Positions 1-49,314 of a stretch of 49,314 nucleotides of DNA are shown here, piece after piece; position 1 is the first letter of the stretch; every line of letters starts with the position of its first letter. The stretch comes from an uncultured Mucilaginibacter sp. Its GTDB lineage: Bacteria > Bacteroidota > Bacteroidia > Sphingobacteriales > Sphingobacteriaceae. The position numbers were made by a program, and so were the translations under genes. The DNA lies in contig CAJYSL010000449.1 in assembly GCA_913777515.1 (NCBI GenBank), positions 1 through 49,314 on the forward strand, read 5' to 3'. Under the pieces are notes generated by a model. That model ran no database searches, was not told the DNA's origin, and worked only from the letters and a program-made list of their open reading frames with translations.

Positions 1-60
1 ATTCATTTTTATTCACTATATCTAAAACATTAATAAATTGTTATATTGGCCTAACAATAA

Positions 61-636
61 ATGGATATCCACAGATTATCTGACGGCGACTTGGTTTTAG
101 CGCTCCAGCGGGGCGAAGAGTTTGCTATTGCAGAAATCTACCACAGATATTGGCGCAAACTGCTGGCCATTGCTTACAACCATACGCAAGACAAGGTAGC
201 GGCCGAAGAAATAGTGCAGGAAGTGCTGATTAAACTTTGGGATAAGCGCGGACAGGTGCAAATTGAATCATTGCCAGCCTACCTGGCTACAGCTACTAAA
301 TTTTCGGTATTAACGGCTATCCAGCGGCAAAAGCGCAGAAGCGATATTGCTATGGCCGTTTACGGGCAAAAGCTGCACGATTTTGACGATGAAAAAATTT
401 ACACTCGTTTTTTACAAGAGTATATTAATGGTGTAGTTGAAACACTACCCGAAAAATGCCGCCTGGTATTTAAATATAGTCGCGAGCAAGGCAAATCACT
501 CTCCCAAATTGCTTTGCAAATGAATATTGCCGAAAAAACGGCCGAAGCTCATCTTACTAAAGCCTTAAAAGTCATTCGTCTTTCTTTACGGAGTATTGGA
601 ATGATGATTTTAATGGTTTTCTTGCATATTCGTTAG
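61..636 (+). CDS. ECF (FecI-type) RNA polymerase sigma factor
   Basis: A 191-residue sigma-70 family ECF factor. Region 2 lies at about residues 25-90, with the acidic AAEEIVQEVLIKLW segment typical of region 2.2. Region 4 (about 129-177) holds the helix-turn-helix KSLSQIALQMNIAEKTAEAH. The short hydrophobic C-terminal tail (MMILMVFLHIR) is common in Bacteroidota FecI-like factors. It is followed on the same strand by a FecR anti-sigma gene and then by SusC/SusD, so it probably switches on this glycan-uptake locus when the outer-membrane receptor senses substrate. The ATG at 61 is the first in frame and follows an A-rich leader. The natural promoter may lie partly outside the window. The substrate is not predictable from the sequence. 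Confidence 0.93.
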   Translation: MDIHRLSDGDLVLALQRGEEFAIAEIYHRYWRKLLAIAYNHTQDKVAAEEIVQEVLIKLWDKRGQVQIESLPAYLATATKFSVLTAIQRQKRRSDIAMAVYGQKLHDFDDEKIYTRFLQEYINGVVETLPEKCRLVFKYSREQGKSLSQIALQMNIAEKTAEAHLTKALKVIRLSLRSIGMMILMVFLHIR

Positions 637-654
637 AAATATTAGTCTAATTGT

Positions 655-676
655 TTTGTTTTATCAATAAAACAGA
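655..676. repeat. Short inverted repeat after the sigma gene
   Basis: Arms TGTTTTA (657-663) and TAAAACA (668-674) flank a TCAA loop, making a 7-bp perfect stem 20 nt beyond the sigma stop codon. It is AT-rich, so it is a weak terminator at best. It could instead be an operator or a chance palindrome in the gap between sigma and anti-sigma genes. Confidence 0.35.
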
Positions 677-760
677 CGATTGTGTTGGTATTTCGGCGGT
701 TGTTGTCCACATTAAAGCTGGTTAATAAATATTTTCCAAAAAAAAGTGCAAAAAGACTAA

Positions 761-783
761 GGGTAACTGCCTTCGTTATGTAA
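761..783 (+). promoter_or_regulatory. Candidate ECF-dependent promoter for the FecR gene
   Basis: GGGTAA (761-766) and CGTTATGTAA (774-783) sit 30-50 nt upstream of the FecR start, just after an A-rich tract. The arrangement resembles promoters I would expect for FecI-type sigma factors in this phylum. The spacing is short and no consensus was computed, so this is an inference. Confidence 0.3.
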
Positions 784-811
784 CTATCATTTAAACGCAT
801 TGATTTTTTGC

Positions 812-1786
812 ATGAAAGAAGAACAGTTACTTGCGCTGATTGAAAAATATCTTGACGGCAGTGCGACCGAACAGGAAAAGCAGCAGCTTGACCAATGGTA
901 CCGGAAGCAGAGCGAGCAGGAGGCTATCTGGCAAGCAAACTCGGCCGACGAGGAGAAGGCTTTAGAACAGCGTATGCTATTGCATATCTACCAGCACATC
1001 AAAACCGACGAGGTTCCGGTAAAAAAACTCTGGCATCGTAACGTCTATCGTTATGCGGCCGCTGTGTTTTTAGGCGCTTTTCTCTGCGCCGGTTATTTCA
1101 TTTTTACAAAAAAGCAGCCTGCACGTTTTGAACAGCCGGTAGCCGTGGTGGCGCCCACAGTGCTTTCCGAAAATCGTTTCGTAGAGCTGCCCGATAGCAG
1201 CACTGTAGTGCTACACTCCGGCAGTTCCATACGGTATGCAATGAACGGCAATATACGCGAAGTGCATTTAAAAGGAGAGGCTTTTTTCGATGTAAAGCAT
1301 ATGTCTGCAAATCCTTTTGTGATTTACACCGGTAACATCAAAACCACGGTTTTGGGTACGGCTTTCAATATTAAAGCTAACCCGGGTGAGCAGGTGGTAG
1401 TATCGGTAAGCAGGGGCAAGGTAAGCGTGTCTGACACTAAACAGCATGTGCTGGCCACCTTGCTGCCTAACCAACAATTGGTTTACAATGCCGAAAATAA
1501 AAAGGTTTCGCAGGAAAAAGTTGAAGCGTTGAGCGCCGTTACCTGGGCTAAGAGCGATATGCAGTTTGAGGATATGCCTTTTAAACAGCTGGCCGAACGC
1601 CTGGGCAGGCGATATGATGTAAGCGTAAACTTCAAAAACAAAAATTTAGAAAAGTGCCTGATTACCGGTCGTTTTAATGGGACCGAGACGCTGAACCAGG
1701 TATTGCAGGCTCTTACTGAAACCATGGGCGCATCCTTCGCTACGGACGGAAAAACCGTAGCATTAGATGGCACCGGCTGTAACTGA
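812..1786 (+). CDS. FecR-family anti-sigma factor
   Basis: An inner-membrane anti-sigma factor of 324 residues, paired with the upstream ECF sigma. The cytoplasmic N-terminus (1-78) would bind sigma. One membrane helix follows (about 80-98, AAAVFLGAFLCAGYFIF). The periplasmic FecR domain is at about 110-210 (motif GEAFFDVKH, then VLGTAFNIKA), and a DUF4974-like C-terminal domain is at about 245-320. The latter is expected to contact the signalling (STN) domain of the neighbouring SusC protein. The start is taken at ATG 812; an in-frame TTG at 800 would add only four unlikely residues. Family and topology are clear; the sensed glycan is unknown. Confidence 0.93.
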   Translation: MKEEQLLALIEKYLDGSATEQEKQQLDQWYRKQSEQEAIWQANSADEEKALEQRMLLHIYQHIKTDEVPVKKLWHRNVYRYAAAVFLGAFLCAGYFIFTKKQPARFEQPVAVVAPTVLSENRFVELPDSSTVVLHSGSSIRYAMNGNIREVHLKGEAFFDVKHMSANPFVIYTGNIKTTVLGTAFNIKANPGEQVVVSVSRGKVSVSDTKQHVLATLLPNQQLVYNAENKKVSQEKVEALSAVTWAKSDMQFEDMPFKQLAERLGRRYDVSVNFKNKNLEKCLITGRFNGTETLNQVLQALTETMGASFATDGKTVALDGTGCN

Positions 1787-1908
1787 AATAAAATCGAAGT
1801 ATAAATTGAATTTCCAACCTCTAATTAATCACTCTATGATTTACCATTACCCGGCCTGATTAAGCAGTATAAAAAAGTAACGATGTGCCGGATGCGCATC
1901 TTACAAAA

Positions 1909-1942
1909 AAACTCCCCGGCCTTGGACAGCAATGAGGAGTTT
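1909..1942 (+). promoter_or_regulatory. Hairpin in the leader upstream of susC-like gene
   Basis: AAACTCC (1909-1915) pairs with GGAGTTT (1936-1942) around a 20-nt loop, inside the 199-nt gap between FecR and the SusC gene. An A-run precedes it and no U-run follows, so it is more likely a 5'-leader structure or mRNA-processing element than a terminator. The second susC-like gene in this window has only 33 nt upstream and lacks it. Confidence 0.35.
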
Positions 1943-1985
1943 AATTAAAAAACTTATTTGACTCATTTTTTAACTTATACAAATA

Positions 1986-4900
1986 ATGCAAAAAGATACT
2001 GCTTTTGCAATGGGAAAACTCTGTTCCTGTTTTAAGAAGTTTTTACGAATCAACTGGCTGTTTTTCATGAAATTAAGCGTTTGTTGCGGAGCTATATTAA
2101 TCATAAGTTCCTCGTTGTTTGCCGCTACTTTAACCAATGCACAAAGCCTGCAAGTTACCAGGGTGCAACTACAGGTTAATCACCAATCGCTCAAAGCTGC
2201 TTTGCGCAAACTGCAGGCGCAATCGGGCTTCAGCATTTTTTACCCTTCGGCGCGGGTTAATGCCGTAAAACAGGTAACTATTGATGCCCAATCGCGCAGC
2301 GTAGCCGAAACCCTGACTATCTTACTAGAAGGTACCGGCCTGGGTTACAAACAGGATGGTAACCGGATTATTATATCACCCGTTAAAGAAACTATAACAC
2401 CGGTAACCAAAGCTGATGTGCCGGCAACAGTTCGGGAGGCCGCACAGGCCATTAGGGTAACCGGAACAGTAAAAGATGAGCATAATCAACCTATGCCAGG
2501 TGTAACCGTGCGTACTAAAGAACGTAATCCGGTTACCGCTATCACTAACGCAGATGGCTATTTTAGCTTGGAGGTACCCGACGGGCAGAGTGTATTGGTT
2601 TTCTCGTTCATTGGTTATCAAACCCGCGAGATAACCGTAAAGGGGGCTACGCCGTTAGAGGTACGGTTACAACCGGCCGCCGGTTCTATAGAGGAGGTGC
2701 AAGTTATAGGCTATGGTACTACCACCCGGCGTAATAATACAGGTGCGGTAAGTTCATTAACCTCAAAAGATATTGAAAATCAACCAGTATCTAATCCGCT
2801 GGCGGCATTACAAGGTCGTTTGCCTGGCGTTCAGCTAACGCAAAATAATGGATTGCCGGGCAGTGGTTTCAGGGTGCAAATTCGCGGCGTTGGATCATTG
2901 CAGGGCGGTACTTTGCCTTTTTACATCGTAGATGGTGTGCCTTTTACATTGTATAATGGAAGCTCTCCCTCTACTGATGGTTTGAATGCTTTTGGCATAA
3001 GTGGTGCCAACGGAGGCGAGATCAGCCCGCTAAGTATGATTAACCCTGACGATATTGAACGCATAGACATATTGAAAGATGCCGACGCGACAGCGATATA
3101 TGGTTCAAAGGGAGCTAATGGTGTAGTTTTAATCACAACTAAAAAGGGCAAGGCAGGTAATACCAAATTTAACGTGAATTTTTACCAGGGTGCCGGTAAA
3201 ATAGGCCATTTTATTGATATGCTCAGCACGCCTGATTATGTAGCTATGCGTCGTGCTGCTTTTGCTGCCTCTGGAGCAACACCAACCACAGGTAATGCGC
3301 CTGATCTGTTGGTTTGGGATCAGAATAATACAACCAACTGGCAAAAAGAATTAGTGGGGGGTACAGCGCACACCACTAATGCCGATATTTCTGTTTCTGG
3401 CGGCAATGCACAAAATACTTTTTTATTCAGTTCGAATTATCGGCGCGAGGGTACTGTTTTTCCGGGTAGTTTTGGTGCTAATACGTTTTCCAATCGCTTG
3501 AATGCAGGTCACAAAAACATCGATCAAAAGTTTGGCATCGACGTAAGTGTAAATTATGGTTATATGCAAAATAACCTGATCGGCACAGATTTATCTCAAT
3601 TGTACAATTTGCCACCGAATATGCCATTATACAATCCCGACGGAAGTTTATACTGGCATCCATCTTTTACCAATCCAATGGCTTACTTGTTAAGGCCAAC
3701 ATCAAATACTACTACGAATTTTATAAGCAACTTAAATACTTATTATCAATTATTACCTGGTTTGCGTGCCAAAGCAAATTTAGGTTACACCGCAACCGGG
3801 CTTAAGCAAACGCTGCAAACGCCGCTTACATCCATGAACCCGGCTAATGTGAGTTTAACAGCGCCGAATAATACTTTAAGATATGCTAACAATACTACTA
3901 TAAATTATGTCGTTGAACCTCAACTTGAGTACCAGCGAAATATTGGCGGCGGTGATTTCCTGGCTTTGGTGGGGTCAACCATTCAGCGCACACAGATGGA
4001 CGGTATAAATTTACAGGGGACCGGATTTAGCAGCGATGCGTTAATCGGAAATATCAATAACGCGGTTTCTATCGTCAATTTCGGAAGCAATAACTCTGAC
4101 TATAAATACGCTGCAGTTTTTGCACGCTTAAATTACAATTGGAAAGGTAAGTATTTATTGAATGGTACTTTCCGCCGGGATGGTTCGTCGCGGTTTGGCG
4201 ATGATCGTAAGTTTGGAAACTTTTGGGCTTTAGGGGCAGGTTGGGTTTTTACTCAGGAATCATGGATGAAAGATATATCGTGGTTGAGTTTTGGTAAACT
4301 GCGAGGTAGTTATGGTTTAACCGGAAACGACCAGATTCAGAATTACTTGTATAACGCTTATTTTAATACGGTCGGTTCTACCAATAGTTACCAGGGGCAG
4401 GCGATCGTATATCCGTCTAACATCCCGAATCCTGATTTGCGTTGGGAAACTAACAAGAAGCTTGATTTTGCTATTGAACTTGGTTTTTTACAAGACAGGA
4501 TATACTTGAAAACCGATTATTTCCTCAACAGATCATCTAATCAGCTTTCCAGCGTGATACTGCCATCACAGTCGGGATTTAGCAGTTACACGGCTAATTT
4601 TCCTGCGGTTGTACAAAACAATGGGTTTGAATTTGAATTAACCTCAACCAATATTCAGTCAAAAACTTTCAGGTGGAGTACTAATTTCAATTTAACGATA
4701 TTACGTAATACGATTCTTAAAATTAACAATCCGTCCCAATTATTTGGTTCTTCAAATTATATCGTTGGCCAACCGGTTAATGCTATTCAGATTTATAAGT
4801 TTACAGGCATCAATCCAGCTAACGGCATACCTACTTATCAGGATCTAAATGGAGACGGTTCTATCACTTTTGCTGGCGACCGTACGCCTGCACCGTTAGG

Positions 4901-5408
4901 TCATCCATATTACGGTGGTGTCAATAACAGCTTCAACTTTCGTGGTTTCGAACTGAATGTGTTTTTTCAATTCAATCATCGTATGGGCTATCTTAACAAT
5001 AGCTCATCTATTCCGTATGGCTCAAGCCCAATAAACCAAAATATAACGGCGCTGCAACGTTGGATGAAACCTGGCGAAAATACGCAATATCCAGGGGCAA
5101 CAACCTTAGGCACAACGCCTTATTTCAACTATAATTCATCGGATGCCAACTGGGGCGACGCTTCATTTATCAAACTAAGGACAGTTAGCCTCAGCTACAA
5201 TTTGCCAAAAACCTGGATTGGAACTATAGGATTTTCTAATTTGAATGTATTTGCAAGGGGAGAAAACTTGCGTACCTGGGCGAAACAAAAATATACTTAC
5301 GATCCCGAAACAACGGTATCGGGAGCTGCCCCGGGCTTAGGAACCGGTCAATTCATTGCAATGCCTCAATTGCGTACTATGGTTTTAGGTCTTAACTGTT
5401 CATTCTAA
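1986..5408 (+). CDS. SusC/RagA-family TonB-dependent outer-membrane glycan transporter
   Basis: A 1140-residue TonB-dependent receptor that imports oligosaccharides with its SusD partner. The export signal ends near residue 53 (LTNAQ) after an unusually long cytoplasmic lead. An STN signalling domain (about 66-132) marks it as a transducer that talks to the FecR protein. A carboxypeptidase-regulatory beta-sandwich (about 157-229) has the motif GTVKDEHNQPMPGVTV. The plug begins near 236 (EEVQVIGYGTTTRRN), and the rest is a 22-strand-type barrel ending in an aromatic residue (LNCSF). ATG 1986 is used; Met9 or Met28 are alternatives because the signal is long. The SusD gene follows after 14 nt. 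Substrate is not deducible; nearby GH16 and GH2 enzymes suggest a beta-linked glucan or galactan. Confidence 0.95.
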   Translation: MQKDTAFAMGKLCSCFKKFLRINWLFFMKLSVCCGAILIISSSLFAATLTNAQSLQVTRVQLQVNHQSLKAALRKLQAQSGFSIFYPSARVNAVKQVTIDAQSRSVAETLTILLEGTGLGYKQDGNRIIISPVKETITPVTKADVPATVREAAQAIRVTGTVKDEHNQPMPGVTVRTKERNPVTAITNADGYFSLEVPDGQSVLVFSFIGYQTREITVKGATPLEVRLQPAAGSIEEVQVIGYGTTTRRNNTGAVSSLTSKDIENQPVSNPLAALQGRLPGVQLTQNNGLPGSGFRVQIRGVGSLQGGTLPFYIVDGVPFTLYNGSSPSTDGLNAFGISGANGGEISPLSMINPDDIERIDILKDADATAIYGSKGANGVVLITTKKGKAGNTKFNVNFYQGAGKIGHFIDMLSTPDYVAMRRAAFAASGATPTTGNAPDLLVWDQNNTTNWQKELVGGTAHTTNADISVSGGNAQNTFLFSSNYRREGTVFPGSFGANTFSNRLNAGHKNIDQKFGIDVSVNYGYMQNNLIGTDLSQLYNLPPNMPLYNPDGSLYWHPSFTNPMAYLLRPTSNTTTNFISNLNTYYQLLPGLRAKANLGYTATGLKQTLQTPLTSMNPANVSLTAPNNTLRYANNTTINYVVEPQLEYQRNIGGGDFLALVGSTIQRTQMDGINLQGTGFSSDALIGNINNAVSIVNFGSNNSDYKYAAVFARLNYNWKGKYLLNGTFRRDGSSRFGDDRKFGNFWALGAGWVFTQESWMKDISWLSFGKLRGSYGLTGNDQIQNYLYNAYFNTVGSTNSYQGQAIVYPSNIPNPDLRWETNKKLDFAIELGFLQDRIYLKTDYFLNRSSNQLSSVILPSQSGFSSYTANFPAVVQNNGFEFELTSTNIQSKTFRWSTNFNLTILRNTILKINNPSQLFGSSNYIVGQPVNAIQIYKFTGINPANGIPTYQDLNGDGSITFAGDRTPAPLGHPYYGGVNNSFNFRGFELNVFFQFNHRMGYLNNSSSIPYGSSPINQNITALQRWMKPGENTQYPGATTLGTTPYFNYNSSDANWGDASFIKLRTVSLSYNLPKTWIGTIGFSNLNVFARGENLRTWAKQKYTYDPETTVSGAAPGLGTGQFIAMPQLRTMVLGLNCSF

Positions 5409-5422
5409 TTAATAGGGTCCAC

Positions 5423-6829
5423 ATGAAAAATCTTTATAATAAAATAAAATTTTTGACAATTGGAGTCGCGCTTCCGTCTATATTTTTGACAACAGGTTGC
5501 AAAAAGGCGGTAGAGTTAGCTCCTCCTCAAAACAAGATTGAGGCAAGCACTGCTTATTTAACTGATGGTACAGCTACCGCTGCAGTACTTGCCTTGTACA
5601 ATTACGGCATATTTGGCAGTATGGGTACGTTGCAACAGGCCATAACTTTTTATGGCGGTGTAAGCAGTGATGAATTACATTACAACCTAACCTCATCACC
5701 AGAGATCAATGAAATTGAAAATAATCTGATTTCGATAGGCAGCAATGCTATCGCTAACCTTTGGGCAAACGCGTATTCTGAGCTTTTAGTGGCTAATAGT
5801 GCTATTACAGGTATCACTCAATCTCCAAGTTTAACGTCGGCGGTCCGTTCTCAGCTTTTGGGCGAGGCTAAGTTTTTCAGGGCGTGGGTTAACTTTTATC
5901 TGGTTAACTATTATGGCGGCGTACCACTGGTTGGAGCGATTCCTCTTGAAAATGCGTATTTACCAAGGGCTTCGGCAGATGCTGTATGGACATCTATCAT
6001 TGCAGATTTGCGTGATGCTCAAGGGTTGTTACCTGTCACTTACGTAGGCGCGCAAAAAAGTAGGGTAAACCAATTAGCGGCTACAGCTTTGCTGGCTCGG
6101 GTTTACCTATATCGTAAGGATTACGCCAATGCTGAAGCTCAAGCTACGCAGGTGATAAATTCGGGCACTTATACATTACCAACAACATCTAACGTTTTTA
6201 TAAATAGCAGTACGGAGACTATTTTACAGTTTGCAACTCCACTCGGGACCTCTGCCTTCGTACAATCCTATCGTAATGGGCCAAATGCCCCTGCCACTAC
6301 ACCGCCGTCTTACACGCTTACCAGCAATATAGCTAATAGTTTTGAGGCTAATGATAACCGCAAAACCAACTGGGTTGATTCTGCTGTAAGCGGCAATAAA
6401 TTTTATCGTATTAATAAATATAAAATTTACACGGCTACCACAGCTAATTTAGGTAATGAGTTTAACGTTGTACTGCGCCTGGCCGAGCAGTATTTAATCA
6501 GGGCGGAGGCACGTGCGCTAACCGGCAATTTATCGGGCGCGGCAGCCGATGTTAACGTCATACGTAACCGTGCCGGCTTGGGCAATTTGACAGCCACCAA
6601 CAGCGCCTCGGCAACAGCGTTAACAGGTGCCATAGCGCAAGAACGTAAAGTTGAACTGTTTGGTGAGTATGGACATCGCTGGTTCGATTTACTTAGAACC
6701 GGTCAGGCAAATGCTGTTTTGAGTAGACTAAAACCAAACACTTGGAACGCTACCCGGTCGGTATTATTTCCTATTCCAGACCAACAGCGGCAATTAAACA
6801 CTTCGCTTACCCAAAACCCTGGTTATTAA
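5423..6829 (+). CDS. SusD/RagB-family surface glycan-binding lipoprotein
   Basis: A 468-residue partner of the SusC transporter that acts as a lid over the barrel and binds glycan at the cell surface. The lipoprotein signal ends in the lipobox LTTGC with Cys26 as the acylated residue. The N-terminal TPR-like helices (for example LLGEAKFFRAWVNFYLVNYYGGVP) and the C-terminal EYGHRWFDLLR plus terminal LTQNPGY are hallmarks of the family. It follows the SusC gene after 14 nt and is certainly co-transcribed. Length is slightly short but within the normal family range. Confidence 0.95.
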   Translation: MKNLYNKIKFLTIGVALPSIFLTTGCKKAVELAPPQNKIEASTAYLTDGTATAAVLALYNYGIFGSMGTLQQAITFYGGVSSDELHYNLTSSPEINEIENNLISIGSNAIANLWANAYSELLVANSAITGITQSPSLTSAVRSQLLGEAKFFRAWVNFYLVNYYGGVPLVGAIPLENAYLPRASADAVWTSIIADLRDAQGLLPVTYVGAQKSRVNQLAATALLARVYLYRKDYANAEAQATQVINSGTYTLPTTSNVFINSSTETILQFATPLGTSAFVQSYRNGPNAPATTPPSYTLTSNIANSFEANDNRKTNWVDSAVSGNKFYRINKYKIYTATTANLGNEFNVVLRLAEQYLIRAEARALTGNLSGAAADVNVIRNRAGLGNLTATNSASATALTGAIAQERKVELFGEYGHRWFDLLRTGQANAVLSRLKPNTWNATRSVLFPIPDQQRQLNTSLTQNPGY

Positions 6830-6877
6830 TTAAATCATTAAATTAAATAAATAACGTTCATTAGTAATTAAACAACT

Positions 6878-8371
6878 ATGAAAAATTATATCACCAAACT
6901 CGGTATGCTGGCTGCATTTGCAGCAGGTGGCTATGGCGCCCATGCGCAAACAGCTCCGGCAGACACTACCGCAAAGATGCTTAACCGTTTGGTTGCTTCA
7001 ACCAACGCTGCAGATAAGGCAACGCTAAATGCTAAGCTGGCCTCGTTGGGCGCCAGTAATAAAGAACAGGATTTGATATTGGCTGAGCAGATTTACTACC
7101 GTATGAAGAATTCCAAGTCTATGGATTCTTTATATGCTGAGCAGTTAAAGCGTTTCCCTGATGGTATTGCTGCTCGTAACAACGCTGAAAAAGCGGTATA
7201 CAATGCCAAAACAGGTGCCGCAAAAGAAGCTGCCTATTATCAGTGGATTAAAGATTTTCCGCCCCAAAAGTTTGTTACCGGCTCAATTGAGGACGGTGTA
7301 GTTCATGATTATGCGGCTTCGGCTATTGCAATGCAGTATGCAGAAGAAAAAAATACGGCTAAAGCGATTGAGTTTATCAATAAACTGCAGGCTGATTTTT
7401 GGAAGGGTAACGCGTACAGTGGTTTGGCCGGTGTTTTTCGCAAAAATGGCGATTTAGCTAATGCCGAAATTTATGCCCGCAAGGCCATGGAAAATGCTTT
7501 TTCATACATGGATGGCAAAAAAGGCGACAGCGGTGCTGCTAAATTTTCAGCTTCGGGCTATCCAAGCTTAACCAGTACTTACGCCGATATTTTATATGAG
7601 CGGAAAAAATATGCCGAGGCCTTAAAGTACTCAGAAAGTGCCTTCAAAAATTCGACTACGCTTAACCCGCGCCTTAACTATCGCTATGCGCAGATACTGA
7701 TTGGCCTTAACCGTAACCAGGAAGCTTATGATAAATTGGAGCCGGTAATAAAGTCGGGTAGGGCTACGCCCGAAATGGTAGCGGTTTTTAAAACGCTGTA
7801 TCGTAAAGTAAAAGGAAGCGACGCCGGGTTTGACACTTATGCCGCTGCTATTCGCAAAAGCTACCTCGAAAACCTGAGCAAAACGCTCACCCGCGACATG
7901 GTCAAAGAGCAAGCCCCCAATTTTACATTGAGTGACGTGAACGGCAAGCAGGTATCATTGCAGGAACTGAGAGGCAAAGTGGTTGTGCTTGATTTTTGGG
8001 CAACCTGGTGCGGTCCGTGTAAAGCATCGTTTCCGGCAATGCAAATGGCTGTAAATAAGTATCAAAGCGACCCGAACGTAAAATTCCTGTTTATCCATAC
8101 CTGGGAGCGTGGTACCGAAACGCCTACCAAAGATGCAGCCGACTACATCAAAAGCAAAAAATACACTTTTGATGTGCTGATGGATTTAAAAGATGCCCAA
8201 ACCAAAGAGAATAAAGTAGTAAGCAGCTATAAGGTAAACGGTATACCCGCCAAATTTGTAATTGATGCCCAAGGCAACATCCGCTTCAAGCTTACCGGAT
8301 TTGACGGTAGCGACGAAGCCGCGGTTGACGAAATATCAATGATGATTGATATGGCCAAAGCCAATTCATAA
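6878..8371 (+). CDS. Exported TlpA-like thioredoxin-fold protein with helical N-terminal region
   Basis: A 497-residue exported protein with a Sec signal (1-23, ending GAHAQ). Residues 30-330 are helical with TPR-like repeats (NAEIYARKAMENAF; YAEALKYSESAFK). A TlpA/ResA-type thioredoxin domain occupies about 345-495. It starts with EQAPNFTLSDVNGKQVSL and carries the redox pair WCGPC at residues 377-381, followed by the cis-proline loop NGIPAKFVID. It probably reduces or isomerises disulfides in periplasmic or surface proteins. It lies 48 nt after the SusD gene and ends just before a terminator, so it belongs to the same transcript. TlpA proteins often accompany SusCD pairs in Sphingobacteriaceae; the exact client is unknown. 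Confidence 0.9.
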   Translation: MKNYITKLGMLAAFAAGGYGAHAQTAPADTTAKMLNRLVASTNAADKATLNAKLASLGASNKEQDLILAEQIYYRMKNSKSMDSLYAEQLKRFPDGIAARNNAEKAVYNAKTGAAKEAAYYQWIKDFPPQKFVTGSIEDGVVHDYAASAIAMQYAEEKNTAKAIEFINKLQADFWKGNAYSGLAGVFRKNGDLANAEIYARKAMENAFSYMDGKKGDSGAAKFSASGYPSLTSTYADILYERKKYAEALKYSESAFKNSTTLNPRLNYRYAQILIGLNRNQEAYDKLEPVIKSGRATPEMVAVFKTLYRKVKGSDAGFDTYAAAIRKSYLENLSKTLTRDMVKEQAPNFTLSDVNGKQVSLQELRGKVVVLDFWATWCGPCKASFPAMQMAVNKYQSDPNVKFLFIHTWERGTETPTKDAADYIKSKKYTFDVLMDLKDAQTKENKVVSSYKVNGIPAKFVIDAQGNIRFKLTGFDGSDEAAVDEISMMIDMAKANS

Positions 8372-8423
8372 GTTGAAGCAGCACGACGACAGTGCTTCGT
8401 GAAAATTTACAAAGTACCAGCGT

Positions 8424-8483
8424 AAGAGCAGGCGGTGTATATCATTAAATAATAATATGTACAACGCCTGCTCTTCGTTTTTT
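8424..8483 (+). terminator. Intrinsic terminator of the first Sus operon
   Basis: An 11-bp GC-rich stem, AAGAGCAGGCG (8424-8434) with CGCCTGCTCTT (8465-8475), has a 30-nt AT-rich loop and is followed by a T6 run at 8478-8483. It begins 53 nt beyond the TlpA stop and separates the Sus operon from the glycosidase genes. Confidence 0.82.
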
Positions 8484-9103
8484 ATCGATTTTTTATTTTC
8501 GTCCAAAATCTTATAACTGAGAGTACCAATAAGTGAAATCTCACCCTAAAATGATGGAAATGCCCCCCTTGTAAGGCTGCCTATTGTTATAACTTCGTTT
8601 CCACAAATCGAAAGCATTTGGGGCAATTTCTTATTAACCCCAGTACCATTGATGAACCTACATTTATCCAATTCGTTCTGTCGTTTGTTAGACTTACAAC
8701 AAATTAAAAGCGTGCTTTTACTGTAAAGCAAACGTTAAGATACTGTTGCCGTGCTGTAAAAAAACTTATGTGCAAAAGTGGTTTTAAACATGAGGACTTA
8801 ACAGCCGGCAACTTTTTTATTTGCCGTAAAATTGATCCGGATTTAATTAGAAACTAATTAGAGTGTTTCTATCAACTTTGGTCTGAGCGTAAATTGATTA
8901 AATATACCCCTGCGTAATATCAGTTTACCCCCTTCTTTTGCCGTTGCGAATGCGTTAATTAGCAATCTCGAGCCGATACCCATCCGATAATCTTTCATTC
9001 ATTATCATTATAGCCGGTTACGTTTAAAGTAAATAAGGCGAGGATGAATTGTGGTTTATGTGGATTTAAAGTTGGTTTCACCTTAACGCTATTTTATCAA
9101 AAT
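8484..9103. other. Gene-free region upstream of the GH16 gene
   Basis: About 620 nt with no convincing coding sequence. A 61-codon minus-strand frame (8731-8546) has no recognisable product and no matching leader. The stretch contains the palindrome and weak promoter element listed separately. I see no RNA gene or repeat family here. Confidence 0.6.
8844..8880 (+). promoter_or_regulatory. Palindrome next to a weak TAnnTTTG-like element
   Basis: TAATTAG (8844-8850) and CTAATTA (8854-8860) form a perfect 7-bp inverted repeat with a 3-nt spacer. CAACTTTG (8873-8880), one base off the Bacteroidota -7 consensus TAnnTTTG, lies 12 nt downstream. The layout would suit a regulator bound over the -33 region of a promoter for the GH16/GH2 pair. 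It would leave a 220-nt leader. Inference only. Confidence 0.3.
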
Positions 9104-9952
9104 ATGAATTTTAAATTTCGCCTCTGTTTAGTGGCTGCTATTATTAGTTTCAACGCTTCCGCACAGCGCCTGCAGGCCGATACTGCTGGTGGTTACCGTT
9201 TGGTTTGGCAGGATGAGTTTAACCAGAAGGGTACACCCGATAGCACCCGTTGGCAATATGAGCATGGGTTTGTACGTAACCACGAGTTGCAGTGGTATCA
9301 GGCCGAAAATGCCAACTGTACTAATGGCAACCTGGTAATTAAGGCTGAGCGGGTGAAAAAGCCCAACCCCAACTATAAGCCGCAAAGTACCGACTGGCGC
9401 ACCAATCGAGAATATATTGAGTATACCGCTGCCAGTTTAAATACCCGCCGCAGCGCCAGCTGGAAATATGGCCGCTTTATAATGCGTGCCCGTATTGATA
9501 CCGCTGCCGGGCTATGGCCTGCCTATTGGACGCTGGGTAAGGACGGCCAATGGCCATCTAACGGCGAAATTGATATCATGGAGTATTACCGTGGTAAACT
9601 CTTAGCAAACATTGCCTGCGGCACTGCCAAACCGTATACCGCCAAATGGTATAGCGAAACAACACCCATTAAGGATTTTAAGGATGTCCAATGGAGCCGT
9701 AAATATCACGTTTGGCGGATGGACTGGGACTCGACCGCCATCAGTTTGTTTGTGGACGACCGCTTGCTAAACCGCGTGAAACTCGACGATTTGGTAAACC
9801 GGGACGGAACAGGCATCAATCCTTTTAAGCAACCGCATTACATACTGGTAAACCTGGCGCTAGGTGGCGACAATGGGGGCGACCCGTCTAAAACATCTTT
9901 CCCGCGCAAATACGAGATTGACTACATCCGCGTATATCAGAAAAAGGATTAA
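9104..9952 (+). CDS. Secreted glycoside hydrolase family 16 (GH16)
   Basis: A 282-residue beta-glycanase of the GH16 fold, which hydrolyses beta-1,3/1,4 linkages in glucans or galactans with retention. The catalytic signature EIDIME falls at residues 155-160: Glu155 is the nucleophile, Asp157 the helper and Glu160 the acid/base. Aromatic substrate-cleft segments LWPAYWTLG and WRMDWD are also visible. A Sec signal ends at NASAQ (about residue 21). ATG 9104 is preferred over 9044 because it places the signal peptide directly at the N-terminus. It is followed after 66 nt by the GH2 gene and probably shares its transcript. Laminarinase, lichenase and agarase specificities cannot be separated by eye. 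Confidence 0.9.
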   Translation: MNFKFRLCLVAAIISFNASAQRLQADTAGGYRLVWQDEFNQKGTPDSTRWQYEHGFVRNHELQWYQAENANCTNGNLVIKAERVKKPNPNYKPQSTDWRTNREYIEYTAASLNTRRSASWKYGRFIMRARIDTAAGLWPAYWTLGKDGQWPSNGEIDIMEYYRGKLLANIACGTAKPYTAKWYSETTPIKDFKDVQWSRKYHVWRMDWDSTAISLFVDDRLLNRVKLDDLVNRDGTGINPFKQPHYILVNLALGGDNGGDPSKTSFPRKYEIDYIRVYQKKD

Positions 9953-13147
<3,195 letters not shown>

Positions 13148-13160
13148 TACCGGGCTTGCA

Positions 13161-13198
13161 CTGCTTAGGCTAATGTCAAAAGCAGTACGGTTTTTTTT
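13161..13198 (+). terminator. Weak intrinsic terminator after the GH2 gene
   Basis: CTGCTT (13161-13166) pairs with AAGCAG (13180-13185), and a T8 run follows at 13191-13198. It begins 13 nt after the GH2 stop. The stem is only 6 bp but the U-run is long. Confidence 0.6.
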
Positions 13199-13260
13199 AA
13201 GCCCTGTAAAATCATTGATAAAGTTTAAAATACTTAGGTTAATGATTTTACGGGGCTTAA
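13197..13260. repeat. 20-bp near-perfect hairpin downstream of GH2
   Basis: The left arm (13197-13216, beginning TTAAGCCC) pairs with the right arm (13241-13260, ending GGGGCTTAA) over 20 positions, with one T/G wobble and a 24-nt loop. It directly abuts the T8 run but has no U-run of its own on either strand. It may be a second transcription or decay barrier or a remnant of a small palindromic element. Confidence 0.7.
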
Positions 13261-13357
13261 CTATTTATAAGCCTTACCGCAATCCACCCATTACGTCTTA
13301 GACGGCTTCATCTGGAAATGGACAGGGCAGGAGCATCAGTAAGCCGTTTGTAAATTA

Positions 13358-13392
13358 TTTGCCGGATATTTTAAAACTTTGTTTTACCTTCG
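13358..13392 (+). promoter_or_regulatory. Candidate housekeeping promoter upstream of rtcB
   Basis: TTTG (13358-13361) and TACCTTCG (13385-13392) match the Bacteroidota -33 TTTG and -7 TAnnTTTG elements with one mismatch and a 23-nt spacer. It is on the rtcB strand, about 420 nt upstream of the start codon. Confidence 0.5.
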
Positions 13393-13436
13393 CACTAATT
13401 CCTGATTTGTCAACCATTTAAATATCAAGGAATCAT

Positions 13437-13481
13437 GACTGCACGTATTTACATATCGCCCCTTTCGCTTTTAGCCTAACC
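13437..13481 (+). CDS. Possible 14-residue leader peptide
   Basis: ATG 13437 to TAA 13481 encodes MTARIYISPLSLLA. It lies 45 nt after the candidate promoter at 13358-13392 and just before a GC-rich, then T-rich segment, an arrangement reminiscent of attenuation leaders. There is no independent coding evidence at this length; it may be chance. Confidence 0.22.
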
Positions 13482-13815
13482 GGCTGCCGGCACCCTGTTT
13501 TTATTTTACTGAAAACACGTTACGGTTTGTTGTCTGATGCAACGACTGTATATTGCCTTGGTCTGCCTCTGTTAGTGTGGTAATGTAATTCTGCCACAAA
13601 AGGGTATATCCCAATTCTCCGGGATGAATTAAAGCCCCATCAATCAAATTCAATTAAAAAAACGCACCGTTTGACGCGTGCCGGGATGCTTATGTAGTTT
13701 CCAAATTTTGGTAAACACATTACTATGCCTGCAACAACGATAACGGTGTTTAACAATTTTCCGGCGACGCAGGTACTTGCTTGTCTGTTGCCGGAGTAAA
13801 ACACTTATCCCTCAC

Positions 13816-15216
13816 ATGGGCAATTTAAAAACAAAAGAATTAAGTAAAATAGGTTATACTGATAACCAGCTTCGCAGCCTGGCTATAGGTATTGCCTCCA
13901 GGCATTTCAAGCATCACACGCACGAGGCGTTGCTTGCATTGCTTACAGATATTAAAAATCAACCGGAGCAGTATTTAACAGACCCGGTTGCCGGCAAAAT
14001 AGCCGAAAAGATTATCGGCAAACCCACTGAGGTTCCGTTTAGTGTGCACGAATTACTGAAAGAACCGCTGCATTATAAAACTTACGGCGGCAAGCACATC
14101 GAGGCTGCGGCTCATAACCAGATGGAATTGGCTATGCAACTGCCGGTAAGTGTTAAAGGGGCGCTGATGCCTGATGCGCATATGGGCTTTGGCTTGCCCA
14201 TTGGCGGTGTGCTGGCTACCCGGCAGGCGGTAATTCCATATGCCGTAGGGATGGACATTGGTTGCCGTATGGCGTTGACCATTATTGATGAGAGTGATAG
14301 TTACTTTAACCGTTATGGCTACCAGATCAAACAGGCGCTTAAAAACCATACTCATTTTGGAATGGAGGGCGGACTGGACACCCGTCAGGAACACGAGGTG
14401 CTGGATAGCCCGGTATTTCGCGAATTGTCCTTTTTGCGGCCGCTGCATGGTAAGGCGGTGAGGCAGCTGGGCACCTCGGGCAATGGCAACCACTTTGTAG
14501 AATTTGGCGTGATGGAACTTGCTGAAAACAATGCGCTTAATTTACCCGCCAGAAAATATGTCGCCTTATTGTCGCACTCGGGCAGCAGGGGATTGGGTGC
14601 CGCCATTGCAAAGCACTATACCCAGCTGGCCATGAACACTTGCAAGCTACCCCGCCACGCACAACCCCTGGCCTGGCTGGATATGAAAACAGAAGCCGGG
14701 CAGGAGTACTGGCTGGCTATGACGTTGGCCGGTGATTATGCCCGCGCTTGTCATGAGCGCATCCACACTAACCTGTTAAAAGCATTAAGCCTGAAGGCGT
14801 TATGCACGGTAGAAAACCATCACAACTTTGCGTGGAAAGACACCTTGGCTGATGGAAGCGAAGTGGTTGTCCACCGCAAAGGTGCCACGCCGGCTCATCA
14901 GGGCGAGCTGGGTATCATCCCCGGCAGCATGACTACGCCGGCTTATTTGGTTAGCGGCAAAGGCGCTGAGGACTCGCTGTATTCCGCCTCGCACGGGGCG
15001 GGCAGGGCCATGAGCCGGCAAAAAGCCAAGGACAGTATCACGGTATCTGCCATGAAAAAATTATTGGACAAAGCCGACGTGACGCTGATTGGCGGCAGCG
15101 TAGAAGAAAACCCGATGGCTTACAAAAACATTGACCAGGTGATGGAGGCGCAACACGCGTTGGTAGATGTGCATGGCCGCTTTATGCCGAAAATAGTAAG
15201 AATGAGTAAAGAATAA
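13816..15216 (+). CDS. rtcB: RtcB RNA-splicing/repair ligase
   Basis: A 466-residue GTP- and Mn-dependent ligase that joins RNA 2',3'-cyclic-phosphate or 3'-phosphate ends to 5'-OH ends. Conserved family motifs are present: DAHMGFGLPIGG, GMDIGCRMALT with metal-binding Cys150, GNGNHFVEFG, LLSHSGSRGLG, VENHHNFAW, VHRKGATPAHQG, and SHGAGRAMSR with the guanylated His at about residue 393. The start is taken at ATG 13816 (MGNLKTKELSKIGY); a TTG at 13777 would add an unlikely Cys-rich lead. PrfH follows after only 5 nt. This pairing defines the RtcB2-PrfH rescue system, in which PrfH releases peptide from ribosomes cut at the decoding centre and RtcB re-ligates the 16S rRNA. No archease or RtcR regulator is nearby. 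Confidence 0.95.
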   Translation: MGNLKTKELSKIGYTDNQLRSLAIGIASRHFKHHTHEALLALLTDIKNQPEQYLTDPVAGKIAEKIIGKPTEVPFSVHELLKEPLHYKTYGGKHIEAAAHNQMELAMQLPVSVKGALMPDAHMGFGLPIGGVLATRQAVIPYAVGMDIGCRMALTIIDESDSYFNRYGYQIKQALKNHTHFGMEGGLDTRQEHEVLDSPVFRELSFLRPLHGKAVRQLGTSGNGNHFVEFGVMELAENNALNLPARKYVALLSHSGSRGLGAAIAKHYTQLAMNTCKLPRHAQPLAWLDMKTEAGQEYWLAMTLAGDYARACHERIHTNLLKALSLKALCTVENHHNFAWKDTLADGSEVVVHRKGATPAHQGELGIIPGSMTTPAYLVSGKGAEDSLYSASHGAGRAMSRQKAKDSITVSAMKKLLDKADVTLIGGSVEENPMAYKNIDQVMEAQHALVDVHGRFMPKIVRMSKE

Positions 15217-15221
15217 ACCTC

Positions 15222-15836
15222 ATGAAAAAAATGATTATACAAATTACCTCTGGAAAAGGCCCGGCAGAATGTTGCCGGGCTGTAGCTAAAGTACAGCAAT
15301 TGATGGTGGCACAAGCCCATCAGCAAAACATAAAAATTGAAGTTTTGGACAGGATTGAGGCGGACGAGACTGACACCTTTAAATCGGTTACATTTACCGC
15401 AGAAGGTAGCAGCCTGGACAGCTTTATCAAAGAGTGGCAGGGCACCGTGCAATGGATTTCGGTCAGCCCTTTTCGCAGGCAGCATAAGCGCAAAAACTGG
15501 TTTGTGGGTGTTAGCGCTTTACCGGTTAGCGAGCTGCCGGTTTGGAGGGATGTCGAGGTAAAGCTGGAAACCTGCCGGGCATCCGGTCCGGGTGGGCAAC
15601 ATGTAAACAAGGTAGAAACGGCAGTGCGCGGTACGCATGTGCCATCGGGCATACAGGTGCTGGCTATGGATAACCGCTCGCAACTCGAAAATAAAAAGCT
15701 CTGCCTGCAGCGTTTGCAAGCCAAGGTGATGGCCTGGCAAACGGAAACTTTAATTAATCAGCAGCAACAGCAGTGGCTTAACCACCATACGCTCGAGCGA
15801 GGCAATGTAATTAAAACAATTCGTCAGCCATTATAA
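15222..15836 (+). CDS. prfH: Peptide chain release factor homolog PrfH
   Basis: A 204-residue class-I release-factor relative that lacks the stop-codon-reading domain. The catalytic GGQ tripeptide is at residues 124-126 in RASGPGGQHVNKVETAV, which drives peptidyl-tRNA hydrolysis. The N-terminal half (MIIQITSGKGPAECCRAVAK) matches the PrfH-specific domain. It starts 5 nt after rtcB and is surely co-transcribed. From the literature on RtcB-PrfH pairs it should act on ribosomes whose 16S decoding centre has been cleaved by a nuclease toxin, freeing the subunit for repair. ArfB-type rescue factors are an alternative class, but length and N-terminus favour PrfH. Confidence 0.93.
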   Translation: MKKMIIQITSGKGPAECCRAVAKVQQLMVAQAHQQNIKIEVLDRIEADETDTFKSVTFTAEGSSLDSFIKEWQGTVQWISVSPFRRQHKRKNWFVGVSALPVSELPVWRDVEVKLETCRASGPGGQHVNKVETAVRGTHVPSGIQVLAMDNRSQLENKKLCLQRLQAKVMAWQTETLINQQQQQWLNHHTLERGNVIKTIRQPL

Positions 15837-15944
15837 AATGGAGTGATTACCGGCAGATAAAGTTTTCATCTTTTATTTACATCCATCACTAAATATTTTA
15901 CTTTTAAAACCGGTAAGTAAACCTAACCTGTAAACCATTAACCA

Positions 15945-17255
15945 TTGCAATTAACCGAAGACCAGATATTTTCTCTCGCGCCCGACGAAGCTTCGAAAAA
16001 AGCCGGGCGCGATTTGGCCACGCCTGCCAAGTGGGTAAGCCTGGGCGAGAGCGCGCAAGCCCTTTGGGGCGAGTGCAAAGGCAGCGGCAGCAAGCCCTAT
16101 CAAACCCAGGTAGATTTAACCAATGTGGCATTCAAATGCTCGTGCCCCAGCCGCAAATTTCCGTGCAAGCATGGGCTGGGCTTGCTGTTATTAAACAGCA
16201 GGCAACCGGGGCTTTTTACGGCGGCCGATATGCCCGGCTGGGTAAGCGACTGGCTAAGCAAGCGCTCGGAAAAAGAAGAGAAGAAGGCCGAAAAAGCCGA
16301 CAAACCAATTGACGAAAATGCCTTGGCGAAGCGCCAGCAAGCCCGCGAGCAAAAGGTAAATGCCGGTATACAGGAGTTATTGATGTGGATGAAGGATATC
16401 GTGCGTAACGGCATCATCTCGCTGCCCGAAAAGGGTGCTGCATTTTGGGAAAACATGGCCCGCCGAATGGTAGATGCTCAGGCGCCAGGCTTAGCTGCCA
16501 TGGTGCGCAAACTGGCCGCCACTCCGTTTTGGAACGAGGGTTGGCAAAGCAGTTTTATGGACGACTTGTTGCAACTTTACCTCGTTGCCGAAGCTTATCA
16601 ACGCATTGACAATATAAATCAGGATTTACAAGCCGATATCCGGTCGATAGTTGGGTTTACGGTTAATCAGGACGAGTTGAGGCAACAGGATGGTACACAC
16701 GATACCTGGCTGGTGCTTGGCAAAGAGGTGCGCGAAGAGCAGCAACTGGCCATCGAAGAAAACTGGATGTATGGTATTCAGTCGGGCCAATACGCTCTGT
16801 TTTTGCAGTTCAGTGCGCGCGGACAGGTTAATCAACTGTCGCTGATGCCTGGGTCGTATATCAAAGCCGAGTTGGTTTATTTTCCGTCGGCGGTTCCTTA
16901 TCGTTGCCTCATCAAAAACCATACGGTCATTAATCCAATACAATCGGCAGAGTGTCAGGTATTTACCGGCTGGCAGCAGGTAGCCGAATACGAAGCGACA
17001 TTAAACGCAAAGCTGCCTTTCCGCAATGATATGCCGCTGGTAGTGGCTGATTTAAAACCCGTACAATTTCAAAAACAATGGTGGCTGCAGGATAATCAAG
17101 GTTACTTATGTAGGATAGCTCACGGCTTTCAGTACATATATACACTACTGGCCTTGAGCGGTGGCGAGGCTTTGCCTATGGCTGTTATCGGTAAAGAAAA
17201 TGTTTACCGGACGCTGGGCGTGTGGTATCAAAACACTTATCAATTTTTAGGCTGA
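15945..17255 (+). CDS. SWIM zinc-finger protein
   Basis: A 436-residue protein with an N-terminal SWIM zinc finger. The ligands are Cys65-x-Cys67-x6-Cys74-x-His76 (FKCSCPSRKFPCKH). SWIM fingers bind nucleic acid or protein partners. A charged helical linker (about 105-145) follows, then a long C-terminal region with no domain I recognise. The start is a TTG at 15945: an in-frame stop (TAA 15939-15941) lies just upstream and no ATG precedes the conserved LTEDQIFSLAPDEAS segment. The stop overlaps the next start as TGATG, so translation is coupled. It is the first gene of a five-gene operon with MoxR and vWA partners, where it may be the substrate- or nucleic-acid-recognising subunit (inference). 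Confidence 0.88.
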   Translation: MQLTEDQIFSLAPDEASKKAGRDLATPAKWVSLGESAQALWGECKGSGSKPYQTQVDLTNVAFKCSCPSRKFPCKHGLGLLLLNSRQPGLFTAADMPGWVSDWLSKRSEKEEKKAEKADKPIDENALAKRQQAREQKVNAGIQELLMWMKDIVRNGIISLPEKGAAFWENMARRMVDAQAPGLAAMVRKLAATPFWNEGWQSSFMDDLLQLYLVAEAYQRIDNINQDLQADIRSIVGFTVNQDELRQQDGTHDTWLVLGKEVREEQQLAIEENWMYGIQSGQYALFLQFSARGQVNQLSLMPGSYIKAELVYFPSAVPYRCLIKNHTVINPIQSAECQVFTGWQQVAEYEATLNAKLPFRNDMPLVVADLKPVQFQKQWWLQDNQGYLCRIAHGFQYIYTLLALSGGEALPMAVIGKENVYRTLGVWYQNTYQFLG

Positions 17256-18736
17256 TGAAAATTTGGGAAGACATTGTACACACCGCTATGCTGGGAACGG
17301 ATAAACCATCGCCCGTCAACACCGATTGGCCGCAGGAGTTAGCAACCATAGTCGATGATATAGACGCGGCCGGTGAGCAGGATAAAGAAAGCCGGTTTTT
17401 GCAAAAGGCGGCCATAGTTTACAATTACCGGCAGTGCGGCTTTACACCGCTGCAAAAAAGCGAACTCAGCTTTGCACCGGCTCAGGCCGAAACTAAATCA
17501 CATTGCTCGGCCGTAGCCGCGCAACTGTTAACCGCCATTCTGCACGAAGATAACTTATCGCTGTTGCAACTATGGCTATCACACTGCGATGACAGCCATC
17601 AACTACTGCCCTCGGTGATGATTCCGGTTGTACTGGATAAAGCTGCCAAAAATGAAGTCATCCGTCAGCTGGCTATAAACTGTAGCGGTAACCGGGGGAC
17701 GTGGTTAAGTCAATACAACCCGGATTGGTCTTACTTTAACATTGCATCCGATGAGGAAATATGGCGTACGGGCATAGCCGACGAACGATTCCGGGTCCTT
17801 CTCAAGGTCAGATTGCAGGATGCGGCCAAAGGTTTGGAATGGCTGCAACAAACCTGGCCGCAGGAGAGTGCTGCTAACAAGTCTAACTTATTAAAGACTC
17901 TTCAAAATAATCTCTCAGCGGCAGACATGCCTTGGCTGGAATCGTTACTGTCCGAAAAGAGCCAGAAGGTGAAGGAGCAGGTAGAGTATTTACTCAAACA
18001 ACTGCCAGGTTCGTCTATCGTTCAATTGTACGAAGAGGTGCTGGGGCAATCGGTAAGCCTGAAACAGGAAAAAGCGCTGTTGGGCTTGGTCAACAAAACC
18101 AAGTTGCAATTCCAATTGCCTGCCGACCTCAATCCGCAAATTTTTAATACCGGGATTGAAAAAATGGCCGGTCCGAACGTGAAGACGAGTGATGAGGATT
18201 ACATCATGTTCCAGTTAATTAGTTCAGTGCCGCCCTCGTTTTGGGAACGTCACCTGCAGGCCAGTCGAGAGCAGGTTATCGAATATTTTGAAAAGTACGC
18301 TGCGGATAAAGTTCAGGCCTTGTGCAATGCTGTAGTGCTTTTTAAAAGTAAAGAATGGCAGCCGCTTGTTTTGAAACAAAAGCTCTTTAACCCTAACTTA
18401 TTATATCAACTGTCGCCGCAGCAACAAGATGAGTATTTGATGCGTTTCGTTAAAGAAGAACCTAAATCCGTTGTTCAGGAAGCGCTAAATATCGACCACG
18501 AATGGAGTCCGGCTTTCACCTTGGAGGCTTTGCGGTTTTTGGCCGATAACCCTTATCAATACGGCCAGTTTGTTTTTAGAAGCCTCATCCAGTTTTTACC
18601 GGCTTCGATAAACAACCAGCTTGATAGCATCAAAGCCAAAGACCCTTACCTGCAAAGCTTGTGGGAAAAGAACCGGAATTACTTACAAAAACTACTCAAC
18701 TTAAAACAGCAGATACCCCAGGTATTTAACACATAA
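17255..18736 (+). CDS. DUF5691-like protein of the MoxR/vWA operon
   Basis: A 493-residue, helix-rich soluble protein that I place in the DUF5691 family from its N-terminus (MKIWEDIVHTAMLGTDKP) and its context. The middle (about 190-330) reads like HEAT/ARM-type helical repeats (WLQQTWPQESAANKSNLLKTL; WLESLLSEKSQKVKEQVEYL). No catalytic motif, signal or membrane segment is visible. ATG 17255 overlaps the SWIM stop by one base, which favours it over the upstream ATG at 17222. It is probably a scaffold between the SWIM protein and the AAA ATPase. Function is otherwise unknown. Confidence 0.85.
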   Translation: MKIWEDIVHTAMLGTDKPSPVNTDWPQELATIVDDIDAAGEQDKESRFLQKAAIVYNYRQCGFTPLQKSELSFAPAQAETKSHCSAVAAQLLTAILHEDNLSLLQLWLSHCDDSHQLLPSVMIPVVLDKAAKNEVIRQLAINCSGNRGTWLSQYNPDWSYFNIASDEEIWRTGIADERFRVLLKVRLQDAAKGLEWLQQTWPQESAANKSNLLKTLQNNLSAADMPWLESLLSEKSQKVKEQVEYLLKQLPGSSIVQLYEEVLGQSVSLKQEKALLGLVNKTKLQFQLPADLNPQIFNTGIEKMAGPNVKTSDEDYIMFQLISSVPPSFWERHLQASREQVIEYFEKYAADKVQALCNAVVLFKSKEWQPLVLKQKLFNPNLLYQLSPQQQDEYLMRFVKEEPKSVVQEALNIDHEWSPAFTLEALRFLADNPYQYGQFVFRSLIQFLPASINNQLDSIKAKDPYLQSLWEKNRNYLQKLLNLKQQIPQVFNT

Positions 18737-18746
18737 AACCTCCGCA

Positions 18747-19823
18747 ATGTCACAAATATTACGTCAACACGCAGAGCAGTTATTTGCTCACGAACTCGAA
18801 GAATTAAAAAAACAGGATACCGGCAAGCGCCCTACTAACTGGGTATTGTCGCCGCAGGCCGTAGTTACTTACCTGGTGGGCGGCAAACTGGGTAATGGTT
18901 TCGAGGTGTCGCCCAAATACATTGGTAACCGCCGGTTAATGGAAATTGCCGTGGCCACGCTCACTACCGACCGCGCCCTGCTGCTGTACGGCTTGCCCGG
19001 TACCGCCAAAAGCTGGGTAAGCGAACACCTTACGGCAGCTGTAAGCGGCGACTCAACCCTTATCATTCAGGGCACGGCCGGTACCAGCGAAGAATCTATC
19101 CGCTACGGCTGGAATTATGCGCAACTCATTGCGCAGGGCCCGTCGGCAGCGGCACTGGTAGAAACCCAGGTAATGCGTGCCATGAAAGATGGCAAGATTG
19201 TAAGGGTAGAAGAGCTGACCCGCATTGGCGCTGATGTGCAGGATACATTGATTACTATCCTGTCCGAAAAAACAATGCCCGTGCCCGAACTGAATACCGA
19301 AGTGCAGGCGGTAAAAGGCTTTAACGTAATTGCCACCGCTAACAACCGCGACAAAGGTGTTAACGAACTATCAAGCGCCCTGAAACGTCGTTTCAATACG
19401 GTTATTTTACCCCTGCCCGACTCGGTAGAAGAGGAGGTCGACATTGTGCGCCGCCGGGTAGAGAGCTTTGAAAAGGTGATGGAGCTACCGGCTGAGCCAC
19501 CTGCCTTGCAGGAGATTCGCCGGGTGGTTACCATCTTCCGCGAGTTGCGCAGCGGGGTAACATTAGACGGCAAAACCAAAATCAAAGTACCATCAGGCAC
19601 GCTTAGTACAGCTGAGGCAATCTCGGTAGTCAACAGCGGCCTATCTATGGCAGCCTATTTTGGCGATGGCCGGTTAAAGGCGGCCGACCTGGCCGCCAGC
19701 GTTATTGGTTCGGTTATCAAAGACCCGGTGCAGGACAAGTTGATTTGGCAGGAATATCTCGAAACGGTGGTGAAGCCGCGTGATGAATGGAGCGATATTT
19801 ACCGTGCTTGTCGCGATTTGTAA
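18747..19823 (+). CDS. MoxR-family AAA+ ATPase (first system)
   Basis: A 358-residue AAA+ ATPase of the MoxR group, which remodels or activates protein complexes together with vWA proteins. Walker A is GLPGTAKS (82-89). Walker B reads IVRVEE (151-156), with Glu where most AAA+ proteins have Asp. Sensor 1 is ATANN (196-200), and an arginine-finger region ALKRRF is at 211-216. About 60 residues precede the ATPase core. It lies 10 nt after the DUF5691 gene and 12 nt before DUF5682 and acts with the vWA protein two genes downstream. Whether the altered Walker B slows hydrolysis is unknown. Confidence 0.92.
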   Translation: MSQILRQHAEQLFAHELEELKKQDTGKRPTNWVLSPQAVVTYLVGGKLGNGFEVSPKYIGNRRLMEIAVATLTTDRALLLYGLPGTAKSWVSEHLTAAVSGDSTLIIQGTAGTSEESIRYGWNYAQLIAQGPSAAALVETQVMRAMKDGKIVRVEELTRIGADVQDTLITILSEKTMPVPELNTEVQAVKGFNVIATANNRDKGVNELSSALKRRFNTVILPLPDSVEEEVDIVRRRVESFEKVMELPAEPPALQEIRRVVTIFRELRSGVTLDGKTKIKVPSGTLSTAEAISVVNSGLSMAAYFGDGRLKAADLAASVIGSVIKDPVQDKLIWQEYLETVVKPRDEWSDIYRACRDL

Positions 19824-19835
19824 TCAGCAGTAAGC

Positions 19836-22073
19836 ATGGCAGTTCATATTTTAGGTATACGGCATCATGGTCCGGGTTCGGCGCGCAACGTCAAGGCTTT
19901 TCTCGAAAACGTAAAGCCCGATATTGTATTGGTTGAAGGTCCGCCTGAGGCTGATGCGATGTTGCAATGGGTGGGTAACGAGGGGCTGAAGCCGCCGGTG
20001 GCCTTGTTATGCTATCAGCCTGATGCCCCGCAGCATTCGGTATTTTATCCCTTTGCCGATTTTTCGCCCGAGTGGCAGGCTATTTTATACGCCCGTACGC
20101 ATCAAATCCATGTACGCTTTATGGATTTACCAGCGGGTAATCAGATGCTCATCGAAAAGCATCCTACCTTACCACCGGAAGTATCTGCCGAAGAACCGGC
20201 AACCATCAGCCGGGAGGCGATTGCTGTTGAAGAGATTCGCAGAAACCCGATAAGCTACCTGGCGGATGCCGCGGGCTTTACCGACAGCGAAAACTGGTGG
20301 GAGCATACCTTTGAGTACCGTCTTAATAACGACGAGGTGTTTGATGCTGTTACCGAGGCTATGCAGGCCCTGCGCGAAAGCCTGCCCCAAAAAAATGAGC
20401 GCTTGGAGCAATTACGTGAGGCCTACATGCGCCGTACCATCCGCCAGGCCGAAAAAGAGATGTTTCATACCATTGCGGTTATTTGCGGGGCATGGCATGT
20501 ACCGGCGTTAAAAGCCAAAGTATCGCAAAAAGAAGATAATGAGTTGCTAAAAGGGCTGCCTAAAACCAAAACCGAATGCACCTGGATACCCTGGACATTT
20601 AACCGGTTGAGTTTTTACAGCGGCTATGGCGCGGGCATCAACTCGCCGGGCTGGTATAACCACGTATGGCATCACCCCAATGATGATGGTACCTTGTGGA
20701 TGGCTGGTGTAGCGCAGCTGTTCCGTAAACAGCAAATGGATACCTCGGTAGCACATATTATCGAGGCTGTTAGGCTGGCCGGTTCACTGGCTGCCCTGCG
20801 TGGTTTACCCAAGGCCGGTTTAGAAGAACTGAACGAGGCTACGCTAACCGTGCTTTGCAACGGCGAAAGCTTCTTGCTCAAACTGGTGCACGACGAGTTG
20901 ATTGTGGGTCACCAGATTGGCGAGGTGCCTACCGATATACCTAAACCGCCTCTGCAGCTGGATATCGAAAAGCATCAAAAAAAGCTCAGACTGCCCGCCA
21001 CGGCTGATTTTAAAGATTACACGCTCGACCTGCGCAAGGATACCGACCTGGAGCGCAGTATATTTTTGCACCGCCTGCGTTTGCTGGGCATCAACTGGGG
21101 CAAACCACAATATACCTCGGGCAAAGGCACCTTTAAAGAACAATGGCGCCTGCAATGGGATCCGGGCTTTTCGGTAGATATTGTAGAGCGTGGCAATCTG
21201 GGCAACACGGTGGCCGAGGCAGCCGGCAACAGCGTATTAAATACCGGCCGTGCAGCTACCGACTTAAAAACCGTAAGCCGGCTGCTCGAGCAAGCTATCC
21301 CGGCAGAACTGCCCGATGCTATTGATGAGTTGATTGATCGCTTAAACAACCTGGCGGCGGCATCGGCAGATGTGATGGAACTGATGGAGGTGATTCCCAA
21401 CCTCATCACGGTAGCACGTTATGGCAACGTGCGTAAGACGGATGCCGCCATGGTGCAGGGTATTATCGGCAGTATGGTTACCCGTATTTGCATTAGTTTG
21501 CCCAGTGCCTGCGTAGCTATTGATGAAGATGCCGCCAACCTTCTGCTCGAGTTGTTTTACCGCCTGAACGACGGGCTGAACCTGTTGCAGCAAACCGAAC
21601 TCACCACACAATGGCAGCAGGTGCTGCACATATTGGTAAATAATAAAAATACATCGCCCGTTATAAGCGGTTATAGTACCCGCTTGTTGCACGACAGCAA
21701 ACAACTCCTGTCCGACGAATTGGTGCAGCATTTTAGCTATGCCATGTCGTCTACAGCGGCACCGGCAACTGCGGCGGCCTGGCTGGAGGGTTTTTTGCGG
21801 GGCAGCGGCACCTTGCTGCTGCTCGACCAAAACCTTTGGCAACTGATTGATAGCTGGGTATCCAATTTAAGCGAAGATGCATTTATGCAGGTGCTGCCTT
21901 TATTGCGGCGAACCTTTGCCAATTTTTCGGCACCTGAGCGGCGAAAGCTGGGAGAGAAGGCCCGTTCGGGCGGCGCAAGCCAGCAACAGGCAATGGCAGA
22001 GGTAGGCTTTGATGCGGACAGGGCCAAAATGGGTCTGCCGGTAATTATGGAACTTTTAAGGATTAAACTGTAA
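19836..22073 (+). CDS. DUF5682 protein with TraB/TIKI-like N-terminal motifs
   Basis: A 745-residue cytoplasmic protein that I place in DUF5682. The N-terminus has HILGIRHHGPGSA (residues 4-16) and VEGPPEAD (33-40). A second histidine motif, VICGAWHVPAL with His221, follows. The order of an early GxxH motif, an acidic strand motif and a late GA-H-P-L motif resembles the TraB/ChaN/TIKI/EreA-like hydrolase fold, so this may be a metal-dependent hydrolase (my inference). The remaining 500 residues are helical and of unknown role. It sits between the MoxR ATPase and the vWA protein with 12-nt and 5-nt gaps. As the only clearly enzyme-like non-ATPase member it is the best candidate effector of this operon. 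Confidence 0.85.
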   Translation: MAVHILGIRHHGPGSARNVKAFLENVKPDIVLVEGPPEADAMLQWVGNEGLKPPVALLCYQPDAPQHSVFYPFADFSPEWQAILYARTHQIHVRFMDLPAGNQMLIEKHPTLPPEVSAEEPATISREAIAVEEIRRNPISYLADAAGFTDSENWWEHTFEYRLNNDEVFDAVTEAMQALRESLPQKNERLEQLREAYMRRTIRQAEKEMFHTIAVICGAWHVPALKAKVSQKEDNELLKGLPKTKTECTWIPWTFNRLSFYSGYGAGINSPGWYNHVWHHPNDDGTLWMAGVAQLFRKQQMDTSVAHIIEAVRLAGSLAALRGLPKAGLEELNEATLTVLCNGESFLLKLVHDELIVGHQIGEVPTDIPKPPLQLDIEKHQKKLRLPATADFKDYTLDLRKDTDLERSIFLHRLRLLGINWGKPQYTSGKGTFKEQWRLQWDPGFSVDIVERGNLGNTVAEAAGNSVLNTGRAATDLKTVSRLLEQAIPAELPDAIDELIDRLNNLAAASADVMELMEVIPNLITVARYGNVRKTDAAMVQGIIGSMVTRICISLPSACVAIDEDAANLLLELFYRLNDGLNLLQQTELTTQWQQVLHILVNNKNTSPVISGYSTRLLHDSKQLLSDELVQHFSYAMSSTAAPATAAAWLEGFLRGSGTLLLLDQNLWQLIDSWVSNLSEDAFMQVLPLLRRTFANFSAPERRKLGEKARSGGASQQQAMAEVGFDADRAKMGLPVIMELLRIKL

Positions 22074-22078
22074 ACCAC

Positions 22079-23224
22079 ATGGCAGAAACCGAATCACACC
22101 ACCTGCGCAAATGGCGCCTCATACTGGGCGGCCACCAACAGGAGGGTACGCAATATGAATTAAGCGAAGCCGACATCAGGGTAGACCGTACCCTGGAGGC
22201 TTTGTATGATAGCGACCGCCAGGGCGGCCTGGGTGCATCATCGCCTAATGTAAGCCGTTGGCTGGGCGATATCCGGACGTTTTTCCCGTCGAGCGTGGTG
22301 CAGGTAATGCAGCAGGATGCCTTAAAACGGCTTAACCTTACCCAGATGCTGTTTGAAAAAGAGATGCTGGAAACCGTGGAGCCGGACATGCATTTGGTAG
22401 CCACGCTCATGACGTTGAGCCGCGTCATCCCTGATAAAACCAAAGACACGGCACGGCAGTTGGTGCGCAGTGTGGTAGACGAATTGATGAAAAAACTGGC
22501 TGAGCCTACCCGGCAGGCCATTACGGGCAGCTTAAACCGCAGCATCCGCAATACCCGGCCGCGCCACAACGAAATTAATTGGGGGGCAACCATCCTCAAA
22601 AACCTGAAACATTACCAGCCCGAATACAAAACCATTATCCCCGAAACGCGGCTGGGTTACGGCCGTAAACGGTCGTCGCTTAAAGACGTGATTTTGTGCC
22701 TCGACCAAAGTGGGTCGATGGGTGCATCCGTGGTATACTCGGGTATATTTGGCAGCGTAATGGCATCTATCCCCGCGGTAAAAACCAAAATGGTGGTGTT
22801 TGATACTGCCGTGGCCGACCTGACCGATGAGTTATCCGACCCGGTAGACCTGCTTTTTGGCGTACAACTGGGCGGCGGTACGGACATTAACGCCGCGTTA
22901 ACGTACTGCCAGCAAATCGTTACCCGTCCGGCTGATACCGTGATGGTGCTGATTACCGATTTATACGAGGGCGGCAACGTTGTCGAAATGCGTAAGCGTA
23001 TGGTTGAGCTGGTTACTTCCGGCGTGCAACTGGTGGTACTGCTGGCGTTAAATGATGATGGCGCACCGTCATACGACCATCGCAACGCGCAGTTTCTGGC
23101 CGATTTGGGTGTACCTGTTTTTGCCTGTACGCCCGATAAGTTCCCGGACCTGATGGCCGCTGCTCTGACCAAGCAGGATATTGCCTTATGGGCCGCTAAA
23201 GAAGAGCTGGTGATAAAAAAGTAG
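22079..23224 (+). CDS. vWA-domain protein, MoxR partner
   Basis: A 381-residue protein with a helical N-terminal half and a C-terminal von Willebrand A domain (about 200-370). The metal-ion-dependent adhesion site is intact: DQSGS at 209-213, a threonine in GGGTDINAAL, and the aspartate in VLITDLYEGG. It resembles the CoxE-like vWA proteins that pair with MoxR ATPases. It starts 5 nt after DUF5682 and ends the five-gene operon. Likely role: adaptor that couples ATPase action to a target. No signal peptide or membrane helix. Confidence 0.92.
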   Translation: MAETESHHLRKWRLILGGHQQEGTQYELSEADIRVDRTLEALYDSDRQGGLGASSPNVSRWLGDIRTFFPSSVVQVMQQDALKRLNLTQMLFEKEMLETVEPDMHLVATLMTLSRVIPDKTKDTARQLVRSVVDELMKKLAEPTRQAITGSLNRSIRNTRPRHNEINWGATILKNLKHYQPEYKTIIPETRLGYGRKRSSLKDVILCLDQSGSMGASVVYSGIFGSVMASIPAVKTKMVVFDTAVADLTDELSDPVDLLFGVQLGGGTDINAALTYCQQIVTRPADTVMVLITDLYEGGNVVEMRKRMVELVTSGVQLVVLLALNDDGAPSYDHRNAQFLADLGVPVFACTPDKFPDLMAAALTKQDIALWAAKEELVIKK

Positions 23225-23255
23225 TTATCCGACAGTACTTTACTGGTTTAATCGC

Positions 23256-23263
23256 TACATTTG
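23256..23263 (+). promoter_or_regulatory. Candidate -7 promoter element for the RNA ligase/HD-Pnk pair
   Basis: TACATTTG matches the Bacteroidota -7 consensus TAnnTTTG exactly and lies in the 166-nt gap between the vWA gene and the ligase start. I see no clear TTTG at -33, so strength is uncertain. It would allow the ligase/HD-Pnk pair to be transcribed separately from the operon before it. Confidence 0.45.
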
Positions 23264-23390
23264 CAGCAACAAATCGTTTTAAAGCCTTGCGTCATGTAAT
23301 TGCCTGCACATACTAAAATTTAGTAATCTTCTCCGCACCCTGATGGAGAGGAAAGGCAATTCTTATTTCTATTTATTTAATGACGACAAC

Positions 23391-24098
23391 ATGGCTATTA
23401 CTCAAAAATATGGTCGTACGTATCATTATCCGTTTTTGCCAGGCACAACCAGCGACGACAGGGTACAGCACGACTACTGGGCACATCTGCAAAAGATACC
23501 GACCCTTATACATACCGAAAAACTGGATGGCGAAAACAACTGCCTGAGCAGGCACGGGGTGTTTGCCCGTTCGCACGCTGCACCTACCGTTTCGCCCTGG
23601 ACCGAAAGTTTACGCCGTTTCTGGCAACTCATCAAACACGATTTGGGTTCGCTGGAAATATTTCTGGAAAACTTATACGCGGTGCATTCTATCGAATACC
23701 GGCACCTGCAGAATCATTTTTATGTGTTTGCTATACGCGAGCACGACCGCTGGCTAAGCTGGGAAGAAACCCAATTTTACGCCGCGATGCTTGATTTGCC
23801 AACGGTGCCGGTACTGAAAATAACAAACACACCGGCCGATTGCTATACGTTCGAAAAAGACATAAAGGAGATGGCATCTGGTCGAGGACTATTGCAGCCG
23901 CATGATGCTTTTTCCGGTGAACCGGCAACGATGGAAGGTATTGTAACCCGCAATGCAGATGGTTATACCACCGACGAATTTTCGAACAATGTTTTTAAAT
24001 ACGTGCGCAAAGGGCATGTAAAAACTGATGAGCACTGGACGCGCAATTGGCGCCGGGCCAAATTATTAAACGAAGGAGGTCACCATGTGGCAGTTTAG
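23391..24098 (+). CDS. ATP-dependent RNA ligase family protein
   Basis: A 235-residue nucleotidyltransferase-fold ligase. Motif I is EKLDGEN, with Lys44 as the predicted adenylated residue. Further motifs are FYVFAIRE (IIIa-like), MEGIVTR (IV) and VFKYVRKGH (V), in the usual order. The length fits small Rnl-type ligases that lack large accessory domains. ATG 23391 (MAITQKYGRTYHYPF) is preferred; an upstream ATG at 23343 would add 16 residues. Its last 14 nt overlap the HD-Pnk gene. It would seal 3'-OH/5'-phosphate ends prepared by HD-Pnk, so together they form a complete heal-and-seal repair pathway. RNA rather than DNA as substrate is inferred from the family. Confidence 0.9.
   Translation: MAITQKYGRTYHYPFLPGTTSDDRVQHDYWAHLQKIPTLIHTEKLDGENNCLSRHGVFARSHAAPTVSPWTESLRRFWQLIKHDLGSLEIFLENLYAVHSIEYRHLQNHFYVFAIREHDRWLSWEETQFYAAMLDLPTVPVLKITNTPADCYTFEKDIKEMASGRGLLQPHDAFSGEPATMEGIVTRNADGYTTDEFSNNVFKYVRKGHVKTDEHWTRNWRRAKLLNEGGHHVAV
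24073..24080 (+). promoter_or_regulatory. Near-perfect Shine-Dalgarno before HD-Pnk
   Basis: AAGGAGGT lies 4 nt before ATG 24085, inside the end of the ligase gene. Strong Shine-Dalgarno sequences are unusual in Bacteroidota, so this probably supports coupled re-initiation of HD-Pnk. Confidence 0.6.
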
Positions 24099-25191
24099 CG
24101 ATAACAAAGACTGGACTTACCTGGAAAGCCGTTTTGACTGGGTAAAGCGGATGAATGATGTGCCGCAAGACCCCATTTACCATGCCGAGGGTAATGTGGC
24201 TACTCATACCCGTATGGTGCTGGATGCACTGGCAACACAACCGGCTTACCTATTATTAACGCCGCAGCAAAAGGAGATTTTATGGACTGCTGCCTTGCTG
24301 CACGATGTAGAAAAGTACAGCACCACCGTTACCGAAATCGATGGGCGCATCACTTCAAAAGGTCATGCTAAAAAAGGCGCTTTAAAAGCAAGGCAAGTGA
24401 TTTACCGGGAGATACCTGCGCCTTTTGCCATCAGGGAGCAGGTGGTTGGCTTGGTTAGGTATCACGGTCTGCCGCTTTGGGTGTTTGATAAGCCCGACCC
24501 GGTAAAGGCTGTAATTACAGCCGGCATGGAGGTAAATACGGCCTGGCTGGCCCTGCTGGCCCGTGCCGATGTGCTGGGCCGTACCTGCGCCGACCAGGCC
24601 GAAATGCTGTATAAAATTGATTGCTTTGAGGCGCTTTGCCAAGAGCAGCAATGCTGGGGCGCAGCACGAACGTTTGCTACCGATGAAGCCAAAATGTATT
24701 ACCTGCAACACGAGGAAAATTACCCTGATTACATTCCTTTTGAGGAGCCTAAGGCGGAGGTAATTATGATGAGCGGGCTGCCTGGTGCCGGAAAGGATAG
24801 TTATGTTTGGCGGAATTACCGCGACCTGCCCGTGGTTTCGTTAGATGACATCCGGGTGCAAAAAGGTATTGCCCCAACAGATAAATCGGGCAATGGCCGC
24901 GTGATACAGGAAGCCAAAGAATTGGCCCGTAGCTACCTGCGTAAAAAGCAGCCCTTCGTTTGGAACGCCACCAACATTACCCGCCAGATGCGGATGCAAC
25001 TGGCAGAGTTATTTATGACGTATAAAATGAAAGTGAAAATCATTTACATCGAAGTGCCCTATACACAACTGATGCACCAAAACAGTAACCGCGAAGCGGT
25101 AGTACCCGGCATGGCGATAGAAAGGATGATTGACAAGCTCGAGATTCCTGCGCCCTGGGAAGCGCATACCGTTGAATATTTGGTTCAGTAA
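24085..25191 (+). CDS. HD-Pnk: HD phosphoesterase fused to 5'-OH polynucleotide kinase
   Basis: A 368-residue bifunctional RNA/DNA end-healing enzyme. The N-terminal HD domain (about 20-200) has His33, His41 and the His73-Asp74 pair in LLHDVEKY, and removes 2',3'-cyclic or 3' phosphates. The C-terminal P-loop kinase (about 222-368) has Walker A GLPGAGKD (231-238) and SLDDIR, where Asp254 and Arg257 match the DxxR pattern of T4-type polynucleotide kinases; it phosphorylates 5'-OH ends. This architecture matches Runella slithyformis HD-Pnk, which is known to occur in operons with an ATP-dependent ligase, as here (14-nt overlap). A terminator follows immediately. Confidence 0.92.
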   Translation: MWQFSDNKDWTYLESRFDWVKRMNDVPQDPIYHAEGNVATHTRMVLDALATQPAYLLLTPQQKEILWTAALLHDVEKYSTTVTEIDGRITSKGHAKKGALKARQVIYREIPAPFAIREQVVGLVRYHGLPLWVFDKPDPVKAVITAGMEVNTAWLALLARADVLGRTCADQAEMLYKIDCFEALCQEQQCWGAARTFATDEAKMYYLQHEENYPDYIPFEEPKAEVIMMSGLPGAGKDSYVWRNYRDLPVVSLDDIRVQKGIAPTDKSGNGRVIQEAKELARSYLRKKQPFVWNATNITRQMRMQLAELFMTYKMKVKIIYIEVPYTQLMHQNSNREAVVPGMAIERMIDKLEIPAPWEAHTVEYLVQ

Positions 25192-25198
25192 CATTTTT

Positions 25199-25233
25199 AA
25201 AACCCTCCTGCAGATGTATGGAGGGTTTTTTTT
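25199..25233 (+). terminator. Intrinsic terminator after HD-Pnk
   Basis: A 10-bp stem, AAAACCCTCC (25199-25208) with GGAGGGTTTT (25220-25229), has an 11-nt loop and a T8 run (25226-25233). It ends the RNA-repair block cleanly. Confidence 0.93.
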
Positions 25234-25341
25234 ATTGGTTAGATGCAGTAATAATATAAGGGTAAGCAACATCAAAATTTTATCGTCAAATAAGCAGTTG
25301 GTAGAAGTGTAGGCAATCCATCTCAAAAAAAATAAAATTTC

Positions 25342-25370
25342 TGTAACGATTGTTGAAACGTTCGGGCGTT
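25342..25370 (+). promoter_or_regulatory. Candidate autoregulated ECF promoter
   Basis: TGTAAC (25342-25347) and CGTT (25367-25370) are 19 nt apart and lie 49 nt before the ECF sigma start. This resembles the GTAAC-type -35 and CGT-type -10 seen upstream of many self-regulated ECF sigma genes in Bacteroidota. Not verified by any alignment. Confidence 0.35.
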
Positions 25371-25418
25371 TGCTGCGACAGTATATTAGCTGACCAGAAA
25401 AAAGGTTTTAGAAAACAC

Positions 25419-25961
25419 ATGAGTACGCCGCAAAATTTGATAGCCAGGTGCCAACAGGGGGATACCCATGCCTATACCCGGCTATACGAGCAGCATGCCC
25501 GAAATGTGTACAATGCCATTTGCAGGTACATAGACCACACCGGCGAGGCCGAGGATTTGTTGCAGGAAACCTTTGTGGAAGCCTACCACGCCATTGGCAA
25601 ACTGCAGGATGCCGAACGCTTCGGCCCGTGGGTTAAGCGGATTGGTATTAACAAAGCCATCAGTTCGTTACGCCGCAGGCGGTTGAAGCTTACCGAATTG
25701 GATACCGATCATACGGTAATGGTAGAGGAGGCGACTGTTGATGAAGAAGATTTTGAGTACACCATGAGCCGGGTTAACCAGGCCATTGCCGAATTGCCGT
25801 TAGTGTATCGCACGGTGTTTCAGTTGCATGCGGTAGAGCACATTCCGCTGGTCGAAATTGCTGAGTTGCTGGGCATGGCCGCCAGTACGGCGCGGGTACA
25901 ATATTTAAGGGCCAGAACCAAAATACTGGATATGTTAAAGGAGGGATTGTATGAAAGGTAA
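25419..25961 (+). CDS. ECF RNA polymerase sigma factor (RpoE-like)
   Basis: A 180-residue ECF sigma. Region 2 is at about 20-88, with EAEDLLQETFVEAY. Region 4 is at about 120-170, with VEHIPLVEIAELLGMAASTARVQYLRARTK. It differs from the FecI-type factors at the window ends by its RpoE-like sequence and its partner. ATG 25419 (MSTPQNLIARCQ) is chosen; the upstream TTG at 25350 gives an atypical N-terminus and lies inside the candidate promoter. It overlaps the following membrane protein by 11 nt, the usual arrangement of sigma and anti-sigma. Probable role: envelope or surface stress response controlling the downstream DUF4097-like genes. Confidence 0.93.
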   Translation: MSTPQNLIARCQQGDTHAYTRLYEQHARNVYNAICRYIDHTGEAEDLLQETFVEAYHAIGKLQDAERFGPWVKRIGINKAISSLRRRRLKLTELDTDHTVMVEEATVDEEDFEYTMSRVNQAIAELPLVYRTVFQLHAVEHIPLVEIAELLGMAASTARVQYLRARTKILDMLKEGLYER

Positions 25962-26805
25962 GTTAGAAAAATTTATAGACGAACATAGCGACGAATTAAA
26001 TCACCGCGTACCCGACCCGGCGATACTGGACCGTATCATGCAGCAAATTAAACAGCCTGAGGTGGTAGAAAGCAGACCAGTGCCTAAAACCGGTATCGTA
26101 GTGTCGTTCCGGGCGATGCGCTGGCTGGCAGCAGCATGTGTGTTGATGGTTGCGGTTGCTATTTTATGGAAAGTACAGCAAAAACCGGAGGATAAGCCGC
26201 AGGAATTCACCAAAACCACGCTGAAAAAACTGCAAGATACGGCCGTTGCAAAAACAGAACAAACCCCTGCCGAGATGCTGGCCCAAAACCAGCCATCGGC
26301 AAAACCACACACCTTTGACCAGGTGGACCAGGACATGGCCATCAGGAAAAAACAGGTTGGCTCGCAGTTGCGTAAGCCGACAGGGATGCAGATAAAGCAG
26401 GTACTGCTTGAAAAACTGGAAAACCGGGAATCGCCGGCCAGCCGTATTGCTGCACTTTCGCGGATGGACCGAGGCAGCGCCGTGAGCCGCGACGTGGTAG
26501 ACGTGCTGGTTAAAACCCTCAACACCGACCCTAACTCGAACGTGCGGCTGGCAGCTATGGACGGTTTAGCCAAATTTTACCGCGAAACCTACGTAAGGAA
26601 ACAACTCGTGAGCTCGCTCAAAAAGCAGCAGGACCCGGTGGTGCAAATTGCGCTGATCAGCCTGTTAACCAAAATGCGCGAGTCGGCCATACTCACCCAA
26701 CTTGAAACCTTAGTTAAGCAAGACAGTACGATTGATGCAGTTAAAGAATCAGCCTATAACGGCATCTTCGAGCTTCGCAGTGCATCCGGCAGTCACCAAC
26801 TATAA
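25951..26805 (+). CDS. Membrane-anchored HEAT-repeat protein, probable anti-sigma factor
   Basis: A 284-residue protein with a short cytoplasmic N-terminus (MKGKLEKFIDEHSDELNHRVPDP), one membrane helix (about 55-73, MRWLAAACVLMVAVAILW) and a periplasmic part with HEAT-like repeats (about 140-275). Position, overlap with the ECF gene and topology argue for an anti-sigma factor. It has no FecR domain and no zinc-binding HxxxCxxC motif, so it is not a standard ZAS or FecR type. A GGAGG-like sequence precedes the ATG inside the sigma gene, supporting coupled translation. The HEAT repeats may sense a periplasmic protein ligand. The anti-sigma role is inferred from context. Confidence 0.82.
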   Translation: MKGKLEKFIDEHSDELNHRVPDPAILDRIMQQIKQPEVVESRPVPKTGIVVSFRAMRWLAAACVLMVAVAILWKVQQKPEDKPQEFTKTTLKKLQDTAVAKTEQTPAEMLAQNQPSAKPHTFDQVDQDMAIRKKQVGSQLRKPTGMQIKQVLLEKLENRESPASRIAALSRMDRGSAVSRDVVDVLVKTLNTDPNSNVRLAAMDGLAKFYRETYVRKQLVSSLKKQQDPVVQIALISLLTKMRESAILTQLETLVKQDSTIDAVKESAYNGIFELRSASGSHQL

Positions 26806-26856
26806 CAAGAGCAATCAAGTTGAAATCGTAAATCATTAAAAACATATTTATACAGC

Positions 26857-27624
26857 ATGAAAAAGCAAATATTTGTCCTGCTCATCGGAGCGCTACTAAC
26901 GGGGCATGCTTACGCCCAGGAGTACAAAGTCGCCAAAAGCACCGGCCGACTGGTGATTAAAGTACCATCTGTTAGCGTAGAGGGCTATGACGGTAAAGAG
27001 GTTATTTTCTCCAGCCAAAACAAACAGCTGGCCGACGAGCGGGCCGCCGGGTTAATGCTATTGAGTGGTTCCGGCTTAAAAGACAATACTGGCATGGGAC
27101 TAAGCACCACCGAAAAAGGCAGTGACCTGGAGGTAGCCGCCGTTGACCCCGGCATGGGCAACGTAACCATCAAGGTACCTAAAGGTGTGGCCATATCTTA
27201 CAGCTGGCAGGATTTATACCATTCGGGCAAAGCCACCTTTAAAAATATTCAAAAAGAAATTGATATATCCTCTAAAAATAACGCAGTCGAATTGGATGAG
27301 GTGAGTGGTCCGGTAAGCATCAACACGCTGTATGCATCGATAAAGGCCCGTTTTACCAATAAGGTTACCGGCCCCATCACTATTGCCTCGATATATTCTA
27401 CCGTTGACGTATCTGTTCCGTTGGCCACTAAAGCCAATTTGAAGCTGAATACCACCTACGGTAAAGTATTTGCCGGTTCTGATATGAAAATCGACTTGAA
27501 AAAACGTTCGGACGACGAAATGGTGGAGTACACCGGCCACATTGACGGTACCCTGAACGGTGGCGGTTCCGATATCAGCCTTAGCTCTACCTACGGCAAG
27601 GTTTACCTGCGCAAAACGATGTAA
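26857..27624 (+). CDS. Exported DUF4097-like beta-repeat protein
   Basis: A 255-residue exported protein with a Sec signal (1-20, ending AYAQ). The body is a right-handed beta-repeat with recurring turns such as VSINTLYASIKARF, ITIASIYSTVDVSVP and LKLNTTYGKVFAGS, typical of the DUF4097/putative adhesin family. It has no enzyme motif. It lies 51 nt after the HEAT-repeat anti-sigma gene and is followed by a second family member. These proteins often sit under ECF control in Bacteroidota; their role at the surface is unknown. Confidence 0.85.
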   Translation: MKKQIFVLLIGALLTGHAYAQEYKVAKSTGRLVIKVPSVSVEGYDGKEVIFSSQNKQLADERAAGLMLLSGSGLKDNTGMGLSTTEKGSDLEVAAVDPGMGNVTIKVPKGVAISYSWQDLYHSGKATFKNIQKEIDISSKNNAVELDEVSGPVSINTLYASIKARFTNKVTGPITIASIYSTVDVSVPLATKANLKLNTTYGKVFAGSDMKIDLKKRSDDEMVEYTGHIDGTLNGGGSDISLSSTYGKVYLRKTM

Positions 27625-27651
27625 TCTCATCAACTACTAAACTTAATTTTT

Positions 27652-28374
27652 ATGAAAGCGATATTAACCGCGCTGGCACTGCTGCTGGCGCACGGGGCCA
27701 CTATTGCCCAAACCGTTATCAACCGCAGTTACCCTATCAAAGCGGGGGAGAAGTTGCACCTGAAATTTGATTACCCGGTAGTGCGTGTAAGTACCTGGGA
27801 CCAAAAAGAAGTGTCGATTGTAGCCAAAGTAAGTATTAATGATGGTGAAAGCGACAATGCCTTTACACTGCTTGATGAAACAAAAGACGGCGTGCTGGAG
27901 ATAAGCAGCCGCATTAAGGATATGGATAAGCTGCCGCGCCGCTATACAGTTTGGGATGCCGGTAAAAAAACAGTGTTTAAAACCGAAGCCGAATTTAACG
28001 ATTATAAAAGCAAAGCAGGCGGCATCCGTTCTTATTCCACCGGAACGGATATTGATATCAAACTGGAAGTAAAAGTGCCTGTGGGAACGCCTACCGAAAT
28101 CAACTCGGTTTATGGTATAGTCGAATTGGCCAACTTTAACGCACCGGTAACTATTGACGCCGTTTACGGTGGTATTGATGCCTCGCTGGATAAATCGCGC
28201 GCCGGGCAAATTAAGGCAACCACCGTGTACGGAAAAATATACTCTAATTTAAATTTGGAGCTCACCGACCATCAGCAAGAGCACTTTTTAAACTCCATAA
28301 CGGCCCAACCCGGCAAAGGACCGGCCTATGCGTTTAAGTCTACTTACGGTAAAATTTATATTAGAAAACTTTAA
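27652..28374 (+). CDS. Second exported DUF4097-like beta-repeat protein
   Basis: A 240-residue paralogue-like neighbour of the preceding gene. The signal peptide is at 1-19 (ATIAQ). The beta-repeat body contains TEINSVYGIVELANF, VTIDAVYGGIDASL and IKATTVYGKIYSNL, and both proteins end with a similar strand (STYGKVYLRK here as STYGKIYIRK). The shared ending suggests an ancient tandem duplication. The spacing of 27 nt indicates one transcript. No distinct catalytic residues are visible. Confidence 0.85.
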   Translation: MKAILTALALLLAHGATIAQTVINRSYPIKAGEKLHLKFDYPVVRVSTWDQKEVSIVAKVSINDGESDNAFTLLDETKDGVLEISSRIKDMDKLPRRYTVWDAGKKTVFKTEAEFNDYKSKAGGIRSYSTGTDIDIKLEVKVPVGTPTEINSVYGIVELANFNAPVTIDAVYGGIDASLDKSRAGQIKATTVYGKIYSNLNLELTDHQQEHFLNSITAQPGKGPAYAFKSTYGKIYIRKL

Positions 28375-28564
28375 TCTGAAATTTTGAGATGAAAATTACC
28401 ACTGTAAGTCGTGATGCGTTTCTGTGTAAGTGTTTGATAATAAATAATATATATAGTTATTAGTCTTCTTGTTAGTTAAAGATTATCTTAATGTTATAAA
28501 TTTTATTAATAGCCCATCATTAAATGCGATTTGCAAATTGGGCATGTTTGTTGCACATTTGTGG
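28375..28564. other. Gene-free, AT-rich segment after the DUF4097 genes
   Basis: About 190 nt of AT-rich sequence before the candidate small RNA. A 24-codon frame at 28389-28463 exists but has no supporting signal. The small-RNA promoter elements occupy 28530-28561. Confidence 0.5.
28530..28561 (+). promoter_or_regulatory. Promoter-like elements for a candidate small RNA
   Basis: TTTG (28530-28533) and CACATTTG (28554-28561) give the Bacteroidota -33/-7 pattern with a 20-nt spacer and one mismatch. No coding gene follows on this strand, which points to a noncoding transcript. Confidence 0.45.
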
Positions 28565-28648
28565 TGTCGGCAATCTTCGCCGACAAATTGTGATAAGGTT
28601 TAGGTTGAAGCCTTCCAAGCTGCAAGAGCGGGGAAGGCTTTATTTTTT
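28565..28648 (+). ncRNA. Candidate small RNA (two hairpins, own promoter and terminator)
   Basis: Just downstream of the promoter-like pair, TGTCGGC (28565-28571) pairs with GCCGACA (28579-28585). About 22 nt later a terminator stem forms from AAGCCTTCC (28608-28616) and GGAAGGCTT (28632-28640), followed by a T6 run (28643-28648). The whole would be an RNA of about 80 nt between two convergent operons. The second hairpin could instead be only the distal terminator of the DUF4097 operon, 234 nt after its stop. I do not recognise the family. Confidence 0.42.
28608..28648 (+). terminator. Intrinsic terminator between convergent operons
   Basis: A 9-bp GC-rich stem (28608-28616 with 28632-28640) is followed by TATTTTTT. 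It works on the plus strand only, because the other side lacks a U-run. Confidence 0.8.
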
Positions 28649-28730
28649 GCTGTTAATTTAAAGATTGCAGACTTGCAAAGCTCGTGTTAGCCATCGCTGC
28701 TAAAGGCGGTTTAAGCAAGTCAACTAGCAC

Positions 28731-30437
28731 TTATCTCGATGTATTAAACCTGAAAATATCTTTATTCAATTGCTTGTCGGGTGGGTTAAAGTTTTGCAGT
28801 TCCTGGGCCATGGCTGGGTTTATCGATATATGTTCTGATATGATTTCGTAGCTCATATCCCTGATTGTTCCTGATAGTTCATTTTGTTTACGGTACTCGT
28901 ACTTCAACACCCTTAAAAATATTTCGCGGTTAGTTGCGCTTACCTCTTCTTTGTAAATCCGGGCTATTTCAACAGCGTAATGCTTGCTGTCTTCAATATT
29001 GTTAAAATAATTATTTAGGCAGTTAAACGCATCATGGGTACTGCGCCAACCCTCTATCAATAAACTTTGGGCACCTGCAATGTCGTTCATCTTTTGTTTA
29101 CGGATGAGTGAGGCTTTTAAAAACTGGTTGCGGTACCGGTAATGGTCTACCACCTTCTCAAAGTATTCCATAGCTTCATCATTCTTTTTTAAGGTGAGGT
29201 ATAAGTCGCCTACCTTTTCGTAATTGTGAAGTTCTTTGTAAAGTTCTATCGCCTCCAGGGTAGCATTCGCCTTCTCGTAGTATTCGGCCGCTTTTTGTTT
29301 GTCTTTTAAATATTGCAGATATATGGCTGCTGCCTCGGCATAAAAGCCGCCCTCAACCAGCGTCTCTGCCGCCTTTTGGTAGTTTTTTAGTAGCTTCAGG
29401 TAAATAAAAGCAGCTTTGTAATAGTCTTTTTGCTTTATTAAATCCTGAGCCGTTTTTTCGTACTGAGCCTGTAATTCGATCTGCTTGTCGCCTATATTGG
29501 CCGAACCACCGCCTGTTCGTCCGCTGCTGCCGTAACTGCCGCCAAGCGATAGGTTAGACCATTGATTATTTAAATTTAAACCACCCGAGCCTGAGCCGCG
29601 GTTAGTGCCATCATTGTCTATGGGGATGGCACGTTTTAGCGCTTCATCAGGGTCTGTTTTGAATAAGTCGAGCAACCGGTCAACCTCGTTCTGGTTACGT
29701 TTTTCCAGGTCGTGATAGTCGTTTTGTATAGCGCCGCCAAAATTAGCGCCACCACCAAACAAGCCGCCAAATACGGAGCCTAAACCACCAAGCATGCTCA
29801 TGCCAGCTCCGCCAAGCATACCGCCACTGCCCGTCGTATCGCCAAAAAGATTTTTGTACATGGCAAGCTTCATTTGCTCTGCCTTGGTTAAAGGTTTCGA
29901 TTCATCTTCTTCCTTCGGAACTGCATCCTGCAACTGCTTGATGAATGCTTCGGGGACCACAGGCTCCACCTGGAAGCTCCGGATTTCGCCAGGTATAAAC
30001 ACTCTTTCGGCGGGCATAGTCAATTGCCTTGGTACGTTTAACGGCGCCTCAATCAGGGTTGTCCAGTCAATCGGCTCCGTCAATTCGCAAAATCCGTATA
30101 CCGGATGAAAAAAGTGCTTTTTGCTAGCAAACAGCGTTTGTATTTCGTCAACGGCGATAGCCGGAAATACTTCCGATTTTTCGGGAATAAACAACGTATT
30201 ATAAATCGACTGGCAATATTCGTTGCTGTAAATATCGCGGACGGTTCGCTGAGTAATAAGCAAACAGCCGGCAACCGTATTAACGGCTGTTCCGGGTATG
30301 GCATAGAAGTCCACATCTTGAAGCGATAGTCCCATCAGCTGTACCTGCTCGACCCAATAACGAATAGAAGAGCCTTTGATAAATACGCCCAGTAGCGGGT
30401 ATTTGCTTAAAGCAGCCGGTTTAATTTTTAGTTCCAT
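28731..30437 (-). CDS. bpX-type ternary-system protein with Gly-rich linkers and TPR-like repeats
   Basis: A 568-residue last gene of the second MoxR/vWA operon. Residues 1-160 form a domain I assign by context to the bpX families of MoxR-vWA-beta-propeller ternary systems. Residues 203-235 are strikingly hydrophobic and glycine-rich (GGLGSVFGGLFGGG), and a second Gly/Ser-rich stretch spans 280-313. Residues 325-500 are TPR-like or clathrin-repeat-like helices (YYKAAFIYLKLLKNYQKAAE; YEKVGDLYLTLKKNDEAMEYF). It has no signal peptide. Its start overlaps the preceding vWA gene by 17 nt. It may be a scaffold or a membrane-active component; the exact bpX number is not assigned. Confidence 0.8.
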   Translation of the reverse strand: MELKIKPAALSKYPLLGVFIKGSSIRYWVEQVQLMGLSLQDVDFYAIPGTAVNTVAGCLLITQRTVRDIYSNEYCQSIYNTLFIPEKSEVFPAIAVDEIQTLFASKKHFFHPVYGFCELTEPIDWTTLIEAPLNVPRQLTMPAERVFIPGEIRSFQVEPVVPEAFIKQLQDAVPKEEDESKPLTKAEQMKLAMYKNLFGDTTGSGGMLGGAGMSMLGGLGSVFGGLFGGGANFGGAIQNDYHDLEKRNQNEVDRLLDLFKTDPDEALKRAIPIDNDGTNRGSGSGGLNLNNQWSNLSLGGSYGSSGRTGGGSANIGDKQIELQAQYEKTAQDLIKQKDYYKAAFIYLKLLKNYQKAAETLVEGGFYAEAAAIYLQYLKDKQKAAEYYEKANATLEAIELYKELHNYEKVGDLYLTLKKNDEAMEYFEKVVDHYRYRNQFLKASLIRKQKMNDIAGAQSLLIEGWRSTHDAFNCLNNYFNNIEDSKHYAVEIARIYKEEVSATNREIFLRVLKYEYRKQNELSGTIRDMSYEIISEHISINPAMAQELQNFNPPDKQLNKDIFRFNTSR

Positions 30438-32934
30438 TTTTTATGGTTTTGATAAATGGATGAATGTATCGCTCAAAAAACAGCGTTGGGTGCAAAATTT
30501 CTGTGGCGGCGTTTGGGTCGTTTTCCATGCTTTCTATAGTAACTATAGCGCCTGCCTGCTCCAGCTTAAACTTAAAATCGCCAGCTTTACGATGCGATGC
30601 ATTTTGCCATACGGATTGAGGGGCATGATCTACCAACGCTTTAGCATCTTTTAAACCAATACCTGTAAACTCCTTAATGATCTTTACTATCTCAAGTGGC
30701 TTACTGCCCGCCGATTTTAAAAATACGTTAACCCTTGGCGATTTATAATAATAAGGGTTGCCCGCAAATGCTCCGGCAGTAGCTATGCCTAAACTGCTAT
30801 CTAACACGGCGGGTACATAAATATGCGGTATTTTTTTGTCGCTGCTTTTAAAAATAAAATAACCTGCGCTTTTAATTTCGATAATGCTGCCATCGGCAAA
30901 AAGAAAATTGCTTTTGGATATTTTTTCGGCCTGTATTGTTGCTTTTGAAAAAAATGAATCCAGCTTTATAATGCCATTGCTGTTTACGTATAACTCGTGC
31001 GTATTAAAAACAAAGTTGCCTTTATCATTAATAGTTAGCTGCTGAACGTTTTTTAATTGTTTCCAGGCATCAAAAAACTTTTGCTGCAGTACGCCTAAGT
31101 CTTTTTGGCGCGATTGATGGTTTTCTAAAATCACCTTCGGGAGTACCGCGCTATTGGTAATTGTTCCGTCGAGCGAAATAGCCCAGCTATTTTCGCGCAA
31201 TACGTAATAAAATTGGTTATTGTAAAATACAAAATTGTTATAGGCATATCTCCACTCCTCAAACCAAAATATTTTCCGCTCATTGTTGCTTAGGTTCAGC
31301 AAAAGTATTCTTCTGTCTTTTTGTGCAAAAGCAAGCAAAACGTGGGCGCCATCGTCCAGCAAACCCATTTCCGCAGTGTTTGACGTAAAGGGGAGGTCCT
31401 GAACGACCAGTTCCCAGCCCTTTTCGTTTTTCTTCGATTCAATGTCATACAAACGGTAAAGCTTTTTATCACTTGTCATCAGGTAGATATTATCATCAGC
31501 CGTGCTCATCATTGTACCCGGAATTTGAGGCATTTTAAGCAGAATAGGCACACGGGTAGCGCTTGGGCCACCTTGTTTGCTGCGCTCGGGTTGGTTCCAC
31601 AGTTCTTCTAACGGTAACTGGAAATCCTGTACATGCTTTTTGTTGTTTTGCTGCCGCCTGTATAACGATACTCTGCCCTGTGTGGTAATGTATATCCAGT
31701 AGCTGAAAAAATCATGATGGTCGCTCATCAGTTTCAGCATTTCCGGCGACTGCAGATTATCTGCTGCCGAGATAAAAAATACTTCGGCTTTGCCTTTGTA
31801 CTCTTTAATAAAACTTTCCAAACCGCGGGCTGGGTGCAGGCAGCTCTCTACATGCCGTAAACTTACTATCAGGTCGTTAACCGTATTAAAGGTAACCGGC
31901 TGGCAGGTATTACCTACCGAAAATGCAATGCACTCAATATCAGTTTTAGGGTGCCTGGCAATAGCCAGCATTACTGCGTAAGCAACCGTTTTAGGCGTAC
32001 CCCAGGTTTTGATAGAAACATCAATAACCAAAACGCGCTTTAAATTATTGCTGATTGGCGGTACCTCGCGGTTGAGGTACAGCGCCTCGTTGTTGGCCAG
32101 TCTGGATAAAAACACCAGGTCATCATTAGCAAACTCCGAAATCAGCAGTTTATCAAAATCGCCTTTGTTGGTTAAATCAGAAACACCGCCCAAGGGTTGC
32201 GTACTGGGTAACGAGTTATGCAGCGGGATATGCAACGCACCCCACAGGTGCTTAATGAGCACGCCAATCGGGCGGGTTGCATGCTCGTCGGTAAGCAGCT
32301 GTAACCAGTCTTCTTTCTTTTTTTGCTGAAGGTTGCCGTTTAAATCTTTAAGTTCTTCCTCAATATTTAACGCCGAACTTACTTTAGCCAGCAGGGTTTT
32401 AATATCCGGAAAATTTTTACTGAGTAAGGCAATCGGCAGCAGATCGCGTTTGTAGCGGTCTTTTTTTAACAAAGGTTTTACGTCTGCTTGCTGATTGTCG
32501 GCTTTGAGGGTACGGTAATCGCTCAAGATACGCTTTGCCGCCTTGGCCGACAGCCGGTTGTGGCACGACTCAAAAATGGTTTGCAAAAGCATGAGCCGTT
32601 TGGTACCCTGTTTATAGTCGGCCGGTAAGGCAGACAGCATTTCTAAAAACTCAAATGCCTGCTCTACCGATTTATCGCCACGCTCCACATCAGACGCAAT
32701 GATGGTACGTACATGACCGATGTCCGTAGCGCCATTAGCATTGGTAGCCATAATGGCAAGCAATACCGAGCCAAAGGGCGGAATGCCTTGAATGGATAAT
32801 TGCTGTAAAACGGATTCGACCAGCTCGCGGTAAGCAATGGTGTTGCCACCCGGAATGGCAACCACTTCTTTATGGTCTTCCCACTGCCAAAAATAATCCT
32901 GATAAGGCTGAAAATATTCCTGGTAAGTCATCAT
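30421..32934 (-). CDS. vWA / beta-propeller (bpX) protein with C-terminal ribosomal L7/L12-like domain
   Basis: An 837-residue core protein of the ternary system. Residues 1-290 are helical. A vWA-like domain starts near 298 (KRVLVIDVSIKTWG, Asp305); its metal site is degenerate because the second Ser of DxSxS is Lys. Residues about 480-720 show repeated beta-strand units (DDNIYLMTSDKKLYRLYD; FVFYNNQFYYVLREN) consistent with a beta-propeller. Residues 734-802 closely follow the L7/L12 C-terminal domain pattern: LEIVKIIKEFTGIGLKDAKA, then LVDHAPQSVW and KLEQAGAIVTIE. It overlaps the upstream gene by 4 nt (ATGA). Its role is likely substrate or ribosome recognition coupled to the MoxR ATPase. 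Confidence 0.87.
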   Translation of the reverse strand: MMTYQEYFQPYQDYFWQWEDHKEVVAIPGGNTIAYRELVESVLQQLSIQGIPPFGSVLLAIMATNANGATDIGHVRTIIASDVERGDKSVEQAFEFLEMLSALPADYKQGTKRLMLLQTIFESCHNRLSAKAAKRILSDYRTLKADNQQADVKPLLKKDRYKRDLLPIALLSKNFPDIKTLLAKVSSALNIEEELKDLNGNLQQKKKEDWLQLLTDEHATRPIGVLIKHLWGALHIPLHNSLPSTQPLGGVSDLTNKGDFDKLLISEFANDDLVFLSRLANNEALYLNREVPPISNNLKRVLVIDVSIKTWGTPKTVAYAVMLAIARHPKTDIECIAFSVGNTCQPVTFNTVNDLIVSLRHVESCLHPARGLESFIKEYKGKAEVFFISAADNLQSPEMLKLMSDHHDFFSYWIYITTQGRVSLYRRQQNNKKHVQDFQLPLEELWNQPERSKQGGPSATRVPILLKMPQIPGTMMSTADDNIYLMTSDKKLYRLYDIESKKNEKGWELVVQDLPFTSNTAEMGLLDDGAHVLLAFAQKDRRILLLNLSNNERKIFWFEEWRYAYNNFVFYNNQFYYVLRENSWAISLDGTITNSAVLPKVILENHQSRQKDLGVLQQKFFDAWKQLKNVQQLTINDKGNFVFNTHELYVNSNGIIKLDSFFSKATIQAEKISKSNFLFADGSIIEIKSAGYFIFKSSDKKIPHIYVPAVLDSSLGIATAGAFAGNPYYYKSPRVNVFLKSAGSKPLEIVKIIKEFTGIGLKDAKALVDHAPQSVWQNASHRKAGDFKFKLEQAGAIVTIESMENDPNAATEILHPTLFFERYIHPFIKTIKNGTKN

Positions 32935-33674
32935 AACGCCTCCGGTAATTGGTTTAGGCTTGCGCGGAACGAGCCTATGGTTAAGGGCCTCAGTTGCGCT
33001 TTAGGTACAGTAAAATAGTTAGAGTCGGGGTTAAACACTATCCAAAATAACTTTTTGGGGTTGAGCAGCGTATTTAATGACGACAACAGCGCGTGCAGAT
33101 CAAAAGCGTAACCGGCCGGGATCATAAAGTCGCTCTCGGTGTAGTGTACCTCTCCATGCAACGGCAATAAGGGTGCGCCAACCAAAAAGGCATATTGCTT
33201 ATCCACAATAGTCCACCTGATATTTTTTAACCTGATGGCCGGCGCCGTTTCTACATACTTTTGAAGCTGGCTAAGCGGAACAAGCATTGCTGAAGCTTTT
33301 TTTTCATGCGCTGATTTAACCAGGCCGACAGTCACCTTACCGGGTATACCGAAATAATTATGGTTAAAGGCCGGCAGTTTAACAGGCAAGGCCCTGTCAA
33401 TGGGCGACCACAGCAAAGCCGGTATGTTGCGCTCGGGCAGGTAGCCATCCTTTAAAAATAGCTTACCACCGCGCGCCTCATACATTTGCTTGTCGGGCAG
33501 GCTAAGCACTTCAGCTGCCTTAATCTGGTCGGCTGTAAAATCTTTCACCCAGATGTAACCAGCCTCGTGCGCCGCTTTCAGATTTTTCCAGTGCCGTATT
33601 GCGCCAAGATGCTCTTTGCTGCGAATGTTTAGCCTCAGGTAAAAAACTATACTGCCTGCAGTATCTTTTGCCAT
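32931..33674 (-). CDS. bpX-type accessory protein of the ternary system
   Basis: A 247-residue soluble protein lying between the MoxR ATPase (28-nt overlap) and the vWA/beta-propeller protein (4-nt overlap). It is mixed alpha/beta with conserved-looking segments AGYIWVKDFTADQIKAAEVL, IPALLWSPIDRALPVKLP and HYTESDFMIPAGYAFDLHAL. I recognise no enzyme motif. Context places it among the bpX families found only in MoxR-vWA-beta-propeller systems (possibly bpX2, not certain). Probably an adaptor. Confidence 0.8.
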   Translation of the reverse strand: MAKDTAGSIVFYLRLNIRSKEHLGAIRHWKNLKAAHEAGYIWVKDFTADQIKAAEVLSLPDKQMYEARGGKLFLKDGYLPERNIPALLWSPIDRALPVKLPAFNHNYFGIPGKVTVGLVKSAHEKKASAMLVPLSQLQKYVETAPAIRLKNIRWTIVDKQYAFLVGAPLLPLHGEVHYTESDFMIPAGYAFDLHALLSSLNTLLNPKKLFWIVFNPDSNYFTVPKAQLRPLTIGSFRASLNQLPEAL

Positions 33675-34780
33675 AATAACTCAATCTCGTTTTGTATGTG
33701 CTGCTTGTGCTCGTAGTTTTTTATCCAGTTGCTGCGGGTTTGTATATAGCGCAGCTTATCCTTAATTACGTTTTGCTCCTCAAAAGACAGGTTATCATTC
33801 TCGAATCTGCCTTTCAGGTGCAACACTTCTTTCATCAGCTCTTCGGCATTAGGTGCATTGTTTAAAACCGCCTGCGGGTGGGCATTAGCTGAGCTTTCTT
33901 TTTCGATAATCAGGTTTATCATGCCCGATAGTATTTCTATTTGCTCCTCGGTATCCCAGATGTATTTTATTACCCACAAATCTGAGGTAATGGCTTCCTG
34001 CCGGCCACAGGTGATGGCGCTGGCCGCCAGTAAGTTCTGAATTTTTACCGCCCTGCGGTCAGATACCTTGATGCCTGTATTCCGCAGGTTATGAACCAGA
34101 TCCACATATTGCTTTCTGATAGGCGAGAGGTCGACCGTTTTCCGTAACGCCTGCAATTCCCTGATTTCGGTTGGTGTAATTTGAGGTTTTTCTTGCCCTT
34201 CTTTGTTTTGGAAATTCCAGCCCGCCATCAGCACATGCTCCAATAAATCGGTATCTACATAATCGCATTTAACACGTACCAAAAAGCGGTCGAGTAGGGC
34301 GTTGAGGGCCTCATCCTCGGGCAGTACGTTACTGGCGCCAATAAACATCAGGGCAGGCAGGTTGCGGGTTTCTTTACCCCGCCTGAAAATCTTTTCGTTC
34401 AAAGCCAGCAATAAGCTGTTAAGGATGGCGCTATTGGCGTTAAAAATCTCGTCTAAAAACACCATTGAGGCTTCGGGCATCATGCCCTCGGTATTGGTAA
34501 CCAGGTTGCCGTCTTTGAGTGCCCTGATATCAAACGGACCAAAAATTTCGTTAGGCTCGGTAAAGCGGGTTAACAGGTATTCGAAGTTTTTACCATCGAT
34601 GATACAGTTAGACAGCGACCTTACGATAGCACTTTTGGCCGTACCGGGCGGGCCCAGCAAAAAGGCATTTTCGTTGGCGATGAGGCATACGCCAAGAAGG
34701 TCAATAATTTCGTTTTTACCAACAAAGGTGTCTTTTACAGAAGCGAGTACGGCGTTAAGCCTTTGGATATGATTATTCAT
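33647..34780 (-). CDS. MoxR-family AAA+ ATPase (second, ternary system)
   Basis: A 377-residue MoxR/RavA-like AAA+ ATPase. Walker A is GPPGTAKS (43-50), Walker B is MVFLDE (106-111, canonical) and sensor 1 is FIGASN (146-151). The MoxR insert (RFTEPNEIFGPFDI) is present, and a helical C-terminal region (about 285-375) contains LKGRFENDNLSFEEQNVIKD. ATG 34780 is chosen because it starts the conserved NNHIQRLNAVL segment and overlaps the upstream stop by 8 nt; ATG 34822 adds 14 unlikely residues. It should drive the remodelling activity of the ternary system. It is clearly a different subfamily from the MoxR at 18747-19823. Confidence 0.93.
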   Translation of the reverse strand: MNNHIQRLNAVLASVKDTFVGKNEIIDLLGVCLIANENAFLLGPPGTAKSAIVRSLSNCIIDGKNFEYLLTRFTEPNEIFGPFDIRALKDGNLVTNTEGMMPEASMVFLDEIFNANSAILNSLLLALNEKIFRRGKETRNLPALMFIGASNVLPEDEALNALLDRFLVRVKCDYVDTDLLEHVLMAGWNFQNKEGQEKPQITPTEIRELQALRKTVDLSPIRKQYVDLVHNLRNTGIKVSDRRAVKIQNLLAASAITCGRQEAITSDLWVIKYIWDTEEQIEILSGMINLIIEKESSANAHPQAVLNNAPNAEELMKEVLHLKGRFENDNLSFEEQNVIKDKLRYIQTRSNWIKNYEHKQHIQNEIELLWQKILQAV

Positions 34781-35414
34781 GAGTGTGTGCAGGTTTAAAG
34801 TCTTTCCACAAATCGGCGGCAAACAGGCCCAGGCTCGCGCTTACGGAAACGGTGAAAAAAGGATGCGTAGCCAACGGCAACCGGGCGTGTTTTATAATGC
34901 GATCAGTATATAGCTGTTTCAGGCACGGATCGTTATAGACTTCATTCGGGTTGATTTTTTGAGGATTAAGCGGGTAGCGCACGCCCGAATAATGCCAGGC
35001 GATAAGTAATTCCAGCAAATGCAGAATCAGGCTGTCATCAGGGTCGATAATGCTCAACTGGCTGATGATATCGGGCAGAAAACGCAGGCAAAGGTCGGCC
35101 GAGAGGACGGCCGAAGCATCCGTTTCTAGCGGGTAATGGCCGAGCAGTTCGCGCACCTGTGTTAATTTACTCTCGCGGTACAGGATAAGTTGTGCAGCAA
35201 GATAAATGGTTTTGGCCGCCCACAGCGCTGCTTCCGGGTTAAATGGTGGTGGTGTGTAAGGATATTCCAGTATTTCGCGTTCGTATTCGGTCCGCAAAAA
35301 ATTCATGACCTGCGTTTCTTCGGGCTGGCTTATTTCTATCACGTTGCCAAACAGCATTACCTCTTCCTGGAGCCGGAGGTGCCTAAGCATTTTAAGGAAT
35401 AGGTTGTTTTGCAT
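34773..35414 (-). CDS. Small helical first protein of the bpX ternary operon
   Basis: A 213-residue, mostly helical cytoplasmic protein with no signal peptide. Recognisable features are an acidic start (EEVMLFGNVIEISQPEE) and repeated Leu-rich helices (LWAAKTIYLAAQLILYR; LLGHYPLETDASAVLSADLC). It opens the five-gene operon and overlaps the MoxR start by 8 nt, so it is translationally coupled. Such small leading proteins are typical components of MoxR-vWA-bpX systems, but I cannot name the family. No promoter consensus is obvious upstream. Confidence 0.78.
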   Translation of the reverse strand: MQNNLFLKMLRHLRLQEEVMLFGNVIEISQPEETQVMNFLRTEYEREILEYPYTPPPFNPEAALWAAKTIYLAAQLILYRESKLTQVRELLGHYPLETDASAVLSADLCLRFLPDIISQLSIIDPDDSLILHLLELLIAWHYSGVRYPLNPQKINPNEVYNDPCLKQLYTDRIIKHARLPLATHPFFTVSVSASLGLFAADLWKDFKPAHTHE

Positions 35415-35630
35415 AATTTAAATCGGCATTAATTTAATAAAATAAGCCGAAAGCCTTGATATTTTACCACTTAATGGTTAGTGACCATTTTACAAAGGTT
35501 CGCGGCGCTGCTGTTAGCTGCCGTAATATTAATACCGTTAGTAACAAAGCTACTTTAACCGGGGCAGATAATTTGTAAAAAGCCTATATCAAATTTTAAC
35601 TTTCGGGGTTAATGGCTACAAAATAAATTA

Positions 35631-35659
35631 TGCACTGCGCAGTCTATTTGCGCAGTGCA
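35631..35659. repeat. 11-bp GC-rich perfect hairpin
   Basis: TGCACTGCGCA (35631-35641) and TGCGCAGTGCA (35649-35659) flank a 7-nt loop. On the minus strand a T-rich tract (TAATTTATTTTG) follows, so it may be a second terminator after the patatin gene or a structure at the start of the ternary operon region. Confidence 0.6.
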
Positions 35660-35716
35660 AATTAAACTAGAAAACATTTTACAATCTAAAAGTCTTGGGA
35701 TTCAGCTGGAGATCCA

Positions 35717-35752
35717 AAGCAAAACACCGGATAGCGTTTAACTATCCGGTGT
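35717..35752 (-). terminator. Intrinsic terminator of the patatin gene
   Basis: ACACCGGATAG (35724-35734) pairs perfectly with CTATCCGGTGT (35742-35752). On the minus strand the stem is followed by TTTTGCTTT. It lies 38 nt beyond the patatin stop. Confidence 0.78.
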
Positions 35753-35789
35753 GAGTGTTTATTAGTATCCAAAAGATGCGAGCCGGGGT

Positions 35790-38195
35790 TTATCGTTTGA
35801 TGGGCAGTAGCTTTATGTTGTAAGCTTTCAATTTGGCACTAAATGTCTGGGTGGAATCTTTATGAAACTTTTCTTTCAGATCGCGCATAATATTTTCTAT
35901 GCTTCGCTTGGACAGCACCCAGTTCATCGGGACTTCGCGTTTATTTTTACTCAAAGGCTGATCTACTATCAGACCATCATAGGGCGAATGAATAAACTGG
36001 TTTAGTTGGTTAATTGCCGTCCGGCTGCGCCCACCCCGGGTGTTTACAATTCCATCAACGATCTCAGTTATTTCGTTGGCAAAACGGATGTTTTTTGCAA
36101 CTGTATTGGTATCGTTGCTAAAGCGGAGGTATAATACAATAGGATAAACCAAATTAAAGTTAGAGGCTTTCTTTTTAAGGAGGCTCAATAACTCAAAAGT
36201 AGATGCCGCTCCGTAATTTTCTACGTAACCACCATCAACATAATGGTAGCGTCCGCCGGAGGTATCAATTTTTGCCGCAGGCGAAAACAACGGAAAGCGT
36301 GTGCTGAAATTTACTGCAGTGCTGTAAGTGACATTTTGCACTTTTTTGGCAAGTAAATCGCGGTTCGCGCGGTAGGCCAAGCTATCGGGCTCAAAATTGC
36401 TGATCCAGCATTGGTAACCCGATTCTACCTCAGTTGTGTTGATGATAAGCATAGGCTGTAGAGCGCCTGTATCTTTTTTAAGGAAATCGTCGCTAAAGCG
36501 GTTTTTTTCTTTACCGGTACGCACCTCATTGTAAGCCGATGTCCATGAGTCTTCCAATGCGATGGCACGGTCAAACTGCTTAACGTGCCAGGGTAAAAAC
36601 AAATTTAAGAATTCGCCAAACAGCATTTTACCAAGAATGGGAGATAATGAATCGTGTTCAAAAAAAATTATAGCCTTTGAGGTGTCCGATCCCGCATTAA
36701 CGTTTCTACTTGAGTCACCAAACGCTTTGGCATTATAGTAGGATAAGCCTAACATACCGCCCGATACACCCGACATAGAAAATATGGATCTTTTTACATT
36801 GATGTTGTTTTCTTTCATCTCTTGCTGTAAGCGCGAAAGGTAAAGACCGGTATAAGCTCCAGTACGAAAAGCACCACCCTCGGCGCAAACAAATACAACG
36901 GGATATTTGGTGATTCCTTTATAAGCCAAGTCCATGTCGGTTTTATATTGTTTAAACCATTTATTAAACTGGCTGACGGCTTTCGGTCGGGCATCATTAG
37001 CAGTGCATCTCATGTTTGCTGGGTGATCCTGGTTAAAATAGGTAGACAAGAGCAGCAAAACGATCAAAATAAATCGGCAGGATATAAAGGTATTGCGTAG
37101 CCAGGCGTAATCTATAAAAAGCAAGCCGGAATAAAGCCCAGAGTAGCAGGCAAATGCAAAGGCTAGGAGGGCAGGAGCGCCAACTGTAGCAAAAAAATCA
37201 CCATCAGCGGGCATAAACGAAAAAAACAGAAAAATAATAACCGCCAATAAAACTATTATTTTAAGTTGAAAATGTAATACTGGGAAAAAGCCTGTCGGGA
37301 TTGAATACCGCCATTTATAGCTGTCGCCGCGGCCGTTTATAAGCGGACTGCCTTCTTCTAAATTAAAAAGTTGAGGTATAAGACGGCGCTCGGACATAAC
37401 CTCCTTATCTTGCGGAAACCTTGTCCTGATAGGTGAATCATGGCTGGTAAAATATTCAGTAAAGTTTTTGAGAGTTCTTCGGTACTCGCCTATAAAATTT
37501 GTTTCTTTAGGAAAATCAAATACAAACTCGTTATAAATGCCATATAAGCGGTTGATCCAGTTAAATTCGGCAGGCGATAAAGAGCGGGCTCCTAAATAAG
37601 TGCGTGCGGCTTCGTTGGGATTCCGTGATCGCCGGTGAAAGTAAAAGTAACTGAGGCCTCTGAAAATAAAGTACAGCAAAAATCCGAATATGATAAAGCA
37701 GGCCGTCTCTACTAACTCAAATTTCCTTTCGGTACTAAAATAAATAAACACCAGTGCTATAAGAACGAAGGTGCACGGCCAAAAAAGGCAGAATGCAGCT
37801 AAAAAGCGCTGAATAATTTTGCGGGCATATATCCTGGAGTCGCGCAGGCTCTTACCGGAGTTATCGGCAATACTGGTAGCATACCTCACGCTAAACTCAG
37901 CCATCATGCTCCAGATAATTATTGCTGAAAGAAAAAGGGACAATTGCCAGAAATTTCCTTCGGCCATTTTTTCGATGACCAGAAAAAGAGTATCTCTGCC
38001 CTGTGGTAAAACCAGGAAAATTAAACCCGACAAAATTGCAGGGATTAATACAAATCCGGTATTCTTAGCTATAAGAAAAAAATCAGCAACCGAATTTTTG
38101 AACACAAAGGTATCGGCTAATGCTTTTTTCTCTTCTTCAATTTCGCAGACGGCTACTACCACCGGTCCGAAAATCCAGGTCAGGAATTTTTTCAT
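35790..38195 (-). CDS. Polytopic membrane patatin-like phospholipase
   Basis: An 801-residue integral membrane protein. The first half has about seven membrane helices (for example TGFVLIPAILSGLIFLVLP, FLAAFCLFWPCTFVLIALVF, FILIVLLLLSTYF). From about residue 425 comes a patatin lipase domain with the oxyanion segment CAEGGAFRTGAYTG, the nucleophile Ser478 in MSGVSGG, and the catalytic Asp654 in VDGGYVENYG. The expected activity is acyl hydrolysis of membrane lipids. It is a single gene with its own terminator, on the same strand as and upstream of the bpX ternary operon. Patatins are frequent effectors in conflict systems, but this link is by proximity only. It could equally serve in lipid turnover. 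Confidence 0.88.
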   Translation of the reverse strand: MKKFLTWIFGPVVVAVCEIEEEKKALADTFVFKNSVADFFLIAKNTGFVLIPAILSGLIFLVLPQGRDTLFLVIEKMAEGNFWQLSLFLSAIIIWSMMAEFSVRYATSIADNSGKSLRDSRIYARKIIQRFLAAFCLFWPCTFVLIALVFIYFSTERKFELVETACFIIFGFLLYFIFRGLSYFYFHRRSRNPNEAARTYLGARSLSPAEFNWINRLYGIYNEFVFDFPKETNFIGEYRRTLKNFTEYFTSHDSPIRTRFPQDKEVMSERRLIPQLFNLEEGSPLINGRGDSYKWRYSIPTGFFPVLHFQLKIIVLLAVIIFLFFSFMPADGDFFATVGAPALLAFAFACYSGLYSGLLFIDYAWLRNTFISCRFILIVLLLLSTYFNQDHPANMRCTANDARPKAVSQFNKWFKQYKTDMDLAYKGITKYPVVFVCAEGGAFRTGAYTGLYLSRLQQEMKENNINVKRSIFSMSGVSGGMLGLSYYNAKAFGDSSRNVNAGSDTSKAIIFFEHDSLSPILGKMLFGEFLNLFLPWHVKQFDRAIALEDSWTSAYNEVRTGKEKNRFSDDFLKKDTGALQPMLIINTTEVESGYQCWISNFEPDSLAYRANRDLLAKKVQNVTYSTAVNFSTRFPLFSPAAKIDTSGGRYHYVDGGYVENYGAASTFELLSLLKKKASNFNLVYPIVLYLRFSNDTNTVAKNIRFANEITEIVDGIVNTRGGRSRTAINQLNQFIHSPYDGLIVDQPLSKNKREVPMNWVLSKRSIENIMRDLKEKFHKDSTQTFSAKLKAYNIKLLPIKR

Positions 38196-38223
38196 TGCTA
38201 AAGGTTAGTTATTTAAATGTAGC

Positions 38224-38275
38224 AAAAGGCGGCAGCTGTATCAATACATCTTTTTGTTTTAACAAGGCTGCCGCC
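38224..38275 (-). terminator. Intrinsic terminator after the Dyp peroxidase gene
   Basis: GGCGGCAGC (38228-38236) and GCTGCCGCC (38267-38275) make a perfect 9-bp GC stem with a 30-nt loop. TTTTGCT follows on the minus strand. It sits 36 nt past the Dyp stop. Confidence 0.72.
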
Positions 38276-38311
38276 GGCATTTAATCAACCGAGTGGTTTA
38301 ATATTCGTTAA

Positions 38312-39793
38312 TTACTCAGTAGGAGGAATATTGTTCAGCGATTTAAGAAAAGCAATGCTCGGCGTAAACAAATACTCGCCGCCGCGATTGGTTACTGCAT
38401 GCGGAAAATCAAACGCTTTTGCATCATTAAGAGCCGGCTGGCCCCATTTAACCGGAAGCACTTTTTTACCGCTGCTGGCTGCTTGCGAGATAATGGCATC
38501 ATCGGTACCCAGGTGATGCCCTGCAATATTTCCATCATTAGCCCAATGCTGTTGTAAAATGAGAAACTGGCTATCGATATTGCTTTGATAACACATAAAC
38601 AGCAAACCTACACCGCCCGAGGGCTGATTGTCGTTTAACATTTCATCTGTAACCTCAATAACATCCTGTGGAAAACGGCCAATATCATCATAAGGTATAC
38701 CCCTGCGGGTAATGCGTTGTGCGCTTACGTCGCCGGCTATCGAGTCGCCATCCCTCGGGTTCATAATTCGGGTGTGGGCAAAAAACGGGCATCTGGAAAT
38801 ATCGTTAAGGCCATAATTAAAATTATTTGCTGTTGATTGCGGACCTTGCGGCAAACTATGCAACTCTACAGGAGTGCCATCCTCATGCCTGCCTACCACC
38901 ATGGAACCACCGAGTGAGCGGTCGGGTATATTTTTTTCATTAATTACACACGGAACTACGTTGCCGTTAGTAGGAGTACCACAATCCTCTAGATCATCTC
39001 CCTCTGCTTCTTTAAACTTTTTGACATCCTGCTCCAGTTTACGGAAAACCAAGTAGCTGCCGAAACTGTCTACATCAGCCGGGCCGTCTTTGACCAAAAG
39101 TCTGTCTAAGTTGGTTTTGTCGTCCCATTTATCGGTGCCTTGCTGTTTCTTAATATCTTCGTCCAGATAAAGCGGCTGACTGATGCCATCGGCGTAACCG
39201 AAATGTTCAATGCCGCCGCCTATCACGCCTTTCTTCTTTAATCCTTTACCCATCTGCGAAAGCAGGAAATGGGCGAACAGATTGATTGCCTTAGTCAATT
39301 TTAGAGAAAGAGTGCTGGCAGTGACTAAATCATCGTCGGCTACTAAAATCATCATGTCAACAGGCCGGTTTTTGTCGTTAAAGCCGGCTGTCCAACGGTC
39401 AGTATCATCCAGTAACTTGTCTTTATCGGCTCGCATGCCGCCAAGAAACGATTGTGATGCTTTGGGCATAACGTCATCAAGGCCCAGAGCCCGGTAACCG
39501 TGTGCAGAAAGGGATAATGTGACGATAGGGCCACCGTCAGTTTGATTAAGTTTAAATTCTCTTGTGCGGTCCAACTGCTGTTTTGCGCTGGTGATTTTAT
39601 TATTTCGCGCAAAGTCCGCAATCCAGGCTTTGGCTTGCTCCGCTTTGTTCCTGTCGAACGAAAAAAACAGATGAAAGGCAAAGTCTCTGCCGTGGCCTTT
39701 TAAAATGTTTGCCTGCAGGTTTTCTAACATCTGGGTAAAGGGCGGCGCATTTTTAACGTTCGACTGATTGAGCTTCAGGGGGATTTCCATCAT
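38312..39793 (-). CDS. Dyp-type haem peroxidase
   Basis: A 493-residue dye-decolourising peroxidase that oxidises organic substrates with hydrogen peroxide at a haem centre. The family signature GxxDG is present as GYADG, with the distal acid Asp202. The proximal haem ligand is predicted to be His340 in CPFFAHTRIMNPRD. The protein is long and has no signal peptide, so it is either cytoplasmic or encapsulated; no encapsulin gene is in the window. Two ATGs (39793, 39790) are adjacent and either may start translation. It has its own terminator and seems monocistronic. The physiological substrate is unknown. Confidence 0.92.
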   Translation of the reverse strand: MMEIPLKLNQSNVKNAPPFTQMLENLQANILKGHGRDFAFHLFFSFDRNKAEQAKAWIADFARNNKITSAKQQLDRTREFKLNQTDGGPIVTLSLSAHGYRALGLDDVMPKASQSFLGGMRADKDKLLDDTDRWTAGFNDKNRPVDMMILVADDDLVTASTLSLKLTKAINLFAHFLLSQMGKGLKKKGVIGGGIEHFGYADGISQPLYLDEDIKKQQGTDKWDDKTNLDRLLVKDGPADVDSFGSYLVFRKLEQDVKKFKEAEGDDLEDCGTPTNGNVVPCVINEKNIPDRSLGGSMVVGRHEDGTPVELHSLPQGPQSTANNFNYGLNDISRCPFFAHTRIMNPRDGDSIAGDVSAQRITRRGIPYDDIGRFPQDVIEVTDEMLNDNQPSGGVGLLFMCYQSNIDSQFLILQQHWANDGNIAGHHLGTDDAIISQAASSGKKVLPVKWGQPALNDAKAFDFPHAVTNRGGEYLFTPSIAFLKSLNNIPPTE

Positions 39794-40070
39794 AATACAA
39801 GTTTTTGAAATTGATTAATTGAAAGGTTAATGGTAGTAGATAAGCGTTTGCTTGTTTCAAATTTCAATATGTATGACGGAATTGTTTCAAGTAAAAACCA
39901 CTGATTTATGTACGTGAAAACACCCTGTTTCGCAGATGCTTCGGCTTTCAGAAAAAGCGGATTTATGATTGATAAGTTGAATATTTTTTATAGAAACTTT
40001 TATCGTTGTTCATGACGATAAACAAGGGGGCAATGTGTGTTAAATTACAGTAAGGCTGCAATCATTTTGG
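39794..40070. other. Gene-free region upstream of the Dyp gene
   Basis: About 280 nt, AT-rich, leading into the 22-bp hairpin. I found no convincing promoter pair; the Dyp promoter should nevertheless lie here. Confidence 0.5.
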
Positions 40071-40122
40071 AAATCATTGAAATTACCCAAAAACTTTGCA
40101 TTTTGGGTAATTTCAATGATTT
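40071..40122. repeat. 22-bp perfect inverted repeat
   Basis: The arms at 40071-40092 and 40101-40122 are exact reverse complements over 22 positions, with an 8-nt loop (ACTTTGCA). It lies 8 nt beyond the DUF2158-like stop codon. Neither side has a clear U-run, so it could be a terminator-like barrier, an mRNA stabiliser or a small palindromic mobile remnant. Confidence 0.85.
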
Positions 40123-40129
40123 GTAGATT

Positions 40130-40342
40130 TTAGTCAGTGAAACCACCATCCGCCTTTTCGACTAATTTCAAGTCGGTAAGAGGAAACCAATCTACTTTGG
40201 GATCTGATTGTCCGCTTACATAGTGTGAACATTTTGCTTTTTCGCCATTATCACTAATTTCTTCTACACTCATCCGTAAACCACTGTTAATTTTAGGGCT
40301 AATGTGCTGCACATAATCACCTTCTTCTATTAAATCATTCAT
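40130..40342 (-). CDS. DUF2158/YodC-like small protein
   Basis: A 70-residue cytoplasmic protein. The pattern EEGDYVQHISPKINSGLRMS, then VEEISDNGEKAKC and WFPLTDLKLVEK, matches the small DUF2158 (YodC-like) family: a short SH3-like beta barrel with a conserved GD-V, M-V and C/W positions. Its function is not known. It precedes no other gene on its strand before the Dyp gene and ends just before a 22-bp hairpin. Upstream is the response regulator, 96 nt away, so read-through co-expression is possible. Confidence 0.75.
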   Translation of the reverse strand: MNDLIEEGDYVQHISPKINSGLRMSVEEISDNGEKAKCSHYVSGQSDPKVDWFPLTDLKLVEKADGGFTD

Positions 40343-40438
40343 TTAATTGCAACCACTTGTAAACTCAAAATGTTTATGTATTATCTGTAAATAATATACA
40401 ATAAAATGATGTGAAGTCTGCATCTAGCAGAGGAATTC

Positions 40439-41065
40439 CTAAACCGAAAACAACCGGTTCTTAATAGCATAAAGCAACATCCCCGATCTGGATTTTAACT
40501 GAAGTTTCATAAAAATGGCATCGCGATAGTTATCAACTGTTCGCGGGCTTACATTCATCTTGTCGGCAATTTCCTTGTAGGTAAGTTCGGAGCAGCAATG
40601 TATTAAAAATTCTTGCTCCTTGGCCGACAATATCGGCTCGTCAGCTTTCTGCATAGAATGCAGCAAGCGTCCTGATATGTTATCGTTTAAATATAGCCCC
40701 TTTGTATTGATGGCTTGCAGTGCACGCAGCAGTTCTTTAACTACCGATTCTTTGCTGATGTAGCCTTTGGCGCCGGCTTTAAGCATTTGCAGTATGGCTT
40801 TGTCGTCGGCAAACATGGTAAGTGCGAGTACATGGCAGTCTGGATAATGGGCCGCAAGCCAGGTGGTTGCCTCAAATCCATCCATTACAGGCATATTAAT
40901 GTCCATCAAAATAATGTCAGGCTGTCTGTCTTTGATCAGTTCCTGCATTTCGACGCCGTGGGCAGCTTCAAATAAAACTTTGATGCCTTCTTCTTTCAAA
41001 AGGGCAGCAATGCCGCTCCTGAAAAGGGCATGGTCATCTACAATTGCGATGGTGATACCTTCCAT
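40439..41065 (-). CDS. Orphan NarL/LuxR-type response regulator
   Basis: A 208-residue two-domain regulator. The receiver domain (1-120) has the acidic pair Asp10-Asp11, the phospho-acceptor Asp55 in ILMDINMP, Thr83 and Lys105. The C-terminal LuxR-type helix-turn-helix (about 142-200) contains LTYKEIADKMNVSPRTVDNY. No histidine kinase is encoded nearby, so its partner lies elsewhere. The gene stands alone between the DUF2158-like gene and a divergent hypothetical gene. Targets are unknown. Confidence 0.94.
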   Translation of the reverse strand: MEGITIAIVDDHALFRSGIAALLKEEGIKVLFEAAHGVEMQELIKDRQPDIILMDINMPVMDGFEATTWLAAHYPDCHVLALTMFADDKAILQMLKAGAKGYISKESVVKELLRALQAINTKGLYLNDNISGRLLHSMQKADEPILSAKEQEFLIHCCSELTYKEIADKMNVSPRTVDNYRDAIFMKLQLKSRSGMLLYAIKNRLFSV

Positions 41066-41098
41066 AGATTTAGAATCTGCTATTTGAAACTAAACGTG

Positions 41099-41131
41099 TA
41101 AACATATGCTGGCCTGTGCTTAAATGTCAAA
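41099..41131 (-). promoter_or_regulatory. Candidate promoter of the response regulator
   Basis: On the minus strand TTTG (41131-41128) and TATGTTTA (41106-41099) give the -33/-7 pattern with a 21-nt spacer and one mismatch. It lies 34 nt before the start codon. Confidence 0.5.
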
Positions 41132-41488
41132 TAGTAAGCCTGTAATAAAAATATTGTATTTTAAATAATATATCCAAGCAGTGTACAATATAATAATAAG
41201 CATGTAATATGTACAGGTTCTTGCCTAAAAATACCATCACATCAAAACAGGCGGGGGATAAATCAATTAAATACGGAATAGAGCATTAAACAGGTATCTT
41301 GCAAGGGTGCGAAAGCCCGATTTAATGATAAATAAACCCACTTAATCTATTTTATGATCGGCTTAAAATTGTAAACCAAGTTCACTTAAATGTATATATC
41401 GATATTTCGCTGTAAAGAAAATTTCTATTTATTGCAGCTTTGCTAAGGTCCCAATTTTAAACAAGCAATTATTCGGCAATCAACCCTT
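41132..41488. other. AT-rich divergent intergenic region
   Basis: About 350 nt between the response regulator and the hypothetical gene. It contains AT repeats (around 41160-41215) but no gene, RNA fold or clear plus-strand promoter that I can support. Confidence 0.5.
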
Positions 41489-41926
41489 ATGTCAATCATT
41501 CATATCAATGAAGTTCGGGTCAACCTAAAAACCTTCACCGGATCGTCGGTTGAGATCGCCGATGAGCCATTTACCAATATAATATATGAGCCGGTAAGTC
41601 AGTCAAACCAAACCGACCTGTTGATGATGAACTGCCATACCAAAAGCAAGCAGTTTGATAACATCACCTATAAAGACCTTGCGCGTATCAAGGTGAAGTT
41701 CCGGATCAATTATGAGCAAGCAGCTATTTATCAAATTATTGAAAAGATTAACTTCTACACATACATCATCATATTTACTGAGGGTTTTGATAGGGCGGGA
41801 ATTGAGTTTTTAATCAGGATGGTTCCCTTTTTCAATTTACTAACAAACGGATACTGGTTGTCAAAAGGAAATATCAGCCTGTTTATTTTGAAGCTCGTTA
41901 CAGCATCCGGTAAAGGTGGTCTTTAG
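41489..41926 (+). CDS. Hypothetical protein, 145 residues
   Basis: An isolated open frame with reasonable codon texture, no signal peptide and no family I recognise. The N-terminal half is beta-rich and polar (IHINEVRVNLKTFTGSSVEI). The C-terminal half is hydrophobic (FYTYIIIFTEGF; EFLIRMVPFFNLL) but too interrupted for confident membrane helices. It is divergent from the response regulator and precedes an ECF sigma gene by 149 nt. It may be regulated by the response regulator (inference). It could also be non-coding. Confidence 0.55.
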   Translation: MSIIHINEVRVNLKTFTGSSVEIADEPFTNIIYEPVSQSNQTDLLMMNCHTKSKQFDNITYKDLARIKVKFRINYEQAAIYQIIEKINFYTYIIIFTEGFDRAGIEFLIRMVPFFNLLTNGYWLSKGNISLFILKLVTASGKGGL

Positions 41927-42075
41927 GAAAATCAATTAATGTTTGGTAAATGAGATTCCTACTATCATATTAATACCATTGCTTTAATGTCGTGTAGTAA
42001 AAATTACTATTCTTCTAAAAAACATTATATTTACCTTACATTAATTTAAACTATACGGTATCTGGGTTCAAGGTT

Positions 42076-42669
42076 ATGGATGATGACTTGTTATGGGGGT
42101 CTTTTTTAGATGGAAGCCGCTCAGCATTTCAGGAAATATATTCTAAGTACTATCAGAGTCTGTATAGTTATGGCATGCGTAAACTCAATCATGCCGAATT
42201 GGTGCGCGATTGCATCCAGGACCTTTTTGTTACCTTATGGACTAACCGCGCCAATCTAAGTCGCACGGCCAACGTCAAGTTTTATTTGCTGGCATCCTTG
42301 CGCAACCAGCTCATCAAGGTTTCCGCTGCCGATAGTAAATGGCAAAAAGTAGAAATTTCTTCAACAGAACATTTTCAAATCCAGTTTAACCCCGAGTCGG
42401 AGTACATCCAGAAGGAGAATTTGAGTCAAAAGGCTAAAATTCTGATTGAAGCGCTTGATAAACTCACCGCCCGGCAAAAAGAAGTACTTTATTTAAGGTA
42501 TTTTGAGGAGTTGAGTTACGAACAAATAGCCGAACTGCTGAATTTAAGTGTTAAAGGTGTTTATAAATTGAATTACCGGGCTATTGATGCTATGAAATTG
42601 CTATTAAACTTAAATAAAGGTGAGCTTTTGTTGCTTTTTGTTGCTTGTAAATTCGAGTTTTTCAGATAA
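42076..42669 (+). CDS. ECF (FecI-type) RNA polymerase sigma factor
   Basis: A 197-residue ECF sigma factor. Region 2 is at about 18-85 (AELVRDCIQDLFVTLW). Region 4 is at about 128-175 (LTARQKEVLYLRYFEELSYE, then QIAELLNLSVKGVYKLNYRA). Like the sigma at 61-636 it has a hydrophobic C-terminal tail (LLLLFVACKFEFF). A FecR gene follows after 117 nt and then a SusC/SusD pair, so it should activate this second uptake locus. It is clearly diverged from the first sigma, consistent with a separate signal. Confidence 0.93.
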   Translation: MDDDLLWGSFLDGSRSAFQEIYSKYYQSLYSYGMRKLNHAELVRDCIQDLFVTLWTNRANLSRTANVKFYLLASLRNQLIKVSAADSKWQKVEISSTEHFQIQFNPESEYIQKENLSQKAKILIEALDKLTARQKEVLYLRYFEELSYEQIAELLNLSVKGVYKLNYRAIDAMKLLLNLNKGELLLLFVACKFEFFR

Positions 42670-42786
42670 TACAAGGTGTATTTTAAGCCAATGTAAATTA
42701 TTTTTAAATTTTTGTGTTTTTGGTGGGGTAAAATCAAAAGGTTTTTGCTTTGTATAAATAAAAGCGCGTAATGGCGCTGGTGCTTG

Positions 42787-43800
42787 ATGGAAAAATATAG
42801 TTCGTACACGTTTTCTGACTTTATTGATGATGACTTGTTTATTAATTGGGTAAAGTATGGTGTTGATGTAAACGGCCGTTGGCAGGAATGGCTGAATACC
42901 CAACCTCGTAATTTATCTGAGTATAGTGAGGCCCGTGCTTATGTGCTCACTATAATAAGCGGGGATGTCATTAAAGATGATGCCCAAAATCAGCAGTTAG
43001 TTTGGGAACGGGTTGAGCAAAGTATTGCAGGCACCGAACAACGTAAAGGCACAATACGGCGTTTGCGGGTATGGAGCAGTATAGCCGCAACTACCATGGG
43101 CTTGCTTTTGGGCGGATGGTGGTATTATAACAGCAAGGTAGAAATTGCTACCGGCTTTGGCGAACATCGTACGGTTATGCTGCCCGATAATAGTGTTATC
43201 AGCCTAAATGCCAACTCGCAAATTAAATATTACCGTGCCTGGAGCTGGCACGCTATGCGCGAGGTTTGGTTAAAGGGCGAGGCTTTGTTTGATGTAAAAC
43301 ATTTAAACCAGCAGCCTTCCAACGTGAAACGCGGTGAGCAGTTTGTGGCACATGCCGGAAATTTAAATGTACAAGTGCTGGGAACGAGGTTTAACATCAA
43401 ATACCGGCGAGATAAGGTGCTGGTTGCTTTATTGAGAGGCAAGATTAGCGTAAGCAAGAACGGTAAAGGTTCGGTGCCTTACCTGATGCAGCCGGGTGCG
43501 GCAGTCGAGTATGACAACGGGCAACTTAAAAAGCAGTTGATTAGCAGTCTGCATGACAAGCCACTGGCCTGGACAGAACATAAAATGATGGCCAGCGGCA
43601 TAACGGTGGCGGCTATCATCGATAATTTTGAAGATACATACGGCAACAGGATAGTGGTTGACAACCCGACTCTTTTAAACAAACAAATAGACGGAACAAT
43701 ATCGGTACGTACGCGCGAAAGCACACTTTACATGCTGGCCAACCTGCTTAATGCCACAGTACAAGAGCGCGATGGTGTGTACTACTTAAAATCAAAGTAA
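42787..43800 (+). CDS. FecR-family anti-sigma factor
   Basis: A 337-residue inner-membrane anti-sigma protein for the adjacent ECF factor. The cytoplasmic part spans 1-92, the membrane helix about 94-114 (VWSSIAATTMGLLLGGWWYY), the FecR domain about 120-230 (GEALFDVKH; VLGTRFNIKY), and the DUF4974-like domain about 265-335 (GITVAAIIDNFEDTYG). ATG 42787 is preferred to the TTG directly before it. It is followed after 33 nt by the SusC gene, whose STN domain it should contact. Confidence 0.93.
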   Translation: MEKYSSYTFSDFIDDDLFINWVKYGVDVNGRWQEWLNTQPRNLSEYSEARAYVLTIISGDVIKDDAQNQQLVWERVEQSIAGTEQRKGTIRRLRVWSSIAATTMGLLLGGWWYYNSKVEIATGFGEHRTVMLPDNSVISLNANSQIKYYRAWSWHAMREVWLKGEALFDVKHLNQQPSNVKRGEQFVAHAGNLNVQVLGTRFNIKYRRDKVLVALLRGKISVSKNGKGSVPYLMQPGAAVEYDNGQLKKQLISSLHDKPLAWTEHKMMASGITVAAIIDNFEDTYGNRIVVDNPTLLNKQIDGTISVRTRESTLYMLANLLNATVQERDGVYYLKSK

Positions 43801-43833
43801 CCCCTAAACATCAATTTATTTAACTAAAGTATT

Positions 43834-46800
43834 ATGCAAAAAACATTTACGTTTTTGGCGTTATGCCTTTGCTTTGCCCTAACATTAGGTTTCAGGCCTG
43901 TGGCTTTGGCGCAGCAAAATCCAAACGCAACACGCATTTCGCTTACGGAGGCGTTGCAAACTATTGAAAAACAATACAAAACCCGTTTTGCTTACGAGCA
44001 TGGTTTACTGGAAAACAAGTTTACCACTAAGCAAAAACTCAAAGGCACATCGGTAGAAGACGTGTTAAAAAACGTGTTATACCCCAACAACCTGATTTTT
44101 TTGTACGTAAGCGAAAATACGTACTCTATTGTAGCACGCAACGCTAAGTTTTTTACTGGCGTTGATGATGAGGTCACCAAAACGGCTCCTGCAACTGCAG
44201 TTCAAAGCGGGCTGATGACGGTTCGCGGAACGGTTTACAATGAGCGAAATGAACCGATCGCCTATGCCAACGTTTGGGTAAAAGGTACAAACCAGGCCGC
44301 ACAAACTAATGATGCCGGCGGCTATTTACTGCCCGCTGTAAGTACAGGTAACGTAATTGTATTTGATGCCGTTGGGTACAATAAGGTAGAAGTTACCGCA
44401 TCTGTAAAACAAGCTAAACTGGATGTTACACTGGTAAGCAATGGTACTACCCTTGATGAAGTAAAGGTGGTGAGCAATGGTTACCAAACCCTGCCTAAAG
44501 AGCGTGCAACGGGGTCGGCTGCTACAGTTACTGCTAAAGAAATTGAAGAGCATCCGCAAAATAATCTCCTTTCCAGGATTGAAGGTTTAGTTCCGGGATT
44601 ACAGGTTAATCTTACTTCAGGCGACCGCGGTTTTTTCTACCAGAGCGGCGGCTCTATTGCTACCGTGCCAAATGCCAATGGCGGAACACGAACAGTAGGT
44701 ACAAATGATTACGTAATTAATATCCGTGGCCGCAACAGTTTAAGCGGGGAGCAGGTGCCTTTAGTAGTACTTGACGGTGCAATCACTGAGCTTGATTTAT
44801 CAACGCTAAATCCTAATGATGTTGAAAACATCAGCATTTTAAAAGACGCAGCTGCCGCATCTATCTGGGGCGTGCGTGCTGCCAACGGCGTTATCGTGAT
44901 AACTACCAAAAAAGGCAAACGCAGCCAAACACCGGCCGTTAATTTTTCGACAATATTAACTTTGGGCGAGAAACCAAACCTCGACTATTTTAAAACCATG
45001 AGTTCTGCACAAATGCTGAACTACGAAAAGGAACTGGTTGATAGAAATATTTTAACGGCTATCGCTCCATCCAACTATTTTAATGCCTTGAATGTGGTAC
45101 CACCCGGTACTGCGCTGGCGCAACAACTTAAAGCCGGAACCATAACACAAACACAATACGATGCCAGCGTAAATACGTTAAGTGCTATCGACAACCGTTC
45201 ACAAATTAATAAATACTTTTTGCAGAGCGCTCAAAGCCAGCAATACAATTTGTCTGTAAGTGGCGGATCTGAAAATTCTACCTATTATTATTCGGCATCT
45301 TATAGCCGCGAGCGGCCCAATGAAGTGAATGATTATGGTACCCGCCTTACCACCACGTTAAACAACAGTTGGAAGTTTTTTAATAAGGTTACTTTAGCAA
45401 CCAGTTTCAAGGGCTCGTTTTTTAACTTGGTAAACAATGGGTTAGCGTTGCAAACGCTGTATCAGCCAAGCCGTTTTACGCTGATGCCTTACCAGTTACT
45501 GGCTGATGCCAATGGTAATGGTATCAACTTCGACCGCATTAGTCCGGATTTTACCCGAACGCTGTCGCCGGTATATAAAGACTGGCGTTATAATTACCTG
45601 GACGAGATCAATTACGGAAGTAATTCTCAGCGCGATAATAACTACGTTTTTAATATCAGTCTTAAAGCTCCTTTGTTTGGTGGCTTATCAGCCAGTGCTA
45701 TCTACACCACCGAGCGTACTTTTGATTCTCAACGCACGTATTATGATCCGCGTACCTATTTTATGAGAGATTTGCTTAACTATTATACTTATCCTACAGC
45801 AACCAGTAATAGTTTAGGCATCACCACCGGCGGAGGTTTAGCGCAATCAAACACTAATCAGCGCAATTACAGTGTAAGAGGGCAGCTTGATTTTGATCGG
45901 ATTTTTGCAACAGATCATCATATTACTGCTATTGCCGGTACCGAGATTCGTGAAACAAACATTGGGCAAAATATTAATAGTATCTGGGGTTACAACTTGG
46001 CTACGGGTATCAACAATACTATTATTAATCTTTCTTCAACACCTACTTACGCATACATAGGCGGGGCAACGCCTACCAGTTTTGTGACATTTAACAAGGG
46101 CGGATATCCAACTCAGGCCGACAAGCAACGGAGATTTTTATCATATTATTCAAACGCAGCTTATTCATATAAAAATAAGTACGTATTATCGGGCAGTGTA
46201 CGGTATGACGATTATAATAACTTCGGTTTAGACAGGAAGTATCGCGCAACGCCATTATGGTCTACAGGCGTAAAATGGAACGCAAGCCGCGAAGATTTTC
46301 TGAAGAATTTAACATGGTTAAATAATCTGGCTCTAAGAGCTACTTATGGTGTAAACGGCAACCTGTCATTGTCGGTGCTACCATATACTTATATTGCGTT
46401 AGGCTCAAATGATTTTACTACCGGACAGGCTACTGCAAATATTATAGCTTTGGCTAACCCACAGTTGCGTTGGGAACGAACCTATGTAACCAATTTAGGT
46501 GTCGATTTCAGCGTGCTTAATAGTCGTTTAAGCGGATCTGTTGAGGTGTTTAAAAGAAACTCAAAAGATTTGCTATATGCCTTCCCTATCAGCAGTGTCT
46601 ATAACGGAACCATCAGCTCTACTATAACACGCAATGCCGCTTCGATGAAAGGTAACGGCACCGAGATTGGCCTGAACGGTGTGATTGTACAAAAAAACAA
46701 TTGGAACTGGAGTGCCGGATTGAGCTTTGCTTACAATACCAACAAACTGACCGATGCCCGATTTTTAGAAAGCCTGTATACCTCAAATTTAGGAACATCG

Positions 46801-47493
46801 CCATCTTCTATTGGTCCAATTAATGGTTATCCGTCAGATAAACTGTTCGTTTACCGCAACGCCGGTTTAGATGCTTCTGGCTTAACGCAGATTTATGACC
46901 GCAACGGCGATATTGTTAAAGCTACCACGGTAACATTAAGTTCTTTATCCGATTTAAAATATGCCGGAAGAACTACGGCTCCGTATTTTGGTGGTTTTAA
47001 CACTACTTTGCGTTATAAGCAGTTCTCTTTGTTTGGGCAGGCTACCTACCAGTTTGGTAGTGTGTTCCTGAAGCCAAGTATTCAAAACTACATTACATCG
47101 GCGTTTACTAACACTAATTTTGATTTGAGTGCAGATATTGCTAAGCGTTGGATGAAGCCCGGAGATGAGGCTACCACCGCGGTTCCCGGCTTAAACGGCA
47201 ACGTTAACGCTGTTCAAATCAGTTTAATCAGATATCAAAACTCAGATATCAATGTGCTAAAAGGCGATTATGTACGCTTACGCCAATTAACCTTAAGTTA
47301 TCAGTTGCCGTCGGGCGTATTGAGCCGTTACAAAATTAAAGGCGCGCAAATCGGCGCTACGGTAAATAACCTGGGTTTAATATGGCGTGCCAATAAAGAG
47401 GGTTACGATCCCGATTTTGCCTCATACATAGGCAGCAATCGTGGCTTACCGGCAGCGCGCTCTTATTCTGTTAATTTAAATCTCAACTTTTAA
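43834..47493 (+). CDS. SusC/RagA-family TonB-dependent transporter (second locus)
   Basis: A 1219-residue outer-membrane receptor. It has a signal peptide (1-27, VALAQ), an STN domain (about 35-102), a carboxypeptidase-regulatory domain (about 130-203, RGTVYNERNEPIAYANVWVK), a plug from about 208 (LDEVKVVSNGYQTLPKERAT) with ISILKDAAAASIWGVRAANG, and a barrel ending in LNLNF. It is about 80 residues longer than the first locus protein. The SNGYQTLPKERATGS plug start defines a SusC subfamily common in Sphingobacteriaceae and often paired with FecIR and TlpA-type proteins rather than with glycosidases. No CAZyme is visible in this locus, so the ligand could be a peptide or protein-derived compound (inference). 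Confidence 0.95.
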   Translation: MQKTFTFLALCLCFALTLGFRPVALAQQNPNATRISLTEALQTIEKQYKTRFAYEHGLLENKFTTKQKLKGTSVEDVLKNVLYPNNLIFLYVSENTYSIVARNAKFFTGVDDEVTKTAPATAVQSGLMTVRGTVYNERNEPIAYANVWVKGTNQAAQTNDAGGYLLPAVSTGNVIVFDAVGYNKVEVTASVKQAKLDVTLVSNGTTLDEVKVVSNGYQTLPKERATGSAATVTAKEIEEHPQNNLLSRIEGLVPGLQVNLTSGDRGFFYQSGGSIATVPNANGGTRTVGTNDYVINIRGRNSLSGEQVPLVVLDGAITELDLSTLNPNDVENISILKDAAAASIWGVRAANGVIVITTKKGKRSQTPAVNFSTILTLGEKPNLDYFKTMSSAQMLNYEKELVDRNILTAIAPSNYFNALNVVPPGTALAQQLKAGTITQTQYDASVNTLSAIDNRSQINKYFLQSAQSQQYNLSVSGGSENSTYYYSASYSRERPNEVNDYGTRLTTTLNNSWKFFNKVTLATSFKGSFFNLVNNGLALQTLYQPSRFTLMPYQLLADANGNGINFDRISPDFTRTLSPVYKDWRYNYLDEINYGSNSQRDNNYVFNISLKAPLFGGLSASAIYTTERTFDSQRTYYDPRTYFMRDLLNYYTYPTATSNSLGITTGGGLAQSNTNQRNYSVRGQLDFDRIFATDHHITAIAGTEIRETNIGQNINSIWGYNLATGINNTIINLSSTPTYAYIGGATPTSFVTFNKGGYPTQADKQRRFLSYYSNAAYSYKNKYVLSGSVRYDDYNNFGLDRKYRATPLWSTGVKWNASREDFLKNLTWLNNLALRATYGVNGNLSLSVLPYTYIALGSNDFTTGQATANIIALANPQLRWERTYVTNLGVDFSVLNSRLSGSVEVFKRNSKDLLYAFPISSVYNGTISSTITRNAASMKGNGTEIGLNGVIVQKNNWNWSAGLSFAYNTNKLTDARFLESLYTSNLGTSPSSIGPINGYPSDKLFVYRNAGLDASGLTQIYDRNGDIVKATTVTLSSLSDLKYAGRTTAPYFGGFNTTLRYKQFSLFGQATYQFGSVFLKPSIQNYITSAFTNTNFDLSADIAKRWMKPGDEATTAVPGLNGNVNAVQISLIRYQNSDINVLKGDYVRLRQLTLSYQLPSGVLSRYKIKGAQIGATVNNLGLIWRANKEGYDPDFASYIGSNRGLPAARSYSVNLNLNF

Positions 47494-47505
47494 AGTAAAC
47501 GCATC

Positions 47506-48906
47506 ATGAAATTAAGATATCATTTTTTATTGTTGATGGCCGCCGCTTTAGGTTCGTGCCAAAAATATGTAGATATCAAAACGCAGGGCCAGCTGGTGCC
47601 TGGTGATATCGGTAATTACAGACTTTTACTCAACAATACCAGTGCTTACGAAACCGGCCCGCAAATCGGTGACATATCCTCTGATGATGTGCAACTGGTA
47701 GACGGCAGTACACAACAACTGGCTTTAGTAAATGATAGTTACCGCTATTGGCGTAACAGTTATACCTGGCAACCCGACTTGTTTCCATTAGGGGCCAATC
47801 AGACCGATAATAACTGGAATGCTATGTACAACACTATTACCTATAGTAACGTTATTGTCAACGAAGTTCCATCAAGCACGGGTGGTTCGGAGGCTGATAA
47901 AGCTGCGTTGGTTGCCGAAGCCAAAGTGCATCGTGCTGACACTTACCTGATGCTGATGAATACTTACGCCAAACCATATAATGCTGCTACAGCCGCTACC
48001 GATTTAGGCGTGCCAATGGTATTGGTGCAAACTACCGTTCAACCGCTAAACCGTCCGTCGGTACAAGCGGTTTACGACCAGATTATTAATGACTTGAAGC
48101 AGGCAGTACCTGGCTTGCCCAACACACAGTTATTCAATACTTTGCCATCAAAGGCATCAGCTTATGCCGAACTGGCCCGCTGTTATTTATACATGAATAA
48201 TTACGGTGCAGCTAATGCTTACGCCGATAGCGCACTGGCCTTACGCAGTACATTAATTGATCTGGGGACCATCACTGCTATAAATTCCAATAGTTATCCC
48301 ATTCGCAGAAGTGACCCGGAGGTGTTATTATCAAAGGTTGCAAATGGCGGTATCAGTGCATTTACGCCTTATGCATTGCGTTTGAGCGACGAGTTGTTAG
48401 GCATTTTAGGAACGCGCGATCAGCGTTATGCACTCTTTACCACCGACGCGTCAACCATCTCAATAAATTACACAGCTGCAGGCGGACGTTTCTTTTTTAA
48501 AGACCGCGCTATTGGCGAGTCGCGTAATATTGGCCCGAGCGTACCCGAAATGATGCTGATAAAAGCAGAATATTACGCACGTAATAACGACGTAGCCAAT
48601 GCCATGCTTTGGGTAAACAACCTGCGCCGTAAACGTTTTAAAGCAGCAGATTATGTTGCCCTGACAGCTGCAAGCGCAACGGATGCTTTAAAAATAGTTA
48701 TTGACGAGCGCCGCCGCGAGTTTTTTTGCCGCATGTTGCGCTGGTGGGATATGCGACGCCTGAAAAATGAAGCGCAGTTTCAGCGTACTTACACCCGCAG
48801 TTTTGGCGGCGTTGCCTATACGCTTACGCCAAACAGCGACCGTTATGTATTCTCGATTCCGGCTTACCAAATACAGCTAAATCCCGAGATACAGCAAAAT
48901 CCGTGA
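47506..48906 (+). CDS. SusD/RagB-family lipoprotein (second locus)
   Basis: A 466-residue surface lipoprotein partnering the upstream SusC. The lipobox is LGSC with Cys18. TPR-like helices (KVHRADTYLMLMNTYAKPY) and the C-terminal IDERRREFFCRMLRWWDMRRL and QLNPEIQQNP fit the family. It lies 12 nt after the SusC gene. Full length. Confidence 0.94.
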   Translation: MKLRYHFLLLMAAALGSCQKYVDIKTQGQLVPGDIGNYRLLLNNTSAYETGPQIGDISSDDVQLVDGSTQQLALVNDSYRYWRNSYTWQPDLFPLGANQTDNNWNAMYNTITYSNVIVNEVPSSTGGSEADKAALVAEAKVHRADTYLMLMNTYAKPYNAATAATDLGVPMVLVQTTVQPLNRPSVQAVYDQIINDLKQAVPGLPNTQLFNTLPSKASAYAELARCYLYMNNYGAANAYADSALALRSTLIDLGTITAINSNSYPIRRSDPEVLLSKVANGGISAFTPYALRLSDELLGILGTRDQRYALFTTDASTISINYTAAGGRFFFKDRAIGESRNIGPSVPEMMLIKAEYYARNNDVANAMLWVNNLRRKRFKAADYVALTAASATDALKIVIDERRREFFCRMLRWWDMRRLKNEAQFQRTYTRSFGGVAYTLTPNSDRYVFSIPAYQIQLNPEIQQNP

Positions 48907-48930
48907 GTTTTTTAAAACAGACAAATACAG

Positions 48931-49314
48931 ATGTTGAAAATTAAATTGAGTTTGCTGGCTATAATCAGCATGGTGATGGGCGGTGCAATCGCCCAAACCA
49001 ATAACTTTGAATATGGTCCGGGCAAGCCTTTGCCCGGTACTAACGTTCAGATAAATTACGATAGCAAGGGCACGCCATTAGCCGGGCAAAAAAATGTAAA
49101 AGCCGTAGTGCATGCTTACAGCAACTACCAATGGCATACTACCGACCTGGTGATGACGCCCGCGGGCGACGGTAAATTTAAAGCTACCTTGCCGCTCGAC
49201 CGCAATTTGGGTTTGGCAGCCATCAAATTTATAGGTGCTGATACGTCAGACAATAACCACGACAAAGGTTATGTAATTATGACTACCGACCCGGAGAATA
49301 ATTCTATCAACGCA
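48931..49314 (+). CDS. Exported protein, 5' part only (probable TlpA-family component)
   Basis: The frame opens at ATG 48931, 24 nt after the SusD stop, and stays open for 128 codons to the window end. A signal peptide is clear (LAIISMVMGGAIAQ, cleavage near residue 22). The visible part is beta-rich and immunoglobulin-like (VQINYDSKGTPLAGQKNVKA; GKFKATLPLDRNLGLAAIKF). By analogy with the first locus, and from similar genes after this SusC subfamily, the missing C-terminus may be a TlpA-type thioredoxin domain. That part cannot be seen here. Confidence 0.75.
   Translation, partial: MLKIKLSLLAIISMVMGGAIAQTNNFEYGPGKPLPGTNVQINYDSKGTPLAGQKNVKAVVHAYSNYQWHTTDLVMTPAGDGKFKATLPLDRNLGLAAIKFIGADTSDNNHDKGYVIMTTDPENNSINA

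What the first reader, a model, noticed from the sequence alone, without database searches (positions are those of the whole stretch)
30529..30735. Ribosomal L7/L12 C-terminal-like domain fused to a vWA/beta-propeller protein
Residues 734-802 follow the L7/L12 CTD: LEIVKIIKEFTGIGLKDAKA, a LVDHAPQSV helix start and a KLEQAGAIVTIE final strand. On the ribosome this domain recruits translational GTPases. In this system it may mimic the stalk, dock onto translation factors or detect stalled ribosomes. Together with rtcB-prfH this gives two translation links in one window.
Basis: partly seen in the sequence, partly recalled or inferred. Interest (0 to 1): 0.7.

Follow-up and report, generated by a model that had tools for sequence, protein, structure and literature searches.

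The report
Ribosome-stalk-like domain in MoxR–vWA system
A piece that closely resembles the arm of the bacterial ribosome that grabs translation factors is built into a suspected bacterial immune protein; the fusion was already reported in print, but its grabbing surface is still largely kept here, so whether it grips the translation machinery can be tested directly.

Summary
The 837-aa protein at 30421-32934(-) carries a bL12 C-terminal domain (PF00542, 65 bits, cut-off 25.9) at residues 736-801, inside bpX1, in a five-gene bpX4-bpMoxR-bpX2-vWA-bpX3 operon. This is the published beta-propeller MoxR-vWA ternary system; L12/ClpS-domain insertions in its vWA component were reported for several Bacteroidetes by Kaur et al. 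2020, who called the domain 'multimerizing'. So the fusion is not new. What I add: of 35 near-complete proteins compared, the window included, 12 match PF00542, at three different points in or beside bpX1. Basic residues at 70/73/84 of the factor-binding helices are kept together in 10 of 12 non-redundant fusions, the window included, while most other basic positions drift. But K65 is lost in the window, the nearest relative outside the genus lost all three, and the test on the five positions named before the count is only suggestive (p 0.11). Best reading: a stalk-like docking surface for translational GTPases or other stalk clients; binding is not shown. Structure prediction was too poor to add proof. 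The rtcB-prfH genes are a separate opposite-strand cluster, seen beside this operon only in the window and one genus relative, within the limited stretches examined.

The parts
30532..30729 (-). bL12 (L7/L12) C-terminal domain, residues 736-801 of the vWA protein
   Evidence: PF00542 65.3 bits, E 6.2e-18; PDB bL12 chains
30421..32934 (-). vWA component of the beta-propeller MoxR-vWA ternary system, 837 aa; bpX0 at 30-184, bpX1 (profile 2-59 of 82) at 675-732, then L12 CTD, then terminal helix
   Evidence: divergent MIDAS-like DVSIK at 305-309
30739..30912 (-). bpX1 domain, first 59 of 82 positions; the L12 CTD interrupts it
28731..30437 (-). bpX3 with TPR-like repeats: third component; overlaps the vWA gene by 17 bases
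   Evidence: PF19919 140.9 bits; TPR matches under their cut-offs
32931..33674 (-). bpX2
   Evidence: PF19918 255.4 bits
33647..34822 (-). bpMoxR AAA+ ATPase with P-loop GPPGTAKS
   Evidence: PF20030 335.7 bits; motif
34773..35414 (-). bpX4
   Evidence: PF19920 250.7 bits

Best explanation
The vWA component of a beta-propeller MoxR-vWA ternary system carries an inserted bL12 C-terminal domain. SHOWN: the domain's identity by sequence, its place, its recurrence at three points in or beside bpX1, and retention of basic residues at positions 70/73/84 in most copies. INFERRED: it works as a displayed docking module whose positive face on helices 4 and 5 binds what the ribosomal stalk binds, that is translational GTPases (EF-Tu, EF-G, IF2, RF3) or another stalk client, so that the MoxR-driven complex is brought to, senses or blocks the translation machinery during infection. 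INFERRED further: MoxR ATP hydrolysis remodels the vWA-propeller protein so that the module is exposed only when triggered.
For: PF00542 at 65.3 bits over nearly the whole profile. The face is described as a highly conserved, positively charged site in helices 4 and 5 that binds IF2, EF-Tu, EF-G and RF3 (PMC6753160, passages). Of 12 non-redundant fusions, basic residues stand at position 70 in 10, 73 in 11, 84 in 10, and at all three in 10, against 1, 2, 5, 8 and 2 of 12 at 92, 95, 100, 107 and 120, the other positions basic in at least 94% of the 17 rplL. Helix 4/5 basic positions that I named before the count, though after seeing the sequences (65, 70, 73, 81, 84): 41 of 60 kept; the five others, chosen from the count table: 18 of 60 (rows share ancestry, so the Fisher p of 5e-5 is optimistic; by position, one-sided Mann-Whitney p 0.03). 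Site rates: 73, 84 and 70 rank 1st, 4th and 6th slowest of 30 polar positions; exact test for this triad p 0.007, but the triad was picked after seeing the counts. Three insertion points (after bpX1 profile position 59, near 29/30, and just before bpX1) suggest a module that is re-used or moved. Phage proteins up to 724 aa also embed bL12 domains, with homologues lacking them and with EF-G/EF-Tu residues kept (PMC6375957, passages).
Against: No binding data. K65, a residue tied to EF-Tu binding (PMC10602876, passages), is proline in the window and basic in only 4 of 12. G031, the nearest relative outside the genus, has none of the three basic residues, L094 has one, and the strongly diverged insert of L034 none. 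For the five positions named before the count, the exact rate test gives p 0.11 among 16 invariant polar positions and 0.07 among 30 polar ones. Polar positions off that face are as slow (D88, S99) or nearly so (K59), and basic residues stand at 59 in 8 of 12 and 107 in 8 of 12. Net charge of helices 4-5 is not raised: -2 to +4, rplL +1 to +3. 19 of 35 proteins carry neither L12 nor TonB_C and presumably work.
Confidence: 0.42

Rival explanations
1. Integrated decoy: the domain imitates the stalk so that an invader's protein that targets or replaces bL12 binds the immune protein instead and triggers it. The same face is kept, but the partner is foreign.
For: Phages encode bL12 domains; the abstract says the viral bL12 tested enters 70S ribosomes, while a later passage says tagged viral bL12 ribosomes could not be purified (PMC6375957). 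Kaur et al. compare inactive host-enzyme copies in sister systems with decoys (PMC7159879 section 35, part 1). The domain is present, absent and placed differently among relatives.
Against: No invader protein known to meet it; dN/dS of 0.12 between the window and G534 shows no sign of rapid change there.
Confidence: 0.2
2. Multimerization or scaffold module, as Kaur et al. [quoted passage not shown]
For: Published reading; multimeric assembly is a theme of these systems (PMC7159879 section 35, part 1).
Against: In bL12 the dimerisation domain is the N-terminal one and the CTD binds GTPases (PMC6753160, passages); only the CTD is here. A pure scaffold would not be expected to keep the basic residues at 70/73/84, which I recall as exposed; exposure was not measured.
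Confidence: 0.15
3. Internal adaptor: the basic face binds an acidic groove of another bpX component, unrelated to translation.
For: The five-gene order is the same in every locus whose contig was long enough, so a partner is always at hand; Foldseek on the weak domain model lists ClpS, a peptide-binding adaptor fold, after L12 (all E above 0.05).
Against: Relatives without the domain keep the same operon.
Confidence: 0.13
4. Tolerated insertion without a stalk-related job, decaying in some lineages.
For: Degenerate copies in L024 and L034; no PF00542 match in 23 of 35 proteins.
Against: Low dN/dS in the window-G534 pair; sites 73, 84, 70 about as slow as core positions.
Confidence: 0.1

Closest known systems
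vWA-MoxR subsystem 4, beta-propeller-containing ternary systems (Kaur, Burroughs, Iyer, Aravind 2020, PMC7159879)
   Same: bpX0 and bpX1 vWA component, bpMoxR with GXXXTAKS P-loop, third component with TPR; [quoted passage not shown]
   Different: Nothing in kind. Here the insertion points are placed on bpX1, the factor-binding residues are counted, and TonB_C is seen as another added domain in two relatives; the parts of the paper that I saw (section 22, part 1 of section 35, 12 found passages) give none of these
Ribosomal protein bL12 (L7/L12)
   Same: C-terminal domain, most of the factor-binding face
   Different: No bL12 N-terminal dimerisation domain; lies in an 837-aa protein; K65 lost
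Phage proteins with embedded bL12 domains (Mizuno et al. 2019, PMC6375957, passages; author name recalled)
   Same: bL12 domain embedded at varying places of larger proteins, homologues without it, factor-contact residues kept
   Different: Phage proteins, not MoxR-vWA systems; sequences not compared here

Membership tests
Beta-propeller MoxR-vWA ternary system (subsystem 4) | vWA component with bpX0/bpX1 and C-terminal propeller | tested here: met
   PF19915 132.6 bits, PF19917 59.1 bits; the propeller fold itself and a vWA Pfam match were not obtained
Beta-propeller MoxR-vWA ternary system (subsystem 4) | MoxR with P-loop GXXXTAKS | tested here: met
   bpMoxR 335.7 bits, GPPGTAKS
Beta-propeller MoxR-vWA ternary system (subsystem 4) | Third component with variable N-terminus, TPR and propeller | tested here: inconclusive
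   bpX3 140.9 bits and TPR matches under their cut-offs; a propeller in it was not shown
Beta-propeller MoxR-vWA ternary system (subsystem 4) | Role in conflict with invaders | not testable with these tools
   Predicted by Kaur et al.; no PADLOC match at E 0.001 for 7 proteins of the region
PF00542 L7/L12 C-terminal domain | Sequence over the curated cut-off | tested here: met
   65.3 against 25.9 bits
PF00542 L7/L12 C-terminal domain | Three-dimensional fold of the CTD | tested here: inconclusive
   Domain model pLDDT 58.9, Foldseek top four are L12 chains but E 0.06 to 0.17; full-length model gives strand-helix-helix-helix-strand at 736-791 with pLDDT mostly under 50
Functional bL12 factor-binding site | Conserved positive residues of helices 4 and 5 | tested here: inconclusive
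   Window keeps K70, K73, K81, K84, loses K65; 10 of 12 fusions keep 70/73/84; test on the five positions p 0.11
Functional bL12 factor-binding site | Binds translational GTPases | not testable with these tools
   needs a binding assay
Ribosomal bL12 | N-terminal dimerisation domain and full-length L12 model | tested here: not met
   TIGR00855 54.1 against 84.4 bits, matching only model positions 50-124

The most novel reading that the evidence does not exclude
A bacterial immune-type MoxR-vWA machine uses a borrowed ribosomal-stalk domain, found at several points of its C-terminal propeller segment, to dock onto translational GTPases or stalk clients, so that the state of translation is the thing sensed or shut down in systems that were said to have no conventional effector.
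Probability: 0.35. Interest if true: 0.75.

Novelty: new member of a known kind. Interest (0 to 1): 0.42.

Why it matters
Kaur et al. [quoted passage not shown] If the L12 domain still binds translation factors, it would give them a concrete target, and a simple pull-down decides it. It would also correct the published description of the domain as a multimerizing one.

Tried and rejected
Structure: AF2 of the full protein with only three permitted relatives (A2) gave pLDDT 52.2, pTM 0.30; the domain alone gave 58.9, with pLDDT under 50 over much of its C-terminal half. I give both little weight and ran no fold search on the full model. A two-row alignment for the domain (A1) was misaligned at its end and not used.

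Close relatives in viral contigs: none confirmed. Genome contigs gave 3. Plasmids: 49 records matched, 20 listed; one is a bpX operon (Hymenobacter yonginensis), the other 19 listed start at residue 736, that is cover the L12 part only. Phage records: 19 matched the domain, 4 of them annotated as rplL; the rest are unannotated and were not examined.

Domain tree: unresolved, with long branches; one origin of the 13 fused domains not rejected (p-AU 0.30), nor shown. So three independent captures are not claimed. On the tree of the rest of the protein, L12 presence needs at least 5 changes, gains and losses not told apart.

rtcB-prfH as part of the same system: not supported; other strand, own cluster (RtcB, PrfH, SWIM, DUF5691, AAA_5, DUF5682, VWA_CoxE, RNA ligase, HD/AAA_33), seen beside the bpX operon only in the window and G534. 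Limit: the stretches end between 0 and about 17 kb past bpX3; the nearest genes of that region, which start within about 2 kb of bpX3 in the window, were not found in other genomes either. G203 has an RtcB 34% identical to the window's just after bpX3, followed by two-component genes.

Rows left out: L039 (near-copy of the window) and L034 (too diverged) from residue counts; basic positions 59 and 108 from the kept-versus-lost comparison, as they are basic in 76% and 65% of rplL (8 and 4 of 12 fusions); L066 and L067 from the rplL set (my pattern missed them, so 17 of 19 were used); L032 and L098 (fragments) from the tree; L102 and L103 (repeat stretches); G652/L023 (bpX0 hit under the cut-off) never followed. 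L030's weak hit was judged spurious. Pfam at E 0.01 counts 12 of 35 and does not match L024, which my own profile finds at 1.2e-5; L024 is among the 12 non-redundant fusions of the residue counts.

Full report
Check of the observation. Pfam finds bpX0 (30-184, 132.6 bits), bpX1 (675-732, profile 2-59 of 82, 59.1 bits) and Ribosomal_L12 (736-801, profile 2-67 of 67, 65.3 bits, E 6.2e-18, cut-off 25.9). Of 19 PDB sequences matched at E up to 1, 18 are bL12 chains. The domain is not a chance match.

Setting. Five ORFs on the minus strand overlap each other: bpX4 (34773-35414), bpMoxR (33647-34822), bpX2 (32931-33674), the vWA protein and bpX3 with TPR-like repeats (28731-30437). The MoxR P-loop is GPPGTAKS. 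This is the beta-propeller MoxR-vWA ternary system of Kaur et al. 2020; [quoted passage not shown] A paper search for MoxR, ribosomal protein L12, ClpS and conflict systems (at least three of four) returned that paper and one on jumbo phages that lacks the L12 term (listing only). The fusion is therefore in print.

Relatives. bpX0 occurs, the window's genome counted, in 3 of 151 genomes of the family, 13 of 395 of the class and 9 of 300 of the order, 8 over the cut-off; bpX1 in 10 of 395 of the phylum. These samples overlap. Smaller searches gave 3 of 36, 1 of 7, 1 of 9, 1 of 13, 4 of 42 and 2 of 64. I compared 35 near-complete vWA proteins, the window included; all 35 match bpX0 and bpX1, 12 match PF00542 at E 0.01 and 2 match TonB_C. 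My own L12 profile finds a further, diverged one in L024, and L034 has an insert at the same place that is too diverged to call.

Where the domain sits. In the window and most others it follows bpX1 profile position 59, between a FAGN.YY motif and the terminal helix (site A). In L044 it splits bpX1 near position 29/30 (site B). In L093, L094 and L095 it lies just before bpX1 (site C), while L096 of the same genus lacks it (Pfam shown for L093, the other two by sequence). TonB_C in L028 and L101 follows the end of bpX1. On the tree of the remaining protein, L12 presence needs at least 5 changes and site C forms a starred clade of 3; site A (10 rows, L034 included) lies in a 15-row group with 1 row of site B, 1 of TonB_C and 3 of none. 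The domain tree cannot say how many captures there were.

The factor-binding face. The literature places it on helices 4 and 5, positively charged (PMC6753160, passages), with K65 and K70 tied to EF-Tu binding (PMC10602876, passages). As the window's own genome (84% complete) shows no separate rplL, I compared with 17 rplL of relatives' genomes. Twelve non-redundant fusions are basic at K65 in 4, K70 in 10, R73 in 11, K81 in 6 and K84 in 10, and at 92, 95, 100, 107 and 120 in 1, 2, 5, 8 and 2; at 59 and 108, less conserved in rplL, in 8 and 4. All three of 70/73/84 are basic in 10 of 12. The window reads P65 L66 V69 K70 K73 L80 K81 D82 K84. Site rates put 73, 84 and 70 near the core positions, but D88, S99 and K59, not in the named set, are similarly slow; the exact test for the five positions named before the count gives p 0.11 (0.07 against all polar positions), and for the triad picked afterwards p 0.007. 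I had seen the sequences by eye before naming the five. The signal is moderate. It is absent in L024 (G031), the nearest relative outside the genus, and weak in L094.

Selection. Between the window and G534 the L12 segment has dN/dS 0.12, the rest 0.10: it is being kept in this pair.

Structure. Neither model is of use for proof. Foldseek on the weak domain model ranks four L12 chains first and ClpS next, all at E above 0.05. Fold membership rests on the sequence profile.

Mechanism. The reading I find most economical is a displayed stalk-like docking face in a MoxR-remodelled complex. The partner may be translational GTPases, another stalk client, or an invader's protein that targets the stalk. 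The published multimerizing reading fits bL12's N-terminal domain better than the CTD found here. Binding, triggering and defence were not shown.

The rtcB-prfH link. RtcB (13777-15216) and PrfH (15222-15836) belong to a plus-strand cluster with its own AAA_5 and VWA_CoxE genes. It is syntenic in G534 but was not seen near the operon in the other stretches examined, G203's 34%-identical RtcB aside; those stretches are short. It does not make a case for a shared system.

Verdict. Real domain, known fusion, partly supported functional idea with a clear test.

Noticed in passing
L028 4338-6923 and L101 2224-4893: vWA/bpX proteins of two genera of one family carry a TonB_C domain after bpX1 and no L12 match: another added domain at the same end.
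   Followed up: partly
window 13777-25191: Plus-strand cluster RtcB, PrfH, SWIM, DUF5691, AAA_5 MoxR-like, DUF5682, VWA_CoxE, RNA ligase, HD/AAA_33: a second MoxR-vWA pair with RNA repair genes, convergent to the bpX operon and syntenic in G534.
   Followed up: partly
L112 4163-5323: An RtcB 34% identical to the window's lies directly downstream of bpX3 in G203, same strand, followed by two-component genes.
   Followed up: partly
L104 3456-11292: A bpX operon on a plasmid of Hymenobacter yonginensis, vWA protein without a detected L12 domain.
   Followed up: no
window 35790-39793: Upstream of bpX4 on the same strand: a protein with a Patatin match just under the cut-off and a Dyp-type peroxidase; no match to them in the relatives' stretches examined.
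   Followed up: no
window 32008-32022, residues 305-309 of the vWA protein: MIDAS-like motif is DVSIK, lacking the second serine of DxSxS (recalled motif); 11 of 37 rows read D[VI]S[LI]KNWG, 4 more are close variants, and my pattern did not match the other 22.
   Followed up: no
LR756501.1 and LR756503.1, 187965-188159: 735-kb uncultured phage records encode an L12-CTD-like stretch, 38.5% identical, E 3e-3; phrog_26927, function unknown, also matches the domain.
   Followed up: no
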